This document shows positions 1 through 64,000 of a stretch of 64,000 nucleotides of DNA, piece by piece. The stretch covers positions 135,888-199,887 of the forward strand of contig NZ_LDUG01000025.1 of the NCBI RefSeq assembly GCF_001530125.1, read 5' to 3'. A program made the position numbers and the translations under genes. The DNA comes from Thiobacillus denitrificans. GTDB lineage: Bacteria > Pseudomonadota > Gammaproteobacteria > Burkholderiales > Thiobacillaceae. Position 1 is the first letter of the stretch, and each line of letters starts with the position of its first letter. The notes under the pieces are model-generated. The model saw only the letters and a program-made list of their open reading frames with translations, searched no databases and had not been told where the DNA came from.

Positions 1-429
1 GGACACTACTGTTTGGTACTAAAAGATCAGCATGCCGAAACGCCAAGTTATGCAAAGGCGCTTTCATCGTTATTTGCTGGTATTGGCCAGCGCTGTGGGC
101 GGGGCGCCCTCGCCCCGATTTGCGCACCGTCGCAACCGCCACGGTATCGGCCCGGGGGCGGGCGTGCGTGGTTGTTGCCGACGCGTCGGCTTTTACAACC
201 ACGGCCTCCTCCTTGCGGGGGCTCCTACAACAGCCCCCCGGCGGCGAGGCCTTGGCGAGCACTTGCCCTTTGCGCCTTGCGGCGCATCGAGGCTGAAGCC
301 GTTCCTACGGCAGCGCCTGCGGGATGCCAAAGGACAGGGGCTTCATCAGGGGGCAAGACATGACCTCAACAACCAACAGTGACATAGCCTATGCAAATCC
401 CTCTTGGTGAAAACATCCAGCGCTGTACA
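1..429. other. Gene-free, hairpin-rich region upstream of czcI
   Basis: I see no credible gene here; the open frames overlap one another and resemble nothing. The stretch is made of short inverted repeats. One element at 93-128 recurs inverted near 38939-38975. A hairpin at 167-203 has arms CGTGGTTGT and ACAACCACG plus an inner GCCGAC/GTCGGC stem. A GCCGT/ACGGC-type stem lies near 299-313. This looks like an intergenic repeat cluster at the edge of the metal-efflux operon. No convincing sigma-70 promoter or operator for czcI stands out. Confidence 0.5.
93..128 (+). repeat. Dispersed repeat, copy 1 (partner at 38939-38975)
   Basis: The segment begins CTGTGGGCGGGGCGCCC and ends in GATTTGCGCACC. 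It matches, with a few substitutions, the reverse complement of 38939-38975, which reads CTGTGGGAGCGGCGCCC and then TCGCCGCGATTTTCGCACC. It has an internal GGGCGCCC-type dyad and lies between genes at both sites. This is the pattern of a REP-like intergenic repeat; whether it folds or binds a protein is unknown. Confidence 0.5.
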
Positions 430-810
430 ATGCCCCGCATGCGCCGCATCATTGTCCTGATCATCATGCTCATCGTTCCGCTCCAGTTCGCCTGGTCTGC
501 GGTGGCCGGACTGCATGGGCATGTGGGGGAGGACGTAGCCGTCCTGGGTTTTCATACCCACGATGATGATCACCATGACCATCATGACCACGCGAGTCCT
601 GATCACTCCGCCGCCGGCAACACGGACAAGGGCCACAGCGAGGACGGGCATCACGGCAGCCATTACCACCCTGTCTTTTCGTCCATCCTCATGGAATCCG
701 GCCTGACGCTGGATTTCGCCTTGCGCAGCGGGCCCATTTCGCAGTCGCCTGCTGCCTTTCTGTCCCACACTCCCCCGCTTCTCGACCGTCCCCCTCTAGC
801 GCACGCCTGA
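430..810 (+). CDS. czcI: CzcI-like small His-rich metal-efflux accessory protein
   Basis: This 126-residue protein opens with MPRMRR and a hydrophobic segment (about residues 5-24, PLQFAWSAVAG) that looks like a signal peptide. A His/Asp-rich stretch follows (about residues 28-82) with HTHDDDHHDHHDH and HGSHYHP clusters, suited to binding Zn, Co, Cd or Cu in the periplasm. CzcI proteins of czcICBA operons share the MRR-hydrophobic-PLQ opening and precede the efflux genes. I start at ATG 430; ATG 439 is equally possible, and an earlier in-frame ATG at 391 would spoil the signal peptide. Exact function in the family is unsettled; it is usually treated as a regulator or metal sensor of the Czc system. 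Confidence 0.6.
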   Translation: MPRMRRIIVLIIMLIVPLQFAWSAVAGLHGHVGEDVAVLGFHTHDDDHHDHHDHASPDHSAAGNTDKGHSEDGHHGSHYHPVFSSILMESGLTLDFALRSGPISQSPAAFLSHTPPLLDRPPLAHA

Positions 811-903
811 ACCGGCGAGCGCTTGCTCCAACTCGGCTTCACGCTGCGGTCTGCTTTCGCGCGCCGGTGTTCTTCGTTCCGTTGTTTTTTCACGAGGAAA
901 ACC

Positions 904-1110
904 ATGCGATTCACGCTATCCGTGTTTTTGCGCGCGCTGCCGCAGGCGGCGAGTGCCCAAGCTCCCCAAACCGTCTTGACCCAGGCCGATGCCGTCCGCC
1001 TGGGGTTAACTCCGCGTAGCGCGCGGAGTTCGGCAAATTTTTCCCACATCGTCTTGAGCGATGAACTCACATTTATTGCGCCTGCAGGCGCCATTCGAGG
1101 TTGGCTATGA
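904..1110 (+). pseudogene. Remnant with signal peptide, possibly a truncated RND adaptor or outer-membrane gene start
   Basis: A short frame starts at ATG 904 (MRFTLSVFLRA) with a signal-peptide-like N-terminus ending AQA, then reads TVLTQADAVRLGL. This resembles the start of the mature part of a CusB/CzcB adaptor, or less well the start of a TolC-like protein. It then runs into unrelated residues and ends where czcB starts. I read it as the 5' stub of a lost efflux gene between czcI and czcB. A short genuine peptide cannot be excluded. Confidence 0.3.
1008..1030. other. Perfect 9-bp inverted repeat upstream of czcB
   Basis: AACTCCGCG and CGCGGAGTT form a perfect 9-bp stem around a 5-nt TAGCG loop, about 77 bp before the czcB start. 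No T-run follows directly (CGGCAAATTTTT comes next), so it is a weak terminator at best. It could be an attenuator or an operator for the efflux genes, or the scar where the czcI-czcB spacer was rearranged. Confidence 0.4.
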
Positions 1111-2231
1111 AAAAAATATTTCCCCGCATCCCGTTCGCTACATGGGCAATGGCTACGCTGTGTGTTCTTACGTCCACCGCTCAGGCAGCCGATCAGCCGG
1201 TCAAATTTACCGTTCCCAACAGTCAAATTCAGGCATTGGGCATTCAAACCGCGCCATTACAGACTCAAACCAGCGCGGTAAAGGCGAGTTTTCCTGCGCA
1301 GGTCGTGCTCCCGCCCACAGCGGAACAGGTGGTCAGCTCGCCGGTTACCGGCCTCGTCGCACAAGTGCTGGTTCAGCAAAACCAGGCCGTGCGTGCGGGG
1401 TCGCCGCTGGTGCGCATCGTCAGCCCGGAGCTCGGCCAATTGCAACTGCAACTGCTGCAAGCGACCGCCCGCGCCACCCTCGCAAGGCAAGCGGCGCGAC
1501 GCGAACAAGCTTTGTTCAAGGAAGGCATCATTCCCCAGCGCCGGGTGCAAGAGGCGCAGGCGGCTTTGATGGAAGGCGAAGCCGCACTCAACCAGGCCAA
1601 ATCAATACTGCGTTTAAGTGGGATGTCGGCTGCAACAATTAATCGCGTTGCCGCTTCCGGCAAACTACAGGACAGCATTACGCTGACCGCGATGCAGGCG
1701 GGCATCGTGACCGAGCTGGCTGTCCAGCCGGGTCAACGCGTCGAAGCCGCCACTGCCTTGTTGCATGTGGCGCAGATGGGTTCGTTGTGGCTGGATATTC
1801 AGCTGCCGGCGTCGCAAAGCGCCAGTTGGCCCGTGGGTACAAGGGTCGAAGTACCCGGCCGGGGCATCACGGCGCGTATCCTGAGCGCCAGCCCGACCGT
1901 CTCGTCCAACAGTCAGACGCTGGTGCTGCGGGCCGCGGTCGAAGGTAAAACCAGCCAGCTTCGCCCGGGCGAGTTTGTGACGGTTGAGCTGCCGATGGCG
2001 GCGACGCAAGGCAGCTGGGATGTCCCGCTGTCCGCACTGGCCTACGACGGCAATCAACCCTACGTATTTGTCCGCACCTCGACCGGCTTTGAAGCGAGAC
2101 CCGTGCAAGCCGTGGCCAGCGCAGGGCAACGCGTGCGCGTGCAAGGCGCGGTCAAGGCGGGCGAACGGATCGCCGTGTCCGGCGTGGTGGCGCTCAAGGG
2201 CGCCTGGCTCGACGCAAAGGAGAGCAAGTAA
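1107..2231 (+). CDS. czcB: Heavy-metal RND efflux periplasmic adaptor (CzcB/CusB family)
   Basis: This 374-residue protein is the membrane-fusion subunit that links the inner-membrane pump CzcA to the outer-membrane channel CzcC. A signal peptide (about residues 1-29, ending STAQAADQP) is followed by the adaptor order: a strand-rich start (KFTVPNSQIQALGIQTAPLQ), a lipoyl-like half (GLVAQVLVQQNQAVRAGSPL), an alpha hairpin around residues 105-165, the second lipoyl half (GIVTELAVQPGQRVEA) and a beta-barrel/MP-proximal end. I chose ATG 1107 (MKKIF) because GAGG lies 6 nt upstream; the in-frame TTG at 1101 is less likely. Its stop overlaps the czcA start by one base, so translation is coupled. 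Confidence 0.9.
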   Translation: MKKIFPRIPFATWAMATLCVLTSTAQAADQPVKFTVPNSQIQALGIQTAPLQTQTSAVKASFPAQVVLPPTAEQVVSSPVTGLVAQVLVQQNQAVRAGSPLVRIVSPELGQLQLQLLQATARATLARQAARREQALFKEGIIPQRRVQEAQAALMEGEAALNQAKSILRLSGMSAATINRVAASGKLQDSITLTAMQAGIVTELAVQPGQRVEAATALLHVAQMGSLWLDIQLPASQSASWPVGTRVEVPGRGITARILSASPTVSSNSQTLVLRAAVEGKTSQLRPGEFVTVELPMAATQGSWDVPLSALAYDGNQPYVFVRTSTGFEARPVQAVASAGQRVRVQGAVKAGERIAVSGVVALKGAWLDAKESK

Positions 2232-5200
2232 TGCTTTCCCTCCTCGTTAAATTTTCCCTGTCGCAGCGCCTGTTTGTTCTATTGGCGACGCTGATCGTCG
2301 CCGGTGCCGGGTGGGTCGCATACAGCGGTTTGCCGATTGACGCGTTCCCCGATGTGTCGAGCACCCAGGTCAAAATCATCATGAAGGCCCCCGGCATGAC
2401 GCCGGAGGAAGTCGAAAGCCGGATCGCGGTGCCGATCGAAGTGGAAATGCTCGGCATCCCGAAAACCAAAATTCTGCGCTCGGTCACGAAATATGGCTTG
2501 GTCGATGTGACGATCGATTTCGAGGACGGCACCGACCGCTATTGGGCGCGCCAGCAGGTGAGCGAACGTCTGGGCGGGCTCACGGAAAGTTTGCCCGCCG
2601 GCATCTCGGGTGGCATGGCGCCGGTGACCACGCCGTTGGGTGAGATGTTCATGTTCACGGTCGAAGGCGAAGGCTTGTCGCTGGCCGAACGTCGCAGCCT
2701 GCTCGACTGGGTGATTCGGCCCGCGTTACGCACAGTGCCCGGCGTGGCCGACGTCAACTCATTGGGTGGCGTCGTTCGGGCCTATGAAGTGGTGCCGGAT
2801 CCGGTACTGCTGGCGGCCAGCGGCGTGACCATCATGCAACTCAAGGAGGCGATCGGCGCCAACAACCGCAACGACGGCGCGGGCCGCCTCGGCGAAGGCG
2901 ACGAAGTGCTGCTGGTGCGCAGCGAAGGCAGCATTACCAGCCTGGACGATCTGCGTGCGATCGTAGTGACGACCAAGGACGGCGCACCCATCCGTGTCGG
3001 TAATCTGGCTGAGGTCAAGATCGGCACCGTCACCCGCTATGGCGTGGTAACACAGAGTGGCAAGGGCGAAGCGGTGCAGGGGCTGGTGTTGGGCCTGGCC
3101 GGGGCCAACGCAAAACAGGTGGTCGAAGGGGTGCGCAAAAAACTGGAAGAGCTGCAACCTACGCTACCAAAAGGCGTGCAAATCAAAACTTTCTACGACC
3201 GCGCCTCCCTCGTCACCAAAGCGGTCGGTGCAGTCTCGACCGCGCTGCTCGAAGCGACCGTGCTGGTCGTCGTGTTGCTGGTGCTGTTCCTGGGCAATAT
3301 CCGCGCAGCGCTGACCGTAGCGCTGGTGCTGCCGCTGGCAGCGCTGATCACCTTCATCCTGATGCGCGGCTTCGGCATGTCGGCGAATCTGATGAGCCTG
3401 GGCGGTCTGGCGATCGCGATCGGCATGCTGGTCGATGCCGCTGTGGTGGTGGTCGAAAACATCGTGCAGCGTCTGGCGACCGACCCCACGGCCGGCAAGC
3501 TGCCGCGGCTGCATACGATCTATCGCGCGGTGCGCGAGGTGGCGGTGCCGGTCACGTCGGGGATTTTGATCATCATTACCGTATTCCTGCCGCTGCTCAC
3601 CTTGCAGGACCTCGAAGGTAAATTTTTCGTGCCGGTAGCGCTCACCATCGTATTCGCGCTGGCAGCGTCGCTGGTGTTGTCGTTGACCGTCATTCCGGTG
3701 CTGGCGTCGTATCTGTTGCGCGAAGTCAAGCATGAAGACCCATGGCTGCCGCGCAAGCTGCTAGCACTCTACGAACCTGCGCTGGCCTGGGGCTTGCGTC
3801 GGCAGGGCGTCGTCGCCGCAGTGGCGGTGGCAATGTTGCTGGTGGCAGGCGTGGTCTACACGCAGGTCGGCAAGACCTTTATGCCGACGATGGACGAAGG
3901 CGACCTGATCGTCGGCATCGAGAAGCTCCCTTCGATCAGCCTGGAGCAGAGCGCTGCACTCGATCTGAAGATTCACCAGGCGCTGATGAAAGCCATTCCC
4001 GAGATTACCGGTATCGTGGCGCGCGCCGGGTCGGATGAGATCGGCCTTGATCCCATGGGGCTGAACCAGACCGACACGTACTTGCAGTTAAAGCCGCGCG
4101 ACGAGTGGCGCATGAAGAGCAAGGAAGCGCTGATGGATGAAATACGCAAGGTGCTCGACCCGATGCCCGGCATCGAGTACAGCTTTACGCAGCCCATCGA
4201 AATGCGCGTATCGGAAATGATCATTGGCGTGCGCGGCGATCTGGCGGTGAAGATTTTCGGCCCCGACCTTGACCAGCTCAACAAGTACGCGAGCCAGGTC
4301 GAAGCGCTGCTGAAGACGGTTCCCGGCAATCAGGACGTGTACACGGTGCAGAACGACGGGGTGCAGTATTTGCGGGTGACAGTGGACCGGCTGCAGGCCG
4401 GTCGGCTGGGTCTGAGCGTCGAAGAAATTCAGGACGCGCTGCGCACGCAGATCGAAGGGCAGTGGGCCGGCATCGTGATCGAGGGCAACCGGCGTACGCC
4501 GATCATATTGCGCGGTACCGAGGCGGTGCGGACGTCGCCGGCCGAGTTAGGCGCGATGCGCATCACGACCAAGGACGGCAGCACGGTGCCCTTGTCCAGT
4601 GTGGCCAAGCTCGAACGCGCGGCGGGGCCGGTCAAGATCGATCGCGAAATGGGCAGCCGCTACAGCGTGGTGATCGCCAACGTCGGCGGCCGTGATCTGG
4701 TCGGTTTCGTCGAAGAGTCCCGCGCGCTGGTTGCACAGAAACTGCCTCTACCCACCGGTTACCGCATCACCTGGGGCGGCCAGTTCGAGAACCAGCAGCG
4801 CGCGGCCGCACGTTTGACGGTGGTGGTGCCGGTCGCACTGGGGCTGATCTTCGTGTTGCTATTTGCGACCTTCGGTTCGGTGCGCCAGGCGCTGCTCATC
4901 CTCAGCAATGTGCCGTTCGCGCTGGTCGGCGGCATTGTCGCGTTGTGGGTCACCGGCGAATATCTGTCGGTGCCGGCGTCGGTGGGCTTCATCGCACTGC
5001 TGGGGATCGCGGTATTGAACGGGGTCGTGCTGGTCAGCTATTTCAACCAGTTGCAAAGCGAGGGCATGCGATTGAGCGAGGTGGTCGTGCAAGGGGCGAA
5101 GCGACGTTTACGACCGGTGATGATGACCGCGGCGATTACCGCGTTCGGCCTGATCCCGCTGCTGTTTGCGACCGGGCCCGGCTCGGAGATTCAGCGGCCG

Positions 5201-5314
5201 CTCGCCATCGTCGTGATAGGCGGTTTGATCACCGCCACGGCGCTGACGCTGATGCTGCTCCCCATCCTGTATTTACGCTTCGCATTTTCGAAACGAGAGG
5301 TTTCCCATGTCTGA
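2231..5314 (+). CDS. czcA: Heavy-metal efflux RND inner-membrane pump (CzcA/CusA family)
   Basis: This is a full-length 1027-residue proton-driven RND transporter exporting metal cations. It has the opening amphipathic segment and first membrane helix, periplasmic porter domains (VDVTIDFEDGTDRYWARQQV near residue 95), a bundle of membrane helices around residues 335-530, a second periplasmic half and a C-terminal bundle. The TM4 segment at about residues 390-412 reads GGLAIAIGMLVDAAVVVVEN. It keeps the Asp and Glu typical of metal RND pumps but has AIG where Zn/Co/Cd and Ni/Co pumps often have DFG, so substrate is uncertain; Cu/Ag-like or broader divalent specificity are both possible. It overlaps the next gene by 8 bp. 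Confidence 0.93.
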   Translation: MLSLLVKFSLSQRLFVLLATLIVAGAGWVAYSGLPIDAFPDVSSTQVKIIMKAPGMTPEEVESRIAVPIEVEMLGIPKTKILRSVTKYGLVDVTIDFEDGTDRYWARQQVSERLGGLTESLPAGISGGMAPVTTPLGEMFMFTVEGEGLSLAERRSLLDWVIRPALRTVPGVADVNSLGGVVRAYEVVPDPVLLAASGVTIMQLKEAIGANNRNDGAGRLGEGDEVLLVRSEGSITSLDDLRAIVVTTKDGAPIRVGNLAEVKIGTVTRYGVVTQSGKGEAVQGLVLGLAGANAKQVVEGVRKKLEELQPTLPKGVQIKTFYDRASLVTKAVGAVSTALLEATVLVVVLLVLFLGNIRAALTVALVLPLAALITFILMRGFGMSANLMSLGGLAIAIGMLVDAAVVVVENIVQRLATDPTAGKLPRLHTIYRAVREVAVPVTSGILIIITVFLPLLTLQDLEGKFFVPVALTIVFALAASLVLSLTVIPVLASYLLREVKHEDPWLPRKLLALYEPALAWGLRRQGVVAAVAVAMLLVAGVVYTQVGKTFMPTMDEGDLIVGIEKLPSISLEQSAALDLKIHQALMKAIPEITGIVARAGSDEIGLDPMGLNQTDTYLQLKPRDEWRMKSKEALMDEIRKVLDPMPGIEYSFTQPIEMRVSEMIIGVRGDLAVKIFGPDLDQLNKYASQVEALLKTVPGNQDVYTVQNDGVQYLRVTVDRLQAGRLGLSVEEIQDALRTQIEGQWAGIVIEGNRRTPIILRGTEAVRTSPAELGAMRITTKDGSTVPLSSVAKLERAAGPVKIDREMGSRYSVVIANVGGRDLVGFVEESRALVAQKLPLPTGYRITWGGQFENQQRAAARLTVVVPVALGLIFVLLFATFGSVRQALLILSNVPFALVGGIVALWVTGEYLSVPASVGFIALLGIAVLNGVVLVSYFNQLQSEGMRLSEVVVQGAKRRLRPVMMTAAITAFGLIPLLFATGPGSEIQRPLAIVVIGGLITATALTLMLLPILYLRFAFSKREVSHV

Positions 5315-5609
5315 ACTTTGTTTAACCCTGCTGTGCCCGCCACAAGCCGAGGAAAGATTGCTCGATCTGCTGCTGATGTTGCCCAACACCACGGTCTTCA
5401 CCAGCACGCCCACCGCCGCTCACGGCCTGACCCACGAGAATCTGGATCAAACCGAACAGGTGCTGGGTCGCGCGCGCGCCACCGAGGTGGAAGTGATCTT
5501 TGCGGCGGACGACAAAGCGGCCTTGCTCGACGCGCTGCGTCAGCAATTCGTCGGTGCAGGTCTGCGCTACTGGATAACACCCGTGGTCGAATCGGGAGAG
5601 ATCGCATGA
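5307..5609 (+). CDS. DUF3240 family protein of metal-efflux operons
   Basis: This 100-residue cytoplasmic protein (MSELCLTLLCPPQAEERLLD) matches the DUF3240 family, small proteins with a PII-like size and layout encoded beside czcA/cusA genes. It starts inside the end of czcA (8-bp overlap) and its stop overlaps the czcC start, so it is translated as part of the operon. By analogy with PII-like proteins it may sense a metal or nucleotide and adjust the pump; that is inference from fold size and context. Confidence 0.75.
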   Translation: MSELCLTLLCPPQAEERLLDLLLMLPNTTVFTSTPTAAHGLTHENLDQTEQVLGRARATEVEVIFAADDKAALLDALRQQFVGAGLRYWITPVVESGEIA

Positions 5610-6841
5610 TGATTCGATTGCTGCTGATGAGTTTGATGCTTTCGGGCACTGCGCGCGCGGTACAGCCGGTGAATCCGCCGGGGCTGCTGCCGACCGAAAT
5701 GGCCCGGCCGTTGCTCGAACAGGATCCCGGCGTGGCGGCCGCGCGCGCGGGTCTGGAAGTCGCGCTGCAAGAGGCTGGCATGCTCGACAAATCGCCGTAT
5801 GAATGGATAGCCCGGTCCACCGGACAGCAGCGGCGAGTAGAGAACGGCCCGCGCTACAACGAATGGCTGGTCGGCATCGAGCACACCCTGCGGCTGCCCG
5901 GTAAAGCCGCAGCCGATCGCAACCTCGGCAAGGCTACCGTCGAAGCGTCGCAGGCACGCTATGGCGAGGCGCGGCACGAAGCGGCGCGCGAGCTGATGGG
6001 TCTGTGGGTGGAGTGGCTGCATGCCGAGAATGCCCACACCTTGGCGGGGCAGAATATGCAGGCGACGCAGGAAAGCCTGGCGGCCGTGGACAAACGCGTT
6101 CGCGCGGGCGATGCCTCGAAGCTGGACCTGAATCTCGCGCGCGCCGAGCTGACCGACCAACGACGCCTGGAAAACGACGCAAAAACGCAGGCCGCCGTCG
6201 CTTGGGCGCGACTGTCCACGCGTTTCCCCAGCGTAGTGCGTCAAGTTCGGGCGCTGCCGCCGCCGCTGCCACTGGGGGAGGAAGCCGCATTCTGGCGCGA
6301 GCGCATCCTTGAGCAAAGCGACGAGTTTAAGCTCGTGCAAACGCAATTAGTGGTGGACCAGGCACATGCTGAACGCGCGCGCAAGGACAGGATTCCCGAT
6401 CCCACACTCGGCGTCCAGACGGCCTCGGAAATAGGCGGCCGTGAGCGCATCACCGGCGTGACGATCAGCATGCCCATTCCGGGGGGCCAACGCCTTGCGC
6501 GTAGCGCCAAGGCCATGGCAGTAGTGGAGGTATCGCGCCGGGAAGTCGAGTTTAGGCAGCGCCAGCTCGAAACAGAAATTGCGAGCGCCGTCGCGACTGC
6601 GCAAGGCGCCTACGACAGCCTGCAAATCGCCAACGAAGGCACAGTCGCGATGCAGCAGAACGCCGCGCTGATGCAACGCGCCTATACGCTGGGCGAAGCG
6701 GAGCTGCAAGCCTTGCTGCTGGCGCGTCGCCAAGCCAACGCGGCGATGAATAGTGCGCTGCAAGCGCAAGTCACGGCGCTGAAGGCTTATTACGGGTTAC
6801 TCGTCGACGCTCACCTGATTTGGGATTTGGAACATGACTAA
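5606..6841 (+). CDS. czcC: Outer-membrane efflux channel of the TolC/CzcC family
   Basis: This 411-residue protein would form the trimeric outer-membrane duct of the CzcCBA complex. The start at ATG 5606 (MMIRLLLMSLMLSGTARA) gives a clean signal peptide and has GGGAGAG upstream. The open frame continues 5' without a signal peptide, so the earlier start is rejected. Two long alpha-helical repeats with Ala, Gln, Glu and Arg periodicity (about residues 50-200 and 250-400) match the OEP family. It follows DUF3240 with a 4-bp overlap. In this operon the outer-membrane gene comes after czcA rather than before czcB, the more usual position. Confidence 0.85.
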   Translation: MMIRLLLMSLMLSGTARAVQPVNPPGLLPTEMARPLLEQDPGVAAARAGLEVALQEAGMLDKSPYEWIARSTGQQRRVENGPRYNEWLVGIEHTLRLPGKAAADRNLGKATVEASQARYGEARHEAARELMGLWVEWLHAENAHTLAGQNMQATQESLAAVDKRVRAGDASKLDLNLARAELTDQRRLENDAKTQAAVAWARLSTRFPSVVRQVRALPPPLPLGEEAAFWRERILEQSDEFKLVQTQLVVDQAHAERARKDRIPDPTLGVQTASEIGGRERITGVTISMPIPGGQRLARSAKAMAVVEVSRREVEFRQRQLETEIASAVATAQGAYDSLQIANEGTVAMQQNAALMQRAYTLGEAELQALLLARRQANAAMNSALQAQVTALKAYYGLLVDAHLIWDLEHD

Positions 6842-7571
6842 ACCTTTAAATTTACCCTTCATGTCGCAACGGATCGAGGCCATGTTGCGCGCTCGCTGGT
6901 TTGCATTCATCACGCTGTTGTTGCTATCCCTGCTGGCGAGCAGTGCGTTCGCACACGGTGTGGCAGAAGATGACAAGCTGTTTATCGAGCAAGCCAGCGG
7001 TATGCAGTTGATACCGTTCATCTACCTCGGCGCGAAGCACATGGTCACCGGGTATGACCATCTGCTCTTCCTGTTCGGGGTGATTTTCTTCCTGTACCGG
7101 ATGCGCGAGGTCGCAGCTTACGTCACGCTATTCGCCATTGGTCATAGCGTCACGCTGCTGTATGGCGTACTCAGCGGCACGCATGTCAATCCCTACATTG
7201 TCGACGCCATCATCGGCCTCTCGGTCGTGTACAAGGCGCTCGACAATCTGGGCGCATTCAAGCGCGTGTTGGGCTTCCAGCCGAATACCAAGGCCGCCGT
7301 GCTGATTTTCGGTTTCTTCCATGGCTTTGGCCTCGCCACCAAGTTGCAGGAATTCACGCTATCGCAGGACGGACTGGTGGCGAACATCCTTGCATTCAAT
7401 GTCGGCGTTGAGCTTGGGCAATTGCTCGCGCTCGTCACAATCCTGATTGCCATGGGCTTCTGGCGGCGGTCCGGTGCATTCTGGCATCAGGCATTCGCGG
7501 CCAATGCCGTGTTGATGGCCGCGGGATTCGTGTTGATGGGCCATCAAATGACCAGTTATTTCACACTTTGA
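6834..7571 (+). CDS. HupE/UreJ-family membrane protein
   Basis: This 245-residue integral membrane protein has a signal-like segment (about residues 18-40, ending SSAFAHG) and then roughly six membrane helices. Family signatures are visible: GYDHLLFLFGVIFF, AIGHSVTLLYG and FGFFHGFGLATKLQE, with His/Asp residues inside helices. HupE/UreJ proteins are linked to nickel or cobalt handling, and a relative recurs in czc-type operons, so a metal-permease or accessory role is plausible. The start overlaps the czcC stop by 8 bp; ATG 6861 (MSQRIE) is an alternative. Confidence 0.75.
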   Translation: MTKPLNLPFMSQRIEAMLRARWFAFITLLLLSLLASSAFAHGVAEDDKLFIEQASGMQLIPFIYLGAKHMVTGYDHLLFLFGVIFFLYRMREVAAYVTLFAIGHSVTLLYGVLSGTHVNPYIVDAIIGLSVVYKALDNLGAFKRVLGFQPNTKAAVLIFGFFHGFGLATKLQEFTLSQDGLVANILAFNVGVELGQLLALVTILIAMGFWRRSGAFWHQAFAANAVLMAAGFVLMGHQMTSYFTL

Positions 7572-7586
7572 TTTGAGGATTCAGAC

Positions 7587-8207
7587 ATGAACACACACAA
7601 CACGCACCCGCTTCCGACCCTGCCCCAACTCATCAAGGCGACCGGCGGGGCCTTGATCGTCGCCGCCGCAATCCTGATCGCCGCCGTGCTGCCCGCAGAG
7701 CATGGCATCGACCCGACCGGGGTGGGCAAGGCGCTGGGGCTGACCAGGCTGAACGCACCCAGCGAAGAGACTGCCGCGCCCCTGCTTCCGGCCGTTTCCG
7801 CTGCAACGCTCCCCAGCAGTGCGGCAGCGGCCGCACCCATGGTGCAAACACTCGCAGCGGCCGTAACTAAAAGCGAAGCGCCTTTTCGCAGCGACGAAAT
7901 GTCGCTGACCCTGCAACCCGGCGAGGGCGCGGAAATCAAGGCGTCCATGCGCAAGGGCGAGCAATTCGTCTTTACCTGGTCAGTCGAGGGCGGCAAAGTC
8001 AATTTCGACATGCATGGCGAGCGGCCCAATGCGGGCAACGAATTCACCAGCTACTGGAAAGACACGCAGCAGACCGGCGCCCAGGGCGCTTTTGTCGCTC
8101 CGTTTGACGGGACGCACGGCTGGTATTGGCGCAACCGCGGCGATAAACCCGTTGCCGTCAAAGTCAAAGTGAGCGGTTTTTACGAGACGCTCTACCGGCC
8201 GGATTGA
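7587..8207 (+). CDS. Membrane-anchored periplasmic protein of the metal-efflux operon
   Basis: This 206-residue protein has a short cytoplasmic start, one membrane helix at about residues 17-37 (GGALIVAAAILIAAVLP), an Ala/Pro-rich linker to about residue 95 and a compact beta-rich domain (SLTLQPGEGAEIKASMRKGE, ending VKVKVSGFYETLYRPD). I cannot name a characterised family; similar single-helix proteins accompany czc/cus operons. It lies 15 bp after the HupE-like gene and is probably the last gene of the operon. Confidence 0.65.
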   Translation: MNTHNTHPLPTLPQLIKATGGALIVAAAILIAAVLPAEHGIDPTGVGKALGLTRLNAPSEETAAPLLPAVSAATLPSSAAAAAPMVQTLAAAVTKSEAPFRSDEMSLTLQPGEGAEIKASMRKGEQFVFTWSVEGGKVNFDMHGERPNAGNEFTSYWKDTQQTGAQGAFVAPFDGTHGWYWRNRGDKPVAVKVKVSGFYETLYRPD

Positions 8208-8216
8208 CCATTCAAC

Positions 8217-8449
8217 CTAAAAACCGCAGTTGACCGCTCATCACCCTGAGGAATGCAGCATGGATATTGGTTTTTCTGCCTTCGACCACGCCCCCCTACA
8301 GGGTGAGTCCGCTACGCACCCGCTGGCACGCCTGGTCGTGCGCCTGCCTTGGTCGCACGTCGTTGCAGGCCCCGGCCTGCCGCCTCCTCGCTTCGCGGCA
8401 TCCACCCGCCCAGACGCACCATCGAGCGCGTCCAACTGCGGTTTCTAGG
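8217..8449 (+). mobile_element. MITE-like element, copy 1 (233 bp)
   Basis: The element begins CCTAAAACCGCAGTTGA and ends with the inverted complement TCCAACTGCGGTTTCTAGG. It is almost identical to 51916-52149 in the opposite orientation: I count three substitutions and one 1-bp length difference. It carries internal dyads such as GCAGGCC/GGCCTGC. A 72-codon frame spans both copies, but all three substitutions change the peptide, so it is not under coding selection. No clear target duplication flanks this copy (TTCAA on the left, ATGAA on the right). It fills most of the 322-bp gap between 8208 and 8529. Confidence 0.75.
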
Positions 8450-8529
8450 ATGAATCAGGATGACTCACCTTCTTCATTTGTCCCGTCCCGTCAGCCTCAC
8501 ATGATCCCGTTGACCCAGAGCAGGCGCCC

Positions 8530-9579
8530 ATGAGCGATTTCCGTACGGCCATCTGGCCGGCCCTGGCCGCGGCCGCCCTGTTCGGCGGCAGCACGCCGCT
8601 GGTCAAGCTGCTGGTGGGCGAAATGCCCGCCTTGCTGCTGGCGGGCCTGCTCTATCTGGGCAGCGGCGTGGGCCTGGTGGTCATTCGCCTGCTGCGGGAT
8701 CGCGGCTGGCGAGCGAGCGGGCTGGCCGCAGACGAATGGCGCTGGTTCGGCGCCGCCATTGTCTTCGGCGGCCTGCTGGGACCGGTGCTGCTGGTCTTCG
8801 GTCTGACCCGTATCGGCGCGGGGACCGCTTCGCTGATGCTCAACCTGGAGGCGGTTTTCACCGCCGTGCTGGCCTGGGTCGTCTTCAAGGAAAACGTCGA
8901 TCGCCGCATCGTGCTCGGCATGCTGCTCATCGTCGCCGGCGGCGCGGTGCTCGCCTGGCCATCCGCCGGAAGCGCAACGGTGGACGGGGTCGGCCTTCTG
9001 GCCATCGCTGCCGCCTGTTTCTGCTGGGCAATCGACAACAACCTGACGCGCCGGGTGTCAGGCTCGGACGCCCTGTTCATCGCCGGGACCAAGGGCTTGA
9101 CCGCCGGCGCGGTCAACACCGGCCTGGCCCTGCTGCTGGGCGCGGCATTGCCTGCCTGGTCCGCCGCGTGGGCAGCCATGACAGTCGGCTTTGTGGGCTA
9201 TGGCTTGAGCCTGGTGCTTTTTGTCATGGCATTGCGCGGCCTGGGCACGGCCCGCACGGGCGCCTATTTCTCCACCGCGCCTTTCATCGGTGCAGCCATC
9301 GCCATCCTGTTGCTGGGCGAACCCACGCCCGCCCCTTTCTGGCTCGCTGCCGGCCTGATGGGTGCGGGTGTCTGGCTGCACCTGACCGAACGTCACGCCC
9401 ATGTGCATACGCATGAGCCGCTGGAGCACACGCACCCGCACATTCACGATGCGCATCACCAGCACGAACATGATTTCGATTGGGATGGCAAAGCGCCGCA
9501 CAGCCATCCCCATCGGCATGTGGCCATCACCCACAAACACCCGCATTTCCCGGATATTCATCATCGGCACGGGCATTGA
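8530..9579 (+). CDS. EamA/DMT-family exporter with a His-rich C-terminal tail
   Basis: This 349-residue protein has the ten-helix EamA layout in two repeats (about residues 5-140 and 150-285), including the first-half LNLEAVFTAVLAWVVFKE motif. After the last helix a roughly 60-residue soluble tail is crowded with His (HAHVHTHEPLEHTHPHIH, HSHPHRH, HKHPHF, HHRHGH). Such a tail should bind divalent metal, and the gene follows the czc operon across the MITE. I infer a metal-linked or metal-sensing exporter; DMT proteins otherwise move metabolites, so the cargo is open. Confidence 0.75.
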   Translation: MSDFRTAIWPALAAAALFGGSTPLVKLLVGEMPALLLAGLLYLGSGVGLVVIRLLRDRGWRASGLAADEWRWFGAAIVFGGLLGPVLLVFGLTRIGAGTASLMLNLEAVFTAVLAWVVFKENVDRRIVLGMLLIVAGGAVLAWPSAGSATVDGVGLLAIAAACFCWAIDNNLTRRVSGSDALFIAGTKGLTAGAVNTGLALLLGAALPAWSAAWAAMTVGFVGYGLSLVLFVMALRGLGTARTGAYFSTAPFIGAAIAILLLGEPTPAPFWLAAGLMGAGVWLHLTERHAHVHTHEPLEHTHPHIHDAHHQHEHDFDWDGKAPHSHPHRHVAITHKHPHFPDIHHRHGH

Positions 9580-9729
9580 TCCTGGTTCTGCGGATCCCGC
9601 TAGGGCCACTCGAAAATGGTAGACGAGAACGGCCGATCATGTTTTGCCGAGGCAAAAAAACGGAGTGTCACGATGATCGCGCTATGGTTGCATCCTGGCT
9701 GAACCCTGCCGCACGCGACCGACTCTTCC

Positions 9730-9945
9730 CGACCCACAAGAATCACGGCCTTCGACGCTTTGACGGTCGGCTATCTCGTGTTGAGCCGCCATTCAAAAAT
9801 TCGAGGCGGATGCCGGGTCATTGGCCTTATGTAAAGCTTTGCATAAGGCCGACGAGCCGAAGTTCGCGGAAAGTTAGCGAATGGCGGGTTAACCCCAGAT
9901 AACCGACTGCCATGACGTTGAAGGCTGGGCGGCTCTTGTGGGTCG
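9730..9945. repeat. 216-bp imperfect palindrome embedded in the IS30 remnant
   Basis: The two halves are inverted copies of about 108 bp meeting near 9836/9837. The outer arms are CGACCCACAAG and CTTGTGGGTCG. Next come matching blocks (GGTCGGCTATCTCGTGTTGA on the left, the complement of GGTTATCTGGGGTTAACC on the right, both running into CCGCCATTC). The centre at 9823-9850 is a 28-bp dyad built on GGCCTTATG, AAGCTTT and CATAAGGCC with one mismatched pair. Because of the symmetry both strands encode similar peptides. It replaces the IS30 coding sequence, so it is probably an inserted palindromic element or a rearranged end. Confidence 0.6.
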
Positions 9946-10136
9946 ATGCGAGACTGTGAGCGCGCATGGGCTTGTTTGGGACGATAGCCGCGCGCTCCCC
10001 GGTTGCGCGTCATCTCCCGGCTGATGGTCGATTTATGGCGCTCCATCAATCGGGCAATCTCGCTTTTGTCATGTCCCGCTTTGGCAAGGATGGCAATCTG
10101 ATACCGTTCGTCTTGGGTGAGGTGTGTGTATTTCAT
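9946..10136 (-). pseudogene. IS30-family transposase, N-terminal fragment
   Basis: The fragment starts MKYTHLTQDERYQIAILAKA and continues with KSEIARLMERHKSTISREMTRNRG, the helix-turn-helix that opens IS30-family transposases (DDE type, normally about 320-340 residues). Only about 64 codons remain before the sequence enters the 216-bp palindrome, so the DDE domain is missing and the gene is dead. The 65 bp between glcF and this start probably include the IS end. Transfer is implied by family; no second IS end is visible on the EamA side. Confidence 0.75.
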
Positions 10137-10201
10137 TCAGGGCAACTTTGACTTGGCGGTCGAGGGGCTCGGATGCTCTCACATCTCGCCCACCCAACCC
10201 G

Positions 10202-11473
10202 TTAATCAGAGTTGCACTTCGAATTTGAATCCGCGCCCGTTTTTTCCAGCGCATCGTCCAAAATTTCCACCCAGTGTCGCACAGGAATCCCGGTGCCCGA
10301 TTGCAGATGCGTGAGGCAACCAATGTTGGCGGTGACGATCACCTCCGGCGCCCCCGCCTGTAAATAGCCGAGCTTGCGCATCTTGAGCTGGTTGGCGATC
10401 TCGGGCTGCAGGATCGAATAGGTGCCGGCCGAGCCGCAGCACAGGTGTTTTTCCGCCACCGGAGTGAGCTCGAATCCGGCATCGGTCAGCAGCGCCTCGA
10501 CGCCGCCCGTGAGTTTCTGTCCGTGCTGCAGGGTGCAGGGCGGGTGGTAGGCGATGCGTTTAGGGGTGAGGGGTGAGGGGTTAGGGGTGAGAGATTTCAG
10601 CGCGGCCGCTTCGCAAACGAGGATTTCCGAAATGTCTTTCGTCGCGGCGGACACGCGCGCGGCTTTTTCCGCATAGGCGTCGTCATTGCGCAGCAGCCAG
10701 CCGTAGTCCTTCACCATCACGCCGCAGCCCGAGGCCGTCATCACGATGGCTTCCACGCCGGCGTCGAGCTGCGGCAGCCAGGCGTCGATGTTGCGGCGTG
10801 CGGCATCAAGGCCCGCATCGGTGTCGTTGAGGTGATGCGCAAGCGCGCCGCAGCAGCCGGCTTCGCTTGCCGTGACCAGCGAGATGCCGAGGCGGTCGAG
10901 CACGCGCGCGGTGGCGGCGTTGATGTTGGGTTTGAGGCCGGGCTGCACGCAGCCCTGCAGGACCAGCATGCGGCGGGCGTGGCGTGCGGCGGGCCAGATG
11001 CCTGCTGCTTCGGCGGCGGGGATGCGGGCCTTCAAAAAGCCCGGCATCAGACTGCGCACGCCCTGGCCGAGATTGAGCGCGCTGTTGAACAGCAGTTGCG
11101 TGCCGAGGCCGATTTTCAGCGCCGTGCGGGTCGCGGTCTCGCCCACGCTGCGGCCGACTTTTTCCTCGACGATGTGGCGGCCGATGTCGAGCAGCTTGCC
11201 GTATTCGACGCCCGATGGGCAGGTGGTCTCGCAGTTGCGGCAGGTCAGGCAGCGGTCGAGGTGAAGCTGGGTTTTCGCCGTCGGCGTTGCGCCTTCGAGC
11301 ACCTGTTTCATCAGATAGATGCGGCCGCGCGGCGAGTCGAGCTCGTTGCCGAGAATCTGGTAGGTGGGGCAGGTGGCCAGACAAAACCCGCAATGCACGC
11401 AGCTGCGCAGGATGCGTTCGGCTTCCTCGCCCTCGGGGGTGTTGCGGAAGGATTCGGCGAGCGTGGTCTGCAT
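10202..11473 (-). CDS. glcF: Glycolate oxidase iron-sulfur subunit
   Basis: This 423-residue subunit passes electrons from GlcDE to the quinone pool during oxidation of glycolate to glyoxylate. Two 4Fe-4S motifs are clear: CVHCGFCLATCPT (about residues 19-31) and CLTCRNCETTCPSGVEYGK (about residues 69-87). Two CCG-type domains follow (QGCVQPGLKPNINAAT, AGCCGALAHH, HPPCTLQHGQKL, CCGSAGTYSILQ). I start at MQTTLAESF; the upstream open frame has no homology. The last nine residues (DSNSKCNSD) look unlike the family end and may derive from the adjacent IS30 end. It begins one base after glcE ends. Confidence 0.93.
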   Translation of the reverse strand: MQTTLAESFRNTPEGEEAERILRSCVHCGFCLATCPTYQILGNELDSPRGRIYLMKQVLEGATPTAKTQLHLDRCLTCRNCETTCPSGVEYGKLLDIGRHIVEEKVGRSVGETATRTALKIGLGTQLLFNSALNLGQGVRSLMPGFLKARIPAAEAAGIWPAARHARRMLVLQGCVQPGLKPNINAATARVLDRLGISLVTASEAGCCGALAHHLNDTDAGLDAARRNIDAWLPQLDAGVEAIVMTASGCGVMVKDYGWLLRNDDAYAEKAARVSAATKDISEILVCEAAALKSLTPNPSPLTPKRIAYHPPCTLQHGQKLTGGVEALLTDAGFELTPVAEKHLCCGSAGTYSILQPEIANQLKMRKLGYLQAGAPEVIVTANIGCLTHLQSGTGIPVRHWVEILDDALEKTGADSNSKCNSD

Positions 11474-11474
11474 G

Positions 11475-12521
11475 TCAGAAGTCCGAATACAGGCGGCCGC
11501 GGTTGAAAATGCCCCTGGGGTCGAAGCGCTGCTTGAGGTTGCGATGCACGCCCAACAGGGCCGGGGCGAGCGGGGCGAAGACGCCGTCGGCCGGCGCGGC
11601 GCCGCGGAACAGGGTGGCGTGGCCCCCCGCACTCTTGGCAGCTTCGCGCAAGTTGGCTGCGGGCCGGTTGCTTGCCAGCCAGCGCACGGCGCCGCCCCAT
11701 TCGATCCATTGCGCGTCGCCCAGGTTCAGTGGCGGCGTGGTCGGCTTGACCGCCAGACGCCATATCGGGCGCTTGTCGAAAAAAGGTGTCGCCTGGTCGC
11801 GCAGGCGCTGCCAGAAGGCAGCGGCATCCTTCAATGCCTCGCCGCCGAGTTTGGCCTGCGCGACCTGCACCGCGGACGCCGCGCCCGACAGCCGCAGCGT
11901 CAGCAGGCCGGCGTGCCATGAAGTCGCCGACAGCGGCAGCGGCTGTCCGGCCCACTGGTTCATTTTCAGGATGGCGGTGGCTTCATCCAGTTCGAATTGC
12001 AGCGTGGATTCCGCAGCCGGTTTCGGCAGCACCTTGAGCGAGACTTCGGTGATGAGGCCAAGCGTGCCGAGCGCGCCGACCATCAGCCGCGACACATCGT
12101 AGCCGGCGACATTCTTGATCACCTGGCCGCCGAAGCGCAGCGGCTGCCCGGTACCGTCGACCATCCGCACACCGAGCACGAAGTCGCGCGCGGCGCCGGC
12201 GTAGGGTCGGCGCGGGCCGGACAGGCCGGCGGCAATGCAGCCGCCCAGCGTGGCCGGGCCGCCGAAGTGCGGCGGCTCGAACGCCAGCATCTGATTCTGT
12301 TCGGCGAGCAGTCCCTCGATTTCGGCCAGCGGGGTGCCGGCACGTGCGGTCAGCACCAGCTCCTTGGGCTGGTAGTCGACGATGCCGGCAAGCGCGCGTG
12401 TGCTGAGGACTTCACCTTCATCGGCGTTGCCGTAGAAGGTCTTGCTGCCGCCGCCCTGGATGATGAGCGGCGTATTGCTTTCATGGGCGGCGCGGATGCG
12501 CTCGATCAAGGTGTCCAGCAT
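11475..12521 (-). CDS. glcE: Glycolate oxidase FAD-binding subunit GlcE
   Basis: This 348-residue protein is the second, shorter flavin-type subunit of glycolate oxidase. It has the FAD_binding_4 layout: LIIQGGGSKTFYGN near residue 19, PPHFGGPATLGGCIAAGLSGPRR around residue 85 and an NVAGYDVSRLMVGALGTLG segment near residue 130. The C-terminus ends DPRGIFNRGRLYSDF, as in GlcE and GlcD proteins. ATG 12521 overlaps the glcD stop by one base, so the two are coupled. Its partner subunits lie immediately on either side. Confidence 0.92.
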   Translation of the reverse strand: MLDTLIERIRAAHESNTPLIIQGGGSKTFYGNADEGEVLSTRALAGIVDYQPKELVLTARAGTPLAEIEGLLAEQNQMLAFEPPHFGGPATLGGCIAAGLSGPRRPYAGAARDFVLGVRMVDGTGQPLRFGGQVIKNVAGYDVSRLMVGALGTLGLITEVSLKVLPKPAAESTLQFELDEATAILKMNQWAGQPLPLSATSWHAGLLTLRLSGAASAVQVAQAKLGGEALKDAAAFWQRLRDQATPFFDKRPIWRLAVKPTTPPLNLGDAQWIEWGGAVRWLASNRPAANLREAAKSAGGHATLFRGAAPADGVFAPLAPALLGVHRNLKQRFDPRGIFNRGRLYSDF

Positions 12522-13975
12522 CAGAACCTCGGCAGCTCGGGGTGCGTTAGCTGGCCGCCGTGGACGTGCATCGCGCCCCACTCGGCGCAGCGGTGCAGTT
12601 CGGGAACAGCCTTGCCGGGGTTGAGCAGCTTGTCAGGGTCGAATGCGGCCTTCACGTCGTGGAAACGGCTCAGTTCCGGCGTGGCGAACTGCGCGCACAT
12701 CTGGTTGATCTTTTCCAGCCCGACGCCGTGCTCGCCGGTGATGGTGCCGCCGACCTCGACGCACAGCTCGAGAATCTTGCCGCCGAAGGCTTCGGCCTTG
12801 GCGAGTTCGCCGGGCTGGTTGGCGTCGAACAGGATCAGCGGGTGCAGATTGCCGTCGCCGGCGTGGAACACGTTGGCTACCGCCAGGCCGTATTCGGCGC
12901 TCATCTCGCTGATGCGTTTCAACACGTGCGGCAAAGCGCCGCGCGGAATGGTGCCGTCCATGCAGTAATAGTCGGGCGCGAGCCGGCCGACCGCGGGGAA
13001 GGCGGCCTTGCGCCCGGCCCAGAACTTGAGGCGCTGCGCCTCGCTCTCGGCGGTGCGGATCTCGATCGCGCCAGAGGCTTCGAGCACTTTCCGCACGGTG
13101 TAGATGTCGGCCGAGACTTCCTCGTTGACGCCGTCAACCTCGCACAAGAGCAGGGCCTCGCAGTCGAGCGGGTAGCCAGCGTGGACGAAGGCCTCGGCGG
13201 CCTGGATGGCGAGGCGGTCCATCATCTCGAGACCTGCAGGGATGACGCCAGCGGCGATGATGTTGCCGACTGCGGCACCCGCTTTCGCCACATCGTCGAA
13301 CGCGGCCAGCACCACCTGCGCGCGTTCGGGGCGCGGCAGCAGCTTGACCGTGACTTCGGTGATCACCGCCAGCATGCCTTCCGAGCCGGTCAAGAGCGCG
13401 AGCAGATCGTAGCCGGGCGCGTCGAGCGACTCGTTGCCGATTTCCAGCAATTGGCCGTCGATGGTCCACGCGCGCAGCTTCATGATGTTGTGCACGGTGA
13501 GGCCGTATTTGAGGCAGTGCACGCCGCCGGAGTTTTCCGCCACGTTGCCGCCGATCGAGCAGGCGATCTGCGACGACGGATCGGGCGCGTAATAAAGATT
13601 GTGCCCCGCGACGGCTTCGGAAATCGCCAGGTTGCGCACGCCGGGCTCGATCACGGCGGTGCGCGTCAGCGGGTCGATGGCCTTGATGCGGTTGAGCTTG
13701 GCCAGCACCAGCAACACCGCACCGTCGACGGGTATGGCGCCCGCCGACAGGCCGGTGCCGGCGCCGCGTGCCACCACTGCGACCTTCTCCGCGTGGCACA
13801 GCTTCAGGATCGCCGCCACCTGCGCCTCATTCTCCGGCAGTGCTACCACGTCAGGGGTGTTGCGGTACACCGCCAGGCCGTCGGACTCGAATGGCAGCAG
13901 GTCTTCGCGCTCGTTGAGCACGCAGTGCGCCGGCAACAGGCGGCGCAGTTTGGATAGGAAGGCGGGACTGAGCAT
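12521..13975 (-). CDS. glcD: Glycolate oxidase FAD subunit GlcD
   Basis: This 484-residue FAD-linked oxidase is the catalytic subunit converting glycolate (and possibly lactate-like 2-hydroxy acids) to the 2-oxo acid. Visible features are the PP-loop ARGAGTGLSAGAIPVDGAVL (about residues 69-88), DPSSQIACSIGGNVAENSGG (about residues 132-151) and the C-terminal HAGDGNLHPLILFD and TGEHGVGLEK motifs with the conserved His residues. The end, DPDKLLNPGKAVPE, is typical. It lies 17 bp downstream of the DUF1537 kinase and is cotranscribed with glcE and glcF. Confidence 0.94.
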   Translation of the reverse strand: MLSPAFLSKLRRLLPAHCVLNEREDLLPFESDGLAVYRNTPDVVALPENEAQVAAILKLCHAEKVAVVARGAGTGLSAGAIPVDGAVLLVLAKLNRIKAIDPLTRTAVIEPGVRNLAISEAVAGHNLYYAPDPSSQIACSIGGNVAENSGGVHCLKYGLTVHNIMKLRAWTIDGQLLEIGNESLDAPGYDLLALLTGSEGMLAVITEVTVKLLPRPERAQVVLAAFDDVAKAGAAVGNIIAAGVIPAGLEMMDRLAIQAAEAFVHAGYPLDCEALLLCEVDGVNEEVSADIYTVRKVLEASGAIEIRTAESEAQRLKFWAGRKAAFPAVGRLAPDYYCMDGTIPRGALPHVLKRISEMSAEYGLAVANVFHAGDGNLHPLILFDANQPGELAKAEAFGGKILELCVEVGGTITGEHGVGLEKINQMCAQFATPELSRFHDVKAAFDPDKLLNPGKAVPELHRCAEWGAMHVHGGQLTHPELPRF

Positions 13976-13992
13976 GGCAGGGCGGGAAACGG

Positions 13993-15327
13993 TCAGGCCG
14001 CCAGTTTAGCCGGGCTCGCCTGCGCGTGCGAGGGCGCGAGACGCCGGTAGGCTTCCGCCAGTGCACCGTCGCCGCCGACGTTGCCGGGAAAAATCACGAC
14101 GGGAATCTGCGGCAGGCGGTGGGCGGTCGGCGTCTGCACCACGGTCACGCCGGGGAGGATCTGCCCCAGCACGCGCGAGGTCGCCAGTTCCAGCCCGGTC
14201 GACAGCACGTCGTTGGAGGTGATGCCGCCCTTGCTGATGAGGAAGCCCAGGGTTTCCGGCAGCCGATGCACCACGTCCATCAGCGTGGCGGACACGGACT
14301 CGCCGAAGGCCAGCCGCTCGGCCACGCTGACGAACTGCCGCTCGGCGCGGCTGGTGAACACCACCGGCGTGAGGCCGCGTGCGTGGGCGTGGGCGATGCT
14401 CGCTGTCAGTTCGTCGACCAGCGCGGCGCGCGCGTCAGGCAGACGGGCGACGTCGAGCGGCAGGCCGACCACGCCGCGTTCCTTCAGCAGCGCGGTGAGC
14501 TGGGCCGTGGTCTTGGCGACGTGCGAGCCGACGATGATCGCGCCGGGCTGGCCGTCGCGCACCAAAGTGGCGAAGGATTCGGCAGCTACCGGCTGCGGCG
14601 GCAGCTTGGCGAGTGCGGTGAGCAGCGAGGCCGCGCTGCGGAACAGCAGGTGGCGGCCAGAGGCGGCGGCTTTCAGGACTGCGTCGGCGAAGATGCGGTA
14701 GTCGTCTGCGGATTCGCCGTCGACCACGCCGATTGCGTTGTTCTCGAACGATGCGAGCCAGGAATCGGCCTGGCCTTTGCGAAGGTCCGTGAGGGTGAGC
14801 CGCGCCACGTCAGCGGCCTCGACGCGGCCGGCGGTCTTCTCGGCGACGTAGTCGGGCAGATACGCGGTGCGGTAGCCGAACACCGAGTCGCGCGCGAACT
14901 CGGTCTCGTGGGTCGGCACCGGCTTGCCGTCGATGATCAGGTAGTGCGTGCTGTCGCGCGTGATGCGCCCGCCCTCGAAGAAGCCGGGGGTCAGGATGGT
15001 CGCGTCGAAAGAACCGAGCACGGCGTTCATCACGTCGGTCTCGACCGGGTAGTGGCCGCGCAGCGTTGAATCCGAGCGCGATACGAACAGCACCGGCCCT
15101 TTGTAATCGACGAGCGCGAGCTTGAGGTTTTCGCATACCTCTCGCGTGACGTCGGCGGCGCGCGCCGCGTCCATCCCGCGCGTGTTGGTGAGGATGAAGA
15201 ACAACGGCGCGGCGTCGGCCAGCGCCGTCTTCAACGTGGCGACATCCCAGCGCGTCAGGAGCAGACAGGAATGCACCGTCTGCGATCCGGTGGGGTCGTC
15301 GTCGAGAACGATGATTTTCGGGGTCAT
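13993..15327 (-). CDS. Four-carbon acid sugar kinase family protein (DUF1537)
   Basis: This 444-residue protein has both domains of the DUF1537/OtnK family. The N-terminal sugar-acid domain opens with IIVLDDDPTGSQTVHSCLLL and contains VSRSDSTLRGHYPVE. The C-terminal nucleotide domain contains IIVGSHVAKTTAQL and a glycine-rich SKGGITSNDVLSTGL. Characterised members phosphorylate D-erythronate, L- or D-threonate, or 3-oxo-tetronates. None of the usual partners (an OtnI isomerase, an OtnC aldolase or a PdxA2-like dehydrogenase) is adjacent; glcDEF lies 17 bp downstream instead. A role in feeding C2 acids to GlcDEF, or as a glycerate-type kinase, is inference only. Confidence 0.85.
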   Translation of the reverse strand: MTPKIIVLDDDPTGSQTVHSCLLLTRWDVATLKTALADAAPLFFILTNTRGMDAARAADVTREVCENLKLALVDYKGPVLFVSRSDSTLRGHYPVETDVMNAVLGSFDATILTPGFFEGGRITRDSTHYLIIDGKPVPTHETEFARDSVFGYRTAYLPDYVAEKTAGRVEAADVARLTLTDLRKGQADSWLASFENNAIGVVDGESADDYRIFADAVLKAAASGRHLLFRSAASLLTALAKLPPQPVAAESFATLVRDGQPGAIIVGSHVAKTTAQLTALLKERGVVGLPLDVARLPDARAALVDELTASIAHAHARGLTPVVFTSRAERQFVSVAERLAFGESVSATLMDVVHRLPETLGFLISKGGITSNDVLSTGLELATSRVLGQILPGVTVVQTPTAHRLPQIPVVIFPGNVGGDGALAEAYRRLAPSHAQASPAKLAA

Positions 15328-15343
15328 GATCTAAACCTTTTTT

Positions 15344-15548
15344 GTCCGCGAAGGACGCGAAGGGGCGCGAAGAAGACCTGAGTAAACACTGATACGTCTG
15401 TCATTGCGAGGAGCGAAGCGACGCGGCAATCCAGAAAGCCTCGCCGAATCAAGCAGTGGATTGCTTCGCTGCGCTCGCAATGACAAATTACAGACTTATT
15501 CAGCGTCCTCCGGGTTTTCCTTCGCGTTTCTTCGCGCCCTTAGCGGAT
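15344..15548. repeat. Nested inverted repeats between the ThDP enzyme and kinase genes
   Basis: The outer arms (15344-15376 and 15519-15548) are built from GCGAAG-type units: CCGCGAAGGACGCGAAGG on the left and CCTTCGCG, TTCTTCGCGCCC on the right. Inside lies a second hairpin with arms 15400-15433 (GTCATTGCGAGGAGCGAAGC) and 15457-15484 (GATTGCTTCGCTGCGCTC, then GCAATGAC). The inner type is a widespread bacterial intergenic hairpin. Together they fill the 229-bp spacer within the presumed operon and could affect read-through from the upstream gene into the kinase. Confidence 0.7.
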
Positions 15549-15556
15549 ACGTTTTT

Positions 15557-17782
15557 TTAAGCCGCCACCTGTTCCAGCATCGCCAGCGCGCGCTCGTGCA
15601 TCGCCTGCGCGTTCATGCCGTTGAAGTCGAACAACTGCTGCGGGTTGGCGGTGGTTTCGCCGCGCTTCCAGCAGAACACGTCGCGCTGCGCGGCCTGACT
15701 GCGCAGCAGCACCGGCTCCAGCGGTGCCGACGGGCCGCCGGTGACGCCGATCAGCACGTCACCATGAAACATCGCCTTGAATGCAGCGTCGTCCATGAAG
15801 CGGCCGTCGGGTTCCGACACGCTGTCCCACAGCACGTCGCTCGGACGGTACAGGCGGCGCGGGTTGACCACGGCGACGATGCGCGAGCCGATGCCGGCTT
15901 CGGCCAGCTTCTCGGCGGCGGCAAACACCGGCTGCAGCACCAGGTCGCCGGTCACCGCGAACACCACGCTGTGGGAACCCGGGTGTTCCTTGAGCACAAT
16001 GGCGCCGTCGTCGATCGCCTGATAGCTCTGCGCCATCGTGGCATGGATCGGCAGCGGCGTCTTCGAGGCGGTGATGACGATACCCTTGTTGCGCTGCTTC
16101 AGGGCCCAGTCGTAGCTCGCCTGGATCATGTTGGCATCGACCGGGAATAGCGGGTAGACGTTGCCGTTGCGCATCATCGCGGCGAAGTAGCTTTCGATTT
16201 CCGGGCGCTGGTGGGTCCAGCCGTTGCGGCCCTGCTCCAGCGCGCCGGCGGTGAACAGGCACACCGTTGCAGGCGTCGGGCGGCGCAGTTCGGCCATCGC
16301 CTGCGTCACCGTCTGCCAGATCGGCAGGCCGTTGATGGCGAAGGATTCGTAGCTGCACCACAGGCTGCGGCCGCCGAACAGCGCGACGCCCACCGCGAGG
16401 CCGGCGCAGGAGTCTTCGTTGAGCGGCTCGTAGACCTGACCAGAAGGCCCCTGGAAATACAGGTCGTCGGCAGTCGGATGGCGGATGGTCAACGCCTTGT
16501 TGATGTTGGCCATGCCCGACGCTTCGTTGCCGTCGGCGTTGGTGACGACGAAGTCCGGGTCGCGCTTACCCACTTCGCCGACGACGTTGCCGAAGGCGGT
16601 GGTGGGCACGTGGTTTTCGCCGACGGCGAATTCGGTCAGCGGCAGCCCTTCGAGGCTGGGCAGATCGCGCACGCTTTCGGTCACCGCCACGCGTGCGGCC
16701 GGGCCGCCGCCGGCGTGGCGGAAGTTCTCGCGGGTGATTTCCCACGCCTTGATCGGCAATGCGCGGCGCTGCAGCCCGCCCTTCACGTCGTCGGAGTCGA
16801 GCGTGTGGTGCGCGTAGAGGTTGTGCGACTTGGCGCCGGTGGCGTGTACGCCCGCGCCTTTCAATTGCTTGACAATGAGGCAGGCGCGGCGACCGGACAG
16901 CGCGCTTTTCGCGGCGGTATCGGCCGCCTTCAGAATCGCGCCGGTGAAGGCCATGCGCGCGGCGAAGCCGAAGGTCGTGCTGTCCGTGTACACCGGCGCG
17001 TCGGGCGTGTCGGCGTATTCGCGGGCGTCGATCAGGTGTATGTCGTCGAAGCCGTACGCGCGCCAGTAGTCGGTCATGCGCGTGTTGTCCCACAGCGACA
17101 CCATGCTGTGGTGCTCCTGCGAATAGCCGTTCCACACCAGCACCGGCAGGTAGTTGGTGATGTCCGGATAGGCGGTCGCGAAATGCTGGAACGCGCTCAT
17201 GATGTAGGGCTCGCCGAGGCCGCCGTCGCCGATGGTGACGGGGAACAGCTTGTCGCGATTCAGGTAGGCGCCGGCCATGGCGAAATGCTGGCCCTGGCCC
17301 AAGGGGCCGGCAGGCGCCAGCAGGCCGGGAATCGCGCCCGACAGATGGCCGAGCAGGCCGTGGCGCTCGCGAAAGCGCGCCCGCATGTCGGAAACCGTGT
17401 AGATGCCCATGTCTTCGAGCGAGGTGTCGAGGAACATCGCCGAATAGAAGCCGGGCGCGTGGTGGCCGACCTCGGTCACCATGTTGCGGTGGCCCAGCAG
17501 GTGCAGCGCGGCGACCGCGTCGGCGCTGGAGGCGAAGCCACCCGGGTGGCCGGACGACTTGCTGCCGGTGACCTGCAGGGTCAGGTAGCGCAGCGCATCG
17601 GCGGCCAGCAGCGTCTGGTAGATGGCCTGCTCACTGGTCGCGTCCGGCAGCGCGGGCTGGTTCGGCCCCAGCAGCGGCGCTGCGCCCAGGCGGTCGATTT
17701 CCGGAAAGCTGTCGGCGAAATACTGAATGCCCTCGCAAAAGGTGGGGACAGTCTCGGGCGGGGACTGCAGCACTGCGCTCAT
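15557..17782 (-). CDS. Phosphoketolase/transketolase-superfamily ThDP enzyme
   Basis: This 741-residue thiamine-diphosphate enzyme has the two-domain order of transketolases and phosphoketolases. The N-terminal ThDP domain includes SKSSGHPGGFASSADAV, GHHAPGFYS and the cofactor motif IGDGGLGEPYI through WNGY (about residues 183-215). The PYR domain contains YEPLNEDSCAGLAVGVALFGG. The segment ending NGWTHQRPEIESYFAAM, VDANMIQASYDWALKQRNKG and ITASKTPLP resembles the NGFSHQ, PPDANTLL and AGKQPLP regions of phosphoketolases, whereas SSGHPGG is transketolase-like. Substrate is therefore unclear. I start at MSAVLQ (GGAA upstream); an earlier in-frame ATG at 17815 lies inside the operator region. 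Confidence 0.75.
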   Translation of the reverse strand: MSAVLQSPPETVPTFCEGIQYFADSFPEIDRLGAAPLLGPNQPALPDATSEQAIYQTLLAADALRYLTLQVTGSKSSGHPGGFASSADAVAALHLLGHRNMVTEVGHHAPGFYSAMFLDTSLEDMGIYTVSDMRARFRERHGLLGHLSGAIPGLLAPAGPLGQGQHFAMAGAYLNRDKLFPVTIGDGGLGEPYIMSAFQHFATAYPDITNYLPVLVWNGYSQEHHSMVSLWDNTRMTDYWRAYGFDDIHLIDAREYADTPDAPVYTDSTTFGFAARMAFTGAILKAADTAAKSALSGRRACLIVKQLKGAGVHATGAKSHNLYAHHTLDSDDVKGGLQRRALPIKAWEITRENFRHAGGGPAARVAVTESVRDLPSLEGLPLTEFAVGENHVPTTAFGNVVGEVGKRDPDFVVTNADGNEASGMANINKALTIRHPTADDLYFQGPSGQVYEPLNEDSCAGLAVGVALFGGRSLWCSYESFAINGLPIWQTVTQAMAELRRPTPATVCLFTAGALEQGRNGWTHQRPEIESYFAAMMRNGNVYPLFPVDANMIQASYDWALKQRNKGIVITASKTPLPIHATMAQSYQAIDDGAIVLKEHPGSHSVVFAVTGDLVLQPVFAAAEKLAEAGIGSRIVAVVNPRRLYRPSDVLWDSVSEPDGRFMDDAAFKAMFHGDVLIGVTGGPSAPLEPVLLRSQAAQRDVFCWKRGETTANPQQLFDFNGMNAQAMHERALAMLEQVAA

Positions 17783-17791
17783 GGCAATTCC

Positions 17792-17896
17792 TTTCACAAT
17801 ATGAAAATGTTTCACATGATGTGAAACGATGGATGTATTGAAGCAGAAATTTCCCGCTTTTTCACATTGCGTGATAAATTTTCACCTTATGAAAAA
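17792..17896. promoter_or_regulatory. Cluster of TTTCA/TGAAA palindromes, probable IclR-family operators
   Basis: The 106-bp gap between the two divergent starts holds four related dyads. A perfect one, TTTCACATGATGTGAAA, lies at 17810-17826. TTTCA-CAATA-TGAAA lies at 17792-17806. A degenerate TTTCACATTGCGTGATA lies at 17860-17876. TTTTCA-CCTTA-TGAAAA at 17879-17895 overlaps the iclR start codon. IclR proteins bind AT-rich palindromes of this kind, usually between their own gene and the target. The arrangement predicts autoregulation plus control of the leftward ThDP-kinase-glcDEF operon. Confidence 0.7.
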
Positions 17897-18653
17897 TACA
17901 ATCTCATCCATCCAGGTGCTCGACCGCGCCATGGCGCTGGTCGGCGTTCTCTCCCGCGCGCCCGGCCCGGTCAGCCTGACCCGGCTGGCCAATGATGCCG
18001 GTCTGCATACCGCCAGCGCGCACCGCATTCTCGGCGCATTGATGGCGCACGGCCTGATCGAGAAAAGCGGCGCCGGCGAATACGACCTCGGCGTGCGCTG
18101 GCTGGAAGTCGGCAACCGCCTGCGCGCGCGGCTGAACATCCGTCAGGTTGCAATGCCGGCCATGCAGCAACTGGCCGAGCTGACCGGCGAGACGGTCAAC
18201 CTGATCGTGCGGCGCGGCGACGAAGCCGTCTACGTCGAGCGCGTGACCGGCGGGCAGACGATGATCCAGGTGGTGCAGGTGGTCGGCGCGCACGCGCCGC
18301 TACATGTCACCGCGGTCGGCAAGGTATTTCTCGCCGAGGACAGTGCCAGCGGGGTGATGGGCTACGCCGAGCGCACCGGCCTGCCCGCCTACACTGCGAA
18401 CACCCTGACCACGCTGGAAAAGCTGCGCGCCGAGCTTGAAGTGATCCGGCGCGAGCAGCTGGCCTACGACCGCGAGGAAGCCGAGCTGGGGGTGGCGTGC
18501 ATCGGCGCACCGATCCGCGACGCCGAGGGCAAGCTGGTCGCCGGGCTGTCGATCTCGGCGCCGGCCGACCGCCACAAGCCGGGCTGGGCCGAGGCGCTGA
18601 AAACAACGGCCGCCCAGACCGGCGCTGCGCTCGGGTATCTGGCCGATGTCTGA
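17889..18653 (+). CDS. IclR-family transcriptional regulator
   Basis: This 254-residue regulator has an N-terminal winged helix (about residues 5-65: SIQVLDRAMALVGVLSRAPG, LARLANDAGL-like recognition region, HTASAHRILGALMAHGLIEK) and a C-terminal ligand-binding domain (APLHVTAVGKVFLAED, YDREEAELGVACIGAPIRD, VAGLSISAP). I chose ATG 17889 because family proteins begin just before SIQVLDRA; ATG 17829 would add 20 unrelated residues. No Shine-Dalgarno is visible and an operator overlaps the start. Effector candidates from context are glyoxylate, glycolate or a sugar acid. Confidence 0.88.
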   Translation: MKNTISSIQVLDRAMALVGVLSRAPGPVSLTRLANDAGLHTASAHRILGALMAHGLIEKSGAGEYDLGVRWLEVGNRLRARLNIRQVAMPAMQQLAELTGETVNLIVRRGDEAVYVERVTGGQTMIQVVQVVGAHAPLHVTAVGKVFLAEDSASGVMGYAERTGLPAYTANTLTTLEKLRAELEVIRREQLAYDREEAELGVACIGAPIRDAEGKLVAGLSISAPADRHKPGWAEALKTTAAQTGAALGYLADV

Positions 18654-18716
18654 AATCAGCAGGCATCCGTCAGTAAGTCCTTGCCGCGCGCAGGCTTTGT
18701 TGGCAATGTGGCGGCC

Positions 18717-19733
18717 ATGACAGCCATCCAGCCCGCTACCCGCTACCAGATCGCCGCCTGGCTGATGATGGCCGCAGGCCTGCTGCTTGTCCTTCACCTG
18801 CGCGTGTTGCCGGCCTTGCTGGCCGGCCTGCTGGTGGTGCAGCTGGTGCACCTGCTGGCGCCGCGGTTTGTCATCGGCAAGCTCGGCCATACCTGGTCCA
18901 AGGTGATGGTGGTGTCATTGATCACCCTCATTGTGCTGGGCGCGCTGGGCGGGATTACCGCGGGTGCCATCCTGTATTTGCGCACCGAGGGCGGACTCAC
19001 CGGCCTGCTCACCAAGATGGCCGAGGTGATCGAAAACTCGCGTGAGCTGCTGCCGCCGTGGGCCGGGGAATGGCTGCCGCAGGGCGACGAGTCGGTGATC
19101 CGCGCCGGCCTGGTCGAATGGTTGCGCGACCATGCGCAGGACCTGCGTAGGCTGGGCGGCGATGCCGGCCGCGTGCTGCTGATGATTCTGCTGGGCTTCA
19201 TCATCGGCAGCTTTGTCGCGCTGCGCGAGGCCGCGCCGCATCAAACCATGGCACCGCTGGCGCAAGCGTTGTGCGAGCGCGTTCAGCGGCTCGCCGAAGC
19301 GTTCCGCCGCGTGGTGTTCGCCCAGGTGCGGATCTCTGCGCTCAATGCCCTGCTGACCTGGATCTATCTCGTCCTGATCCTGCCCGCGTTCGGCGTCGAG
19401 CTGCCTTTCGTCAAGACCATGGTGCTGGTGACCTTCGTCGTCGGCCTGCTGCCGGTGCTCGGCAATCTCATTTCCAACAGCATCATCGTCATCATTTCGC
19501 TGCCGCATTCGCTCTATGTCGCCGCCGGCTCGCTCGCCTTCCTGGTCATCATCCACAAGCTCGAATATTTCGTGAATGCCCGTATCATTGGCGGTCAGAT
19601 CAAGGCGCGCGCCTGGGAACTGCTCATTGTCATGCTGGCGATGGAAGCGGCCTTCGGCGTGCCGGGCGTGATCGCCGCGCCGGTGTTCTACGCGTATATC
19701 AAAAAAGAACTGTCCGATAGGGAATTAATTTAA
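18717..19733 (+). CDS. AI-2E family transporter (PerM/YdiK-like)
   Basis: This 338-residue membrane protein has hydrophobic segments at about residues 10-50, 65-90, 150-170 and then a C-terminal block of helices. The signature region LNALLTWIYLVLILPAFGVELP and VTFVVGLLPVLGNLISNS matches the AI-2E permease family. Such proteins are annotated as autoinducer-2 exporters but many act as ion antiporters or permeases of unknown cargo. ATG 18717 is preferred to the TTG at 18681. Its stop overlaps the start of the next gene (TAATG), so the two are coupled. Confidence 0.82.
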   Translation: MTAIQPATRYQIAAWLMMAAGLLLVLHLRVLPALLAGLLVVQLVHLLAPRFVIGKLGHTWSKVMVVSLITLIVLGALGGITAGAILYLRTEGGLTGLLTKMAEVIENSRELLPPWAGEWLPQGDESVIRAGLVEWLRDHAQDLRRLGGDAGRVLLMILLGFIIGSFVALREAAPHQTMAPLAQALCERVQRLAEAFRRVVFAQVRISALNALLTWIYLVLILPAFGVELPFVKTMVLVTFVVGLLPVLGNLISNSIIVIISLPHSLYVAAGSLAFLVIIHKLEYFVNARIIGGQIKARAWELLIVMLAMEAAFGVPGVIAAPVFYAYIKKELSDRELI

Positions 19734-20272
19734 TGGCAAGCGACACCGAATCCCTCGTTATCACCGCCAGCGGCGAAGACAAAATTGGCCTGGTGGAAGG
19801 CTTCACCCGCCGCATCAGCGAATCCGCCTGCAACATCGAGGAATCGCGCATGGCTGCGCTCGGCGGGCGCTTTGCGCTGCTGATGCGCGTGTCCGGCAGC
19901 TGGGACGCGCTCGCCAAGCTGGAAGCCCGCCTGCCGGCCGTGGGCGAGGAGCTCGGCCTGTCGCTCACCCAGCAGCGCACCCGTCCCAACCGTCCGGAAA
20001 AGCCGCTGATCCCGTACACCGTCGAGGTCGCCGCGCTTGACCAGCCCGGCATTGTCAACAGCCTGGCCAATTTCTTCGCGCGCCTGCACATCAACATCGA
20101 GGCGCTCGAAACCGAGACCTATCCGGCACCGCACACCGGCGCGCCGATGTTCGCCGTCCACATGACGCTTGGCATCCCCGCCGATGCCCACATCGCCACC
20201 CTGCGCGGCGATTTCCTCGACTACTGCGACGATCAGAATCTCGACGCGACCTTCGAGCCGGTTCGTATTTAA
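19733..20272 (+). CDS. Double ACT-domain protein, GcvR-like
   Basis: This 179-residue protein contains two ACT domains. The first spans about residues 6-80 (SLVITASGEDKIGLVEGFTRRISESACNIEESRM-type region). The second spans about residues 92-175 (YTVEVAALDQPGIVNSLANF, then ARLHINIEALETETYPAP). This is the layout of GcvR, the glycine-binding co-regulator that antagonises GcvA, and of related amino-acid sensors. No gcv gene is nearby. A glycine-sensing role would fit the glyoxylate theme of the window, but that is inference. It follows the AI-2E gene with one base of overlap. Confidence 0.75.
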   Translation: MASDTESLVITASGEDKIGLVEGFTRRISESACNIEESRMAALGGRFALLMRVSGSWDALAKLEARLPAVGEELGLSLTQQRTRPNRPEKPLIPYTVEVAALDQPGIVNSLANFFARLHINIEALETETYPAPHTGAPMFAVHMTLGIPADAHIATLRGDFLDYCDDQNLDATFEPVRI

Positions 20273-20283
20273 GTCCACCAAAT

Positions 20284-20321
20284 AAAAAACCCCCGCCCGG
20301 CCGGCTGGCCTGGGCGGGGTT
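20284..20321 (-). terminator. Rho-independent terminator for the DsrE-like gene
   Basis: A stem of CCCCGCCC (20291-20298) with GGGCGGGG (20312-20319), extended by an inner GGCC/GGCC pair, is followed on the minus strand by TTTTTTATT (complement of 20281-20289). It sits just past the stop of the leftward gene and between convergent genes. On the plus strand only TTCTC follows, so it should act mainly leftward. Confidence 0.8.
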
Positions 20322-20339
20322 CTCCCGTTCAACGAACGA

Positions 20340-21011
20340 TCAGGGCTGGATGTACTGGTAGCCCCGTGCCTGGAAGTCGGCAATCGACGTCAGGCCGGCG
20401 GTGGTGTATTCCATGCCTTCGATCATCTGGGCGGTGGCCGATTCGCCGGTGAGCAGGTATTTCGGTAGAGAGGTGATCGTCGTGGCGGGTTGACTGAGGA
20501 AAGCACGCGTCGTGTTCTGGCAAAAATAGAACTTCACACCACGTGCCATCAGCCCCCGGATCGTGCCTTCGAAGGGGTTGCGACCGCTAACTTCCGCGCC
20601 GTCAGCATTCAGGCCAACGTCCTTGAGCGCCATCCGGCCGCCTGGGCTGTGCAGCACGACGACCATTTTGTAATCCTTGCCCGCCTTCATGCCATGGGTG
20701 ATTTCATAGTCGTCTAGGATGTTGCGAATGTTGCCGAGGCCGTAGGGCGAGGCCGCACAATTGGCCGTATTGGTGCAGAACTGGTTGATTTGCACGACCA
20801 TCTTGACGTCGTGGCGTTTCTCGAGGCACTTGGTCAAGGCCTGGGTGCCGGGGCCGAACTCGTCGTCCATGCTTATGCCGCGCACCAGACCGACCGGGCA
20901 TTCGTTGTTGCCGCCCTTTGCTTTTTTGTCTTTGTCGCCGTCATCAGCGAATACGGGCATCGAAACCAGCCCGATCATCAGGGCGCCGAGCGTAGCATTC
21001 AGTAATTTCAT
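20340..21011 (-). CDS. Exported DsrE-family-like protein
   Basis: This 223-residue protein has a signal peptide (MKLLNATLGALMIGLVSMPVF, ending AD) and a charged linker DDGDKDKKAKGG. A DsrE/F-like domain follows: DYKMVVVLHSPGGRMAL, then NPFEGTIRGLMARGVKFYFCQNT and a C-terminal GLTSIADFQARGYQYIQP. DsrE-like proteins take part in sulfur-relay or sulfur-oxidation chemistry. The Cys in FYFCQNT is at the position used in many periplasmic relatives, and three more Cys lie in the unusual CPVG, CLEK and FCTNTANCAASP segments. AGGAGG precedes ATG 21011. The long insertion before the conserved core sets it apart from small cytosolic DsrE. Confidence 0.65.
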   Translation of the reverse strand: MKLLNATLGALMIGLVSMPVFADDGDKDKKAKGGNNECPVGLVRGISMDDEFGPGTQALTKCLEKRHDVKMVVQINQFCTNTANCAASPYGLGNIRNILDDYEITHGMKAGKDYKMVVVLHSPGGRMALKDVGLNADGAEVSGRNPFEGTIRGLMARGVKFYFCQNTTRAFLSQPATTITSLPKYLLTGESATAQMIEGMEYTTAGLTSIADFQARGYQYIQP

Positions 21012-21256
21012 GTTGCTCCTCCTTATGTGTTTGTGTGCCAACTGGGACGGCTCCGAAGCGAAGCCTGTTGAATACTTGCCGCAAGGTGTCGAAAGATCAA
21101 CAAAACATTCGTACCGAAAGAGCCGGCTGGCGATGTGCTTCCCCGGCGGAAAGCGCCATGGTGTTTGGCAGGAGGTTGGCTCGTTTGCGGCGACGGTGGG
21201 GAACTGGCCGGTTAAAATCGGCTCACCGTCACGTCATCCCTTGCGAGAATACCGCT

Positions 21257-21616
21257 ATGCCCAGCCTCCTCATCATTGCCCACGGCAGTCGCCGCGCGGC
21301 GTCCAACGACGAAGTCCGTGTGCTTGCCGATGCGGTGCGCGCGCAAGCCGACCAGGCTTATGACCACGTTGAGTCTGCGTTTCTGGAGTTGGCCGAGCCG
21401 AGCATTCCCGCCGGGCTGGCCGCGCTGGCGTCGAAGGGCGCCACCGACATCGTGGCGTTTCCCCATTTCCTTGCTGCCGGCACGCATGTGGCGCAGGACA
21501 TCCCCGAGGCCATCGCAGAATTCTCGGCCGCCCATCCTGCTGTGACGGTGCGACTGACGCCGCATCTGGGGGCGTCAGTCACGCTGCCCGCCGCGATTCT
21601 GGGCGTGGCGGCGTAA
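21257..21616 (+). CDS. Sirohydrochlorin chelatase-type CbiX/SirB small protein
   Basis: This 119-residue single-domain CbiX protein begins PSLLIIAHGSRRAASNDEV, in which His8 is the conserved metal/tetrapyrrole ligand. It has FLELAEPSIPAGLAAL and IVAFPHFLAAGTHVAQDIP, with the second conserved His. Such proteins insert Co or Fe into sirohydrochlorin on the way to cobalamin or siroheme. The open frame extends about 220 bp upstream, but the family start is ATG 21257. Class II NrdJ at 26.4 kb needs cobalamin, which makes a CbiX role plausible. Confidence 0.85.
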   Translation: MPSLLIIAHGSRRAASNDEVRVLADAVRAQADQAYDHVESAFLELAEPSIPAGLAALASKGATDIVAFPHFLAAGTHVAQDIPEAIAEFSAAHPAVTVRLTPHLGASVTLPAAILGVAA

Positions 21617-21624
21617 GAGCCAGA

Positions 21625-22590
21625 TCAACCGCTCTCGGTGCTGTTGAGTTCGATGTAGAACATCGGCATCACGCCGTCCGAGGTTTGCGGGCGCGGCTGG
21701 CTGCGCAGCAGTGCCGCTTCCACCCGTGCCGCCTGCAGCGCAGCGCGGTCGATCACCTCGGGATACAGCCGGTAGTGTTTTTCGATCAGCTCGGCCTGCC
21801 TGCAGGCGCAGGCTTCGAGCGCGCCGCGCGTGGCAGGATCGAGCTGCGGCAGGAGCAGCATCCACGGCGCCTGCCAGGCGTGATAGTCGTGCACCAGCCG
21901 GGTGTGCGCCGCATCCAAGCCTGCGGTGGCGATGAACAGCGGCGGGAAGGCGTCGGCGTCGAGCACGCGCCCGCGCAAGGCATCGCCGCCCTTGCGCGTG
22001 TACAGGCCCAGCCCGGCGCCGTCGTCGGCACGGCGAAACCATTGCGCCACGCTACTGGAAAGGCTGTTCACCTGGCGCGTCAGATACACGGCGGCGGGTT
22101 CGTTCAGGTCGGCAATGGCCGCGCTCCTGAAACCTTCCTGCGCGGCCATGCCGGCGCGCCAGTCGAGCGGCGGCTGGGTGTCGGTTTCGCTGTCGGTTCG
22201 CACGCTGTGCAGTAGCGCCAGCGGCTGGCTGTTGCGGTCGAGCAGCCACAGCTCGAACGGGTCGCGGAATTTGAACGGCACCTCGCGATGCACCTTGAGC
22301 AGGTGCTCGTACACCACCGCGCCCATGTTCTCCAAGCGCCTGAAATCGTCCGACGGAAAAAGCGGCCCGCGCTTGAGGCCTTTTTCCGCCGACCAGTGGC
22401 CGTAGCGGATGTCGGAAATCTGCGCCCGCTTGCCGGCGCGCCCGAGGCCGTCGAGCAGGGCGTCGTTGGCCACATAAATATCCCACTCGATGCCGTCGGT
22501 CGTCACCGCCTCGGCCGACTGAAAACGGATGACATGCACCGCCCCGCGAAACGGGTTGAGCAGGCGTTGGGCGTAGCACTCGATCTGCAT
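21625..22590 (-). CDS. Conserved hypothetical protein, 321 residues
   Basis: I do not recognise a characterised family. The protein begins MQIECYAQRLLNPFRGAVHV and is soluble, with no signal peptide or membrane segment. Trp- and Tyr-rich stretches occur (GIEWDIYVANDALLDGLGRA, DIRYGHWSAEKG, FELWLLDRNSQPLALLHS). The C-terminal half is helical and Ala/Glu/Arg-rich. Its stop lies 8 bp from the cbiX stop, so the genes converge, and it begins 32 bp after the DUF502 gene ends, suggesting cotranscription. Composition matches its neighbours. Confidence 0.6.
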   Translation of the reverse strand: MQIECYAQRLLNPFRGAVHVIRFQSAEAVTTDGIEWDIYVANDALLDGLGRAGKRAQISDIRYGHWSAEKGLKRGPLFPSDDFRRLENMGAVVYEHLLKVHREVPFKFRDPFELWLLDRNSQPLALLHSVRTDSETDTQPPLDWRAGMAAQEGFRSAAIADLNEPAAVYLTRQVNSLSSSVAQWFRRADDGAGLGLYTRKGGDALRGRVLDADAFPPLFIATAGLDAAHTRLVHDYHAWQAPWMLLLPQLDPATRGALEACACRQAELIEKHYRLYPEVIDRAALQAARVEAALLRSQPRPQTSDGVMPMFYIELNSTESG

Positions 22591-22622
22591 GAGACCTTAC
22601 ATCAGCGGTTGGTGTGACTGAA

Positions 22623-23243
22623 TCATGGTTGCCTGCGATCGAGCGAATCGACGTTTCCGGCCGTGCTCATCCAGGCAAACATCGACGCGCGCATCGCTTC
22701 TTCCACCGAGATGTCGATCGGCTGCGTCCATTCGCGCGGCACAAACACCGTGTAGCCGCCGATGTTGTACCCCATCGGCAGATAAACCGCCACGCGGTCG
22801 CCCTGCAGGAAGCCGGCAGGCAGGTCATCGACGCTTTGGCGCGTGACCAGCCCCACCAGTTCAAGATCTTGCCCCGGCATTCTGAGGATCACCACCATTT
22901 GCTGGGCAGTCTTGTTGCGTTGGGGCGAAAAATAATCGGCAAAGCTTTTCAAGGAGGAATAAATGCTCTTGACCACCGGCAGGTTGGTGAAGGGCAGTTC
23001 GATCAGCGACAGCAGCTTACCCATGCCGCGCTGCGACATCAGCATGCCGAGCAGGATGATGCCGGTAATGCCCAGCAGCAGACCCATGCCCGGCACATAA
23101 AGCCGGCCGATGAATGGCCGGATCAGCTGCATCGCCACCGACTCGCTCCAGCTCAGAAAGACATAGAGCAGGTAGACCGTCAGCCCGAGTGGCAAGGCGG
23201 TGATCAGGCCACGAAAAAAATACTGGGAGAGGTTCTTGGTCAA
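22623..23243 (-). CDS. DUF502 family membrane protein
   Basis: This 206-residue protein matches DUF502. It has two membrane segments near the N-terminus (about residues 10-32, GLITALPLGLTVYLLYVFLS, and 50-75, GMGLLLGITGIILLGMLM), then PFTNLPVVKSIYSSLKSFAD and a soluble part with GLVTRQSVDDLP, VAVYLPMGYNIGGYTVFVP and SVEEAMR. All are conserved in this widespread but uncharacterised family. It is transcribed away from the 439-bp gap at 23244-23682 and is the first gene of a two-gene leftward unit. Confidence 0.85.
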   Translation of the reverse strand: MTKNLSQYFFRGLITALPLGLTVYLLYVFLSWSESVAMQLIRPFIGRLYVPGMGLLLGITGIILLGMLMSQRGMGKLLSLIELPFTNLPVVKSIYSSLKSFADYFSPQRNKTAQQMVVILRMPGQDLELVGLVTRQSVDDLPAGFLQGDRVAVYLPMGYNIGGYTVFVPREWTQPIDISVEEAMRASMFAWMSTAGNVDSLDRRQP

Positions 23244-23682
23244 TTTGGGGCCCCGTGACGGTCATAAAGAGGTTTACTAAGTTTCGTTAGCATAACAGCG
23301 ACGCATTACCAGAATTGCTGCATGTTTTTACATTTTGGCGGGGCCGTCATAAAAGCCCCGTATTGGCCGCCCTGGTCCTGTCCACCCTGCCGGCCGACTG
23401 CGCCAGTGACCCCGGCGCTGAAGACGCTTGTCAAAGTCGCCGATGCGGGCCAAGCCAGCGATGTGCTGATCCGGAACCCGGCGGCGAAATGAAAGTGCCC
23501 CTTGCTGCCGAATGCCCGCTGGACAAGGCCACCGGCTATGCATCCGGCATTTGCGTGGCATCGTCTCGCTCAGGTATGCGCGGTAAGCTGCCAATAAAAA
23601 TTTCTGCGCGCAGGCTTCAGTCTCGCCCCGCGCTGCCGATTGTTCTGCTGATGTGCCCAAGTCTGTCGGGGAGGAATGAAGC
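23244..23682. other. 439-bp stretch without a supported gene
   Basis: Two overlapping open frames on opposite strands exist here, but neither has a recognisable domain, a good ribosome site or a sensible composition. An AT-rich segment at about 23260-23335 probably holds the leftward DUF502 promoter. GGGGC(CG)TCATAAAAGCCCC at about 23339-23358 forms a short hairpin. A short frame reading LKTLVKVADAGQASDVLIRN near 23418-23477 looks protein-like and could be a decayed gene tail. GGGGAGGA lies just before the next start. Confidence 0.4.
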
Positions 23683-25029
23683 GTGCTGAATCGTCTTGTC
23701 GGAATGTTGTCGGGTAACAAGGTGACTGCCGTCGCGCAGCCGCCTCGCGTGGTGCCGGCTGCGGCAGAACCGGTGGCCAGGCCGGTCGCCAAAGCAGGCT
23801 CGGTGATGCGTCGCGAGGCCATGCTGGGCCGTGACCAGAAAGTCGCCGCCTACACCTTCATGCTGCGCCGCGCGCTGGACGACCAGCGCGATTCAAACCT
23901 GCCCGATGTGCAGCGCCTCTACGACGAGACCCTGCTCGGCAACCTTCAGCGTATGGATATTGCGCGCCTGCTGGGCCAGCGGCTGGCGTTCGTGCCGATT
24001 GCACCGGCCAGCCTGGGTCTCCCGCTTATCGACGGCTGGCCCGCGGCTGGAACGGTGTTGCTCTTGAATATTGTCGCCCAGCCCTCTGTCGACGACACCC
24101 TGCTGGCCCGTCTGGCTGAACTGAAGTCACGCGGGTTCAGTTTTGCAGTCCATGCCGACGAGGTGGCGCGGCCCGAGTGGCATGCGCTGCTGCAGCTTGC
24201 GGATTATGTGCTGATGGACGTCAACAGCGAGGATATCCCCGCTATTACCGCGCAAATAGCCGCCGTGTCCAAAGTGGCGGCGGGCAAGCGCTTTGTCGCG
24301 ACCGGCGTGCAGACGCTGGAAGCCTTCCACATGTGCCACAAGCTGCAGTTTGCCTTGTTCATGGGGCCCTTTATCACCCGTCGCGAAACCCTCGACAATC
24401 CCACCATGGGGCCGTCGCGCGCCAAGGTGCTGGACCTGATGAACCGGGTGCGCACCGGCGCCGAGCAGCCGGAGCTGGCGGCACAGTTTCGCCACGACCC
24501 AGTGCTGTCGGTGCGCCTGCTGCGCTATGTCAATTCTCCCGGCATGGGGTTGACGAACAAGATCGGCGGCATCGAGCAGGCGCTGATGGTGATGGGGCAG
24601 GACAAGCTCTATCGCTGGCTGACGCTGATCCTGTTTACCGGCGGCAAGGCCCAGGAACTCGATCAGGCCGTGCTGGAAAATGCCCTGGTGCGCGGCCGCA
24701 TGGCCGAGCAGCTGGCCGGGCGTGCGCTGTTCGCCAAGGCGCGCGACGAAATTTTCGTCGCCGGCCTGTTTTCGCTGCTCGACGTGGTGATGGGCATGCC
24801 GATGGAGCAGGTGCTGAAACAGATCAGCCTGCCTGCCGAAATCACCGAGGCTATCGTCTCGCAGCGTGGACCGTACGCGCCCTACCTGGCGCTGGCGATT
24901 GCCTGCGAGCAGGACGACCAGAGCAGCATCGAAGCCCTGGCCAAGCAGATTGGACGCGAGGTGGACGACATCAACGCCGTGCACATGGACGCGTTGCTGT
25001 GGGCACAACAACTGTCCGACGACGTATGA
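23683..25029 (+). CDS. EAL-like/HDOD signalling protein (YuxH type)
   Basis: This 448-residue protein pairs an N-terminal degenerate EAL-like domain (about residues 55-245) with a C-terminal HDOD domain (about residues 250-445; LAAQFRHDPVLSVRLLRYVN, IGGIEQALMVMGQDKLYRWL, EIFVAGLFSLLDVVMGMP). The EAL-type catalytic signature is absent, so it should bind c-di-GMP or protein partners rather than hydrolyse. Family members tune stress, motility and c-di-GMP signalling. GTG 23683 follows GGGGAGGA closely. It stands alone between two intergenic repeats. Confidence 0.8.
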   Translation: MLNRLVGMLSGNKVTAVAQPPRVVPAAAEPVARPVAKAGSVMRREAMLGRDQKVAAYTFMLRRALDDQRDSNLPDVQRLYDETLLGNLQRMDIARLLGQRLAFVPIAPASLGLPLIDGWPAAGTVLLLNIVAQPSVDDTLLARLAELKSRGFSFAVHADEVARPEWHALLQLADYVLMDVNSEDIPAITAQIAAVSKVAAGKRFVATGVQTLEAFHMCHKLQFALFMGPFITRRETLDNPTMGPSRAKVLDLMNRVRTGAEQPELAAQFRHDPVLSVRLLRYVNSPGMGLTNKIGGIEQALMVMGQDKLYRWLTLILFTGGKAQELDQAVLENALVRGRMAEQLAGRALFAKARDEIFVAGLFSLLDVVMGMPMEQVLKQISLPAEITEAIVSQRGPYAPYLALAIACEQDDQSSIEALAKQIGREVDDINAVHMDALLWAQQLSDDV

Positions 25030-25042
25030 ACCTGAAAACCTC

Positions 25043-25177
25043 ACCACAGAGACACGGAGACACAGAGAAAGGCAGAAAATCAATAGTTTGTCGATCAATT
25101 CGCCTTCACCCATCAGGTGAGCGCACTGACACATGCAAGGCGTTGTTTTTCCTCTGTGCACTCTGTGTCTCTGTGGT
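25043..25177. repeat. Inverted repeat of CACAGAG-type units
   Basis: The left arm (25043-25067) reads ACCACAGAGACACGGAGA, then CACAGAG. The right arm (25152-25177) is its near complement, CTCTGTG, CACTCTGTGTCTCTGTGG. About 84 bp of non-repetitive loop separates them. This ACAGAG-period hairpin is a common intergenic repeat and parallels those at 15344-15548 and 53125-53216. Confidence 0.7.
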
Positions 25178-25206
25178 TCAACTGCGATTTTAAGGATGAA
25201 TTGAGC

Positions 25207-25485
25207 ATGGTGACCGCTTCCGCCAGCGCCGCTGCATGGTGTGTTTACATGCTGCGGTGCGCCGACGGCTCGCTCTACACCGGCATCACCACCGACGTTG
25301 TTCGCCGCGTCGCCGAGCACAACGGCGACGGCCCGCTGGGCGCACGCTACACGCGCAGCCGCCGTCCGGTGCAGCTGGTTCATGCCGAGCCGGCTGCCAG
25401 CCGCGCGGAGGCCACGCGGCGCGAAGCGGCGATCAAGCAGCTGGATCGCGCGCGCAAGCTGGCGCTGTGCGCCGCCACGTTGTAA
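25207..25485 (+). CDS. GIY-YIG nuclease superfamily protein
   Basis: This 92-residue protein is a single UPF0213-type GIY-YIG domain: CVYMLRCADGSLYTGITTDVVRRVAEHNGD with the Tyr pair and the catalytic Arg, then GARYTRSRRPVQLVHAEPA and a C-terminal Glu in the RAEATRREAAIKQLDRARK helix. Family members cleave or process nucleic acid ends; a physiological role is not settled for small stand-alone members. ATG 25207 is favoured; the open frame begins earlier in the repeat. Confidence 0.85.
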   Translation: MVTASASAAAWCVYMLRCADGSLYTGITTDVVRRVAEHNGDGPLGARYTRSRRPVQLVHAEPAASRAEATRREAAIKQLDRARKLALCAATL

Positions 25486-25494
25486 TCCGTCTTT

Positions 25495-26352
25495 TCAATT
25501 GTCGTTGCCGTCGTCCAGCCGCGCCCGCAGTTGCGGCATGACGGCCTCGGCAGCACGCCGACCGGCTTCGATGGCGACGCTGGCGCGGTGAAACTCCATC
25601 AATCCCAGATCCGCGAGCCGCGGCGCCACCATCACGTCGGGCGGGTCGCCCGCCAGCCGGCTGCGCGTGATCAGTGCCTGCAATGTTGATGCTGCTGGCC
25701 ACCACATTGAGCATGGCGGGAATCCTGGGCCCGGTTTCGTGGTTGATGCCGAGTTGCGACATGCCGGGCTGGATGCGCACCATCACTGCGTCGGCCAGAG
25801 TTTCGGGCTCGGCCGCGGTGTGTTTGCGCGGCGCTTTGGCGGGTTTGGGCTTGAGGTGATGGCCGAGGCGGTCGGTGTTCAGATCCACTGCAATCACGAT
25901 ATCGGCCCCCATCGCGCGGCACAGTGACACCGGCACCGGATTGACCAGGCCGCCGTCGATCAGCCAGCGGCCGTCGACTTGTACCGGGGTGAACAGGCCA
26001 GGCAACGCGATCGAGGCGCGTACCGCGTCCGACACCCGGCCCTCGCGCAGCCATACTTCGCGGCCGCGCTGCAGGTCGGTGGCGACGGCGCCGAACGGGC
26101 GCGCCAGTTCGCGGATGTCGCGGTCGACAAAATGGCTGCGGAAAAAACCGATCAGCTTCTCGCCCTTGATCAACCCGCCGTTGAGCGAAAAATCCAGAAA
26201 GCCCACCACGGTCTGCAGGCGCAGGCTGCGCACCCAGGCTTCCAGCGGGTCAAGCTCGCCGCCCACATAGGCGGCGCCCACCAGTGCGCCGAGCCGCCGC
26301 CGAGGGCGAGGCCGATGCGGGTTTTGCCGGGCAGGGTGGAGGGCAGTTTCAT
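25495..26352 (-). pseudogene. Patatin-like phospholipase (RssA type), inactivated
   Basis: The first 22 codons (MKLPSTLPGKTRIGLALGGG, SA) match the glycine-rich oxyanion loop. The homologous continuation GALVGAAYVGGELDPLEAW is in another frame and lacks the roughly 28 residues that should lie between them, including the GTSIG nucleophile elbow (junction near 26286-26292). Later, SSINIA shifts frame near 25680 where the family reads INIMQALITRSRLAG; a 2-bp loss explains this. The tail ITRSRLAGDPPDVMVAPRLA is again recognisable. The DGG motif region (IDGGLVNPVPVSLC) survives. Two lesions make this a pseudogene unless sequencing errors are involved. Confidence 0.75.
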
Positions 26353-26360
26353 TTGCTGGC

Positions 26361-28097
26361 CTAATCGGCCTCGCGTTCGAGACTGCAGCAGTGTACCTGT
26401 TCAGCTTCAGATGGCTGGCTGAGGATGGCGCCGGTGACCGGGTTGGGGCGAAACACCGTGCAGCCCTTGAGGCCGAGCGCATGCGCCTGGCGGTAGAGGT
26501 CCGCGAAGCGCTCGAACAAAGTGTCGGCGGCGACGTTGATGGTCTTGGAAATGGCGTTGTCGACAAAGGGCTGCAGCGCAGCCTGCATCTGCAGGTGAGC
26601 CAGCGGATCGATCTGCCGCGCCTCGACCAGGGCGGGCGGCATGCCTGCCCCGCCCTGCTGCTGCCATAGCCGGCAGGCGTAGTCGACCACACGATGGGTG
26701 CGATAGCTGCCGTCCGTTCCCAGCACGCGGCGTTCGGCCTCGGCGGCGAAAATCGGTTCGATACCGCTGGAGCAATTATTGGCCAGCAGGCTAATGGTGC
26801 CGGCCGGGGCGATGGCCAGCAGATGACTGTTGCGGATGCCGTGTGTGGCGATGGCATCGCGAATGTTGGCCGGCAGGCGGCGGGCGAAGCCGCTCGCCAG
26901 AAACGCCTCGCAGTCGAGATCGGGGAACGTCCCTTTCTCGCGGGCAAGCGCGATGGAAGCATGGTAGGCCGCGTCGCGGATGGTTTGCATCGCGCGCGTG
27001 GCCAGCGTGCGTGCGGCTTCGCTGTCGTAGTTGAGGCCGAGCAGCACCAGCGCGTCGGCAAGGCCGGTGATGCCGAGCCCGACGCGCCGCGTGCGCCGGG
27101 CCTGTTCGGCCTGCGCCGGCAGCGGGTAGCGCGAGACGTCGATGACGTTGTCGAGAAAGCGCACAGCAAGTTGCGCCGAGTCGGCCAGCGCATCGAGATC
27201 GAGATGGGCGCCGGCGGTGAACGGCGCGGCCACGAAGGCGGCGAGGTTGAGCGAGCCGAGGTCGCAGGCGCCGTAGGGCGGCAGCGGAATTTCGCCGCAG
27301 GGATTGGTGGCGGTCAGCCGCTCTTGATAGGCCAGCGTGTTGTCGCGGTTGATGGTGTCGACGAACAGCACGCCGGGTTCGGCGGTGTCGTAGGCCGCGT
27401 GCAGGATGCGCTGCCACAGCTCGCGCGCCTTCACCATGCGCGCGCTAGAGAGGCCGGGAAACACCAGCGGCCAGTCGCCGTCGTTCGCCACCGCCGCCAT
27501 AAAGGCGTCGCTGACCTGCACCGACAGGTTGAAATGCCGCAGCACCGCAGGGTCGCGCTTGGCGTCGACGAAGGTCTCGATGTCGGGATGGTCGCAGCGC
27601 AGCGTCGCCATCATCGCGCCGCGCCGCGCCCCCGTCGACAGCATGGTGGCGCACATGGCGTCCCAGATGCGCATGAAGGACACCGGGCCGGAGGCGATGC
27701 TGCCGGTCGTGGCAGCCACCATGCCGGCCGGGCGCAGGGTGGAAAAGTCGTAGCCCACGCCGCCGCCCTGCTGCATGGTGAGCGCGCCTTCCTTCAGCGC
27801 CTCGAAAATGCTGACCAGGTCGTCGGCGATCTCGCCCATGACGAAGCAGTTGAACAGCGTCACCCGGTGCCCGGTGCCGGCGCCGGCGAGAATGCGCCCG
27901 CCGGGCAAAAAACGGAACTGGTCGAGCAGGCGGTAAAAGCGTTCGGCCCACTGCTCGCGTTCCCCGCTTTCCGCCGCCGCGATCGCATTCGCCACCCGCC
28001 GCCAGCTGGCGCCGATGCCAGCCTCGCCTGGCGCACGGTAGCGGGTCTCCCAGACATGGCGGGAGATTTCCATGCTGAAAGGGTCGGCTGGCATCAT
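26361..28097 (-). CDS. nrdJ: Adenosylcobalamin-dependent class II ribonucleotide reductase
   Basis: This 578-residue enzyme reduces ribonucleotides using a cobalamin radical, without oxygen or an iron cofactor. The catalytic core is complete: FLPGGRILAGAGTG, TLFNCFVMGEI, QGGGVGYDFSTLRPAG, STGARRGAMM, TNPCGEIPLPPYGACDLGSL (the active-site Asn-Cys-Glu finger) and SHLLAIAPAGTISLLANNCS. The C-terminus ends CCSLEREAD, suitable for the redox Cys pair. The length is short, consistent with a compact NrdJ lacking extra N-terminal regulatory domains. ATG 28097 is used; ATG 28073 (MEISRHVW) is an alternative. CbiX at 21.3 kb may serve its cofactor. Confidence 0.93.
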   Translation of the reverse strand: MMPADPFSMEISRHVWETRYRAPGEAGIGASWRRVANAIAAAESGEREQWAERFYRLLDQFRFLPGGRILAGAGTGHRVTLFNCFVMGEIADDLVSIFEALKEGALTMQQGGGVGYDFSTLRPAGMVAATTGSIASGPVSFMRIWDAMCATMLSTGARRGAMMATLRCDHPDIETFVDAKRDPAVLRHFNLSVQVSDAFMAAVANDGDWPLVFPGLSSARMVKARELWQRILHAAYDTAEPGVLFVDTINRDNTLAYQERLTATNPCGEIPLPPYGACDLGSLNLAAFVAAPFTAGAHLDLDALADSAQLAVRFLDNVIDVSRYPLPAQAEQARRTRRVGLGITGLADALVLLGLNYDSEAARTLATRAMQTIRDAAYHASIALAREKGTFPDLDCEAFLASGFARRLPANIRDAIATHGIRNSHLLAIAPAGTISLLANNCSSGIEPIFAAEAERRVLGTDGSYRTHRVVDYACRLWQQQGGAGMPPALVEARQIDPLAHLQMQAALQPFVDNAISKTINVAADTLFERFADLYRQAHALGLKGCTVFRPNPVTGAILSQPSEAEQVHCCSLEREAD

Positions 28098-28165
28098 AGT
28101 GCGGCGATATGGGCAAAGAGATGAGGCATCATTCGTTTATAGCCTTTAACCGTCACCCCGTTTTT

Positions 28166-29203
28166 ATGATGAACTCGTCGCACCCCTATTCCGCGCTGAC
28201 CCCCGACTGCGCGCTCGACGCGCTCGACACGACCGGCTTCAAGGCCGATGGCCGCCTGCTGGCGTTAAACAGCTACGAAAACCGCGTCTACCAGATGGGG
28301 GTGGAGGACGCAGCACCCGCAAGGGGTACGCCGCCAGACGCTCGCCCTGCGGGCGGTCTTGGCGCAGCACTCGTGGTGGTCAAGTTCTACCGCCCCGAAC
28401 GCTGGAGCGACGCCGCCATCCTCGAAGAACACGCGTTCACCGCCGAGCTGGCCGCGCGCGAGATCCCGGTCGTTGCCCCGCTGCAGCTGAACGGCGCCAC
28501 CCTCCATACCCACGCCGGTTTTCGCTTCGCCGTGTACCCCAAGCAGGGCGGGCGCATGCCCGAGTTCGAGCGTCCCGACACCCTGCGCTGGATGGGGCGT
28601 TTTCTCGGCCGCATCCATGCGGTGGGCGCACAGGCGAATTTTGCGCAGCGGCCGACGCTCGACATCGAGACGTTCGGCTACGCCTCGCGCGACTTTCTGC
28701 GCGACGGCAACTGGCTGCCGCCCGACCTGGTCGCCGCGTGGGACAGCGTGGTCGAGTATGCCCTCGCCAGCGTCGCGCATTGCTTCGAACGTGCCGGCAA
28801 CGTGCGCGCCATTCGCCTGCATGGCGACTGTCACGCCGGCAACGTGCTGTGGACCGACGACGGCCCGCATTTCGTCGACTTCGACGACAGCCGCATGGGG
28901 CCGGCGGTGCAGGACCTGTGGATGCTGCTGTCAGGCGAACGCGACGAGCAGCAGGCGCAGATGACCGAGATCCTGACCGGCTACGAGGACTTCGCCGAAT
29001 TCGATCCGCGCGAACTGCATCTGGTCGAGGCACTCAGAACCCTGAGGCTGATCCACTACGCCGCCTGGCTGGCCCGCCGCTGGGACGACCCGGCTTTCCC
29101 CGCCGCGTTTCCGTGGTTCAATACGCAGCAGTACTGGCAGGCGCGCATCCTCGAATTGCGCGAGCAGATCGCGCTGATGGACGAGCCGCCGCTGGTGGCG
29201 TGA
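28166..29203 (+). CDS. srkA: Stress response kinase A (SrkA/YihE/RdoA family)
   Basis: This roughly 345-residue Ser/Thr kinase-like protein limits stress-induced cell death in relatives. Motifs of the APH/choline-kinase fold are present: NSYENRVYQMGVEDAA, VVVKFYRPERWSD (ATP-binding Lys), catalytic HGDCHAGNVLW (Asp-Asn) and FVDFDDSRMGPAVQDLWML (metal-binding Asp). Between GVEDAA and VVVKF lies an 18-residue insertion, PARGTPPDARPAGGLGAA-like, not expected in the family. It comes from a 54-bp in-frame DNA insertion. ATG 28166 or 28169 is the likely start; upstream frame to 28109 is unrelated. Transcribed divergently from nrdJ. Confidence 0.88.
   Translation: MMNSSHPYSALTPDCALDALDTTGFKADGRLLALNSYENRVYQMGVEDAAPARGTPPDARPAGGLGAALVVVKFYRPERWSDAAILEEHAFTAELAAREIPVVAPLQLNGATLHTHAGFRFAVYPKQGGRMPEFERPDTLRWMGRFLGRIHAVGAQANFAQRPTLDIETFGYASRDFLRDGNWLPPDLVAAWDSVVEYALASVAHCFERAGNVRAIRLHGDCHAGNVLWTDDGPHFVDFDDSRMGPAVQDLWMLLSGERDEQQAQMTEILTGYEDFAEFDPRELHLVEALRTLRLIHYAAWLARRWDDPAFPAAFPWFNTQQYWQARILELREQIALMDEPPLVA
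28310..28370. repeat. 54-bp in-frame insertion with 7-bp direct repeats in srkA
   Basis: GCAGCAC occurs at 28310-28316 and again at 28364-28370, exactly 54 bp apart. The insert contains inverted arms CCCGCAAGGGG and GCCCTGCGGG. Removing one unit restores an uninterrupted VEDAALVVVKFYRP, as expected for SrkA. The pattern is that of a small palindromic element with a target duplication that kept the frame. Confidence 0.6.
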
Positions 29204-29261
29204 TGAATTTCAGCACGCCGTGCGTGACGGTGGACGAATGCCGGACACTAGCCTATTATCG

Positions 29262-29285
29262 GAATAACGGAATTTCCGTATTGCG
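29262..29285. promoter_or_regulatory. Palindromic operator candidate upstream of the AbrB/PIN pair
   Basis: ACGGAA-T-TTCCGT (29267-29279) is a perfect dyad, flanked by GGAATA and TATTGCGG that extend it imperfectly. It lies 17 bp before the AbrB-type antitoxin start, the usual site for autorepression by antitoxin or toxin-antitoxin complex. A TATTAT at 29254-29259 could be the -10 element. Confidence 0.55.
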
Positions 29286-29295
29286 GAGAATCAAA

Positions 29296-29544
29296 ATGCG
29301 TGAAACCCTCATCGTGTCCAATCGCGGCCAGATCACCCTGCCAGCCGATATGCGCAAGCAGCTCGGCATCGCACCCGGCAGCGCCGTGATTATCGAAACG
29401 CGCAACGGCGAGCTTGCCCTGAAACCCGCAGCCGTGCTGGAGATCGAACGCTATTCCGACGAGCAGATTGCCCAGTGGGACAGCGAGGACAAGCTGACCG
29501 CCGCCGAGCGCCGTCGCATTCTGGCCCGGCTGCAGAAAGCCTGA
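29296..29544 (+). CDS. AbrB/SpoVT-type antitoxin
   Basis: This 82-residue protein has a typical swapped-hairpin AbrB DNA-binding domain in the first 45 residues: MRETLIVSNRGQITLPADMR and KQLGIAPGSAVIIETRNGEL. A charged C-terminal helix (DEQIAQWDSEDKLTAAERRR) would clamp the toxin. GGAGAA lies just upstream of ATG 29296. The stop overlaps the toxin start (TGATG). It should both neutralise the PIN toxin and repress the operon through the upstream dyad. Confidence 0.85.
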   Translation: MRETLIVSNRGQITLPADMRKQLGIAPGSAVIIETRNGELALKPAAVLEIERYSDEQIAQWDSEDKLTAAERRRILARLQKA

Positions 29545-29948
29545 TGCGGCTCTTTCTCGACGCCAACATTCTGTTTACGGCGGCGCATAATCCCAAGGGC
29601 AAGGCCGCCCTGGTCATCGAGCTCGGCCAGGCGGGACTCTGGCAACTGGTCACCAGCGCCTACGCGCTGGAAGAAGCGCGCCGCAACCTAGCGCTCAAAT
29701 TTCCCGGCGGCCTGGAACGGCTGGACGCGTTGGCCCAAGGCTTGCGCATGTCGCCCGACGCAGCGGGCGCGGATTGCCCGGCGGGATTGCCGGACAAGGA
29801 CTGTCCCATCTATCGCGCCGCGCACGCCTGCCGGGCGGATGTATTGCTCACCGGCGACCTCCGCGATTTCGGTTTTCTGATGAATGATCGCAACAAGGCG
29901 GGCGGCCTGCTGATTCAGACGGTCGCCGATTTTCTTAATGCACACTGA
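29544..29948 (+). CDS. PIN-domain toxin (VapC-like)
   Basis: This 134-residue protein has the acidic residues of PIN ribonucleases: Asp6 in MRLFLDANILFTAA, Glu in SAYALEEARRNL, Asp in DKDCPIYRAAHACRADVLLTGD and the final Asp in LRDFGFL. It would cleave RNA when released from the antitoxin. Pairing with an AbrB-type protein is common for chromosomal modules. One base of overlap couples it to the antitoxin gene. Confidence 0.85.
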   Translation: MRLFLDANILFTAAHNPKGKAALVIELGQAGLWQLVTSAYALEEARRNLALKFPGGLERLDALAQGLRMSPDAAGADCPAGLPDKDCPIYRAAHACRADVLLTGDLRDFGFLMNDRNKAGGLLIQTVADFLNAH

Positions 29949-29959
29949 CTGCATCCGGC

Positions 29960-30352
29960 ATGAGCTCGCCCCTCGAAAAACCCTGTCCTTTTTGTCATCT
30001 CGACCCCAAGCGCATCCTCGCCGAGGATGAACTGATCGTGGTCTACAAGGATGGCTTCCCTGTCTCACGGGGCCACACTGTCATCATCCCGCGCCGACAC
30101 GTTGCCACCCTGTTCGAAGCCAGCGACGCTGAGCAGGCGGCGTTGCTCAAAGCGGTGGCGCAAGCCAAGGACATCCTGGACAAACACTATCAGCCAGACG
30201 GCTATAACATCGGTATCAACCACGGTCAGGTTGGCGGGCAGGCCGTGCCGCATTTGCATATTCACTTGATCCCGCGCTACCGGGGCGACAAGGAAGACCC
30301 ACGAGGCGGGGTGCGGTGGGTGTTGCCGGAGAAGGCGAAGTATTGGGCATGA
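29960..30352 (+). CDS. HIT-family nucleotide hydrolase/transferase
   Basis: This 130-residue protein has the active-site triad HLHIHLIPR (His98, His100, His102) and the N-terminal CPFCHLDPKRIL, giving a Cys-x2-Cys pair that, with later His, may bind zinc. HIT proteins hydrolyse nucleotide phosphoramidates or dinucleoside polyphosphates. Length fits the short branch. It begins 11 bp after the PIN gene and its stop overlaps the HNH gene start (ATGA), so these genes may be cotranscribed with the toxin-antitoxin pair. Confidence 0.9.
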   Translation: MSSPLEKPCPFCHLDPKRILAEDELIVVYKDGFPVSRGHTVIIPRRHVATLFEASDAEQAALLKAVAQAKDILDKHYQPDGYNIGINHGQVGGQAVPHLHIHLIPRYRGDKEDPRGGVRWVLPEKAKYWA

Positions 30353-31221
30353 GGCGTACTCAAATACTCCATGCCTTCGACGGCATCCGCGTCTGGCAGC
30401 AGGGCGACAAACGGGCACCGCATAAATCCTTACTGGTTCTGCTTGCTCTGGGCCGAATGCAGCGAGGCGAATCACCTGTTGTGGAATTCAGCCAGATCGA
30501 CACGCCTCTAAAGAACCTCATCAATGAGTTTGGCCCATCAGGGGCGGGGCAAAACCGCCATTTTCCATTCTGGCACCTTGCAACGGATGTGGATGGAGGA
30601 ATATGGAGTCTCACCGGCCCGCCCAGTATCCTGCAGCGCCCACGAGGCTCCACGCCTACGCTTACTGAACTGAGGCAGCATCACATTGCGGGCGGTTTTT
30701 CGGCTGACGTACAGGCTGCTTTCCAGCATGATCCGGGACTCATTCAGGAAGTTGCCCGCCGCATTTTGGATGCCCATTTTCCGGAAACGCTCCACACGGA
30801 CATTCTGGAAGCTGTCGGTTTGAGTCTGGCGGACAACAATATGGCCCGTTCAGCGGGTACTGAATACAAGTCCAGAAACCGTGATCCCCAGTTTCGCGAG
30901 CGCGTACTGCGCGCCTATGAGTATCGGTGTTGCGTCTGCGGCTACGACCTGCGCCTGGGGCAGCAGACTATCGGGTTGGAAGCTGCGCATATCAAGTGGT
31001 TCCAGGCGGGCGGGCCGGATGTCGAGAACAACGGACTGGCCCTTTGTGCACTTCATCACAAGATATTCGATTTGGGCGCGTTTACAGTGGACCCAAGCAA
31101 TTTTCGTGTTGTATTCAGCCAGCATGTTGCCGGTCATAACTTAACTGGGCAGACATTGCTTTCCAGGCATGGCTCGGAAATTCTGCCGCCGACAAAGTCG
31201 GGGGTTCCTACCCAACCCTGA
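30349..31221 (+). CDS. HNH restriction endonuclease of the phosphorothioate-DNA-binding type
   Basis: This 290-residue protein has an N-terminal domain like the sulfur-binding domain of type IV enzymes (APHKSLLVLLALGRMQRGE, about residues 23-41; FPFWHLATDVDGGIWSL, about 72-88) and a central helical linker. A C-terminal HNH nuclease has Cys194/195 and Cys197, H214 in GLEAAHIKWFQAGGPD, N228 and H236/H237 in CALHHKIFDLGAF. Such enzymes cut DNA carrying dnd-type phosphorothioate modification. No dnd gene is visible, as expected for a defence against modified DNA. The start overlaps the HIT stop; the link may be chance. Confidence 0.8.
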   Translation: MRRTQILHAFDGIRVWQQGDKRAPHKSLLVLLALGRMQRGESPVVEFSQIDTPLKNLINEFGPSGAGQNRHFPFWHLATDVDGGIWSLTGPPSILQRPRGSTPTLTELRQHHIAGGFSADVQAAFQHDPGLIQEVARRILDAHFPETLHTDILEAVGLSLADNNMARSAGTEYKSRNRDPQFRERVLRAYEYRCCVCGYDLRLGQQTIGLEAAHIKWFQAGGPDVENNGLALCALHHKIFDLGAFTVDPSNFRVVFSQHVAGHNLTGQTLLSRHGSEILPPTKSGVPTQP

Positions 31222-31399
31222 TTTTCTGGAGTGGCATCAGGAACAGGTATTCAAGAAACCGGCGAGGGATTTGTAAACATGCATTCGCCTAGCCGATTGA
31301 GAAAATCGTCCTGTCGCGACCACGCATCAATGCTATGACATCAAGCAGAGCGCTGCTATACATGTCTCTAGTGAATATCAGATAAGGTGAAGGCAGAAC

Positions 31400-33181
31400 A
31401 TGTGCGGCATTGCAGGTGAATTCCGGTTCGACAACACGGCGCCCGATGCGGCGGCGATGGCGCGCATGCTGGCGAAGCTGGAACGGCGCGGGCCCGACGC
31501 CGAAGGCCAGCACGCCGACGGCGCGGTGCGCCTGGGTCACCGGCGGCTGGCGATCATCGACCTGTCACCACGTTCGCGGCAGCCGATGCTCGACGCCGCC
31601 AGCGGCACCGCGCTGGTGTTCAACGGCACGATCTACAATTATCCGGAACTGCGCGCTGAACTGATCGGGCGCGGCCATGTTTTCCATTCCGACGGCGACA
31701 CCGAAGTCATCCTGCGCGCGTACCTGGAATGGGGCGAAGCCTGCATCGAGCGCTTGCACGGCATGTTCGCGTTCGCCATCTGGAACCGCGAAACGCTGTT
31801 CCTGGCACGCGACCGCCTCGGCATCAAGCCGCTGTACTACAGCGAAAACCTCGGCTGCTTCCGCTTCGCCTCGACCCCGCAGGCGCTGCAGGCGGCGGGC
31901 GGCGTCGACACCAGCATCGACGCGGTGGCCCTGCACCACCTGTTCACCCTGCATGCGGTGGTGCCGGCGCCACGCACGATTTTCAACGGCGTCCGCAAGC
32001 TCGCCCCCGGCACCACGCTGACGGTGAATGCGCGCGGCGAACTCAGCCACCGGAAATACTGGTCGCTACAGGCGCAACGTCCGGCCGTGCCGGCTGTCCA
32101 ATCAGAATGGGGCGAGGCCGAATGGACCGAGGCCATCCACGACAGCCTCAGGCAGGCAGTGAAAAAGCGGATCGAGATCGCCGACGTCAAGGTCGGTGTG
32201 CTGCTCTCGGGGGGGCTCGATTCGAGCCTGCTGGTGGCCTTGCTGGCCGAGCAGGGCGTGCCCGACCTGATGACGTTTTCGGTCGGCTTCGAGGACCAGC
32301 CGGAAGAGCGCGGCAACGAGTTCGAATACTCCGACCCGGTGGCCGCGATGTACGGCACGCGCCACCACAAGTACCTGATCCCCAATTCCGAAGTGCTGCG
32401 CCGCCTGCCCGAGGCGGTGGATCAGATGTCCGAGCCGATGTTCGCGCAGGACGCGGTGGCGTTCTATCTGCTGGCCGAGCAGGTCAGCAAGACGGTCAAG
32501 GTGGTGCAGAGCGGGCAGGGCGCGGACGAGGTGTTCGGCGGCTATTTCTGGTATCCGCTGATGGCGGCGGAAACGTCGGGCAGCCCGCTGGAGCGCTTCC
32601 GCAGCCATTACTTCGACCGCGATCACGACGAGTTTCTGCAAACGGTGATGCCGGCGTATCACGGCCCCGACTACACGGCGGAAATGATCGCCGCGCATCT
32701 GGCGGAACCTTTTGCCGATGAGTTCATCGATCAGGTGCTGCGCATGGACACGACCATGCTGATCACCGACGATCCGGTGAAACGGGTCGACAACATGACG
32801 ATGGCGTGGGGGCTGGAAGCGCGCGTGCCCTTTCTCGATCACCAGCTGGTCGAACTGGCGGCGTCGATGCCGCCCGGGCTGAAGCTGGCATCCGGCGGCA
32901 AGCACGTGCTGAAAAAAATCGCGCGCGGGCGGGTGCCGGATGCGGTGATCGACCGCAAGAAAGGCTATTTCCCCGTGCCCGCACTCAAATTTGTCCGCGG
33001 AGATTTTTTGAACTTCATGCAGGACATTCTCAATTCGCAGGCTTGCCGCGAACGCGGTCTATACAACCGCGCCTACGTGAACAAACTGCTGGATGCCCCG
33101 GAACAGCACCACACCCGCATTCAGGGCAGCAAGCTGTGGCATCTGGCGCTACTGGAATACTGGCTGCAAAAACATGCGTAA
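31400..33181 (+). CDS. Asparagine-synthase-like amidotransferase (NAGGN/trio type)
   Basis: This 593-residue protein has an N-terminal class II glutaminase with catalytic Cys2 (MCGIAGEFRFD) and GHRRLAIIDL. A synthetase domain carries the PP-loop LLSGGLDSS (about residues 268-276) and QGADEVFGGYFWYP. Length and the MCGIAGEFRFD opening fit the amidotransferase that makes the osmolyte N-acetylglutaminylglutamine amide better than AsnB for asparagine. The usual partner genes (a GNAT-peptide synthase and an M42-type peptidase) are not adjacent. AAGGTGAAGG precedes ATG 31400. Confidence 0.75.
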   Translation: MCGIAGEFRFDNTAPDAAAMARMLAKLERRGPDAEGQHADGAVRLGHRRLAIIDLSPRSRQPMLDAASGTALVFNGTIYNYPELRAELIGRGHVFHSDGDTEVILRAYLEWGEACIERLHGMFAFAIWNRETLFLARDRLGIKPLYYSENLGCFRFASTPQALQAAGGVDTSIDAVALHHLFTLHAVVPAPRTIFNGVRKLAPGTTLTVNARGELSHRKYWSLQAQRPAVPAVQSEWGEAEWTEAIHDSLRQAVKKRIEIADVKVGVLLSGGLDSSLLVALLAEQGVPDLMTFSVGFEDQPEERGNEFEYSDPVAAMYGTRHHKYLIPNSEVLRRLPEAVDQMSEPMFAQDAVAFYLLAEQVSKTVKVVQSGQGADEVFGGYFWYPLMAAETSGSPLERFRSHYFDRDHDEFLQTVMPAYHGPDYTAEMIAAHLAEPFADEFIDQVLRMDTTMLITDDPVKRVDNMTMAWGLEARVPFLDHQLVELAASMPPGLKLASGGKHVLKKIARGRVPDAVIDRKKGYFPVPALKFVRGDFLNFMQDILNSQACRERGLYNRAYVNKLLDAPEQHHTRIQGSKLWHLALLEYWLQKHA

Positions 33182-34430
33182 ACTTTTCTTCCTGCTGTCC
33201 TTGCTGGTGGTGTCTCCCGCCCATGCCTACGCCGATTTTGAAGTCTGGCTCGCCGGTTTCCGTCAGGAAGCCGAAGCGCAGGGCATTTCCGAGGCTACGC
33301 TCGATGCCGCGCTGACCGGCATCACCCCGGTCGAGCGCGTGGTCGAGCTCGACCGTCGCCAGCCCGAGTTCCTGCAAACCTTTGCCGATTATCTGGGGCT
33401 GCGCGTCACCGCGAGCCGGGTCGCGCGCGGCCAGACGTTGATGGCCGAACACGCCGCGCTGCTCGATGCGGTCGAACAGCAGTACGGGGTTCCGAAAGCC
33501 GTGCTGGTGTCATTCTGGGGGCTGGAAACCAACTACGGCTCCACCCTCGGCAACCACAACATTCCGGCGAGCCTCGCCACGCTCGCCTATGACGGGCGCC
33601 GCAGCGCGTTCTTCCGCGGCCAGCTGCTCGACGCGCTGCGCATCATCGACGCCGGGCATGTCAGCGCGATCGACATGAAGGGCTCATGGGCGGGCGCGAT
33701 GGGGCACATGCAGTTCATGCCGTCGACCTTCCGCGCCTATGCGGTCGACGGCGACGGCGATGCCCGCATCGACCTGTGGCAATCGATTCCCGACGCCCTG
33801 CACTCGGGCGCGAACTACCTCAAACGCGCAGGCTGGCGCACAGGCGAGCCGGTGACCATCGAGGTGCGGCCACCGCAAGACTTCGACTGGCGCCGCGCGA
33901 GCATCGCCAATCGTTTGCCGGTGGCGCAATGGGCGGCGCTCGGCGTGAAGCCGGTGGACGGCAGCCCGCTGCCGACCGTTGCCGGCCGCTCGGCGATCGT
34001 GCTGCCACAGGGCTGGCAGGGGCCAGCTTTCATGGTGTTCGACAACTTCGACGTGGTGATGCGCTGGAACCGCTCGGTGAATTACGCGCTGGCGGTGGCG
34101 CAGCTGGCGCAACAGGTCGCGGGCGGCGACGGCCTGGCCGTGCAGGCGGGCGAAGCGGGTGCACTGGGCACGGCGCAACTGCAAGCGCTGCAGCGGGCAT
34201 TGAACGAATTGGGCTTCAACGCTGGCGCGGCGGACGGCCTGCTCGGCCCGCGTACGCAAACCGCCATCCGGCAATATCAGGCCATGCACCAACTGCCGGT
34301 CGACGGCTACCCCGCGCCCAGCGTGCTGGCGCACGTCGAGCAAACCCACGCTGCCGCAGCGGCAGCGGGCACCCTCATCCTGGCGCCTGAGCCCACCTTT
34401 GCCGATCCGGCTGCTGATTCAGGGGAATGA
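33174..34430 (+). CDS. Lytic murein transglycosylase (MltB type) with peptidoglycan-binding domain
   Basis: This 418-residue periplasmic enzyme has a signal peptide (MRKLFFLLSLLVVSPAHAYA) and an MltB-type transglycosylase domain with catalytic Glu118 in SFWGLETNYGSTLGNHNIPA. MGHMQFMPSTFRAYAVDGDG and DALHSGANYLKRAGW follow. The C-terminal domain (about residues 335-395; LQRALNELGFNAGAADGLLG) is a PG_binding_1 fold. It cleaves glycan strands non-hydrolytically. The start overlaps the amidotransferase stop by 8 bp. No lipobox Cys is seen, so it is soluble rather than anchored. Confidence 0.9.
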   Translation: MRKLFFLLSLLVVSPAHAYADFEVWLAGFRQEAEAQGISEATLDAALTGITPVERVVELDRRQPEFLQTFADYLGLRVTASRVARGQTLMAEHAALLDAVEQQYGVPKAVLVSFWGLETNYGSTLGNHNIPASLATLAYDGRRSAFFRGQLLDALRIIDAGHVSAIDMKGSWAGAMGHMQFMPSTFRAYAVDGDGDARIDLWQSIPDALHSGANYLKRAGWRTGEPVTIEVRPPQDFDWRRASIANRLPVAQWAALGVKPVDGSPLPTVAGRSAIVLPQGWQGPAFMVFDNFDVVMRWNRSVNYALAVAQLAQQVAGGDGLAVQAGEAGALGTAQLQALQRALNELGFNAGAADGLLGPRTQTAIRQYQAMHQLPVDGYPAPSVLAHVEQTHAAAAAAGTLILAPEPTFADPAADSGE

Positions 34431-34431
34431 C

Positions 34432-34803
34432 GTGAGCGATGCGCGCAATGTGTTGGGCAGTCTGCTGCAGCTGTGCAGCGTGTCGCCGATGACCGGCTTT
34501 GTGCGTGACGGCGTCTGCCACACCGGGCCGCAGGACATCGGCAGCCACACCGTGTGCGTGCAGATGACCGACGCTTTCCTCGACTATTCGCTGCAGCGCG
34601 GCAACGACCTCGTCACCCCGGTGCCGGAATACGGTTTCCCCGGTCTGAAGGCGGGTGACCGCTGGTGCGTGTGCGCCACGCGCTGGCTGGACGCGGCCGA
34701 AGCGGGCGTCGCGCCGCCTGTGGTGCTCGACGCCACTCACGTGCGCGCGTTGCAGAGCGTCGCGCTGGCCGACCTGCAGTACCACGCCCTGCAGACCGCA
34801 TGA
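34432..34803 (+). CDS. DUF2237 family protein
   Basis: This 123-residue protein (VSDARNVLGSLLQLCSVSPM, then TGFVRDGVCHTGPQDIGSHT, VCVQMTDAFLDYSLQRGNDL, GFPGLKAGDRWCVCATRW) matches DUF2237, a conserved cytoplasmic family of unknown function with invariant Cys and His residues. GTG 34432 is chosen because AGGGGA lies about 6 nt upstream; this start is just past the transglycosylase stop. The stop overlaps the next gene by four bases. Confidence 0.8.
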   Translation: MSDARNVLGSLLQLCSVSPMTGFVRDGVCHTGPQDIGSHTVCVQMTDAFLDYSLQRGNDLVTPVPEYGFPGLKAGDRWCVCATRWLDAAEAGVAPPVVLDATHVRALQSVALADLQYHALQTA

Positions 34804-35174
34804 GCCTGCAATGCTGGAAATGCGGCGCCAGCCTGGCCGGCATGTTGCTGCCGCTGTCACGCCGCGAAACCTGCCCCAGCTGCCACGCTGATCTGCATGC
34901 GTGCAAAATGTGCCGCCACTTTGACGCGCACCGCGCCGGCCAGTGCCGCGAAATGGCGGCCGAACGCGTCGCCGACAAGGTGCGCGCCAACGATTGCGGC
35001 TGGTTCGTGCCGCGGCCGGAAGCCTACAAGGGCGGCGGCGCGGCGATGGCGCAGGCCAGCCGCGGCGCGCTCGATGCGCTGTTTTCGAGTCAGTCTGGCG
35101 CGAATCAAGCCGGCGGCAGCGAAACCGCCAAACCCGCGCCGCCCACTTTGCTAGACGACCTGTTCAAGAAATAG
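34800..35174 (+). CDS. Zinc-ribbon small protein
   Basis: This 124-residue protein starts MSLQCWKCGASLAGM and has two CxxC knuckles in the first 40 residues (CWKC and CPSCHADLHACKMC), with a further FDAHRAGQCRE His/Cys. A DCGWFVPRPEAYKGG segment follows and then a low-complexity tail. It is probably a Zn-binding protein of unknown role, seen beside DUF2237 in related genomes as far as I recall. ATG 34800 overlaps the DUF2237 stop. Its 3' end overlaps the convergent EamA gene by 11 bp. Confidence 0.7.
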   Translation: MSLQCWKCGASLAGMLLPLSRRETCPSCHADLHACKMCRHFDAHRAGQCREMAAERVADKVRANDCGWFVPRPEAYKGGGAAMAQASRGALDALFSSQSGANQAGGSETAKPAPPTLLDDLFKK

Positions 35175-36054
35175 CCGGCTGGCGCAACTGCCGCAGCGCC
35201 TGCCATTCATACAGCAGCAGCCCCGCGCCGATCAGCGCAATGCCGGCCCAGCCGCGGGCCGGAATGAATTCGGCGTTGAGCGTCTGCCCCAGCAGCAGCG
35301 CCGCCACCGGCGTCACCAGCATGATCAGTGCGACCCGTCCGGCGTCGAGATGCTTGATCACGTAGTAATACAGCGTGAAGCCCACCACCGACCCCAGCAC
35401 CCCGAGATAGACGATGGCGGCACCGGCGCGCAGCGTGGTGTCGGGCGGCAGGCGCGCGGAATCGGCGATCAGCCAGGCCAGCACGAAAAGCGGTGTTGCC
35501 ACGCCGAGCGAGCCGCTGGTGATGGCGAGCGCCGAGACGCGCACATTCAACCGCTTGATCCACACCAGGCCCAGCGCCTGCACCGTCATCCCCGCCAGCA
35601 CCGCGAGCGTGCCCAGCGTGGCGCGGCCGTCGCCCGGCCACGGCTGGCCGAAAATGAGCCACAGCCCGGCCAGCGCCAGCCCCAGGCCGGCAATGCGAAT
35701 CGGCGTGAGCGTGCGCTCACTCAACCACAGCGCGGCGAACACCCCCGTCACCAGCGGCGACAGCCCGAAAATGACCGAAATCAGCCCAGACGGAATGTGC
35801 AGCGCCCCCCAATAGGTGAGCAGCATCGCCACGAACATCGACAGACCGCTGATCGCATACAGCCGCCGCGCGGCCGCGGTGAACGGAAACGCGGTGCGGG
35901 TGGCGAAGAGCAGCAGCAGGCAGATCGCCAGCCCGATCAGCATCCGCGCCATCACCGCGAAGCTGAAACTGGCCCCCTGCGCGCTCCATTGAATCGCCAG
36001 CGGCGTGGTCGACCAGATGAGGATGACGCCCAGATAGGCAACGGGGACGGACAT
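35164..36054 (-). CDS. EamA/DMT-family transporter
   Basis: This 296-residue protein has ten predicted membrane helices in two EamA repeats: YLGVILIWSTTPLAIQWSAQ at the start, SGLISVIFGLSPLVTGVFAA in the first half and VYLGVLGSVVGFTLYYYVIK and LLGQTLNAEFIPARGWAGIA in the second. Cargo is unknown; relatives export amino acids, nucleosides or drugs. Unlike the exporter at 8.5 kb, it has no His-rich tail. Stop overlaps the zinc-ribbon gene by 11 bp on the opposite strand. Confidence 0.85.
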   Translation of the reverse strand: MSVPVAYLGVILIWSTTPLAIQWSAQGASFSFAVMARMLIGLAICLLLLFATRTAFPFTAAARRLYAISGLSMFVAMLLTYWGALHIPSGLISVIFGLSPLVTGVFAALWLSERTLTPIRIAGLGLALAGLWLIFGQPWPGDGRATLGTLAVLAGMTVQALGLVWIKRLNVRVSALAITSGSLGVATPLFVLAWLIADSARLPPDTTLRAGAAIVYLGVLGSVVGFTLYYYVIKHLDAGRVALIMLVTPVAALLLGQTLNAEFIPARGWAGIALIGAGLLLYEWQALRQLRQPAIS

Positions 36055-36103
36055 GGATGGGCGCGAATGCTCAGGTAGGTGGACTTTCAGTAGATACCGA
36101 TGA

Positions 36104-36156
36104 GCGCAGCGTTATCCGCCGAATGCGAGCCTCTCATACGGCGGATTACGCTGCGC
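36104..36156. repeat. Intergenic hairpin repeat
   Basis: GCGCAGCGTTATCCGCCG (36104-36121) and CGGCGGATTACGCTGCGC (36139-36156) form an 18-bp stem with one mismatch around a 17-nt loop. The sequence type GCGGATTACGCTGCGC is a familiar intergenic repeat in proteobacteria. It lies between two leftward genes, 15 bp from the Trx-HEAT stop, with no T-run, so it is unlikely to be a terminator. Confidence 0.7.
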
Positions 36157-36170
36157 TAATCCTACGCGGG

Positions 36171-36803
36171 CTAACCTGAAATATTTTGCAAGCTCTCCGC
36201 CGCGATCTCGCGCACGTCGGCATCCTCGTCCGTCAGCCGCGCGTCCAGCCACGGACGCGCGGCCGCATCCCCGCTCAGCCCCAGATAATGGCAAGCGTCC
36301 GCCCGCACCCGCGCGTCTTCATGTTGCGACAGTTCACCCAAACGCGGCAGCAGCGCACGCAGGGTGTCGCTGCCGGCAAAATTTTCCAGCAACACCCCCG
36401 CACCCAGCCGCACGTTGAGGCTGGCGTCCACATTGCCGATGATCGGCAGCACGGCGGCCAGCAGGGCGGGGGCAGATTCGATCATCGCCTGCGCTTTGGG
36501 CAACTGGCCTTCCTTCAACAGCATGTGAAAATAATCGGCCATACCCGTCTCGCTGTCGGCCTTGGCCGCCCACTCGGCGAGCTCGGCCTTGGCGTGGACA
36601 CCGGCCAGTTCGATGCGGCCGATGCGCAGCCACGGCACCGAGCGCACGCCGAGCGCTTGCCCCACCTCGGGGTGCTGCTCCAGATTGACCGCCTCCAGGC
36701 GGCCGACCGTGCCCTGCTTCACCAGCTCGGCCAGCGCGGTGAGCATCGCCGGGCAGTGCGGGCAATGGGTGGAAATCAGCAGCAGGGCGTCGGGTGCGGG
36801 CAT
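36171..36803 (-). CDS. Thioredoxin-fold protein with C-terminal HEAT repeats
   Basis: This 210-residue protein starts MPAPDALLLISTHCPHCPAM, with a CPHC redox motif at residues 14-17, then a compact thioredoxin-like fold to about residue 80 including SVPWLRI (cis-Pro). About residues 110-208 are HEAT-like repeats (LGAGVLLENFAGSDTLRALL, HEDARVRADACHYLGLSGD, DVREIAAESLQ). It probably acts as a redox or scaffold protein. I start at ATG 36803; the longer frame adds 27 residues that run into the divergent gene. Promoters for both must lie in 36804-36858. Confidence 0.75.
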   Translation of the reverse strand: MPAPDALLLISTHCPHCPAMLTALAELVKQGTVGRLEAVNLEQHPEVGQALGVRSVPWLRIGRIELAGVHAKAELAEWAAKADSETGMADYFHMLLKEGQLPKAQAMIESAPALLAAVLPIIGNVDASLNVRLGAGVLLENFAGSDTLRALLPRLGELSQHEDARVRADACHYLGLSGDAAARPWLDARLTDEDADVREIAAESLQNISG

Positions 36804-36858
36804 GGGCGATTGGTCGAATGCGATTGGTTGAATGGCGGCGTGGCAGGATAATGGCTGC

Positions 36859-37497
36859 ATGGAATTTACCATTCTCCCCGTCACTCCGTATCAACAGAAC
36901 TGCTCGCTGGTGTGGGATGCCGATGGCCGCGCGGCGCTGATCGACCCCGGCGGCGAGGCCGAACGCCTGCTGGCGGAAGTTGCTGCGCGCGGACTTACGC
37001 TGGAAAAAGTCCTGCTGACCCACGGCCATCTCGACCACGTCGGCGCGGCGGCGGAACTGCGCGATGCGCTCGGCATCCCCCTCATCGGCCCGCAGCGCGA
37101 GGAGCAGTTCTGGCTCGACCTGTTACCGCAGCAGGCCGAGCTGTTCGGCTTTCCACCCGCGCTGGCGTTCACCCCCGACCAGTGGCTGGAGGACGGCGAC
37201 CGGGTGGACGTCGGCAGCCTGCGCTTCGACGTGTTGCATTGTCCCGGCCACACCCCCGGCCATGTGGTGTTCTACCAGCCGCAGGCGCGGCTCGCCTTCG
37301 TCGGCGACGTGCTGTTCAAGGGCTCGATCGGCCGCACCGATTTTCCGCGCGGCGATCACGCAGCGCTGCTGGCCGCCATTCGCGACAAGCTATTCCCGCT
37401 TGGCGATGACGTGCGCTTCGTGCCGGGGCACGGCGCCATGTCCACTTTCGGACATGAACGTCGCGAGAACCCCTTCGTTGACCTAGCGTCAGACTGA
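36859..37497 (+). CDS. MBL-fold metallohydrolase (YcbL/glyoxalase II-like)
   Basis: This 212-residue protein has a complete metal site: THGHLDH at residues 54-60 (His55, His57, Asp59, His60), HCPGHTPGHVVFY, VGDVLFKGSIGRTDF and VPGHGAMSTFGHE. It matches YcbL-type enzymes, which hydrolyse thioesters such as S-lactoylglutathione, though substrates differ. ATG 36859 (MEFTILPVTPY) is chosen; the earlier in-frame ATG at 36832 lies in the divergent promoter. Followed 40 bp later by the rhodanese-MBL gene. Confidence 0.85.
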   Translation: MEFTILPVTPYQQNCSLVWDADGRAALIDPGGEAERLLAEVAARGLTLEKVLLTHGHLDHVGAAAELRDALGIPLIGPQREEQFWLDLLPQQAELFGFPPALAFTPDQWLEDGDRVDVGSLRFDVLHCPGHTPGHVVFYQPQARLAFVGDVLFKGSIGRTDFPRGDHAALLAAIRDKLFPLGDDVRFVPGHGAMSTFGHERRENPFVDLASD

Positions 37498-37537
37498 CAT
37501 CCGCCCTGCGGGCCACAAAAAATTAAAGGAGTCTGAC

Positions 37538-38899
37538 ATGAAGCCTTCGTATTTCCCGTTTTCCCTGCTCTGTGCGGCCTTGCTGCTTCCTGCCGCAGCA
37601 CAGGCGCAAAATCTGACTGCCATCGTCAATCCTCCACCCGAGGCGCCATCGCTCACGCAGGCCGCGCAAGGCGTGCTGGATGCGGTGAATAAACGCGTGC
37701 CGCAATTGGACACCCAAGGCCTGCTGGCGCAGCTGAAAGCGCAGCCGACAACCGTTGTCATCGATGTGCGCTCTCCCGCCGAGCTGAACCTGTCGGGCTA
37801 TATCGACGCGCCGCTTTTTTTCAATATCGATCGCGGATTTCTTGAATATCAGATCGAGGCGCGCGTGCCGGACAAGGCCACGCCCATCGTCGTTTATTGC
37901 GGTGTCAACCAGCGCAGCCCGCTGGCAGCCGAAACGCTGATGAAGCTCGGCTACAAGAACGTGAAGAACTACCGCGACGGCTTCTTCAATTGGAAGCGCG
38001 CCGGCCTGCCGATCCAGCAATTCGACAAGGCGCCTACATCCTTCCTGTACGACCTGCCGCAGGAAATCATCCCCGGCGTGTGGTCGGCGATCGGCGCCAC
38101 CGCGCCGGGCACCTACGTGAACGCCGGCCACAACAACAACCTGTCGTTTGTCATCACCGACGACGGCGTGCTGGTGGTGAACGCCGGCGACAACTATCTG
38201 CTGGCGCAAAGCCTGCACGAGGAAATCAAGAAGCGCACCAAGCAGCCGGTGAAATACGTGGTGCTGGAAAACAGCCAGGGCCACGCCATGCTCGGCGCCA
38301 ACTACTGGAAGGAACAGGGCGTCACCATCATCGCCCACCGCGACACAGCGAAGCAGATGGAAAAGACCGGCTACGACGTGCTGGCGGGCATGCGCAACCG
38401 CGCACGCGACAAGGCGTTCAAGACCGAGTTCGTGATGCCCGACAAGCTCTACGACGACAAACTCGAGCTGAAAATGGGCTCGTGGAATTTGCAGATCCTG
38501 CACCTCGGCCCCTCGCACAGCCACGGCGACACCATGGTGTGGCTGCCCGAGAAGAAACTGGTGATCGCCGGCGACACCGCCTTCCACATCCGCATGCTGC
38601 CCATTTTCGAGGACACCGACACCGCCAAGTGGGTCGAGACCTGGGACACCTTCGAGGCGCTGGGCGCCGATATTGTCATCCCCGGCCACGGCGGGCCGAC
38701 CGACATGGCCACCGTGCGCAAGTGGACGCACGATTACCTGGTGCACCTGCGCGCGAAAGTCGCCGAAGTCGTCAAGGCCGGCGGCTCGCTCGACGACGCC
38801 TACAAGGTCGACCAGTCGGCCTACATGCACCTGCACACTGCCGATGAGCTTGCGCGCAGCAACGCCGGGCGGGTTTTTCGGGCGATGGAGTTCGAATAG
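37538..38899 (+). CDS. Exported rhodanese-MBL fusion protein with degenerate first metal motif
   Basis: This 453-residue protein has a signal peptide (about residues 1-23, ending AQAQ). A rhodanese domain at about 65-160 has active Cys121 in VYCGVNQRSPLA. An MBL-fold domain follows at about 175-420. The second half of the metal site is intact: HSHGD at 327-331, AGD346 and PGH384. The first motif, normally HxHxDH, reads ENSQGH at 244-249, leaving only His249. The rhodanese lies N-terminal, whereas in the familiar persulfide-dioxygenase fusions it is C-terminal. A periplasmic role in sulfane-sulfur or thiol chemistry is likely; the reaction is unknown. Confidence 0.75.
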   Translation: MKPSYFPFSLLCAALLLPAAAQAQNLTAIVNPPPEAPSLTQAAQGVLDAVNKRVPQLDTQGLLAQLKAQPTTVVIDVRSPAELNLSGYIDAPLFFNIDRGFLEYQIEARVPDKATPIVVYCGVNQRSPLAAETLMKLGYKNVKNYRDGFFNWKRAGLPIQQFDKAPTSFLYDLPQEIIPGVWSAIGATAPGTYVNAGHNNNLSFVITDDGVLVVNAGDNYLLAQSLHEEIKKRTKQPVKYVVLENSQGHAMLGANYWKEQGVTIIAHRDTAKQMEKTGYDVLAGMRNRARDKAFKTEFVMPDKLYDDKLELKMGSWNLQILHLGPSHSHGDTMVWLPEKKLVIAGDTAFHIRMLPIFEDTDTAKWVETWDTFEALGADIVIPGHGGPTDMATVRKWTHDYLVHLRAKVAEVVKAGGSLDDAYKVDQSAYMHLHTADELARSNAGRVFRAMEFE

Positions 38900-38938
38900 T
38901 AGGAGGCTCGCCCCGGGCCGATGCCGTGGTGTATGCAT

Positions 38939-38975
38939 GGGTGCGAAAATCGCGGCGAGGGCGCCGCTCCCACAG
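38939..38975 (-). repeat. Dispersed repeat, copy 2 (partner at 93-128)
   Basis: Read on the minus strand this is CTGTGGGAGCGGCGCCC followed by TCGCCGCGATTTTCGCACC. It shares order and most bases with 93-128. It sits in the 103-bp gap between the rhodanese-MBL stop and the convergent ureohydrolase stop. Confidence 0.5.
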
Positions 38976-39002
38976 GATGTGGGGGTTCGGCCTCGGGCCG
39001 GC

Positions 39003-39896
39003 TTATTTCAGCGGCGTGATCGCGTCGACCAGCGCGCCGGCGGCGTCGGCGGTGGCGTGACCGCGATCGCGGCGCGGGTTGTACTCGACGATTTCCATCG
39101 CCACGAAAGCCGGGTCGCCGCGCAGTTGCGACAAGGCAGCGGCGAGTTCGGCGCGGCGCAGCCCGCCCGGCACCGGGGTGCCGACGCCCGGCTCTTCTTC
39201 CGGGTCGAGCGCATCCAGATCCACGCTCACACCGAAGCCGACGGTGCCCTGCCGCACAATGGCGAGCGCCTCGTCGAATACTTCGGCCAGCCCGCGTCGG
39301 CGGATTTCATCCATGTCGAACACCCGCACGCCCAGTTGCTGCAGCAGCACGGCCTCGCCCGCCTCGAAGCTGCGCACGCCGATCAGGCACACGTGCTCGG
39401 GGCGCAGCTTGGCTTCGGGTCCGTCGATCGCGGTGAGCGCCGCGTCGCCGTGGCCGAGCAGCGCGGCCAGCGGCATGCCGTGGATCTGCCCGCTCGGCGT
39501 GGTGGCAAAGGTGTGGCTGTCCATGTGGGCGTCGATCCAGATCAGGCCAATTGGCCCGCGGTCGGCCAGCGCGCGATGCACCCCGCTCCAGGTGCCGATC
39601 GCGCAGGAATGGTCGCCACCCACCACCAGCGGAAAATTTCCTGTTTGCAGCACCGCCTCCACTTCAGCGGCCAGCCGCGCACTCAGCGCGGCCACCGCAT
39701 GCAGCGGCGTGTCCCGCGCTTCGCGCGGCACGCGCAGGATCGCGTCCCACGCCACGTGCTGCAGCGGCGTGGCGTGGAATACGCGGTAACGGCGTAGCGC
39801 GTCCGGCCCCTCGGCGCAGCCCGGGTCGGGCGCACCGGCGCAACTGGCGGCGCCGATGACGATGATGCTGCGAGGTGAAGAGGAAGCCGACTTCAT
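39003..39896 (-). CDS. Arginase/agmatinase family ureohydrolase
   Basis: This 297-residue enzyme has both Mn ligands sets: GGDHSCAIG, IDAHMDSHT (Asp-His-Asp) and SVDLDALDPEEEPGVGTPVP. It would release urea from arginine, agmatine or a guanidino acid. The gene sits 26 bp downstream of a GabD-type dehydrogenase. This makes 4-guanidinobutyrate to GABA, then on via succinic semialdehyde, a reasonable pathway, but arginase sequence classes are not separable by eye. It is convergent with the rhodanese-MBL gene. Confidence 0.85.
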   Translation of the reverse strand: MKSASSSPRSIIVIGAASCAGAPDPGCAEGPDALRRYRVFHATPLQHVAWDAILRVPREARDTPLHAVAALSARLAAEVEAVLQTGNFPLVVGGDHSCAIGTWSGVHRALADRGPIGLIWIDAHMDSHTFATTPSGQIHGMPLAALLGHGDAALTAIDGPEAKLRPEHVCLIGVRSFEAGEAVLLQQLGVRVFDMDEIRRRGLAEVFDEALAIVRQGTVGFGVSVDLDALDPEEEPGVGTPVPGGLRRAELAAALSQLRGDPAFVAMEIVEYNPRRDRGHATADAAGALVDAITPLK

Positions 39897-39922
39897 GCTG
39901 TTTGCCTGGCAGGCACCAAGGC

Positions 39923-41395
39923 TTATCCCAGGCCTCCCAGATTCACATATTTCGTTTCCAGGTATTCGTCGATCCCGCTGCGCCCGCCCTCGCGACCCAG
40001 CCCCGACTGCTTGACGCCGCCGAACGCCGCCTCGGCAGTGGAGATCACGCCGGCGTTGATGCCGACCATGCCGTAGTCGAGCTGCTCGGCCAGCCGCCAG
40101 GCGCGGCCGAGGTCGCGCGTGTAGGCATAGGCGGCGAGACCGAACTCGGTGTCGTTCGCCATGCGGATCACCTCGGCTTCATTGGCAAAGCGGATCAGCG
40201 GCGCCACCGGGCCGAAGGTCTCCTCGCGGCAGACCTGCATGTCGGGCGTGCAGTGGCTCAACACCGTCGGCTGGAAGAACTGCCCGCCGAGCGCGTGGCG
40301 GTGCCCACCGGTGAGGAGCTTGGCGCCGTGCGCGAGCGCGTCGGCGATGTGCGCCTCAACCTTGGCGAGCGCGGCAGCGTTGATCAGCGGCCCGGTTTCC
40401 ACGCCCGGCGTGAAGCCCTCGCCCACTTTCAGCTGCGCTACGGCCGAACTGAATTTCTCGGCGAAGGCATCGAAGATTGCATCCTGCACGAACACGCGGT
40501 TGGCGCACACGCAGGTCTGCCCACTGTTACGGTACTTGCTGGCGAGCGCCCCCGCCACTGCCGCGTCGAGGTCGGCGTCGTCGAACACGATGAAGGGCGC
40601 GTTGCCGCCGAGTTCGAGCGAGACGTGCTTCAAGGTGCCGGCGCTCCGCGCGAGGAGCTGCTTGCCCACCGAAGTTGAGCCGGTAAACGAGACTTTTCTG
40701 ACCAGCGGATGCGAGGTCAGCACATTGCCTATCGTCGTCGCGTCGCCGGTGACCACATTCAGCACCCCCGGCGGCAGCCCCGCGCGTTGCGCCAATTCGG
40801 CCAGCGCCAGCGCGGTGAACGGCGTTTGCGAAGCCGGCTTCGCCACCACCGTGCAGCCCGCAGCAAGCGCTGCACCGGCCTTGCGCGTCAGCATCGCGGC
40901 AGGGAAATTCCACGGCGTGATCAGCGCCGCCACGCCGACGGGTTGCTTCAGCGTGAACAGGCGCCGGTCCGCCCACGGCGACAGCACCACGTCGCCGTAC
41001 ACGCGCCGCGCCTCCTCGGCGAACCACTCGATGAAACTTGCCGCGTAGTCGATTTCGCCCAGTGCCTCGGCCAGCGGCTTGCCCTGTTCGGACACCATGA
41101 TTGCAGCGAGATCATCGCGGTGCTGCAGGACCAGGTCGAACCAGCGGCGCAAAAGCTGCGAACGGGATTTCGCCGTCTGGTCGCGCCAGGCGGGAAAAGC
41201 CAAAGATGCCGCTTCAATCGCCCGTTCGACATCAGTGACACTGCAGCTCGGCGCGTGGCCGACAATTTCTGCATTAGCCGGATTGCGAACGGCAAAGCGC
41301 GCGCCGCTGGCGGCAGCCTGCCACTCGCCACCGATTAGCGTCTGCTGCCGGAACAGGGTGGGGTCGGTGAGTTTCACGGTAGGTGGCATTCCCAT
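39923..41395 (-). CDS. gabD: Succinate-semialdehyde dehydrogenase (NAD(P)+)
   Basis: This 490-residue aldehyde dehydrogenase has catalytic Glu in LELGGNAPFIVFDDADLD and catalytic Cys in SGQTCVCANRVF. The cofactor motif TGSTSVGKQLL, TPWNFPAAMLTRKAGAALAA, and EETFGPVAPLIRF complete the GabD signature. It oxidises succinic semialdehyde to succinate. The ureohydrolase follows at 26 bp, suggesting one transcription unit. ATG 41395 or 41389 is the start. Confidence 0.9.
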   Translation of the reverse strand: MGMPPTVKLTDPTLFRQQTLIGGEWQAAASGARFAVRNPANAEIVGHAPSCSVTDVERAIEAASLAFPAWRDQTAKSRSQLLRRWFDLVLQHRDDLAAIMVSEQGKPLAEALGEIDYAASFIEWFAEEARRVYGDVVLSPWADRRLFTLKQPVGVAALITPWNFPAAMLTRKAGAALAAGCTVVAKPASQTPFTALALAELAQRAGLPPGVLNVVTGDATTIGNVLTSHPLVRKVSFTGSTSVGKQLLARSAGTLKHVSLELGGNAPFIVFDDADLDAAVAGALASKYRNSGQTCVCANRVFVQDAIFDAFAEKFSSAVAQLKVGEGFTPGVETGPLINAAALAKVEAHIADALAHGAKLLTGGHRHALGGQFFQPTVLSHCTPDMQVCREETFGPVAPLIRFANEAEVIRMANDTEFGLAAYAYTRDLGRAWRLAEQLDYGMVGINAGVISTAEAAFGGVKQSGLGREGGRSGIDEYLETKYVNLGGLG

Positions 41396-41460
41396 ATTGG
41401 ATACAAGACTGAGGGCTCATTGTGCCTCACCCCGGAACCTGTCGGCCCTGCCTTGGACAT

Positions 41461-41991
41461 TCAGTTTTCCCGGTAAGCCTCTACCTGGATGCGCATGCCA
41501 AAGCGGGAACGCTGAAGCGTGCCGCGTGCATCGGCACCACAACGCCACTTGCCGGAAAGCGGGTTCAATCCGCACTTGATGCGGGCAATCTCCAGCCTCA
41601 TCGGTTGAGCCATGCCCAGCATCGTCAACTTGCCTTCAATTGCCGCCAGTCGATCCTGCTCGAAGATGAAACGCTGGCTACGGAAAATGATGGCGGGGTG
41701 GCGGCCGACATCGAACCAGGCCGCGCCCTTGAGGACGGCATCGCGCTCATCGTTTCCCGTGTTAAGCGAATCGGCATCGATAACGACATTAAGACGTCCG
41801 GTATGTTGCTCAACATCGTATTCAAGGCTGCCGTGGATGCGGTCGAAGCGGCCGCGCTGGGTAAAAATCCAGAGTTGATCGATTTCAAATTGCGCGACGG
41901 TATGGCTGGAATCAAGCTGGAAAGTCGCAGACCCAACCGGGCGACTTAACAGCGACGCGAGGAAAACTATCAGGAGTCGGAATCGCAACAT
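41461..41991 (-). CDS. YceI-family lipid-binding periplasmic protein
   Basis: This 176-residue protein has a signal peptide (MLRFRLLIVFLASLLSRPVG) and the YceI lipocalin-like fold: ATFQLDSSHTVAQFEIDQLW, VVIDADSLNTGNDERDAVLKGAAWFD and ATFQLD-type strands through LTMLGMAQPMRLEIA. Members bind isoprenoid or fatty lipids and respond to stress. The GRFDRIHG segment fits the family F-x-G stretch. It stands between gabD and the truncated dehydrogenase with no obvious operon link. Confidence 0.85.
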   Translation of the reverse strand: MLRFRLLIVFLASLLSRPVGSATFQLDSSHTVAQFEIDQLWIFTQRGRFDRIHGSLEYDVEQHTGRLNVVIDADSLNTGNDERDAVLKGAAWFDVGRHPAIIFRSQRFIFEQDRLAAIEGKLTMLGMAQPMRLEIARIKCGLNPLSGKWRCGADARGTLQRSRFGMRIQVEAYREN

Positions 41992-42065
41992 GGCTTTTCC
42001 TTAGTGTGAAAGTCTGGCCGCGAGCAAACGGGTTCCCGGACCTGAAAGGCCGCTCGCCTCAGGCG

Positions 42066-42419
42066 TTAGTGTCTGGCTTCGGCGATGAGCGCTTCCAGCA
42101 GATCGATCAGCGTTTGTCCCGGCGTATCGCTCGTGGGCAAATGTCGCACTGCAATCTCACGTGCCTCGCACGCGGCCGTATCGACTACCGCCGGGCCGGT
42201 GACGATGATGCGGATGAGCTTGTGCAACTGGCCGATTGCATCGGCATTGATCGGTGTGGCATGAGTGATGACGGTGGTAGACCAGAACAGCCGCGGCACG
42301 ATGTCGGCTGCGTCCGAATCGGGATACTCGCTCCAGTTGTGGTCGAAGTTCGGGATCGGCAGGTCGTCTGCGGTAAAGGCGGCACAATCAAGAAAAGCGA
42401 TGCGCTCCTTCACGCTCAT
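42066..42419 (-). CDS. Truncated D-2-hydroxyacid dehydrogenase-like protein (catalytic-domain half only)
   Basis: This 117-residue protein begins MSVKERIAFLDCAAFTADDL and continues WSTTVITHATPINADAIGQL, aligning by eye with the N-terminal part of HprA-type dehydrogenases such as the protein at 52159-53109 (KIVFLDRKSLI, SVIISNKVKLPGEML). The Rossmann domain and the catalytic Arg, Glu and His are absent; after HLPTSDTPG it jumps to a helix like the C-terminal end. It is a remnant after internal deletion, or a repurposed small protein. The start overlaps glxR by 4 bp, so it is still translated. Confidence 0.55.
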   Translation of the reverse strand: MSVKERIAFLDCAAFTADDLPIPNFDHNWSEYPDSDAADIVPRLFWSTTVITHATPINADAIGQLHKLIRIIVTGPAVVDTAACEAREIAVRHLPTSDTPGQTLIDLLEALIAEARH

Positions 42420-43294
42420 TTCCCTTCGCCCACCAGCCGCTCCAGCGCGCGCATGATCGCCGACGAATCGAGTTCGCTGTCGCCCGCGCCCATCAGCGCG
42501 TTCATCTGCTGCGCGATCAGCGCGGCGCCGGGCAATGGTGTGGCGGTTTCCTGCGCGTTGTCCATGACGATGGCCATGTCCTTGTGGTGCAGTTTGACCT
42601 TGAAGCCGGGCTTGTAGTTGGCGTCGAGCATGCGCTGGCCGTGGACTTCGAGGATGCGGCTGCCGGCGAAGCCGCCCAGCAGCGCTTCGCGCATCTTGAC
42701 CGGGTCGACGCCGTTGCGCCGTGCCAGCAGGATCGCCTCGGCGACGCCCTCGAAGGTGAGGCCGACGACAATCTGGTTGCAGCATTTGACGACCTGGCCG
42801 GCGCCGTGGCCGCCGACGTGGACGATGTTCTTGCCGAGGATTTCGAACAGCGGACGGATCTTTTCGAAAATCGGCGCTTCGCCGCCGACCATGATTGACA
42901 GCGTGCTTTCGCGGGCGCCGGTCTCGCCGCCCGACACCGGCGCATCGAGCATGTGAACGCCGCGTTCGGCCAGCGCGGCGGCAATGCGGCGGGTGGCGGC
43001 GGGCGACACGGTGCTCATGTCGACGATGGTGTGGCCGGGGCGGGCGCCGTGCACCAGGCCGCGGTCACCAAGGATGATCTGCTCGACGTCGGTGGTGTCG
43101 GAGACGACGGTGAAGGTGATGTCGGACTCGGCGGCGACCTCGGTGGGCGTGCCCTTGCCGAGCGCGCCGGCGACCAGCATCGGTTCGAGGCGGTCGAAGC
43201 GGCGGCCGTAGACGAACAGCTGATGCCCGGCGCGCAGCAGGTTTTCCGCCATGGGGCGGCCCATGATGCCGCTGCCGATGAATCCGATTTTCAT
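42416..43294 (-). CDS. glxR: 2-hydroxy-3-oxopropionate (tartronate semialdehyde) reductase, copy 1
   Basis: This 292-residue enzyme of the beta-hydroxyacid dehydrogenase family starts with the NAD(P) loop GFIGSGIMGRPMA (residues 4-16). It has substrate motif DAPVSGGETGA (about 117-127), catalytic Lys170 in GAGQVVKCCNQIV with Asn173, and GGFAGSRILEVHG. It would reduce tartronate semialdehyde to glycerate. Copy 2 at 53228-54106 is a clear paralogue of the same length. The start overlaps the AEC transporter stop, and its stop overlaps the truncated dehydrogenase start, giving a tightly coupled trio. Confidence 0.88.
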   Translation of the reverse strand: MKIGFIGSGIMGRPMAENLLRAGHQLFVYGRRFDRLEPMLVAGALGKGTPTEVAAESDITFTVVSDTTDVEQIILGDRGLVHGARPGHTIVDMSTVSPAATRRIAAALAERGVHMLDAPVSGGETGARESTLSIMVGGEAPIFEKIRPLFEILGKNIVHVGGHGAGQVVKCCNQIVVGLTFEGVAEAILLARRNGVDPVKMREALLGGFAGSRILEVHGQRMLDANYKPGFKVKLHHKDMAIVMDNAQETATPLPGAALIAQQMNALMGAGDSELDSSAIMRALERLVGEGK

Positions 43295-44277
43295 GATGCG
43301 ATCCCTTTTACGACGACAAGCCAGAATGGCAGCGTAACCAATCCCACCAGCGTTGACCAGCCCATGATGAGCCCCGCCAGGCGGGTGTCCAGTCCGAAGC
43401 GATCGGCCAGCGCGATGACCATCACCATGGTCGGCATGGCGGCTTCCAGCACGCCGGCTTCGCCGGGTTCGGTGAGCTTGCCGGGCCACGCCAGCGCAAT
43501 GCCCAGCGCCAGGAGTGGCATCAGCGCGAGCTTGATGCCCAGCGCGACGAAAACGGCTTTTTGCGGGCGCAGGTCGTGCCACGGGATGGTCAGGCCCAGC
43601 ACGAACAGCATCAGCGGAATGGTCGGGCTGCCGGCCCAGCGCGCGGCCTCGATCAAGGGGTCGAGCGCCGCGCCGGAGAGGTTGACCGCGATGCCCGCGG
43701 CGAAGCCCCACACCGGCGGCAGTTTCAGCCACATCGACAGGAACGAGGCGTGCTCGGCGTGCTTGCCGCAGCGGAAGGCGATCCACACGCCGAGCGACCA
43801 CACCAGCGGGGTGGTGGCGAGCATGTCGGCGAAGAAGGGATAGCGCGCGCCGGATTCACCGTACACCGTGGTGAGGAAGGGATAGCCAAAGAACAGCACG
43901 TTGCCGAAGCCGGACGCCAGCATGATGGCGCCGCGCTGTGGCCGCGACAGGCCGCGTCCGAGCGGGGTGGCGAACAGCGCCAGCGCGGCCAGCGCCAGGC
44001 CGAACAGGGTGGCGGCACCGAGAATCAGCGGCACCTGCAGGATGGCGAGGTCAACTGTGGCGGATGCGCCTGCCGCGAAGAACAGCATCGGCGCAAAAAA
44101 ATTCAGCACCAGCCGGTTGATTTCGCCGCGCAGGCCGACGACGGAAATACCGCTTTGCCAACGCGGCCAGATGGCGCCTGCGGCGATCAGCAGGGACAGG
44201 GGCAACAGCGTCTTAAGCAGCAGTTGCTGGGCGAGCTCGGCAGACATGAGGCGGGATGCAAACAGACGGGCGCTCAT
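43291..44277 (-). CDS. AEC (auxin efflux carrier) family transporter
   Basis: This 328-residue transporter has about ten membrane helices. Helix text includes LLIAAGAIWPRW, NRLVLNFFAPMLFFAAGASA, IMLASGFGNVLFFGYPFLTT and MPTMVMVIALADRFGLD, typical of the AEC family. Relatives carry malate, malonate or other acids, so cotranscription with glxR suggests an organic-acid cargo. Start choice is uncertain: MSARLF at 44277, or MSAELA at 44247; the longer frame to 44394 runs into pbpG and is rejected. Confidence 0.8.
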   Translation of the reverse strand: MSARLFASRLMSAELAQQLLLKTLLPLSLLIAAGAIWPRWQSGISVVGLRGEINRLVLNFFAPMLFFAAGASATVDLAILQVPLILGAATLFGLALAALALFATPLGRGLSRPQRGAIMLASGFGNVLFFGYPFLTTVYGESGARYPFFADMLATTPLVWSLGVWIAFRCGKHAEHASFLSMWLKLPPVWGFAAGIAVNLSGAALDPLIEAARWAGSPTIPLMLFVLGLTIPWHDLRPQKAVFVALGIKLALMPLLALGIALAWPGKLTEPGEAGVLEAAMPTMVMVIALADRFGLDTRLAGLIMGWSTLVGLVTLPFWLVVVKGIAS

Positions 44278-44330
44278 CATAACGCCGCCGCAGGACAGCT
44301 GGCGCGAGAAGCGCGCCAGCTGGTGAAGGA

Positions 44331-45296
44331 TCAGGTGCGCGAGGCGGGGGTGCGGCGTTTGTCGGTGCGAAGCGGTGCGGCGGATTCCAGCCACTCCTTG
44401 ATGCGGGTGGCGTCACTGGCACGATTGCCTGTGCCCCGCGCATCGAGCAGCACGATGATGACATCGCGGTTGGCGACCTGCGCCTGCATGATGAGGCAAT
44501 GGCCGGCCTCGTTGATGAAGCCAGTCTTGGACAGGCCGATATGCCAGTCTTCCGCGCGGGTGAAGCGATTGGTGTTGTTGAATGCCACGGTGCGGTAGTG
44601 CACCTGGGGTTTTTGCTGCTTTTTCTGGGTCACCACGCGCTGCGAGTCGAGGGTGTAATTGCCGGCGGTGCTGATGAGGCGGATTTCGGGGTAATTTTGA
44701 TAAGCGTAATTGACGAGTTTGGCGAGGTCGTGCGCGGTCGAACGGTTGCCGCTCGACAGCCCGGTCGGCTCGACATAGACCGTGTCGTTCATGCCCAGCA
44801 CGCGCGCCGTGCGGTTCATGGTGGCGACGAAGCGCTGCAGGCCGCCCGGGTAGTTGCGCCCGAGCGCGTTCGCCGCGCGGTTGTCGGACGCAATCAGCGC
44901 TAGATGCAGCAGCTGGCCGCGCGTGTAACGGGAGCCGAAGGCCAGGCGCGAACCGGTGCCCTTGAGGGTGTCGCGGTCTTCTTCGGTGATGGTGATGTGT
45001 TCATCCATAGGCTGCCCGGCGTTGAGCACCAGTATCGCCGTCATCAGCTTGGTGATCGAGGCGATCGGCGTCTGCAAGCTGGCGTTTTTTGCCAGCAGCG
45101 GTTGCCCACTGGCCTGGTCGAACACCAGCACAGAATGCGCGCTAAATTCCGGCATCGGCGCAACGTCGGGCGCCGATTGCGGGGCGGATAGTGTCGTGTC
45201 GAGCTGATCGCTCCACTGCAGGGACGTGCGGCCATCGAGCGCGGCGGCGCCGGTGTGAACGCACAACAATAACAATCCGGACAGTACAGCTTTCAT
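44331..45296 (-). CDS. pbpG: D-alanyl-D-alanine endopeptidase (PBP7 type)
   Basis: This 321-residue periplasmic enzyme has a signal peptide (MKAVLSGLLLLCVHTGAAAL) and the serine-peptidase triad: SITK at residues 80-83, SDN at 137-139 and KTG at 257-259. It cleaves D-Ala-mDAP cross-links in peptidoglycan. The lack of a C-terminal amphipathic anchor fits PBP7 rather than DacA/C. ATG 45296 is selected because it gives the signal peptide. It is divergent from the histidine kinase gene. Confidence 0.9.
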   Translation of the reverse strand: MKAVLSGLLLLCVHTGAAALDGRTSLQWSDQLDTTLSAPQSAPDVAPMPEFSAHSVLVFDQASGQPLLAKNASLQTPIASITKLMTAILVLNAGQPMDEHITITEEDRDTLKGTGSRLAFGSRYTRGQLLHLALIASDNRAANALGRNYPGGLQRFVATMNRTARVLGMNDTVYVEPTGLSSGNRSTAHDLAKLVNYAYQNYPEIRLISTAGNYTLDSQRVVTQKKQQKPQVHYRTVAFNNTNRFTRAEDWHIGLSKTGFINEAGHCLIMQAQVANRDVIIVLLDARGTGNRASDATRIKEWLESAAPLRTDKRRTPASRT

Positions 45297-45415
45297 ATGA
45301 ACTCGCTTCAATGAAGGGCGACGGAAATGCAACACGAAGTCAATATACGGACACGCCGGCCAAAACTTTAAAACAACAGTTCACGGCAGCGGCCTGAATG
45401 TTTTATAAGCTTAGA

Positions 45416-45443
45416 TTGACGGTGTAGCAAATTTAGTTATATA
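45416..45443 (+). promoter_or_regulatory. Sigma-70-like promoter candidate for the HDOD-kinase gene
   Basis: TTGACG (45416-45421) and TATATA (45438-45443) are separated by 16 bp. Transcription would start about 45450, only a few bases before ATG 45454, which has no Shine-Dalgarno. The gene may be leaderless, or the true start may be later. Confidence 0.5.
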
Positions 45444-45453
45444 TGGCAATGAG

Positions 45454-47481
45454 ATGCAAGAACTTTCGCACAAATCACTAAAGAAGTCGGCGCTAACAGC
45501 AGGTCTCTGTGCGCCCGGTGTGGTGGCCGAGGCACTGGAGCAGCTGATGCGAGGCGATGTCGCGCAGGCGGAGTTCACCGCCTGCGTGCGCTGCGACCCC
45601 GTGCTGGCGCTGCGTCTGCAGTTGCAACCCGTCGATTTCGGTACGCAGCAGGATCTGCTGCGGGCGCTGTTGCTGGCCGCGCCGGTCGCATCCGGTGCGG
45701 CGCAGGTGGCCCATGCGGCGCGTTGGCGCCAGTCGCTTGGCGTCGCGCATCTGGCGCAGGCGCTGGCGCTCCGCGCCGGCGTGGCCGATGCCGAGGCGGC
45801 CTGGATCGCCGGCCTTGCCCACAATCTGGCGGATTATCTCGATACGGCCCCCACGCCGCCGGCGCACGCCGCCGACTGGCTGATCGAACTCGACTCCGAC
45901 GGCTGGCTGGCCGACGCCGTGCGCTACCACGCCGAACCGCTGGTACGCGGGCGCGCAGCGCATCCGCTGGTGCGCATCGTCCAGCTTTCCTATCAACTCG
46001 TGACCCGTGCCGACGCGGTGGACAGCGTGGACGTGCGCGCCGCGCTCGCCGCCCTGCAGTTGGGTGCGGGCGAAGCCGCCCAGTTGCTGGGCGACAGCCT
46101 GGAGCAGACGCGACAGCTGGCGCAGCGCTTCGGGCTGGTCGATGCGCTGGCGCATACGATTCCACCCGGGCTTCAGCCCGCAGTGGATCGGAGTCCTTTA
46201 GGGCCGACGTCTGGCGGCGGGTTCGAGCGTCTCGCCCGTCTGTATGCGGCGCAGGCGGTGCAATCGGCGCTGCACAGCCACTTCCGTCAGGCAAGCGGGG
46301 CCGGCCAGGTGTTTACGCTGCTGCAGGACGCTTTGCGTGCCCTGTTCGGGATTGAACGCGCCTGCCTGTTCGCGCCTGCCGGCGACGGCACCCTGCAGAT
46401 GACGCAGCTGATTCCCGCGGCCGCCGGCCTCTCCGCGCTGGCGATTCCGCCCGACGACGCCCTTTCGGCGCTGCCGCGCGCGCTGGCGCGCAACGCCCCC
46501 CAGCAGTTCAAGCGCTTTGATCCGGACGCGGCGCTGGTCGACGGACAGATCGCCCGCCTGCTCGATGTATCGCGCTTTATTTGCCAGTCGCTGGCGTTGA
46601 GCGATGGCCGGACGGGCGTGCTGGTGGCGGGCGATGCCTTGCCCGGCCTCGGCGCGTTGCCGCTGTGGCGGTTCACCCTGGCCGAATGTGCCGAGGCCTT
46701 GATGCCGCTTCCGTTGGCAATGCCCGCACCGGCTGCGCCGATACAAGCGGCGCCCGCGCCGAGCGACGACATTTCACGCGACCGGGTCCGACGCGCCATT
46801 CATGAAGTGGCCAACCCGCTCACCATCATGCGCAATTACGTCAACCTGCTGTCCGATCGCCTGGGCGCGGATTCGGCGGTGCAGCGCGACCTCGGCATCA
46901 TCAGCGACGAAATCGAGCGGGTGGCGCGCATCGTGCGCGGCATCACCGCGGTCGAGGAAAACGCGCCGCCTGCCGCGGCACTCGAACTGGTGTCGGTCAA
47001 CAGCGTCGTCTCGGAACTGGTGCGAATGTCGCTCGGCACCCTGTTCGCGCCGAACAAGGTCAATGTGCAGATCGACCTCAACCCCGACGTGCCGCCACTG
47101 CCGCTGCAGAAAGACCTGCTGAAGCAGGTGCTGTTCAACCTGGCCAAGAATGCGGTCGAGGCCATGCACGCCGGCGGCCATCTCAAATTCACCACGCGGC
47201 TGGTCGACGTGGACGGCCTGCGCCAGGTCGAAATCGAAGTGGCCGACACCGGCCCCGGCCTGCCGGCAGCGGTGACGTCACACCTGTTCGAACCGGTGGT
47301 CAGCGAGAAGGGCGGCGATCACGCCGGGCTTGGTCTGACCATCAGCCGCAGCCTGGTCGAGCGCATGAGTGGCCACCTCAACTGCACCAGCACGCCGCAA
47401 GGCACCCATTTTTTGATCCGCCTGCCGACCTTGCAAAACAGCGAGGCCCCGCTCACGACAACACGCTACGGGTCGATGTAA
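45454..47481 (+). CDS. Hybrid HDOD-like/GAF-like sensor histidine kinase
   Basis: This 675-residue soluble protein has an HDOD-like region (about residues 20-225; ALEQLMRGDVAQAEFTACVR, AWIAGLAHNLADYL) and a GAF-like sensory region (about 270-420). A kinase core follows: H-box RAIHEVANPLTIMRNYVNLL with His450, an N-box NLAKNAVEAMHAGG, G1 VADTGPGLP and G2 GGDHAGLGLTISRSL. No membrane segment is seen, so it senses an internal signal. It ends 21 bp before a response regulator with GGDEF-EAL output; the two are a likely pair. Confidence 0.8.
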   Translation: MQELSHKSLKKSALTAGLCAPGVVAEALEQLMRGDVAQAEFTACVRCDPVLALRLQLQPVDFGTQQDLLRALLLAAPVASGAAQVAHAARWRQSLGVAHLAQALALRAGVADAEAAWIAGLAHNLADYLDTAPTPPAHAADWLIELDSDGWLADAVRYHAEPLVRGRAAHPLVRIVQLSYQLVTRADAVDSVDVRAALAALQLGAGEAAQLLGDSLEQTRQLAQRFGLVDALAHTIPPGLQPAVDRSPLGPTSGGGFERLARLYAAQAVQSALHSHFRQASGAGQVFTLLQDALRALFGIERACLFAPAGDGTLQMTQLIPAAAGLSALAIPPDDALSALPRALARNAPQQFKRFDPDAALVDGQIARLLDVSRFICQSLALSDGRTGVLVAGDALPGLGALPLWRFTLAECAEALMPLPLAMPAPAAPIQAAPAPSDDISRDRVRRAIHEVANPLTIMRNYVNLLSDRLGADSAVQRDLGIISDEIERVARIVRGITAVEENAPPAAALELVSVNSVVSELVRMSLGTLFAPNKVNVQIDLNPDVPPLPLQKDLLKQVLFNLAKNAVEAMHAGGHLKFTTRLVDVDGLRQVEIEVADTGPGLPAAVTSHLFEPVVSEKGGDHAGLGLTISRSLVERMSGHLNCTSTPQGTHFLIRLPTLQNSEAPLTTTRYGSM

Positions 47482-47502
47482 CCTGTGCATAAGGAGAACT
47501 TC

Positions 47503-49710
47503 GTGTCAGACAATCCCATTCAACTCTCTCCACAGTGCAGTGCGATCAGCAGCTTTCCGGTTCGCCAGCGTCTTCTGGTGGTGGATGATGAGGTGCTGAT
47601 TCTGGAAGGCCTGACGCGCCTGCTTGCCACCCGCGATTACGAAGTGGTGACCGCCAACGGCGGCTGCGAGGCCCTGATCGCCATCGGCAAGCAGCAGTTC
47701 GATGCCATCTTGCTGGATTTGGGAATGCCCGACCTCAACGGCAACGAGGTGCTGCGCTTCGTGACCGAACGTGGCGTCGACACCCCGGTGATCGTGGTGT
47801 CCGGCGACAGCACCATCGATGCGGCGATCCGCGCGTTGCGCGGCGGCGCAGCCGATTTTGTACGCAAACCGTATGAACCCGAAGAACTGCTGCGCCGCAT
47901 CGAGAACACGCTGACGCGACGGCGGCTTGAGAAGGAAAACAACCACATCCTGCAGCGCCTGCAGCAGTCGGAAAAGTGGCATCGTTTCCTGGTCAACAGT
48001 TCGCCCGATTTCATCTACACCCTGGACTGCGAAGGCCGCTTCACCTTCGTCAACGACCGCGTCGAAAGCCTGCTCGGTTACAGCAGCAAAGAGCTGCTGG
48101 GCCAGCATTACAGCCTGGTGATCCACGAAGACGACATCGCGCGCGCCGAGCATATCTTCAACGAACGCCGCGCCGGCGACCGCAGTGCGCGCAACATCGA
48201 AATCCATCTCAAGTGCAACCCCGGGATGCGGCGCCCGCGCCTGATGAACGGCCGCTGCAAGTCGGTCGAACTCACCGCCACCGGCATGTACGACGAGGAA
48301 GCCAGCCCGTTTGAGCAGCGCTTCATCGGCAGCTACGGCGTCGCCAAGGACATCACCGAGCGCAAGCAGGCCGAGGAGACCGTGCACTACCAGGCCTACC
48401 ACGATCTGCTCACCGGGCTGCCCAACCGCGCGCTGTTCCGCGACCACCTCGGCCTCATGCTGGCGCAGGCCCGCCGCACCCAGCAGCCGCTGGCGGTGCT
48501 GAGCCTCGACCTCGATCACTTCAAGGTCATCAACGACTCGCTCGGCCACGCCATCGGCGACGAGTTGCTGCTCGCCGTCGGGGCGCGGCTGCGCCAGTGC
48601 CTGCGCGAAGGCGACACCCTGGCGCGCCTGGGTGGCGACGAATTCGCGGTGCTGCTGCCCACCCTGGTGTCGCGCAGCGACGTCGAGCACATCTGCCGCA
48701 AGATCATTCAGGTGCTGTCCAAGCCGGTGTACGTCAAGGGCCACGAAATCTACATCTCGGTCAGCATCGGCGCCTGCGTCGCGCCGGAAGACGGCGACAT
48801 GATCGACAGCCTCATTCGCCAGGCTGAAATCGCCATGTATCGGGCCAAGTCGCAGGGCCGCAGCCGTTTGCAGTTCTGGGAAGCCGGCATGCAGGCGCCC
48901 TATTCCGAACGCATGCAGATCGAGGTCGACCTGCGCCGGGCGCTGGCGCGCAATGAATTCGTGCTGTTCTATCAGCCGCAGGTCGACACCGTCACCGGCG
49001 AAGTGCGCGGGTTCGAAGCCCTGCTGCGCTGGTGGCATCCGCAGCGCGGCCTCCTCACCCCCGCCGATTTCATCCCGGTGGCCGAAGAGTGCGGCGTTAT
49101 CGTCCCCATCGGCGACTGGGTGCTGCGCCAGGCTGCCGAGCAAATGGCCGAATGGCGCCGCGCCGGGCTGCCGCCGGTGCGGCTGTCGGTCAACATTTCC
49201 GCCCGCCAGCTTGAAAGCGCCGACTTCGTCGACAGTGTCATGCGCGCCGTTCAGGTGTATTCGCTGGATGGCAACCTGCTGGAGCTGGAAATCACCGAAA
49301 CCCTCCTGATGCGGGATTTCGAGGCCAATGCCATCAAGCTCGGACGCCTCTCCGTTGCCGGCATCCGGCTCGCCATCGACGATTTCGGCACCGGTTACAG
49401 CTCATTCAAGTACCTGTCGCGCTTCCCCATTCACACCCTCAAGATCGACCAGTCCTTCGTGCAGGAGCTCGACCGCGAAGAGAACATGTCTATCGTCAAC
49501 GCCATGATCGCCATGGGGCGCGGCATGAATCTCAACGTCGTCGCCGAAGGCGTCGAAACCGAAGCCCAGCGCGCGCTGCTGCAGCAGATGCAGTGCCACG
49601 AGGTGCAGGGCTATTACTACAGCCCCCCGGTTTCCAGCCACGAAGCCACCGCCCTGCTGGGTCGGCATGCGCGCGGCTTCGAGCAGCATGACCAGCGGGT
49701 GGCGGGTTAG
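47503..49710 (+). CDS. Response regulator with PAS, GGDEF and EAL domains
   Basis: This 735-residue protein has a receiver (about residues 22-140; VVDDE, phospho-acceptor Asp72 in LLDLGMPDLNG, Lys in FVRKPYEPEE) and a PAS domain (about 160-295; SPDFIYTLDCEGRFTFVNDR). A GGDEF domain has the intact motif RLGGDEFAVLL at 377-381, and an EAL domain has intact Glu505-Ala-Leu with DDFGTGYSSFKYL. It could make or break c-di-GMP depending on phosphorylation. GTG 47503 is chosen because AAGGAGA lies 5 nt upstream. The stop lies 10 bp from the convergent glcB stop. Confidence 0.92.
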   Translation: MSDNPIQLSPQCSAISSFPVRQRLLVVDDEVLILEGLTRLLATRDYEVVTANGGCEALIAIGKQQFDAILLDLGMPDLNGNEVLRFVTERGVDTPVIVVSGDSTIDAAIRALRGGAADFVRKPYEPEELLRRIENTLTRRRLEKENNHILQRLQQSEKWHRFLVNSSPDFIYTLDCEGRFTFVNDRVESLLGYSSKELLGQHYSLVIHEDDIARAEHIFNERRAGDRSARNIEIHLKCNPGMRRPRLMNGRCKSVELTATGMYDEEASPFEQRFIGSYGVAKDITERKQAEETVHYQAYHDLLTGLPNRALFRDHLGLMLAQARRTQQPLAVLSLDLDHFKVINDSLGHAIGDELLLAVGARLRQCLREGDTLARLGGDEFAVLLPTLVSRSDVEHICRKIIQVLSKPVYVKGHEIYISVSIGACVAPEDGDMIDSLIRQAEIAMYRAKSQGRSRLQFWEAGMQAPYSERMQIEVDLRRALARNEFVLFYQPQVDTVTGEVRGFEALLRWWHPQRGLLTPADFIPVAEECGVIVPIGDWVLRQAAEQMAEWRRAGLPPVRLSVNISARQLESADFVDSVMRAVQVYSLDGNLLELEITETLLMRDFEANAIKLGRLSVAGIRLAIDDFGTGYSSFKYLSRFPIHTLKIDQSFVQELDREENMSIVNAMIAMGRGMNLNVVAEGVETEAQRALLQQMQCHEVQGYYYSPPVSSHEATALLGRHARGFEQHDQRVAG

Positions 49711-49720
49711 TCTGGAATGA

Positions 49721-51898
49721 TCAGTCGCCGCGCAGTGCGGCCTTGAACTGCCGCCGCCGCCGGTGCAGGGTCGGCTCGGTGTAGCCGTTCGGCGCGCGCC
49801 GCCCATGGAAAATCATGTCCTGCGCGGCCTGAAAGGCCAGGCTGATGTAGTGCGGCGCCATGTTGACGTATTGAGGGTCGCCGGCATTTTGCTGGTCCAC
49901 AAGGCGCGCCATGCGCCTGAGCGCTCCCATTACCTGAGTTTCGCTGATCACGCCGTGATGCAGCCAGTTGGCGATGTGCTGACTGGCGATGCGTAGCGTC
50001 GCCCGGTCTTCCATCAGGCCGACGTTGTCGAGGTCCGGCACCTTGGACGCCCCCATGCCCTGGTCGATCCAGCGCACGACATAGCCGAGCAGTCCCTGGA
50101 TGTTGTTGTCCAGTTCCTGCTGGATGTCCTCGGCTGACCAGGCTGGCTTCGTAACCACGGGGATGGCCAGCAGGTCGTCGAGCGCGGCCTGTGGCCGTTC
50201 GCGCAGGGCCTGCTGGCGGGCGAAGACGTCGACCCGGTGATAGTGGATGGCGTGCAGGGTGGCGGCGGTGGGCGACGGCACCCAGGCGCAGCTGGCGCCG
50301 GCCTCGGGGTGCGTTTGCTTGCTCGCCATCATCGCTGCCATGCGGTCGGGCATGGTCCACATGCCCTTGCCAATCTGCGCACGCCCCGCGAGGCCGCAGG
50401 TCAGCCCGATGTCGACGTTCCAGTTCTCGTAGGCTCTGAGCCAGGCGGCGGATTTCATCTCGCCCTTGCGCAGCACCGGGCCGGCCTCCATCGAGGTGTG
50501 GATCTCGTCGCCGGTGCGATCGAGGAAGCCGGTGTTGATGAAGATCAGCCGCTCGCGCGCCGCTCGGATGCATTCCTTGAGGTTGAGCGTGGTGCGGCGC
50601 TCCTCGTCCATGACGCCAAGCTTTAGCGTGTTCTTCGGCAGGTTCAGCACGTCTTCGATGCGCGCGAACAAATCCACGGTGAAAGCGACTTCATCCGGAC
50701 CGTGCTGCTTGGGTTTGACGATGTAGACGCTGCCTGCGCGGCTGTTGCGCAGGGGGCTGGTGCCCTTGAGGTCGTGCAGTGCGCAGGTGCTGACAATCAG
50801 GCCGTCGAGCAGACCTTCGAACACCTCGTTGCCCGCCTCGTCCAGCACCGCGTCGGTGGTCATCAGGTGGCCGACGGTGCGCACCAGCATCAGGCTGCGG
50901 CCGGGAATCTCGAAGTCGCGGCCCTCGGGCGAGCGGTAGCGGCGGTCCGGGTTGAGGCTGCGGGTGAGCGTCTTGCCGCCCTTGTCGAAGCTGCTGGCGA
51001 GCTCGCCCTTCATCAGGCCCAGCCAGTTGCGATAGACATTCACCTTGTCACCGGCATCCACCGCGGCCACCGAATCTTCGCAATCCATGATGGTGGTGAT
51101 CGCCGCTTCCAGAAAAATGTCGCGGATACCGGTGGGATGCAGTTCGTGGATGGGGTGATCGGTGTTGAAATGAATCTCGAAGTACAGGCCGTGGTGCGCC
51201 AGCAGCAGCGAACTGATTGCCCCGGATTTCTCCTGATATCCCTTGAATTGCCCGGGGTCGCGCAGTCCGGTATGTGCCCCGCTCGACAGCGTCACCGCGA
51301 GTTGACCCGCCTTGACCGTATAGGCGATGGCATCGATGTAGCTGCCCTCGCGCAAGGGCGTGGCCTCGTCGAGGAAGGCCTTGGCGTAGGTGATGACCTT
51401 GGAACCCCGCACCGGATTGAACGCGCCCTTCTGCTCGGCGCCGCCATCATAGGGAATAACGTCGGTGCCGTAGAGGGCGTCGAACAGGCTGCCCCAGCGC
51501 GCATTGGCGGCATTCAGCGCGTAGCGGGCGTTGTTCACCGGCACCACCAGCTGCGGGCCGGCGATGCGGGCGATTTCGGCGTCGACATTTTCGGTGCCGA
51601 TGACAAAATCTTCGCCCTCCGGCAGCAGGTAGCCGATGTCGACCAGGTGCTGCTTGTAGGCGGCGGCGTCGTGCGGCTGGCCCCGGCGCTCAAGGTGCCA
51701 GGCATCGATGCGCGCCTGCAGTTCGTCGCGGCGCGTCAGCAGGGCGCGGTTGCGCGGGGTCAGCTCGCGCAGCATGTCGGCGAAACCCTGCCACACATGG
51801 TCGCTGGATATGCCGGTGCCCGGCGCGATCTCGTCGCGCACCAGATCGAAAAGGGGTTTTGCAATCTGCAGGCCGGCTACCGTGATGCGTGCGCTCAT
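49721..51898 (-). CDS. glcB: Malate synthase G
   Basis: This 725-residue enzyme condenses glyoxylate with acetyl-CoA to malate. The family block [20 protein letters not shown], the catalytic-site regions [33 protein letters not shown] and [13 protein letters not shown], and the C-terminal domain ([41 protein letters not shown]) are all present. It is monomeric type G (about 720 residues). It is the last gene of the leftward dctP-glcB set. The upstream hprA stop is 260 bp away, and nearly all of that spacer is the MITE; without it the genes would be about 21 bp apart. Confidence 0.95.
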
Positions 51899-51915
51899 TT
51901 CATGGCCTCGATCAT

Positions 51916-52149
51916 CCTAGAAACCGCAGTTGGACGCGCTCGATGGTGCGTCTGGGCGGGTGTATGCCGCGAAGCGAGGAGGCGGCAGGCCGGGGCCTGC
52001 AACGACGGGCGACCAAGGCAGGCGCACGACCAGGCGTGCCAGCGGGTGCGTAGCGGACTCACCCTGTAGGGGGGCGTGGTCGAAGGCAGAAAAACTAATA
52101 TCCATGCTGCATTCCTCAGGGTGATGAGCGGTCAACTGCGGTTTTTAGG
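51916..52149 (-). mobile_element. MITE-like element, copy 2, inserted between hprA and glcB
   Basis: This 234-bp element has terminal inverted repeats beginning CCTAGAAACCGCAGTTG (left) and CCTAAAAACCGCAGTTG (right, on the other strand). It is flanked by a perfect 5-bp direct repeat ATCAT (51911-51915 and 52150-52154), a convincing target-site duplication. It encodes no transposase and matches copy 1 at 8217-8449 at roughly 98 percent by eye. The parent IS cannot be named from the termini. Confidence 0.85.
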
Positions 52150-52158
52150 ATCATGCGT

Positions 52159-53109
52159 TCAGGTGACGACATTGCTGGGCCTGCCGGCAACGAAGGCCTC
52201 GATGTTGTCCACCAGCTGATCGGCAAGAAACTGCATGGCCTCGCGGCTGGACCAGGAGACATGGGGCGTGAGGATGAAATTGGGCAGGTCGAGATCGAGC
52301 AGCGGGTTGCCTGCATTCGGCGGCTCCACCGAGAGCACGTCGAACCCCGCGCCGGCGATGCGCTGCGACTTCAGTGCCTCGACAAGCGTCACTTCGTCCA
52401 CCAGATTGCCGCGCGCGGTGTTGATGAGAATCGCGGTGGATTTCATCAAGCCGAATTCGCGCGCCGCAATCATGTGGCGCGTCTCCGGCGTCAGCGGGGT
52501 ATGCAGCGAGATCACGTCCGCCTCGCACAACACGCCGTCGAAGGCCGTGTAGCCTTCGCGCGTTTCCGTCGCCTGTTTATGCTCGGCGATCAGCACGCGC
52601 ATACCAAAGGCCTCGGCAAGCTTTTGCATGCCATGGCCCAGCGAGCCATAGCCCACCAGCCCCAGCGTGCTGCCAAACAGATCGTTTACGGGTCGGGTAA
52701 ACAGACAGAACTGATCGGCCTGTTGCCACAATCCCGCACGCACATCCTGCTGCCAGCCCAGCAAATTGCGACGCAACGCCAGCATCATCATGAAGGCGTG
52801 TTCCGGCACCGCGTGCACGGCATAGTTGCGGATGTTGGAAACGATGATGCCGTTTGCCTTACAGTAGGCAAGATCGATGTTGTCGGTACCAGTGGCCGCC
52901 GCCGCGATCATTTTCACGTTCGGCGCTTGCGTCAGCATTTCACCCGGGAGTTTGACCTTGTTGCTGATGATCACGCTGGCGTCGTGAATGCGCTCCGCCA
53001 TCTCACTCGCCTGGGTCTGATCGTAATCGATCCACTCATGGACGAAGCTTGGTGTGCGCAGGCTGGCGATCAGGCTCTTGCGGTCGAGAAAAACGATTTT
53101 GTGTGTCAT
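52159..53109 (-). CDS. hprA: D-2-hydroxyacid dehydrogenase, hydroxypyruvate/glycerate type
   Basis: This 316-residue enzyme has the NAD Rossmann motif TLGLVGYGSLGHGMQKLAEA and the catalytic triad: Arg in LINTARGNLVDE, Glu in FDVLSVEPPNAGNPLL and His in LTPHVSWSSREAM. It likely interconverts hydroxypyruvate or glyoxylate with glycerate or glycolate. It lies between glxR2 and the MITE/glcB in the same orientation. ATG 53109 is used; a longer frame runs into the inverted repeat. Symbol assigned by family and context; other 2-hydroxyacids are possible substrates. Confidence 0.78.
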   Translation of the reverse strand: MTHKIVFLDRKSLIASLRTPSFVHEWIDYDQTQASEMAERIHDASVIISNKVKLPGEMLTQAPNVKMIAAAATGTDNIDLAYCKANGIIVSNIRNYAVHAVPEHAFMMMLALRRNLLGWQQDVRAGLWQQADQFCLFTRPVNDLFGSTLGLVGYGSLGHGMQKLAEAFGMRVLIAEHKQATETREGYTAFDGVLCEADVISLHTPLTPETRHMIAAREFGLMKSTAILINTARGNLVDEVTLVEALKSQRIAGAGFDVLSVEPPNAGNPLLDLDLPNFILTPHVSWSSREAMQFLADQLVDNIEAFVAGRPSNVVT

Positions 53110-53124
53110 AGGGGAAATCCATTT

Positions 53125-53216
53125 ATCCACGAATACCCGGAGGGCATAAAGAACACGAAGGGTCACGAATAAAACCCCATCACATTCCTTTCGTGTTTCT
53201 TCGTGCCCTTCGTGGA
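53125..53216. repeat. Inverted repeat of CACGAAG-type units
   Basis: Left arm about 53125-53170 (TCCACGAATACC, then GGGCATAAAGAACACGAAGG and GTCACGAA) and right arm about 53185-53216 (TTCCTTTCGTGTTTCTTCGTG, CCCTTCGTGGA; read as two stretches). The left arm is longer and more diverged. The class matches the GCGAAG-type hairpin at 15344-15548 in layout. It fills the spacer between glxR2 and hprA. Confidence 0.65.
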
Positions 53217-53227
53217 AAAAACGTTTT

Positions 53228-54106
53228 CTACCGCTCCATGCCGGACTCGCGCTCGACGATCCTCATCACCGCCGCCGAATCCAGTTCCGCACCGCCGGTG
53301 CCCATCAGCGCATTGAGATGCTGCATCACCAGCGCCGCACCCGGCAGCGACAGCCCGAGCTCCTTCGCGGTCTGCATCACGATGTTGATGTCCTTCTGGT
53401 GCAGCTTCGTCTTGAAGCCGGGCGTGTAGTCGTTGTCCAGCATGCGCTTGCCGTGCACTTCGAGGATGCGGCTGCCGGCAAAGCCGCCCATGAGCGCGTC
53501 GCGCACCTTGGCCGGATCGACGCCGTTCTTGCGGGCGAAGGTGAGCGCCTCGGCCACGGCCTCGATGGTCACTGCCACCACGATCTGGTTGCAGGCCTTG
53601 GCCACCTGGCCGGCGCCGTAGTCGCCCACGTGCACGGTGTTCTTGCCCATGGCCTCGAACACCGGCTTCACGCGCTCGAACACCTCGGGCTTGCCGCCCA
53701 CCATGATGGAGAGCGTGGCGTTGATCGCCCCCACCTCGCCGCCGGATACGGGCGCATCCAGCATGTCGATTCCGCGCGCGCGCAGCTGCGCGGCCATGTG
53801 GCGCGTGGCAGTGGGCGAGATGGTGCTCATGTCGACCACCACCGAGCCGGACTTGGCACCATGAATCACGCCGTTGTCGCCGAAGATGACCTCTTCGACG
53901 TCGGGCGTGTCGGACACCATGACGATAATGATGTCGGCCTGCGCTGCCGCTTCCGCGATCGACGCACATCCGGCGCAGCCAGCTTCCAAAGGCGGGGTCA
54001 TGGTTTCCGGCCGGCGGCCGTGCACGAATACCGTGTGCCCCGCCTTGTGCAGATTGACGGCCATGGGCTTGCCCATGATGCCCATACCGATGAATGCAAT
54101 GTTCAT
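53228..54106 (-). CDS. glxR: 2-hydroxy-3-oxopropionate reductase, copy 2
   Basis: This 292-residue paralogue of 42416-43294 has NAD(P) loop AFIGMGIMGKPMA, DAPVSGGEVGAINATLS, catalytic Lys170 and Asn173 in GAGQVAKACNQIV, and GGFAGSRILEVHGKRML. It is presumed to reduce tartronate semialdehyde to glycerate. It sits in an operon with TRAP genes upstream and hprA, glcB downstream, so it is the more convincing working copy in glyoxylate metabolism. Confidence 0.88.
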   Translation of the reverse strand: MNIAFIGMGIMGKPMAVNLHKAGHTVFVHGRRPETMTPPLEAGCAGCASIAEAAAQADIIIVMVSDTPDVEEVIFGDNGVIHGAKSGSVVVDMSTISPTATRHMAAQLRARGIDMLDAPVSGGEVGAINATLSIMVGGKPEVFERVKPVFEAMGKNTVHVGDYGAGQVAKACNQIVVAVTIEAVAEALTFARKNGVDPAKVRDALMGGFAGSRILEVHGKRMLDNDYTPGFKTKLHQKDINIVMQTAKELGLSLPGAALVMQHLNALMGTGGAELDSAAVMRIVERESGMER

Positions 54107-54167
54107 CGCTTCCCTCCGCTGAATGCAACTCAAAGCCGTCGCAGGACACCGCCTGCCCGGCGCCCGC

Positions 54168-56276
54168 TTACTTGTACATCACCGACGGCAGCCACAGGCC
54201 AATCTGCGGCCACATATAGAGCAGGAACATGGCCAGTACCTGGATCGCCATGAAGGGCATCATGCCGGCGAAGATCTGGTTCAGCGTCACATGGGGCGGC
54301 GACACGCCCTTCAGATAAAACGCGGCCATCGCCACCGGCGGCGAGAGGAAGGCGGTTTGCAGGTTCAGCGCCACCAGCAGGCCGAAGAACAGCGGGTCGA
54401 TGTTGAAGTGCGCCAGCAGCGGGATGAAGATCGGCATGAAGATGACGATGATCTCCGTCCACTCCAGCGGCCAGCCCAGGATGAAAATAATGGCCTGGGA
54501 CAGCAGCATGAACTGAAGCGGCGTGAGGTTCATCGACAGCACCCAGTGCTCGACCAGTCCCTGCCCACCCAGCAGGGCGAAGGCCGCCGAGAAAATGCTC
54601 GACCCCACGAACAGCCAGCACACCATGGCTGAAGTCTTGGCAGTGAGGAAGGCGGATTCCCTCACCGTCGGCAGCATTTGCACCTGGTGCACAGCGAGCA
54701 CGCACCACACCCCGATGGCTGCCATGGACAGCCAGCCCAGCCAGTCAGGCGGTGCGGTCGGGAGCATTCCAGCCTTGAACAGAAGGAACCACACGACGGA
54801 TGCGGCAAAGGCCAGCCACAGGGGCATCCACGTCGGCCGTAGCTTGCGCCGTTCTTCCCGGCTTTTGCGCAGCGCCAGGTACATCGCTGCCAGCACGAAG
54901 CCGCCGAAGGAGCCAATCGCCGCCGCTTCCGTCGGCGTGGCCAGACCGAACACGATGCTGCCGAGCACGGCCAGAATCATGACCACCAACGGGAAGAACG
55001 ACGTCAGCAGCATCTTGAAAATTTCCAGCCGCGCAAAGCTGAACAAGGCATATATCGACGCCAGGACCGCGATGCCGCCGGCCAGCACTTTCCAGTATGA
55101 AGAGGGGGTGGGCAGACGCTCCACGGCAGCGGGCGAAGGCGACACCTGAATCGACGGCGCCGTGGCTTGCGCAGTGGGAGCGGGCGCTTCCTGCAGGCTT
55201 TCGGCGACGGGTCCAGTCGGGGGTTCCTGCACGCCTTCGGCTTGAGGCTCGTTCAAACCGGGCGCTTCCATCGGGTCGCTGCTGACCATGCCCATCTCCT
55301 GCAAGCCGGAGATGTCGGTCACTTTGTCGGGCCGGGTGATGCTGTTCCAGGCGAGCCCCATGATGATGGCGAACACAATGGCCGGCAGCAGCGCGGTGAA
55401 GAGTTCGCGCGCGATGCGACCCTTGGTTGCGCCGGCACCGTCCCGAGTCAGCGCGGCGCGGAACAACGCAGGCAGCGCCCGGTCTCCGAAGCGGGAGGCG
55501 ATGCTGGCGGTGTGCGCGGGCAGTTTCACCTTGCGCTCGCTTTCCGGCAGCGGCGGCGCCCACTCCGGCTTCAACTTCGCCACGATCATCACATAACCCA
55601 CATAGAGCAACGCGAGCATGAGGCCAGGGAAGAAGGCGCCGGCATAGAGCTTCACCACCGATACGCCGGCGGTGGCGCCATAGACGATGAGCAACACCGA
55701 GGGCGGAATGAGAATGCCCAGGCAGCCGCCGGCGGTGATGACGCCGGCCGAGAGCTTGACGTTATAACCGGCGCGCAGCATGGCGGGCAACGCCAGCAGG
55801 CCCATCAGCGTGACCACCGCGCCGACGATGCCGGTGGCGGTGGCGAAGATGGCGCAGGTCACCAGGGTGGCCACGGCCAGCGAACCGGGGATGCGCGCCA
55901 GTGCGAGATGCAGGCTCTTGAACAGTTTCTCAATCAGGTTGGCGCGCTCGACCAGATAACCCATGAACACGAACAGCGGGATCGAAATCAGTACGTCGTT
56001 GGTCATCACGCCGTAGGTGCGTTGCACCATCAAGTCCAGCGTCTGCCGCACCGCAATGTCCGGATTGACGCTGCGGTAAGAGAGCCACCCGAAAACCATG
56101 CCCATGCCCATGAGCGTGAAGGCGGTGGGGAAGCCCAGCATGATCATCACCACCACCAGCGCCAGCATGAGCAGACCAAGGTGGCCGCTGGTGAGGTTTC
56201 CCCAGGGCATGAAAACGGCGATGGCGGCGAGCATGATCGCCATCAGCATGAAACCGAAGCGCAATTCCTTCTTCAT
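54168..56276 (-). CDS. dctM: TRAP transporter large permease with an internal expansion
   Basis: This 702-residue protein has the DctM opening (MKKELRFGFMLMAIMLAAIA; PTAFTLMGMGMVFGWLSYRS; VFMGYLVERANLIEKLFKSL) and the terminal segment (WPLEWTEIIVIFMPIFIPLL, PVAMAAFYLKGVSPPHVTL). Typical DctM is about 430 residues. The extra 250-odd residues form a cytoplasmic or loop segment rich in Pro, Ala, Glu and Gln (about residues 345-440) and additional helices (WLAFAASVVWFLLFKAGM). The start overlaps dctQ by 4 bp. Confidence 0.88.
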   Translation of the reverse strand: MKKELRFGFMLMAIMLAAIAVFMPWGNLTSGHLGLLMLALVVVMIMLGFPTAFTLMGMGMVFGWLSYRSVNPDIAVRQTLDLMVQRTYGVMTNDVLISIPLFVFMGYLVERANLIEKLFKSLHLALARIPGSLAVATLVTCAIFATATGIVGAVVTLMGLLALPAMLRAGYNVKLSAGVITAGGCLGILIPPSVLLIVYGATAGVSVVKLYAGAFFPGLMLALLYVGYVMIVAKLKPEWAPPLPESERKVKLPAHTASIASRFGDRALPALFRAALTRDGAGATKGRIARELFTALLPAIVFAIIMGLAWNSITRPDKVTDISGLQEMGMVSSDPMEAPGLNEPQAEGVQEPPTGPVAESLQEAPAPTAQATAPSIQVSPSPAAVERLPTPSSYWKVLAGGIAVLASIYALFSFARLEIFKMLLTSFFPLVVMILAVLGSIVFGLATPTEAAAIGSFGGFVLAAMYLALRKSREERRKLRPTWMPLWLAFAASVVWFLLFKAGMLPTAPPDWLGWLSMAAIGVWCVLAVHQVQMLPTVRESAFLTAKTSAMVCWLFVGSSIFSAAFALLGGQGLVEHWVLSMNLTPLQFMLLSQAIIFILGWPLEWTEIIVIFMPIFIPLLAHFNIDPLFFGLLVALNLQTAFLSPPVAMAAFYLKGVSPPHVTLNQIFAGMMPFMAIQVLAMFLLYMWPQIGLWLPSVMYK

Positions 56277-56893
56277 GGCTTCGCCTCCTGCCGTACGACA
56301 TACTGGTCGAGCTGGGCGATGTCTACGTCCTTCACGTGAACCATTTCCTTGAGCTTGTACACATCCACTTCTTCCACGTCCTCGACGCGGGAGGGCCACG
56401 CGCCGTCGCGCAGACAAACCACGCAGCGCAGAATTTCGACGATGCCCTGCATCAGCAGGAAGAATCCGGCTAGCGGTATGACGAATTTGAAGGGATACAA
56501 CGGCAATGGATCGGGGCTGAAGGTTTTTTCGTGTATCGCCAGCGATTCGTTGGCATAGGTCCAGCCGGCATAGGTCAACGCGAAAATGCCCGGCAGGAAG
56601 AACACGATGTACAGAATCAGGTCGATGGAGGCCTGGGTGCGCGGCTTGAAGAAACCGTAGAGCACATCGCCGCGCACATGGCCGCCATGCGCCAGGGTGT
56701 AGGCGCCGGCGAACATGAACAGGGTGCCGTAGAGCATGATCTGCACATCCTGCGCCCAGGGGTGGGGCGTGTTGAGCACATAGCGCGAGAACACTTCCCA
56801 GGAAATCAGAAACGTCAGCCCAACGATGGCCCAGGAAAAAAACCGGCCGACGAAAGTGCTCACCTTATCGACAAAGAGCAGCAATTTCTGCAT
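56273..56893 (-). CDS. dctQ: TRAP transporter small permease
   Basis: This 206-residue protein has four membrane helices: about residues 18-38 (FFSWAIVGLTFLISWEVFSR), 52-70, 93-113 (LILYIVFFLPGIFALTYAG) and 138-158 (FKFVIPLAGFFLLMQGIVEI), as in DctQ. A charged C-terminal tail with Val/Asp repeats (VEDVEEVDVYKLKEMVHVKD) is longer than usual. It pairs with DctM and is separated from dctP by a hairpin terminator. Confidence 0.88.
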   Translation of the reverse strand: MQKLLLFVDKVSTFVGRFFSWAIVGLTFLISWEVFSRYVLNTPHPWAQDVQIMLYGTLFMFAGAYTLAHGGHVRGDVLYGFFKPRTQASIDLILYIVFFLPGIFALTYAGWTYANESLAIHEKTFSPDPLPLYPFKFVIPLAGFFLLMQGIVEILRCVVCLRDGAWPSRVEDVEEVDVYKLKEMVHVKDVDIAQLDQYVVRQEAKP

Positions 56894-56919
56894 GACGAAC
56901 CCTTGCTAAGACACAAAAA

Positions 56920-56947
56920 TGGCCGTCCGGTTCGCACCGGACGGCCA
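56920..56947 (-). terminator. Intra-operon hairpin between dctP and dctQ
   Basis: TGGCCGTCCGG (56920-56930) and CCGGACGGCCA (56937-56947) form a perfect 11-bp stem with a 6-nt loop. On the minus strand TTTTT follows (complement of 56915-56919). It lies after the dctP stop and before dctQ. Partial termination or mRNA stabilisation would make more binding protein than permease, as commonly seen in such operons. Confidence 0.8.
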
Positions 56948-56967
56948 CGGACCAAGCCAGGTTGCGT

Positions 56968-58119
56968 TCAAGCCTTCTTCTTGCCGAAGAAATGGTTGTA
57001 CGCCATCTTGTAGTCCACGCTGGTGTCGTTCTGCCAGCGCGCGGCGCGGGCCGCGAAGACGCGCATGGAATCGAGGACTTTCTTGAACGCGGGATTCTCC
57101 GCGCTCTTGGCCGCCATGATCTTGTCCCAGGACTGCAACTGCTTGCGCAGAATGGCATCCGGGGTCTTGTAGAACTTGACGCCCCGCTTGGTGCTCATGT
57201 CGAGGTAGTCCTTGGAATAGCGGTCGATGGCTTTCCAGGACATATCGGCCGATGCGGCCTCGATGGCGTACTTGATGATGGCCTTGTGCTCGGCGTTGAG
57301 CGCGTCGTACTTTTTCTTGTTGAAGAGAATTTCGAACTGTTCGCTCGCCTGGTGGAAGCTTTGCAGCATGCAAACCTTGGCCACGTCCGGGAAGCCGAGC
57401 AGGTTGTCGGAAGACGCATTGTTGAATTCGGCCGCATCGAGCAGGCCGCGATCCAGGGCCGGCACGATCTCGCCGGCCGGCATCGGATTCACCGCGGCGC
57501 CCATGTCCTTGTACATATCGACCGCGAGCCCGACGGTGCGGAACTTGAGGCCCTTCATTTGCTCGACGCTGGTGATGGGCTTCTTGAACCAGCCGAAGGG
57601 CTGGGTCGGCATCGGACCGTAGAGCATGGACACCACGTCCATGTTCATGCTCTTGTAGATTTCAGCCAGCAGTTCCTTGCCGCCGCCGTAGTAGTGCCAG
57701 GCCAGCACCATGTTGGGGTCCATGCCGAAAGCCGGGCCAGAGCCCCACAGCGCCACCGCAGTGTTCTTGCCGTACCAGTAGGCGATCACCCCGTGGCCAC
57801 CGTCCAGGGTGCCCTTGCTGACCGCGTCGAGCAGGTCGAACGCCTTGACCACCGCACCTGCCGGCAGTACCTCGATCTTGAGTTCCTTGCCCGACATGGC
57901 ATTGACCTTGTTGGCGAAGTCCACCGCATATTCATGGAAGATGTCCTTCGCCGGCCAGGTGCTCTGGAAGCGCAGGCTGACCGGCGTTGCTGCCTTCGCG
58001 ATCGAGGGGAAACCAAAGGTTGCCGCGCCGGTCGCGGTGGCGGCGGCTGCGCCAAGAAACTTTCTCCGGCTCAGTTTGGCCTCGGGTTGCGTGGGCGGTT
58101 TGCTGTCTTTCTTGCTCAT
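56968..58119 (-). CDS. dctP: TRAP solute-binding protein, TakP-like
   Basis: This 383-residue protein has a Tat signal with twin Arg at residues 18-19 (KLSRRKFLGAAAATATGAA) and a DctP domain: FQSTWPAKDIFHEYAVDF, TLDGGHGVIAYWYGKNTAVA, GLKFRTVGLAVDMYKDMGAA and GLLDAAEFNNASSDNLLGF. The pattern resembles the TakP/lactate-binding branch that binds 2-oxo or 2-hydroxy monocarboxylates. Import of pyruvate, lactate, glyoxylate or glycolate would feed the downstream glxR-hprA-glcB genes. GGAG precedes ATG 58119. Arg in FRTVG would bind the carboxylate. Confidence 0.88.
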   Translation of the reverse strand: MSKKDSKPPTQPEAKLSRRKFLGAAAATATGAATFGFPSIAKAATPVSLRFQSTWPAKDIFHEYAVDFANKVNAMSGKELKIEVLPAGAVVKAFDLLDAVSKGTLDGGHGVIAYWYGKNTAVALWGSGPAFGMDPNMVLAWHYYGGGKELLAEIYKSMNMDVVSMLYGPMPTQPFGWFKKPITSVEQMKGLKFRTVGLAVDMYKDMGAAVNPMPAGEIVPALDRGLLDAAEFNNASSDNLLGFPDVAKVCMLQSFHQASEQFEILFNKKKYDALNAEHKAIIKYAIEAASADMSWKAIDRYSKDYLDMSTKRGVKFYKTPDAILRKQLQSWDKIMAAKSAENPAFKKVLDSMRVFAARAARWQNDTSVDYKMAYNHFFGKKKA

Positions 58120-58158
58120 GGCTGTCTCCTTTGTTTTGATCGAGGGAAAAGCAGCTTT

Positions 58159-58187
58159 ACATTAGTACAATTTATTTATTGCATCAA
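58159..58187 (-). promoter_or_regulatory. Promoter candidate of the dctP operon
   Basis: On the minus strand TTGATG (58187-58182) and TAATGT (58164-58159) are spaced by 17 bp, about 40 bp before ATG 58119. The surrounding 50 bp are strongly AT-rich against a GC-rich background. No clear operator dyad is seen. Confidence 0.5.
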
Positions 58188-58570
58188 ATTATTAAATTCT
58201 ACTGTTCTATTTTGGCTACAGTGAGGACCGCGTCGGGGGTCGAGTGTGGCCGGCAATCTCAGAAACGCAAAATGAAGGCGCAGCTTGGTCAGCGTGGTTC
58301 AGGCTGAAAGTGGTGGGGTGACAGATGGACAAACTGGTGGTGGGCAGGAAGGTGCTCATCGCCCGCCCGGGGTCTGCCGGGTGAGTTGGGCAGATCACGC
58401 GTCTTGGTGGGCCTTGTGCGCCAGACCAAGCGCTTTTTTGCTGAGTGCGGCCTTTAGGCGGACACGTACAGCAGGTGATTCCCAGAGATTTTTTTCTGGC
58501 GCAATGACGCAAGAACCACACAAAAGAAAGCGGCCTCCGGTGGGAAAACCACGGGAAGCCGCTCGTATTT
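58188..58570. other. 383-bp gap upstream of the dctP promoter
   Basis: I see no supported gene. A frame of about 100 codons on the minus strand (58216-58521) has no known domain. The AT-rich part at 58188-58215 belongs to the dctP promoter. The rest includes GGTGGG-type repeats and the region just 3' of tRNA-Phe, which contains no strong hairpin plus T-run. Confidence 0.45.
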
Positions 58571-58646
58571 TGGTGGCCAGGAGTGGAATCGAACCACCGA
58601 CACGCGGATTTTCAATCCGCTGCTCTACCGACTGAGCTACCTGGCC
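58571..58646 (-). tRNA. tRNA-Phe (GAA)
   Basis: A 76-nt tRNA with encoded CCA. The acceptor stem begins GGCCAGG and ends CCTGGCC-ACCA. The D arm is GCTC-AGTCGGTA-GAGC. The anticodon arm GGATTGAAAATCC has anticodon GAA. The T arm GTCGG-TTCGATTC-C... has the normal GTTCGATTC loop. It is leftward, upstream of the dctP promoter. Confidence 0.95.
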
Positions 58647-58710
58647 AAAAGAGGGCGCAATTTAACCGGTTTGCCCCCTTGCCGTCAAGGAAAAGCCGTG
58701 CTGCGCCAAC

Positions 58711-59010
58711 TCAGCATGCCAATCCATGCAGGCCGCACAGATGGCGTTTGACGATTGCCAGCGAGACCCACAACCAGAACAGCAGGAAGAAGGTGAGAAA
58801 CGGTACGTGGGCGTCGAGGATGAAGCGCGGGGTGATGAAGCGCACGGTGCGCACCGCCGGGCTGGCGACGATGCGCAGCGTGCGGTAGAAAATGTTGTCC
58901 TCGCGATATTTGCCGGCCAGTAGCGCCAGCACACCTTGCCCAAGCAGGGCGAAACCGGCGATCTCGACCAGGGTGCGCAGAATCAAAACCAGCAGGATGT
59001 CGAGCGGCAT
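58711..59010 (-). CDS. Small membrane protein, possibly YggT-like
   Basis: This 99-residue protein has two or three hydrophobic segments (MPLDILLVLILRTLVEIAGF, VPFLTFFLLFWLWVSLAIVK) around YREDNIFYRTLRIVASPAVR and FITPRFI. The latter resembles YggT/Ycf19 family proteins in placing a conserved FITP segment between helices. Family assignment is tentative and function unknown. It is leftward, starting 95 bp from the divergent TPR gene. Confidence 0.6.
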   Translation of the reverse strand: MPLDILLVLILRTLVEIAGFALLGQGVLALLAGKYREDNIFYRTLRIVASPAVRTVRFITPRFILDAHVPFLTFFLLFWLWVSLAIVKRHLCGLHGLAC

Positions 59011-59105
59011 GGCGAGTGTTCCTGAAGCGAATCGATAATTTTAACGCGGCTTGCAAGCTTGGCGCCTGCCCATGACAATGCGGGTTGACTTGAGTGGGTG
59101 TGCAG

Positions 59106-59699
59106 ATGATGGATTATGACCGAGTGCGGCATGGCCTGCGGGGCTTGTTTTTCAATATGCTGGGCCGGACGGAGCGCGCGCTGGCGGCCTATCACGACAG
59201 CCATCGGGCAGATCCCACCCATGTCGCGACGCTGCGTACGCTGGCCTGGCTGGAGGCGAAGCAGGAGCGCTGGGCGGCGGCGGAAGCCTGGTTTGAGCGC
59301 GTGATCGAGATCGAGCCGGACGATGCCCCCACCTGGTTCAACCTCGGCTATGTGCGTGACAGGGGCGGCATGGACGAGGCGGCGATCGCGGCCATGCAGC
59401 GGGCGACCGAGTTGAATCCGAGTAACGATCGCGCCTGGTACGGGCTGGGGATGCTGCATGCGCGGCATGGCCGCCATGCCGCCGCGGCGGCGGCGCTGAC
59501 CGAGGCCGGCCGGCTGCAGCCGATGAACGGGCTGGCCTGGTATGCGCTGGGGATGGCCTGGCAGCATTGCAACGAGCCGGACAAGGTGGCGGCGGTGATC
59601 GAGCACACGCTGACGCACGACCCGCAGACTGCGCAGCGGTTGATTCGCGATACCGGGCGCAGCGACTATATGCATCGGCTGGGTTCAATGCAGCTGTAG
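59106..59699 (+). CDS. Tetratricopeptide repeat protein
   Basis: This 197-residue protein is almost entirely TPR helices: units at about residues 10-43 (GLFFNMLGRTERALAAYHDS), 44-77, 78-111 (PTWFNLGYVRDRGGMDEAAI), 112-145 (RAWYGLGMLHARHGRHAAAA) and 146-179. It has no signal peptide and is likely a protein-protein scaffold. ATG 59106 (or 59109) is chosen over the GTG at 59094. A terminator follows the stop. Confidence 0.78.
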   Translation: MMDYDRVRHGLRGLFFNMLGRTERALAAYHDSHRADPTHVATLRTLAWLEAKQERWAAAEAWFERVIEIEPDDAPTWFNLGYVRDRGGMDEAAIAAMQRATELNPSNDRAWYGLGMLHARHGRHAAAAAALTEAGRLQPMNGLAWYALGMAWQHCNEPDKVAAVIEHTLTHDPQTAQRLIRDTGRSDYMHRLGSMQL

Positions 59700-59757
59700 G
59701 GCTCAGCCGTGACCGATCGCGCCCGGATGAATGATCCGGGATTGAACATCCAGGCGT

Positions 59758-59789
59758 AAAAAAGCCAGCCTCACGAGGCTGGCTTTTTT
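59758..59789. terminator. Bidirectional terminator between convergent genes
   Basis: GCCAGCCT (59764-59771) and AGGCTGGC (59776-59783) pair around CACG, with six A before and six T after. It serves both the TPR gene and the convergent symporter gene. Confidence 0.9.
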
Positions 59790-59822
59790 GTTGCGCGCCC
59801 GGGGGCGCGCTGGGTGCAGCGA

Positions 59823-61934
59823 TCAGGTTGCGCGGGTGTCGATGTCGCCCGCCAGGTTCGGATAGCGCACGTGATCGACCAGTTGCTGGATTTCCAGGCT
59901 GGGCGCACGCGAGAGCAGCGAGCCGATGATGACGCCGATGAAGCCGATCGGCATGCCGAACACGCCGGCGGCGATCGGCTTGATGGCGAACCACTCGTTG
60001 GCGGCCACGCCGCCGAAGAACGGGTAAGTGATGACCATGTAGTACATGCACACAGCCAAACCGGCCAGCATGCCGATGACCGCGCCGAGGTAGTTGGCGC
60101 GCTTCCAGAACACGCCGAGCACCAGCGCCGGGAAGAACGCCGAGGCTGCCAGCGAGAACGCGGCGCCGACCAGGAACAGGATGTCACCCGGCTTCAGCGA
60201 GGCGGTGTACGCGGCGAAGATGGCGACCACCAGCAGCAGGCTCCTGGAGATGGCCAGGCGACGGATGGTCGAGGCCTTCGGGTCGATCATCTTGTAGTAG
60301 ACGTCGTGCGACAGCGCGTTGGCGATGGTCAGCAGCAGGCCGTCTGCGGTCGACAGCGCAGCCGCCAGACCGCCTGCCGCCACCATGCCCGAGATCACGT
60401 AGGGCAGGCCGGCGATCTCCGGTGTGGCCAGCACGATGAGGTCGCCGCCGATGGTGATCTCGGCGAGTTGCACGATGCCGTCCAGGTTGATGTCGACGAT
60501 CTTCATCAGGGTCGCATCCACCGCCTGCCAGTTCGCCACCCACGCCGGCAGCGAAGTGAATGGCAAGCCGACCAGGTTGTTGTAGACCTCGAACTTGACC
60601 AGCACCGCCAGTGCAGGCGCGGTGAAGTACAGCAGGAAGATGAACAGCAGCGACCAGAACACCGATTTGCGCGCTTCACGCACCGACGGCGTAGTGTAGT
60701 AGCGCATCAGGATGTGCGGCAGCGAAGCGGTGCCGACCATCAGGCACAGCACCAGTGCGATGAAGTTGCGGCGCTTGATGTTGGAAGCCTCCTGATCTGC
60801 GGCTTGCGCGGCGGCGATTTCCGCTGCGCTGGCGTCGGGATTGCTCCTCAGCAGATCCGACTCCGCGCCCTTGCCGGCAAACGGGGTGGCATGGGCTGCG
60901 ACCGGACCGGTCTTGGCCTTGGCGCCGTCGGCCGATTTCTTCCACTGCGCCTTCAGCGCGTCGGGGGTGGCAGGGAAGTCGGCGGGACTGCCGGCTTCCG
61001 TGCGCTGGGCTTCGAGGAAGGCGTCGCCATTGCCGGTGGCCACGGCTTCGTCCAGCGCCGCGATGTTGGCTTCGAACGAATCCTGCTGCGCCTTGAATGC
61101 CGCACGCGCCGAGGCTTCGGCTGCGCCCTTGGCGGTATCGGCGTTGTTGAACTCGTTTTCCAACTGCGTCACCTGCTGCAGCACCTGGCCGTAGACGACC
61201 TGCGGAACCGGGTTGCCGGTGTGAACCACCGACAGCCACACCACCGGAATCATGTAGGCGATGATGAGGATGATGTACTGCGCCACCTGGGTCCAGGTCA
61301 CCGCGCGCATGCCGCCGAGGAAGGAGCACACCAGGATGCCGGCCAGACCGACGAATACGCCGATCTGGAATTCCAGGCCGGTGAGACGGGCGGTGATGAT
61401 GCCGACGCCGTAGATCTGCGCCACCACGTAAGTGAAGGAGCAAATGATGGCTGCGATCACCCCGATGGCGCGCGGCAGGTTGCCGCCGTAGCGCGAGGCG
61501 AGGAAGTCCGGAATGGTGAACTGGCCGAACTTGCGCAGGTAGGGCGCGAGGAACAGCGCCACCAGCACGTAGCCGCCGGTCCAGCCCATGACGAAGGCGA
61601 GGCCGTCAAAGCCGGCCAGGTACAGGGTGCCTGCCATGCCGATGAAGGACGCGGCCGACATCCAGTCGGCGCCGGTTGCCATGCCGTTGAACAGGGCGGG
61701 TACACGGCGGCCGGCGACGTAGTACTCCGACACATCGGCGGTTCTCGACATGATGCCGATGCCGGCATACAGCGAGATGGTGGCGGCGAGGAAAATGTAG
61801 CCGATCCATCTGGGGGGAAGGCCCATCTGCTCCAGTATCGCAAGCACGATGACAAAGGCGATGAAGCCGCCGGTGTAGAAGGTGTAGTACTTTTTGAGCT
61901 GCTGGAAGAACTGGCTCTGGGTCTGTGTGGTCAT
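59823..61934 (-). CDS. Sodium/solute symporter family protein (ActP-like, VC_2705 type)
   Basis: This 703-residue symporter has the SSF core: SEYYVAGRRVPALFNGMATG, ADWMSAASFIGMAGTLYLAG, and GLAAALSTADGLLLTIANAL in the LeuT-like half. An inserted soluble segment at about residues 260-390 is rich in Ala, Glu, Lys (TAKGAAEASARAAFKAQQDS). Such a large loop is common in the VC_2705 subfamily, which pairs with DUF4212. Substrate is probably acetate, lactate or another monocarboxylate. ATG 61934 (MTTQTQSQF) is one base after the DUF4212 stop. Confidence 0.88.
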   Translation of the reverse strand: MTTQTQSQFFQQLKKYYTFYTGGFIAFVIVLAILEQMGLPPRWIGYIFLAATISLYAGIGIMSRTADVSEYYVAGRRVPALFNGMATGADWMSAASFIGMAGTLYLAGFDGLAFVMGWTGGYVLVALFLAPYLRKFGQFTIPDFLASRYGGNLPRAIGVIAAIICSFTYVVAQIYGVGIITARLTGLEFQIGVFVGLAGILVCSFLGGMRAVTWTQVAQYIILIIAYMIPVVWLSVVHTGNPVPQVVYGQVLQQVTQLENEFNNADTAKGAAEASARAAFKAQQDSFEANIAALDEAVATGNGDAFLEAQRTEAGSPADFPATPDALKAQWKKSADGAKAKTGPVAAHATPFAGKGAESDLLRSNPDASAAEIAAAQAADQEASNIKRRNFIALVLCLMVGTASLPHILMRYYTTPSVREARKSVFWSLLFIFLLYFTAPALAVLVKFEVYNNLVGLPFTSLPAWVANWQAVDATLMKIVDINLDGIVQLAEITIGGDLIVLATPEIAGLPYVISGMVAAGGLAAALSTADGLLLTIANALSHDVYYKMIDPKASTIRRLAISRSLLLVVAIFAAYTASLKPGDILFLVGAAFSLAASAFFPALVLGVFWKRANYLGAVIGMLAGLAVCMYYMVITYPFFGGVAANEWFAIKPIAAGVFGMPIGFIGVIIGSLLSRAPSLEIQQLVDHVRYPNLAGDIDTRAT

Positions 61935-61935
61935 G

Positions 61936-62199
61936 TTATTCCTCCCCCTCTTGTACGCCGTATTCATTGTCCAGCTGGTCCATGCGACGGGCGTAGAACC
62001 AGATGATCAGGACATAAATGATCAGGGAACCCTGGGCGGCCATGTAGAAGGCGAAGGGGAAGCCCATGATGACGATTTCATTGAGCTGGGGGGCAAAGTA
62101 GATGACGACGAACGTCACCACGAACCAGATGGCTAACAGGACTGCGGTGATCCGCAGATTCTTGCGCCAGTACTCCTGATGTCTCTCCGACAATTGCAT
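61936..62199 (-). CDS. DUF4212 symporter partner protein
   Basis: This 87-residue protein has two membrane helices (RITAVLLAIWFVVTFVVIYF and GFPFAFYMAAQGSLIIYVLI) followed by WFYARRMDQLDNEYGVQEGE. This is the classic small subunit (TIGR03647 type) encoded before the VC_2705-type SSF symporter. AGGAG precedes the start. The pair is likely a two-component monocarboxylate importer. Confidence 0.92.
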   Translation of the reverse strand: MQLSERHQEYWRKNLRITAVLLAIWFVVTFVVIYFAPQLNEIVIMGFPFAFYMAAQGSLIIYVLIIWFYARRMDQLDNEYGVQEGEE

Positions 62200-62306
62200 G
62201 GCAACTCCTCCGTGAGCATGAGTGGGGAACGCGCTTTATTAATAGAAGTCGCGCGTGCGCGGAGTGTAAGGACTTGTTATGCGGCCGACAAACAGATTAG
62301 TAGGCG

Positions 62307-63002
62307 CTAATGTGCTGATAGCCAGCGCCGGCCGCGCAGCAGGCCGCGCAGTTGCTGCGCGGTGGTGATCTCGTCGCGCTGCGCCGCCTGCAGCAGCACC
62401 AGCCACAACTCGGCGGTGGCGTAGGCGTCGGCCAATGCGCCGTGGCGCGCGTACACCGCAATGCCGAAATGCGCCAGCCAGTCGTCGAGGTGGCGGCAGT
62501 GCGGCGCGGCATCGGGGAACAGCAGCGGCGCGACTACCGCCGCGTCGAACCACGGTGAGGCGATCGTCAGGCGCAATTGCTCGCGCACCGCGCGCTGCAA
62601 CACCGTCTGGTCGAATGCCGCGTGGAAGGCGACCAGCGGCGCGCCCTGGGTGAATTCCAGCCAGGACAGCAATGCCTCGTGCGGCGCCTGCCCTGCGCGC
62701 TGTTCGCTGCCGCTGATGCCGTGGATCAGGATGTTGGCGGCAGCGGTCGATTGCGCCTGCGTGAGCCCGACTTCCAGGCTGGCATCGAGTGCGATGTGGC
62801 CGTGTTCGATCGCCACCGCGCCGATCGCCAGCAGCGGATCGCGCTGCGCGTTGAGTCCGCCGGTTTCCACGTCGACCACGCACCAGCGCATGTCGGCAAG
62901 CGGCAGATTGAGGTCGATCTTTTGGCGCCCCAGCGCTGCGCGCCGCGCGCTGCTGGTGGCGTCCAGGGCGGGCAGTGAGTGTTTTGTAAACGGCCAGATC
63001 AC
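62307..63002 (-). CDS. DnaQ-like 3'-5' exonuclease
   Basis: This 231-residue protein has the DEDD exonuclease motifs: VVDVETGGLN (Exo I, Asp-Glu), LVAFHAAFDQTVLQ (Exo II, Asp) and HGALADAYATAELWL (Exo III, His/Asp). It resembles the epsilon-like exonucleases encoded next to CBS/DUF294 proteins. Its start overlaps the DUF294 stop by four bases, so it is the second gene of that unit. It could trim DNA or degrade nucleotides or RNA; replication is not implied. Confidence 0.85.
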   Translation of the reverse strand: MIWPFTKHSLPALDATSSARRAALGRQKIDLNLPLADMRWCVVDVETGGLNAQRDPLLAIGAVAIEHGHIALDASLEVGLTQAQSTAAANILIHGISGSEQRAGQAPHEALLSWLEFTQGAPLVAFHAAFDQTVLQRAVREQLRLTIASPWFDAAVVAPLLFPDAAPHCRHLDDWLAHFGIAVYARHGALADAYATAELWLVLLQAAQRDEITTAQQLRGLLRGRRWLSAH

Positions 63003-64000
63003 AGCTGGTAATCCAGCGCCAGCCGCGCCTGCACCTTGCGCGCCTGGCGCAGGGCTTCCTTCAGGATGCGGCGGTCGAGCGGGTTCAGCGTGTCGGGGTC
63101 GAGATGGTTGTCGGGCGTGATGCCGGTGCGCTGCTGCTCATGCTGATGGCGCAGCCGCAGCAGTTGCAGAAAGTGGAACGCGCGGTTCCAGTCGGCCAGT
63201 TCGGCATCGGGAATATGCAACGCATGCGCGGCTGCGCGCAGCCGCTTGGCGGTGTTGGTCTGCGGGCTGCCGGCCGCCAGCGCAAAAATGCGCGCCGCAT
63301 CGACAAACGGCGTGGCACCATTGAGCTTGAGATCGATGGTGTGCGGGTGGGCATTGTCGTCCGACAGCACGAAGTCGCGCACCAGTCCCAACGGCGGGCG
63401 GTTGCGCAGGGCGTTGCCCGCCATCTGGTGCAGAAAGCGCGGATTCTTCTGCGCGGCGCGGTTGAGCCAGGCGCGCAGGTCGAGCGCCAGCGCGGCATCG
63501 CCGGTGAGCGGACGAAAGTCGAAAAAAATGCTGGCGTGCAGCAGCGCTTCGGGGCTGCCGTGATCGATCCACTGGGTGAACTGCTGCTGCCAGTCAGCCG
63601 CCGACAGGCACCATTTCGGATTGCTGGCCATGATGTCGCCGCGGCACAGCGGAAATCCGCAGGTGTCGAGCCGGTTATTCACGCGCAGCGCAAACGCCAG
63701 CAGCGCATCGCGCTGGGCGTCGTTCGCCTCGGCAAAGATCAGCGCATTGTCCTGGTCGGTGGCGAGCGTCTGTTCCATGCGGCCTTCCGACCCCAGCGCC
63801 AGCCAGCACCAGCGCAGCCCGACGAGCGCATCATCGGCCTCGCATTCCAGCGCGATGACGCGCTCGGTGAGGCGGTCGTTGAGGCTGGAAATGATCGCGG
63901 TGAGGTTTTCCGCGTCCATCCCCTGCGCCAGCAGGCTGTGCGCCAGGTCGCCGATATCGAGTGCCAGCGCGGGCAGGCGGCTGGGGTCTTCGCTGCGCGC
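62999..64000 (-). CDS. DUF294 nucleotidyltransferase-like protein, 5' end beyond the window
   Basis: The visible 333 residues contain a GlnD-like nucleotidyltransferase region (WLALGSEGRMEQTLATDQDN, with the GS and Asp motif) and a DUF294_C domain (NPKWCLSAADWQQQFTQWID, then HASIFFDFRPLTGDAALALD). They end VQARLALDYQL. Full family proteins carry an N-terminal cyclic nucleotide-binding and CBS pair, which would lie past 64000. The open frame runs to the edge. Overlap with the exonuclease gene marks the operon. Likely cytoplasmic, signal-linked nucleotidyl transfer. Confidence 0.85.
   Translation of the reverse strand, partial: ARSEDPSRLPALALDIGDLAHSLLAQGMDAENLTAIISSLNDRLTERVIALECEADDALVGLRWCWLALGSEGRMEQTLATDQDNALIFAEANDAQRDALLAFALRVNNRLDTCGFPLCRGDIMASNPKWCLSAADWQQQFTQWIDHGSPEALLHASIFFDFRPLTGDAALALDLRAWLNRAAQKNPRFLHQMAGNALRNRPPLGLVRDFVLSDDNAHPHTIDLKLNGATPFVDAARIFALAAGSPQTNTAKRLRAAAHALHIPDAELADWNRAFHFLQLLRLRHQHEQQRTGITPDNHLDPDTLNPLDRRILKEALRQARKVQARLALDYQL

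Follow-up and report, generated by a model that had tools for sequence, protein, structure and literature searches.

A divergent ThDP enzyme, a DUF1537 kinase and glycolate dehydrogenase genes in Thiobacillus denitrificans: a possible glyoxylate-salvage module

The gene set and its control region

We have analysed a stretch of 64,000 nucleotides of Thiobacillus denitrificans, which we will call the window. Its relevant features are given in Table 1. Five genes, coding for a divergent ThDP enzyme, a DUF1537 kinase, GlcD, GlcE and GlcF, form a leftward set which faces an iclR gene, at the open reading frames given in the original prediction. GlcE and GlcF score above the NCBIfam equivalog cut-offs (533.7 against 284 and 667.9 against 333); GlcD is slightly under them (813.3 against 897 and 544.3 against 567.9), with the GlcD domains matched. 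The gap that separates the ThDP and DUF1537 genes in this genome is reduced to zero in three relatives (L033, L046 and L054).

Table 1. Features of the window related to the gene set
Feature	Position	Strand	Remarks
ThDP enzyme, divergent XFP/transketolase-type	15557–17782	-	approx. 741 residues; ORF extends to 17815
Spacer between ThDP and DUF1537 genes	15328–15556		229 bp, with palindromic repeat
Repeat arms in this spacer	15399–15410 / 15474–15485		outer arms 15345–15372 / 15520–15547
DUF1537 (SBD_N + NBD_C) acid-sugar kinase	13993–15327	-	
GlcD, FAD subunit of glycolate dehydrogenase	12521–13975	-	
GlcE	11475–12521	-	ORF to 12581; probable start overlaps GlcD stop
GlcF, iron-sulfur subunit	10202–11473	-	ORF open to 11632; model match from residue 54
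IclR-family regulator	17889–18653	+	ORF from 17829
Divergent promoter/operator region (predicted)	17783–17888		three TTTCAC...GTGAAA-type palindromes
Tartronate semialdehyde reductase (TSR), possible accessory	42416–43291	-	TIGR01505, 357.5 bits, cut-off 340.75
Mem_trans (AEC-type) permease	43291–44394	-	adjoins the TSR above
Malate synthase G (GlcB)	49721–51898	-	
Second TSR	53228–54133	-	adjoins TRAP transporter genes
TRAP transporter, DctM and DctP	54168–56417 and 56968–58119		

The conserved start context suggests that the ThDP and iclR genes start at 17782 and 17889, so that some 106 bp lie between them. When up to 3 mismatches are allowed, TTTCACATNATGTGAAA occurs 4 times in the window, where 0.16 occurrences are expected, and three of these sites are found at 17810–17896. 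The palindrome at 17810–17826 is perfect; the others are at 17860–17876 and 17880–17896, the last one overlapping the start of iclR. In an alignment they are kept in most of 19 other Thiobacillus-type spacers, with the exceptions of L050 and L051, so that the palindrome-rich spacer originally noticed is both enriched in such sites and conserved in relatives. The facing protein has an IclR_C domain (151 bits), and its best NCBIfam match is BhcR (NF045644), at 170.9 against a cut-off of 350. BhcR senses glyoxylate. The regulator would control the divergent promoter, probably with glyoxylate or glycolate as ligand.

The DUF1537 protein matches both domains of its family (SBD_N 178.6 bits, NBD_C 124.4 bits). 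It differs from OtnK and the D-threonate kinases: it gives 67.1 bits with the D-threonate kinase model NF047819, whose cut-off is 450, E. coli YgbK has no BLASTP match to it at E ≤ 1e-3, and there is no OtnC- or OtnI-like neighbour in 36 loci.

Family placement of the ThDP enzyme

The ThDP protein passes the Pfam gathering score of XFP (43.4 bits, gathering score 22) and gives 35.3 bits with Transket_pyr. With the six NCBIfam phosphoketolase models that it matches it reaches 57–90 bits, against cut-offs of 777–1518 (best 89.5 against 777), and with transketolase 55.2 at best, below the cut-off of 488. The motifs SSGHPGG, NGWTHQRPE and VDANMIQASYDW are all present. An enzyme which mixes transketolase-type and phosphoketolase-type segments, as predicted, is thus what we find, outside the cut-offs of both families. 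The proposed phylogenetic check tends to place it outside the transketolases: in the tree the ThDP family stands apart, nearest to XFP (88/79), with weak support for the sister position and long branches. This tree includes two very long outgroup rows and omits the second own-genome XFP (L176), whose extracted ORF is short.

The enzyme has the TK/XFP fold. The glutamate and histidine residues which we take to be ThDP-activating and active-site residues, respectively, are invariant across the family. It shares with E. coli TktA the SGHPG, GH and GPLGQG motifs, the active-site His positions compared and Ser385. The TktA residues Arg358, Ser385, His461 and Arg520, presumably the transketolase phosphate clamp, correspond to T406, S433, A523 and K585: the clamp is partly kept, so that a non-phosphorylated C2 donor may be used. 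The predicted structure is weak near the clamp (pLDDT below 50 at residues 525–534). The family scores, the residues, the fold and the tree led us to reject an ordinary transketolase.

The enzyme differs from XFP in its scores (57–90 against at least 777), in the transketolase-like segments just mentioned and in being devoid of the XFP C-terminal tail. Two XFP residues which we assume to bind the substrate phosphate are also replaced: Arg442 by Ile or Met at position 435, and His548 by an invariant Arg530. On the other hand the XFP-type residues Y489, Q528 and N531 are retained, so dehydration chemistry is still possible. Furthermore, the enzyme coexists with a true XFP (PF03894) in 14 of the 15 ThDP-positive genomes searched, the exception being G485.

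The cyanobacterial members of the family are probably the "second phosphoketolase" sll0529/alr1850. We reach this assignment by elimination, since the six genomes searched from Nostoc and its relatives contain a single true XFP and a single weak paralogue each, and by the printed names of these genes, "transketolase" and "phosphoketolase region". Alr1850 reportedly has no phosphoketolase activity. In the passages that concern it, PKET2 is currently modelled as a phosphoketolase in PMC7744508, where the activity of sll0529 is said to need verification; a legend (Figure 4) on 2-phosphoglycolate-responsive NdhR regulation in PMC7281370 calls it a putative transketolase of unknown function. According to the phosphoketolase interpretation the enzyme would produce acetyl phosphate from xylulose-5-phosphate or fructose-6-phosphate, the kinase and glcDEF being unrelated neighbours. 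The scores, far under all six cut-offs, the loss of R442 and H548 and the true XFP already present make this very improbable, and we retain an ordinary phosphoketolase only as a low rival.

Distribution of the gene set and its association with RuBisCO

In the neighbourhood search that had been proposed, the ThDP–DUF1537–glcDEF association is conserved in proteobacterial loci; neither this search nor the tree refuted the original prediction. In 31 of 32 proteobacterial loci (the exception, L049, is cut off) and in each of 20 loci from the window's order, the ThDP gene is followed by the DUF1537 gene in the same orientation. All three glc genes are found within 9 kb of the ThDP gene in 26 of the 32 (3 could not be tested, 3 are without) and in 17 of the 20 (1 and 2, respectively). 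The two sets overlap in some genomes. The label Gammaproteobacteria, taken from record titles, covers the window's order in some classifications, and a finer name is given for Thiogranum (L099) alone. The family survey is limited to the 80 best of 573 candidates, so that the family may occur in further phyla. In cyanobacteria the three parts are mostly unlinked, with a few particular arrangements that give independent links to glycolate: locus L073 has the order glcE–glcF–ThDP, and in L158, L159 and L174, whose genomes have no ThDP gene at E ≤ 1e-100, DUF1537 is flanked by a glcF-like and a glcE-like gene. The idea of one operon with glcDEF stands as a linked set in most proteobacterial loci and for the most part does not extend to cyanobacteria.

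The ThDP enzyme and the DUF1537 kinase are near-inseparable. In the window's order the kinase is present in 11 of 11 ThDP-positive and in none of 69 ThDP-negative genomes; these 80 genomes were chosen by hand, not at random, and 51 of the 69 carry RuBisCO. This co-occurrence and the conserved gene order exclude a chance neighbourhood. The kinase is also found, at E ≤ 1e-20, in all 36 genomes which are the sources of the best hits (11 proteobacterial, 25 cyanobacterial). Among 244 Cyanobacteriota it occurs in 82 of the 83 ThDP genomes (Fisher p about 4e-38, a count which, like the others, ignores shared ancestry). ThDP is missing at E ≤ 1e-100 in 30 of 112 cyanobacteria with DUF1537: the kinase is thus not confined to ThDP genomes, a point against the salvage module proposed below.

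In the order, RuBisCO is present in 34 of 35 ThDP-positive genomes and in 139 of 364 ThDP-negative ones (p about 1e-12). This result, together with the recurrence of the pair in cyanobacteria, speaks against the direction originally suggested, from a C4 or C5 acid or sugar to C2 units for GlcDEF. Such catabolism, with glycolate as the product oxidised, would agree with the presence of GlcDEF in the set and with the DUF1537 enzymes of acid-sugar catabolism described in part of PMC12540250. However the gene set encodes neither a transporter nor a dehydrogenase for sugar acids, OtnC- and OtnI-like genes are absent from the 36 loci, nearly all carriers in the order have RuBisCO, and no conserved catabolic neighbour was seen in cyanobacteria, where neighbours were clustered and unannotated. 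We consider this explanation most unlikely. The same observations point to glycolate as the probable input and to glyoxylate as the probable substrate: the glycolate probably comes from RuBisCO oxygenation, in a phosphoglycolate salvage. The EC-number genome comparison presented in PMC7895386 counts against salvage, as it found phosphoketolase not enriched and, outside cyanobacteria, no specific adaptation of photorespiration that accompanies the Calvin cycle.

A possible route of glyoxylate salvage

A salvage role of the gene set is very probable. That the ThDP–DUF1537 pair and GlcDEF form a glyoxylate-salvage module of Calvin-cycle autotrophs with ketolase chemistry is a more tentative reading, although a quite possible one: it rests on the gene set, its conservation, the co-occurrence, the RuBisCO link, the conserved operator and the conserved catalytic residues. 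In such a module 2-phosphoglycolate from RuBisCO oxygenation would give glycolate, which GlcDEF would convert to glyoxylate. The ThDP enzyme would then transfer a dihydroxyethyl (C2) unit from xylulose-5-phosphate or fructose-6-phosphate onto glyoxylate, giving 3-oxotetronate (2,4-dihydroxy-3-oxobutanoate). The DUF1537 kinase would phosphorylate it at C4, and the 3-oxotetronate-4-phosphate would yield DHAP and CO2, either enzymatically or spontaneously, DHAP returning to the Calvin cycle. The net reaction would be glyoxylate + xylulose-5-phosphate + ATP -> GAP + DHAP + CO2 + ADP.

This exact chemistry, from a glyoxylate ketolase through 3-oxotetronate to DHAP, is possible, and we propose it tentatively. 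It fits the DUF1537 enzyme 3-OtnK, which according to part of PMC12540250 is the kinase for a 3-oxotetronate in a route leading to DHAP: its substrate is the product expected of a transketolase-type C2 transfer to glyoxylate. The gene set contains no 3-oxotetronate-4-phosphate decarboxylase. The malate synthase G of the window provides another outlet for glyoxylate in this genome, which argues against salvage. In favour of salvage we count the distribution of glyoxylate carboligase (Gcl): none of 44 ThDP-positive genomes has it above the cut-off, while it reaches it in 2 of 80 overall, both ThDP-negative, with weaker relatives in all 80.

The same absence of Gcl may be read in another way: the ThDP enzyme could be a non-orthologous Gcl, joining two glyoxylate molecules into tartronate semialdehyde and CO2, with TSR leading to glycerate and DUF1537 or another kinase acting on glycerate or hydroxypyruvate. 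TSR is above the cut-off in 20 of 34 ThDP-positive genomes of the order, which have no Gcl above it. TSR lies within 12 kb of the ThDP gene in 7 of 52 loci and twice in the window, which suggests tartronate semialdehyde chemistry; the loss of phosphate-clamp residues would also agree with it. TSR, HPR-like and GarK-like genes accompany the set in a minority of 36 loci (16 + 20), in which E. coli queries at E ≤ 1e-12 detected no OtnC-, Hyi- or Gcl-like neighbour. All three are directly upstream of the ThDP gene in L181 and L182 (the HPR-like gene named by eye); TSR and HPR-like genes appear in L056 and L059 and, more distant, in L192, and TSR in L093 and L199. L056 and L093 also have, next to their ThDP gene, a reductase and AEC-type permease pair comparable to that of the window. 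Class I/II glycerate kinases are found in none of 22 DUF1537 cyanobacteria without ThDP and in 3 of 12 with it, which leaves room for DUF1537 as the glycerate kinase. That role is weakened by the GarK-like gene in the cluster of L181 and L182, which makes DUF1537 redundant there, by class I/II kinases in 25 of the 34 genomes, and by the class III homologues mentioned, as data not shown, in a passage of PMC2063504 for most Synechococcus and Prochlorococcus marinus. Furthermore, the near-constant partner of the ThDP enzyme is DUF1537, not TSR, and both TSR (at E ≤ 1e-50) and class I/II glycerate kinases are missing from six ThDP-positive genomes (G079, G121, G196, G226, G344, G370). We regard a carboligase, the main rival of the ketolase route, as unlikely.

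The ketolase route could also be considered as a natural photorespiratory pathway common to many cyanobacteria and to chemolithoautotrophs that oxidise sulfur, in which a phosphoketolase-like C2 transfer to glyoxylate gives 3-oxotetronate and DUF1537 a triose-phosphate precursor. This wider proposal is possible, though rather doubtful. If true, it would assign a role to sll0529/alr1850, the misnamed second phosphoketolase, and could settle that of the cyanobacterial "PKET2". Two enzymes leading from glyoxylate to triose phosphate without ammonia would constitute a new salvage pathway of natural origin, and might be used as a component when photorespiratory bypasses are engineered. The prediction knew of no described pathway of this composition, and we likewise found no description of a ThDP–DUF1537–glycolate route among the open-licence PMC papers listed for it; PMC10365998 contains none of the terms looked for.

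Finally we may compare the set with known systems. The beta-hydroxyaspartate cycle takes glyoxylate as input, a likeness to the salvage route proposed here, and the IclR-type regulator is nearest to BhcR; the differences are a score below the BhcR cut-off and the absence from the set of Bhc-type enzymes. The recycling of 2-phosphoglycolate in chemolithoautotrophs has been scarcely studied, as is stated in part of PMC7486775, which describes in Cupriavidus necator the glycerate pathway (Gcl–Hyi–TSR–glycerate kinase) and a malate cycle. Our set differs from the glycerate pathway by having no Gcl over the cut-off, its place being taken by a DUF1537 kinase together with a ThDP enzyme that belongs to a different fold family. 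It shares with both the entry through GlcDEF, the branch point at glyoxylate and a presumed role in phosphoglycolate salvage.

The gene set and its neighbourhood

An ORF check found the five genes of the leftward set and the iclR gene opposite them where the original prediction had placed them. The composition it gave is correct and is shared by most proteobacterial loci. The stop of GlcD is overlapped by the likely start of GlcE. ThDP and DUF1537 genes abut with zero gap in relatives L033, L046 and L054; in the source genome of the window they are 229 bp apart and the gap contains a palindromic repeat. The facing regulator is an IclR protein; its best named model is BhcR, with a score below the BhcR cut-off. 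The iclR-ThDP spacer has three TTTCAC/GTGAAA palindromes, one of them perfect, with 0.16 sites expected across the whole window. Of the 19 further Thiobacillus-type spacers aligned, most keep them; L050 and L051 deviate.

Features of the window and one further locus of its source genome
Feature	Position	Strand	Remarks
Divergent XFP/transketolase-type ThDP gene	15557-17782	-	
DUF1537 acid-sugar kinase family gene	13993-15327	-	
Nested palindromic repeat	15345-15547		Between ThDP and DUF1537; inner part once in window at <=3 mismatches
Short ORF with HTH_38 domain	9771-10136	-	Just past glcF end; probably a truncated transposase
Two tartronate semialdehyde reductases (TSR), AEC-type permease, malate synthase G, TRAP transporter	42416-44394, 49721-51898, 53228-58119		Loose glyoxylate-metabolism region, 25-40 kb from ThDP gene set
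True phosphoketolase (locus L175)	C12:60500-66500		Longest ORF N-terminally extended, by eye like read-through of a palindromic element

Among the best 80 of 573 candidates, the closest ThDP relatives come from Thiobacillus-titled records (89-94% identity); more distant ones are from Sulfuriferula at 73% and Thiogranum at 64%, besides many cyanobacteria at 64-68%. The neighbourhood is strongly conserved. Of 32 named proteobacterial loci, 31 have DUF1537 next after ThDP and on its strand (the remaining one, L049, is cut off), and so do all 20 of a second set, from the order Burkholderiales, which has some genomes in common with the first. The three glc genes all lie within 9 kb in 26/32 loci (3 without, 3 unscorable) and 17/20 (2 without, 1 unscorable), and a divergent iclR is found in 26/32 and 13/20. 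Three loci titled Gammaproteobacteria (L060, L063, L068) have a conserved protein of 219-239 aa between glcE and glcF, glutathione S-transferase-like by eye.

In cyanobacteria the parts are mostly unlinked: among 68 ThDP loci DUF1537 is adjacent in one (L070) and not in 64, with 3 unscorable. It lies no more than a few kb from ThDP in two others, L153 and L154, L073 has the order glcE-glcF-ThDP, and in three ThDP-less genomes of 2.3-2.7 Mb DUF1537 is flanked by glcF- and glcE-like genes.

Co-occurrence with RuBisCO and DUF1537

At E<=1e-60, the 399 genomes of the order include 35 with the ThDP gene. RuBisCO accompanies it in 34 of these 35 vs 139 of the 364 others (Fisher p ~1e-12, shared ancestry uncorrected), counted by PF00016, which may take in RuBisCO-like proteins, an effect that would go against the association. 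The sole exception, G295, is a draft at 92% completeness. With the DUF1537 protein as query (E<=1e-10), matches were found in 11/11 order genomes with ThDP and 0/69 without it (51 of the 69 with RuBisCO, 18 without; all 80 hand-picked rather than drawn at random, shared ancestry uncorrected). DUF1537 is present in all 36 genomes behind the named best-hit loci.

The 244 Cyanobacteriota include 83 with ThDP (E<=1e-100) and 112 with DUF1537 (E<=1e-20); 82 have both and 131 neither (p ~4e-38, shared ancestry uncorrected). Genomes of 1.6-3.0 Mb make up 25 of the 30 with DUF1537 only; going by size, they are probably of marine Prochlorococcus/Synechococcus type. Cyanobacterial genomes of 1.6-5.0 Mb retain DUF1537 without a ThDP gene at E<=1e-100 in L155-L164 and L174.

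Probable glyoxylate salvage and possible tartronate semialdehyde formation

The original prediction led from a C4 or C5 sugar acid or sugar to C2 units oxidised by GlcDEF. The direction is probably the opposite. The linkage to glycolate and RuBisCO and the BhcR-like regulator point to glyoxylate salvage. The ThDP enzyme would transfer a C2 unit, as transketolases do, onto glyoxylate, giving 3-oxotetronate; the DUF1537 kinase would act on it, and the phosphorylated product would be decarboxylated to DHAP, which would enter the Calvin cycle. The phosphorylated intermediate is also able to decarboxylate non-enzymatically. 3-OtnK, a DUF1537 enzyme, has 3-oxotetronate as substrate, and its product is decarboxylated to DHAP (PMC12540250). 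As C2 transfer to glyoxylate would give the 3-OtnK substrate, it would join two near-inseparable genes in one linear Calvin-cycle route. This route from glyoxylate through 3-oxotetronate to DHAP is a tentative proposal, to which we give slightly less than an even chance; the ThDP-DUF1537 pair itself, whose chemistry is putative, makes a strong candidate for a phosphoglycolate/glyoxylate salvage route not yet described.

Malate synthase G is also encoded in the window, so that the organism has an alternative outlet for glyoxylate. PMC7895386, judging by EC number, describes non-cyanobacterial genomes with the Calvin cycle as not enriched in phosphoketolase and their photorespiration as having no specific adaptation; this method could miss or misname the ThDP family of the window.

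Glyoxylate carboligase is above cut-off in none of the 44 ThDP-carrying genomes tested (34 of the order, 4 Gammaproteobacteria-titled or Thiogranum, 6 cyanobacterial) and in 2 of 80 overall, both ThDP-less; lower-scoring relatives occur in all 80. Together with the distribution of TSR, this raises the possibility of a ThDP enzyme that makes tartronate semialdehyde instead. TSR is above cut-off in 20/34 order genomes with ThDP vs 10/32 without, 7/52 loci have it no more than 12 kb from ThDP, and the window has two TSR genes; however, it is sometimes absent from ThDP-carrying genomes, where DUF1537 is always found. Such chemistry could employ DUF1537 as glycerate kinase, but a class I or II glycerate kinase is present in 25/34 ThDP-carrying order genomes (13 and 12), at L181 and L182 within the ThDP cluster itself, so that DUF1537 is superfluous in that role there. 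Cyanobacteria are more favourable to it: class I/II kinases occur in 0/22 ThDP-less DUF1537 carriers and 3/12 ThDP-carrying genomes, the sole counterpoint being reported class III homologues (PMC2063504). Six ThDP-carrying genomes (G079, G121, G196, G226, G344, G370) have neither TSR (E<=1e-50) nor a class I/II glycerate kinase.

The so-called second phosphoketolase of cyanobacteria

Besides the ThDP paralogue, the source genome has two true XFP genes. Papers on cyanobacteria name sll0529 of Synechocystis and alr1850 of Nostoc as a second phosphoketolase (PMC7744508), elsewhere called transketolase (PMC4915528) or phosphoketolase region (PMC8147232). We infer that both belong to the ThDP family of the window. 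Experimental verification of the phosphoketolase activity of sll0529 is called for in PMC7744508, and an xfp1/xfp2 double deletion grew photomixotrophically as well as the wild type or slightly faster (PMC9034593). In describing regulation by NdhR, which responds to 2-phosphoglycolate, the Figure 4 legend of PMC7281370 mentions sll0529, calling it a putative transketolase with unknown function.
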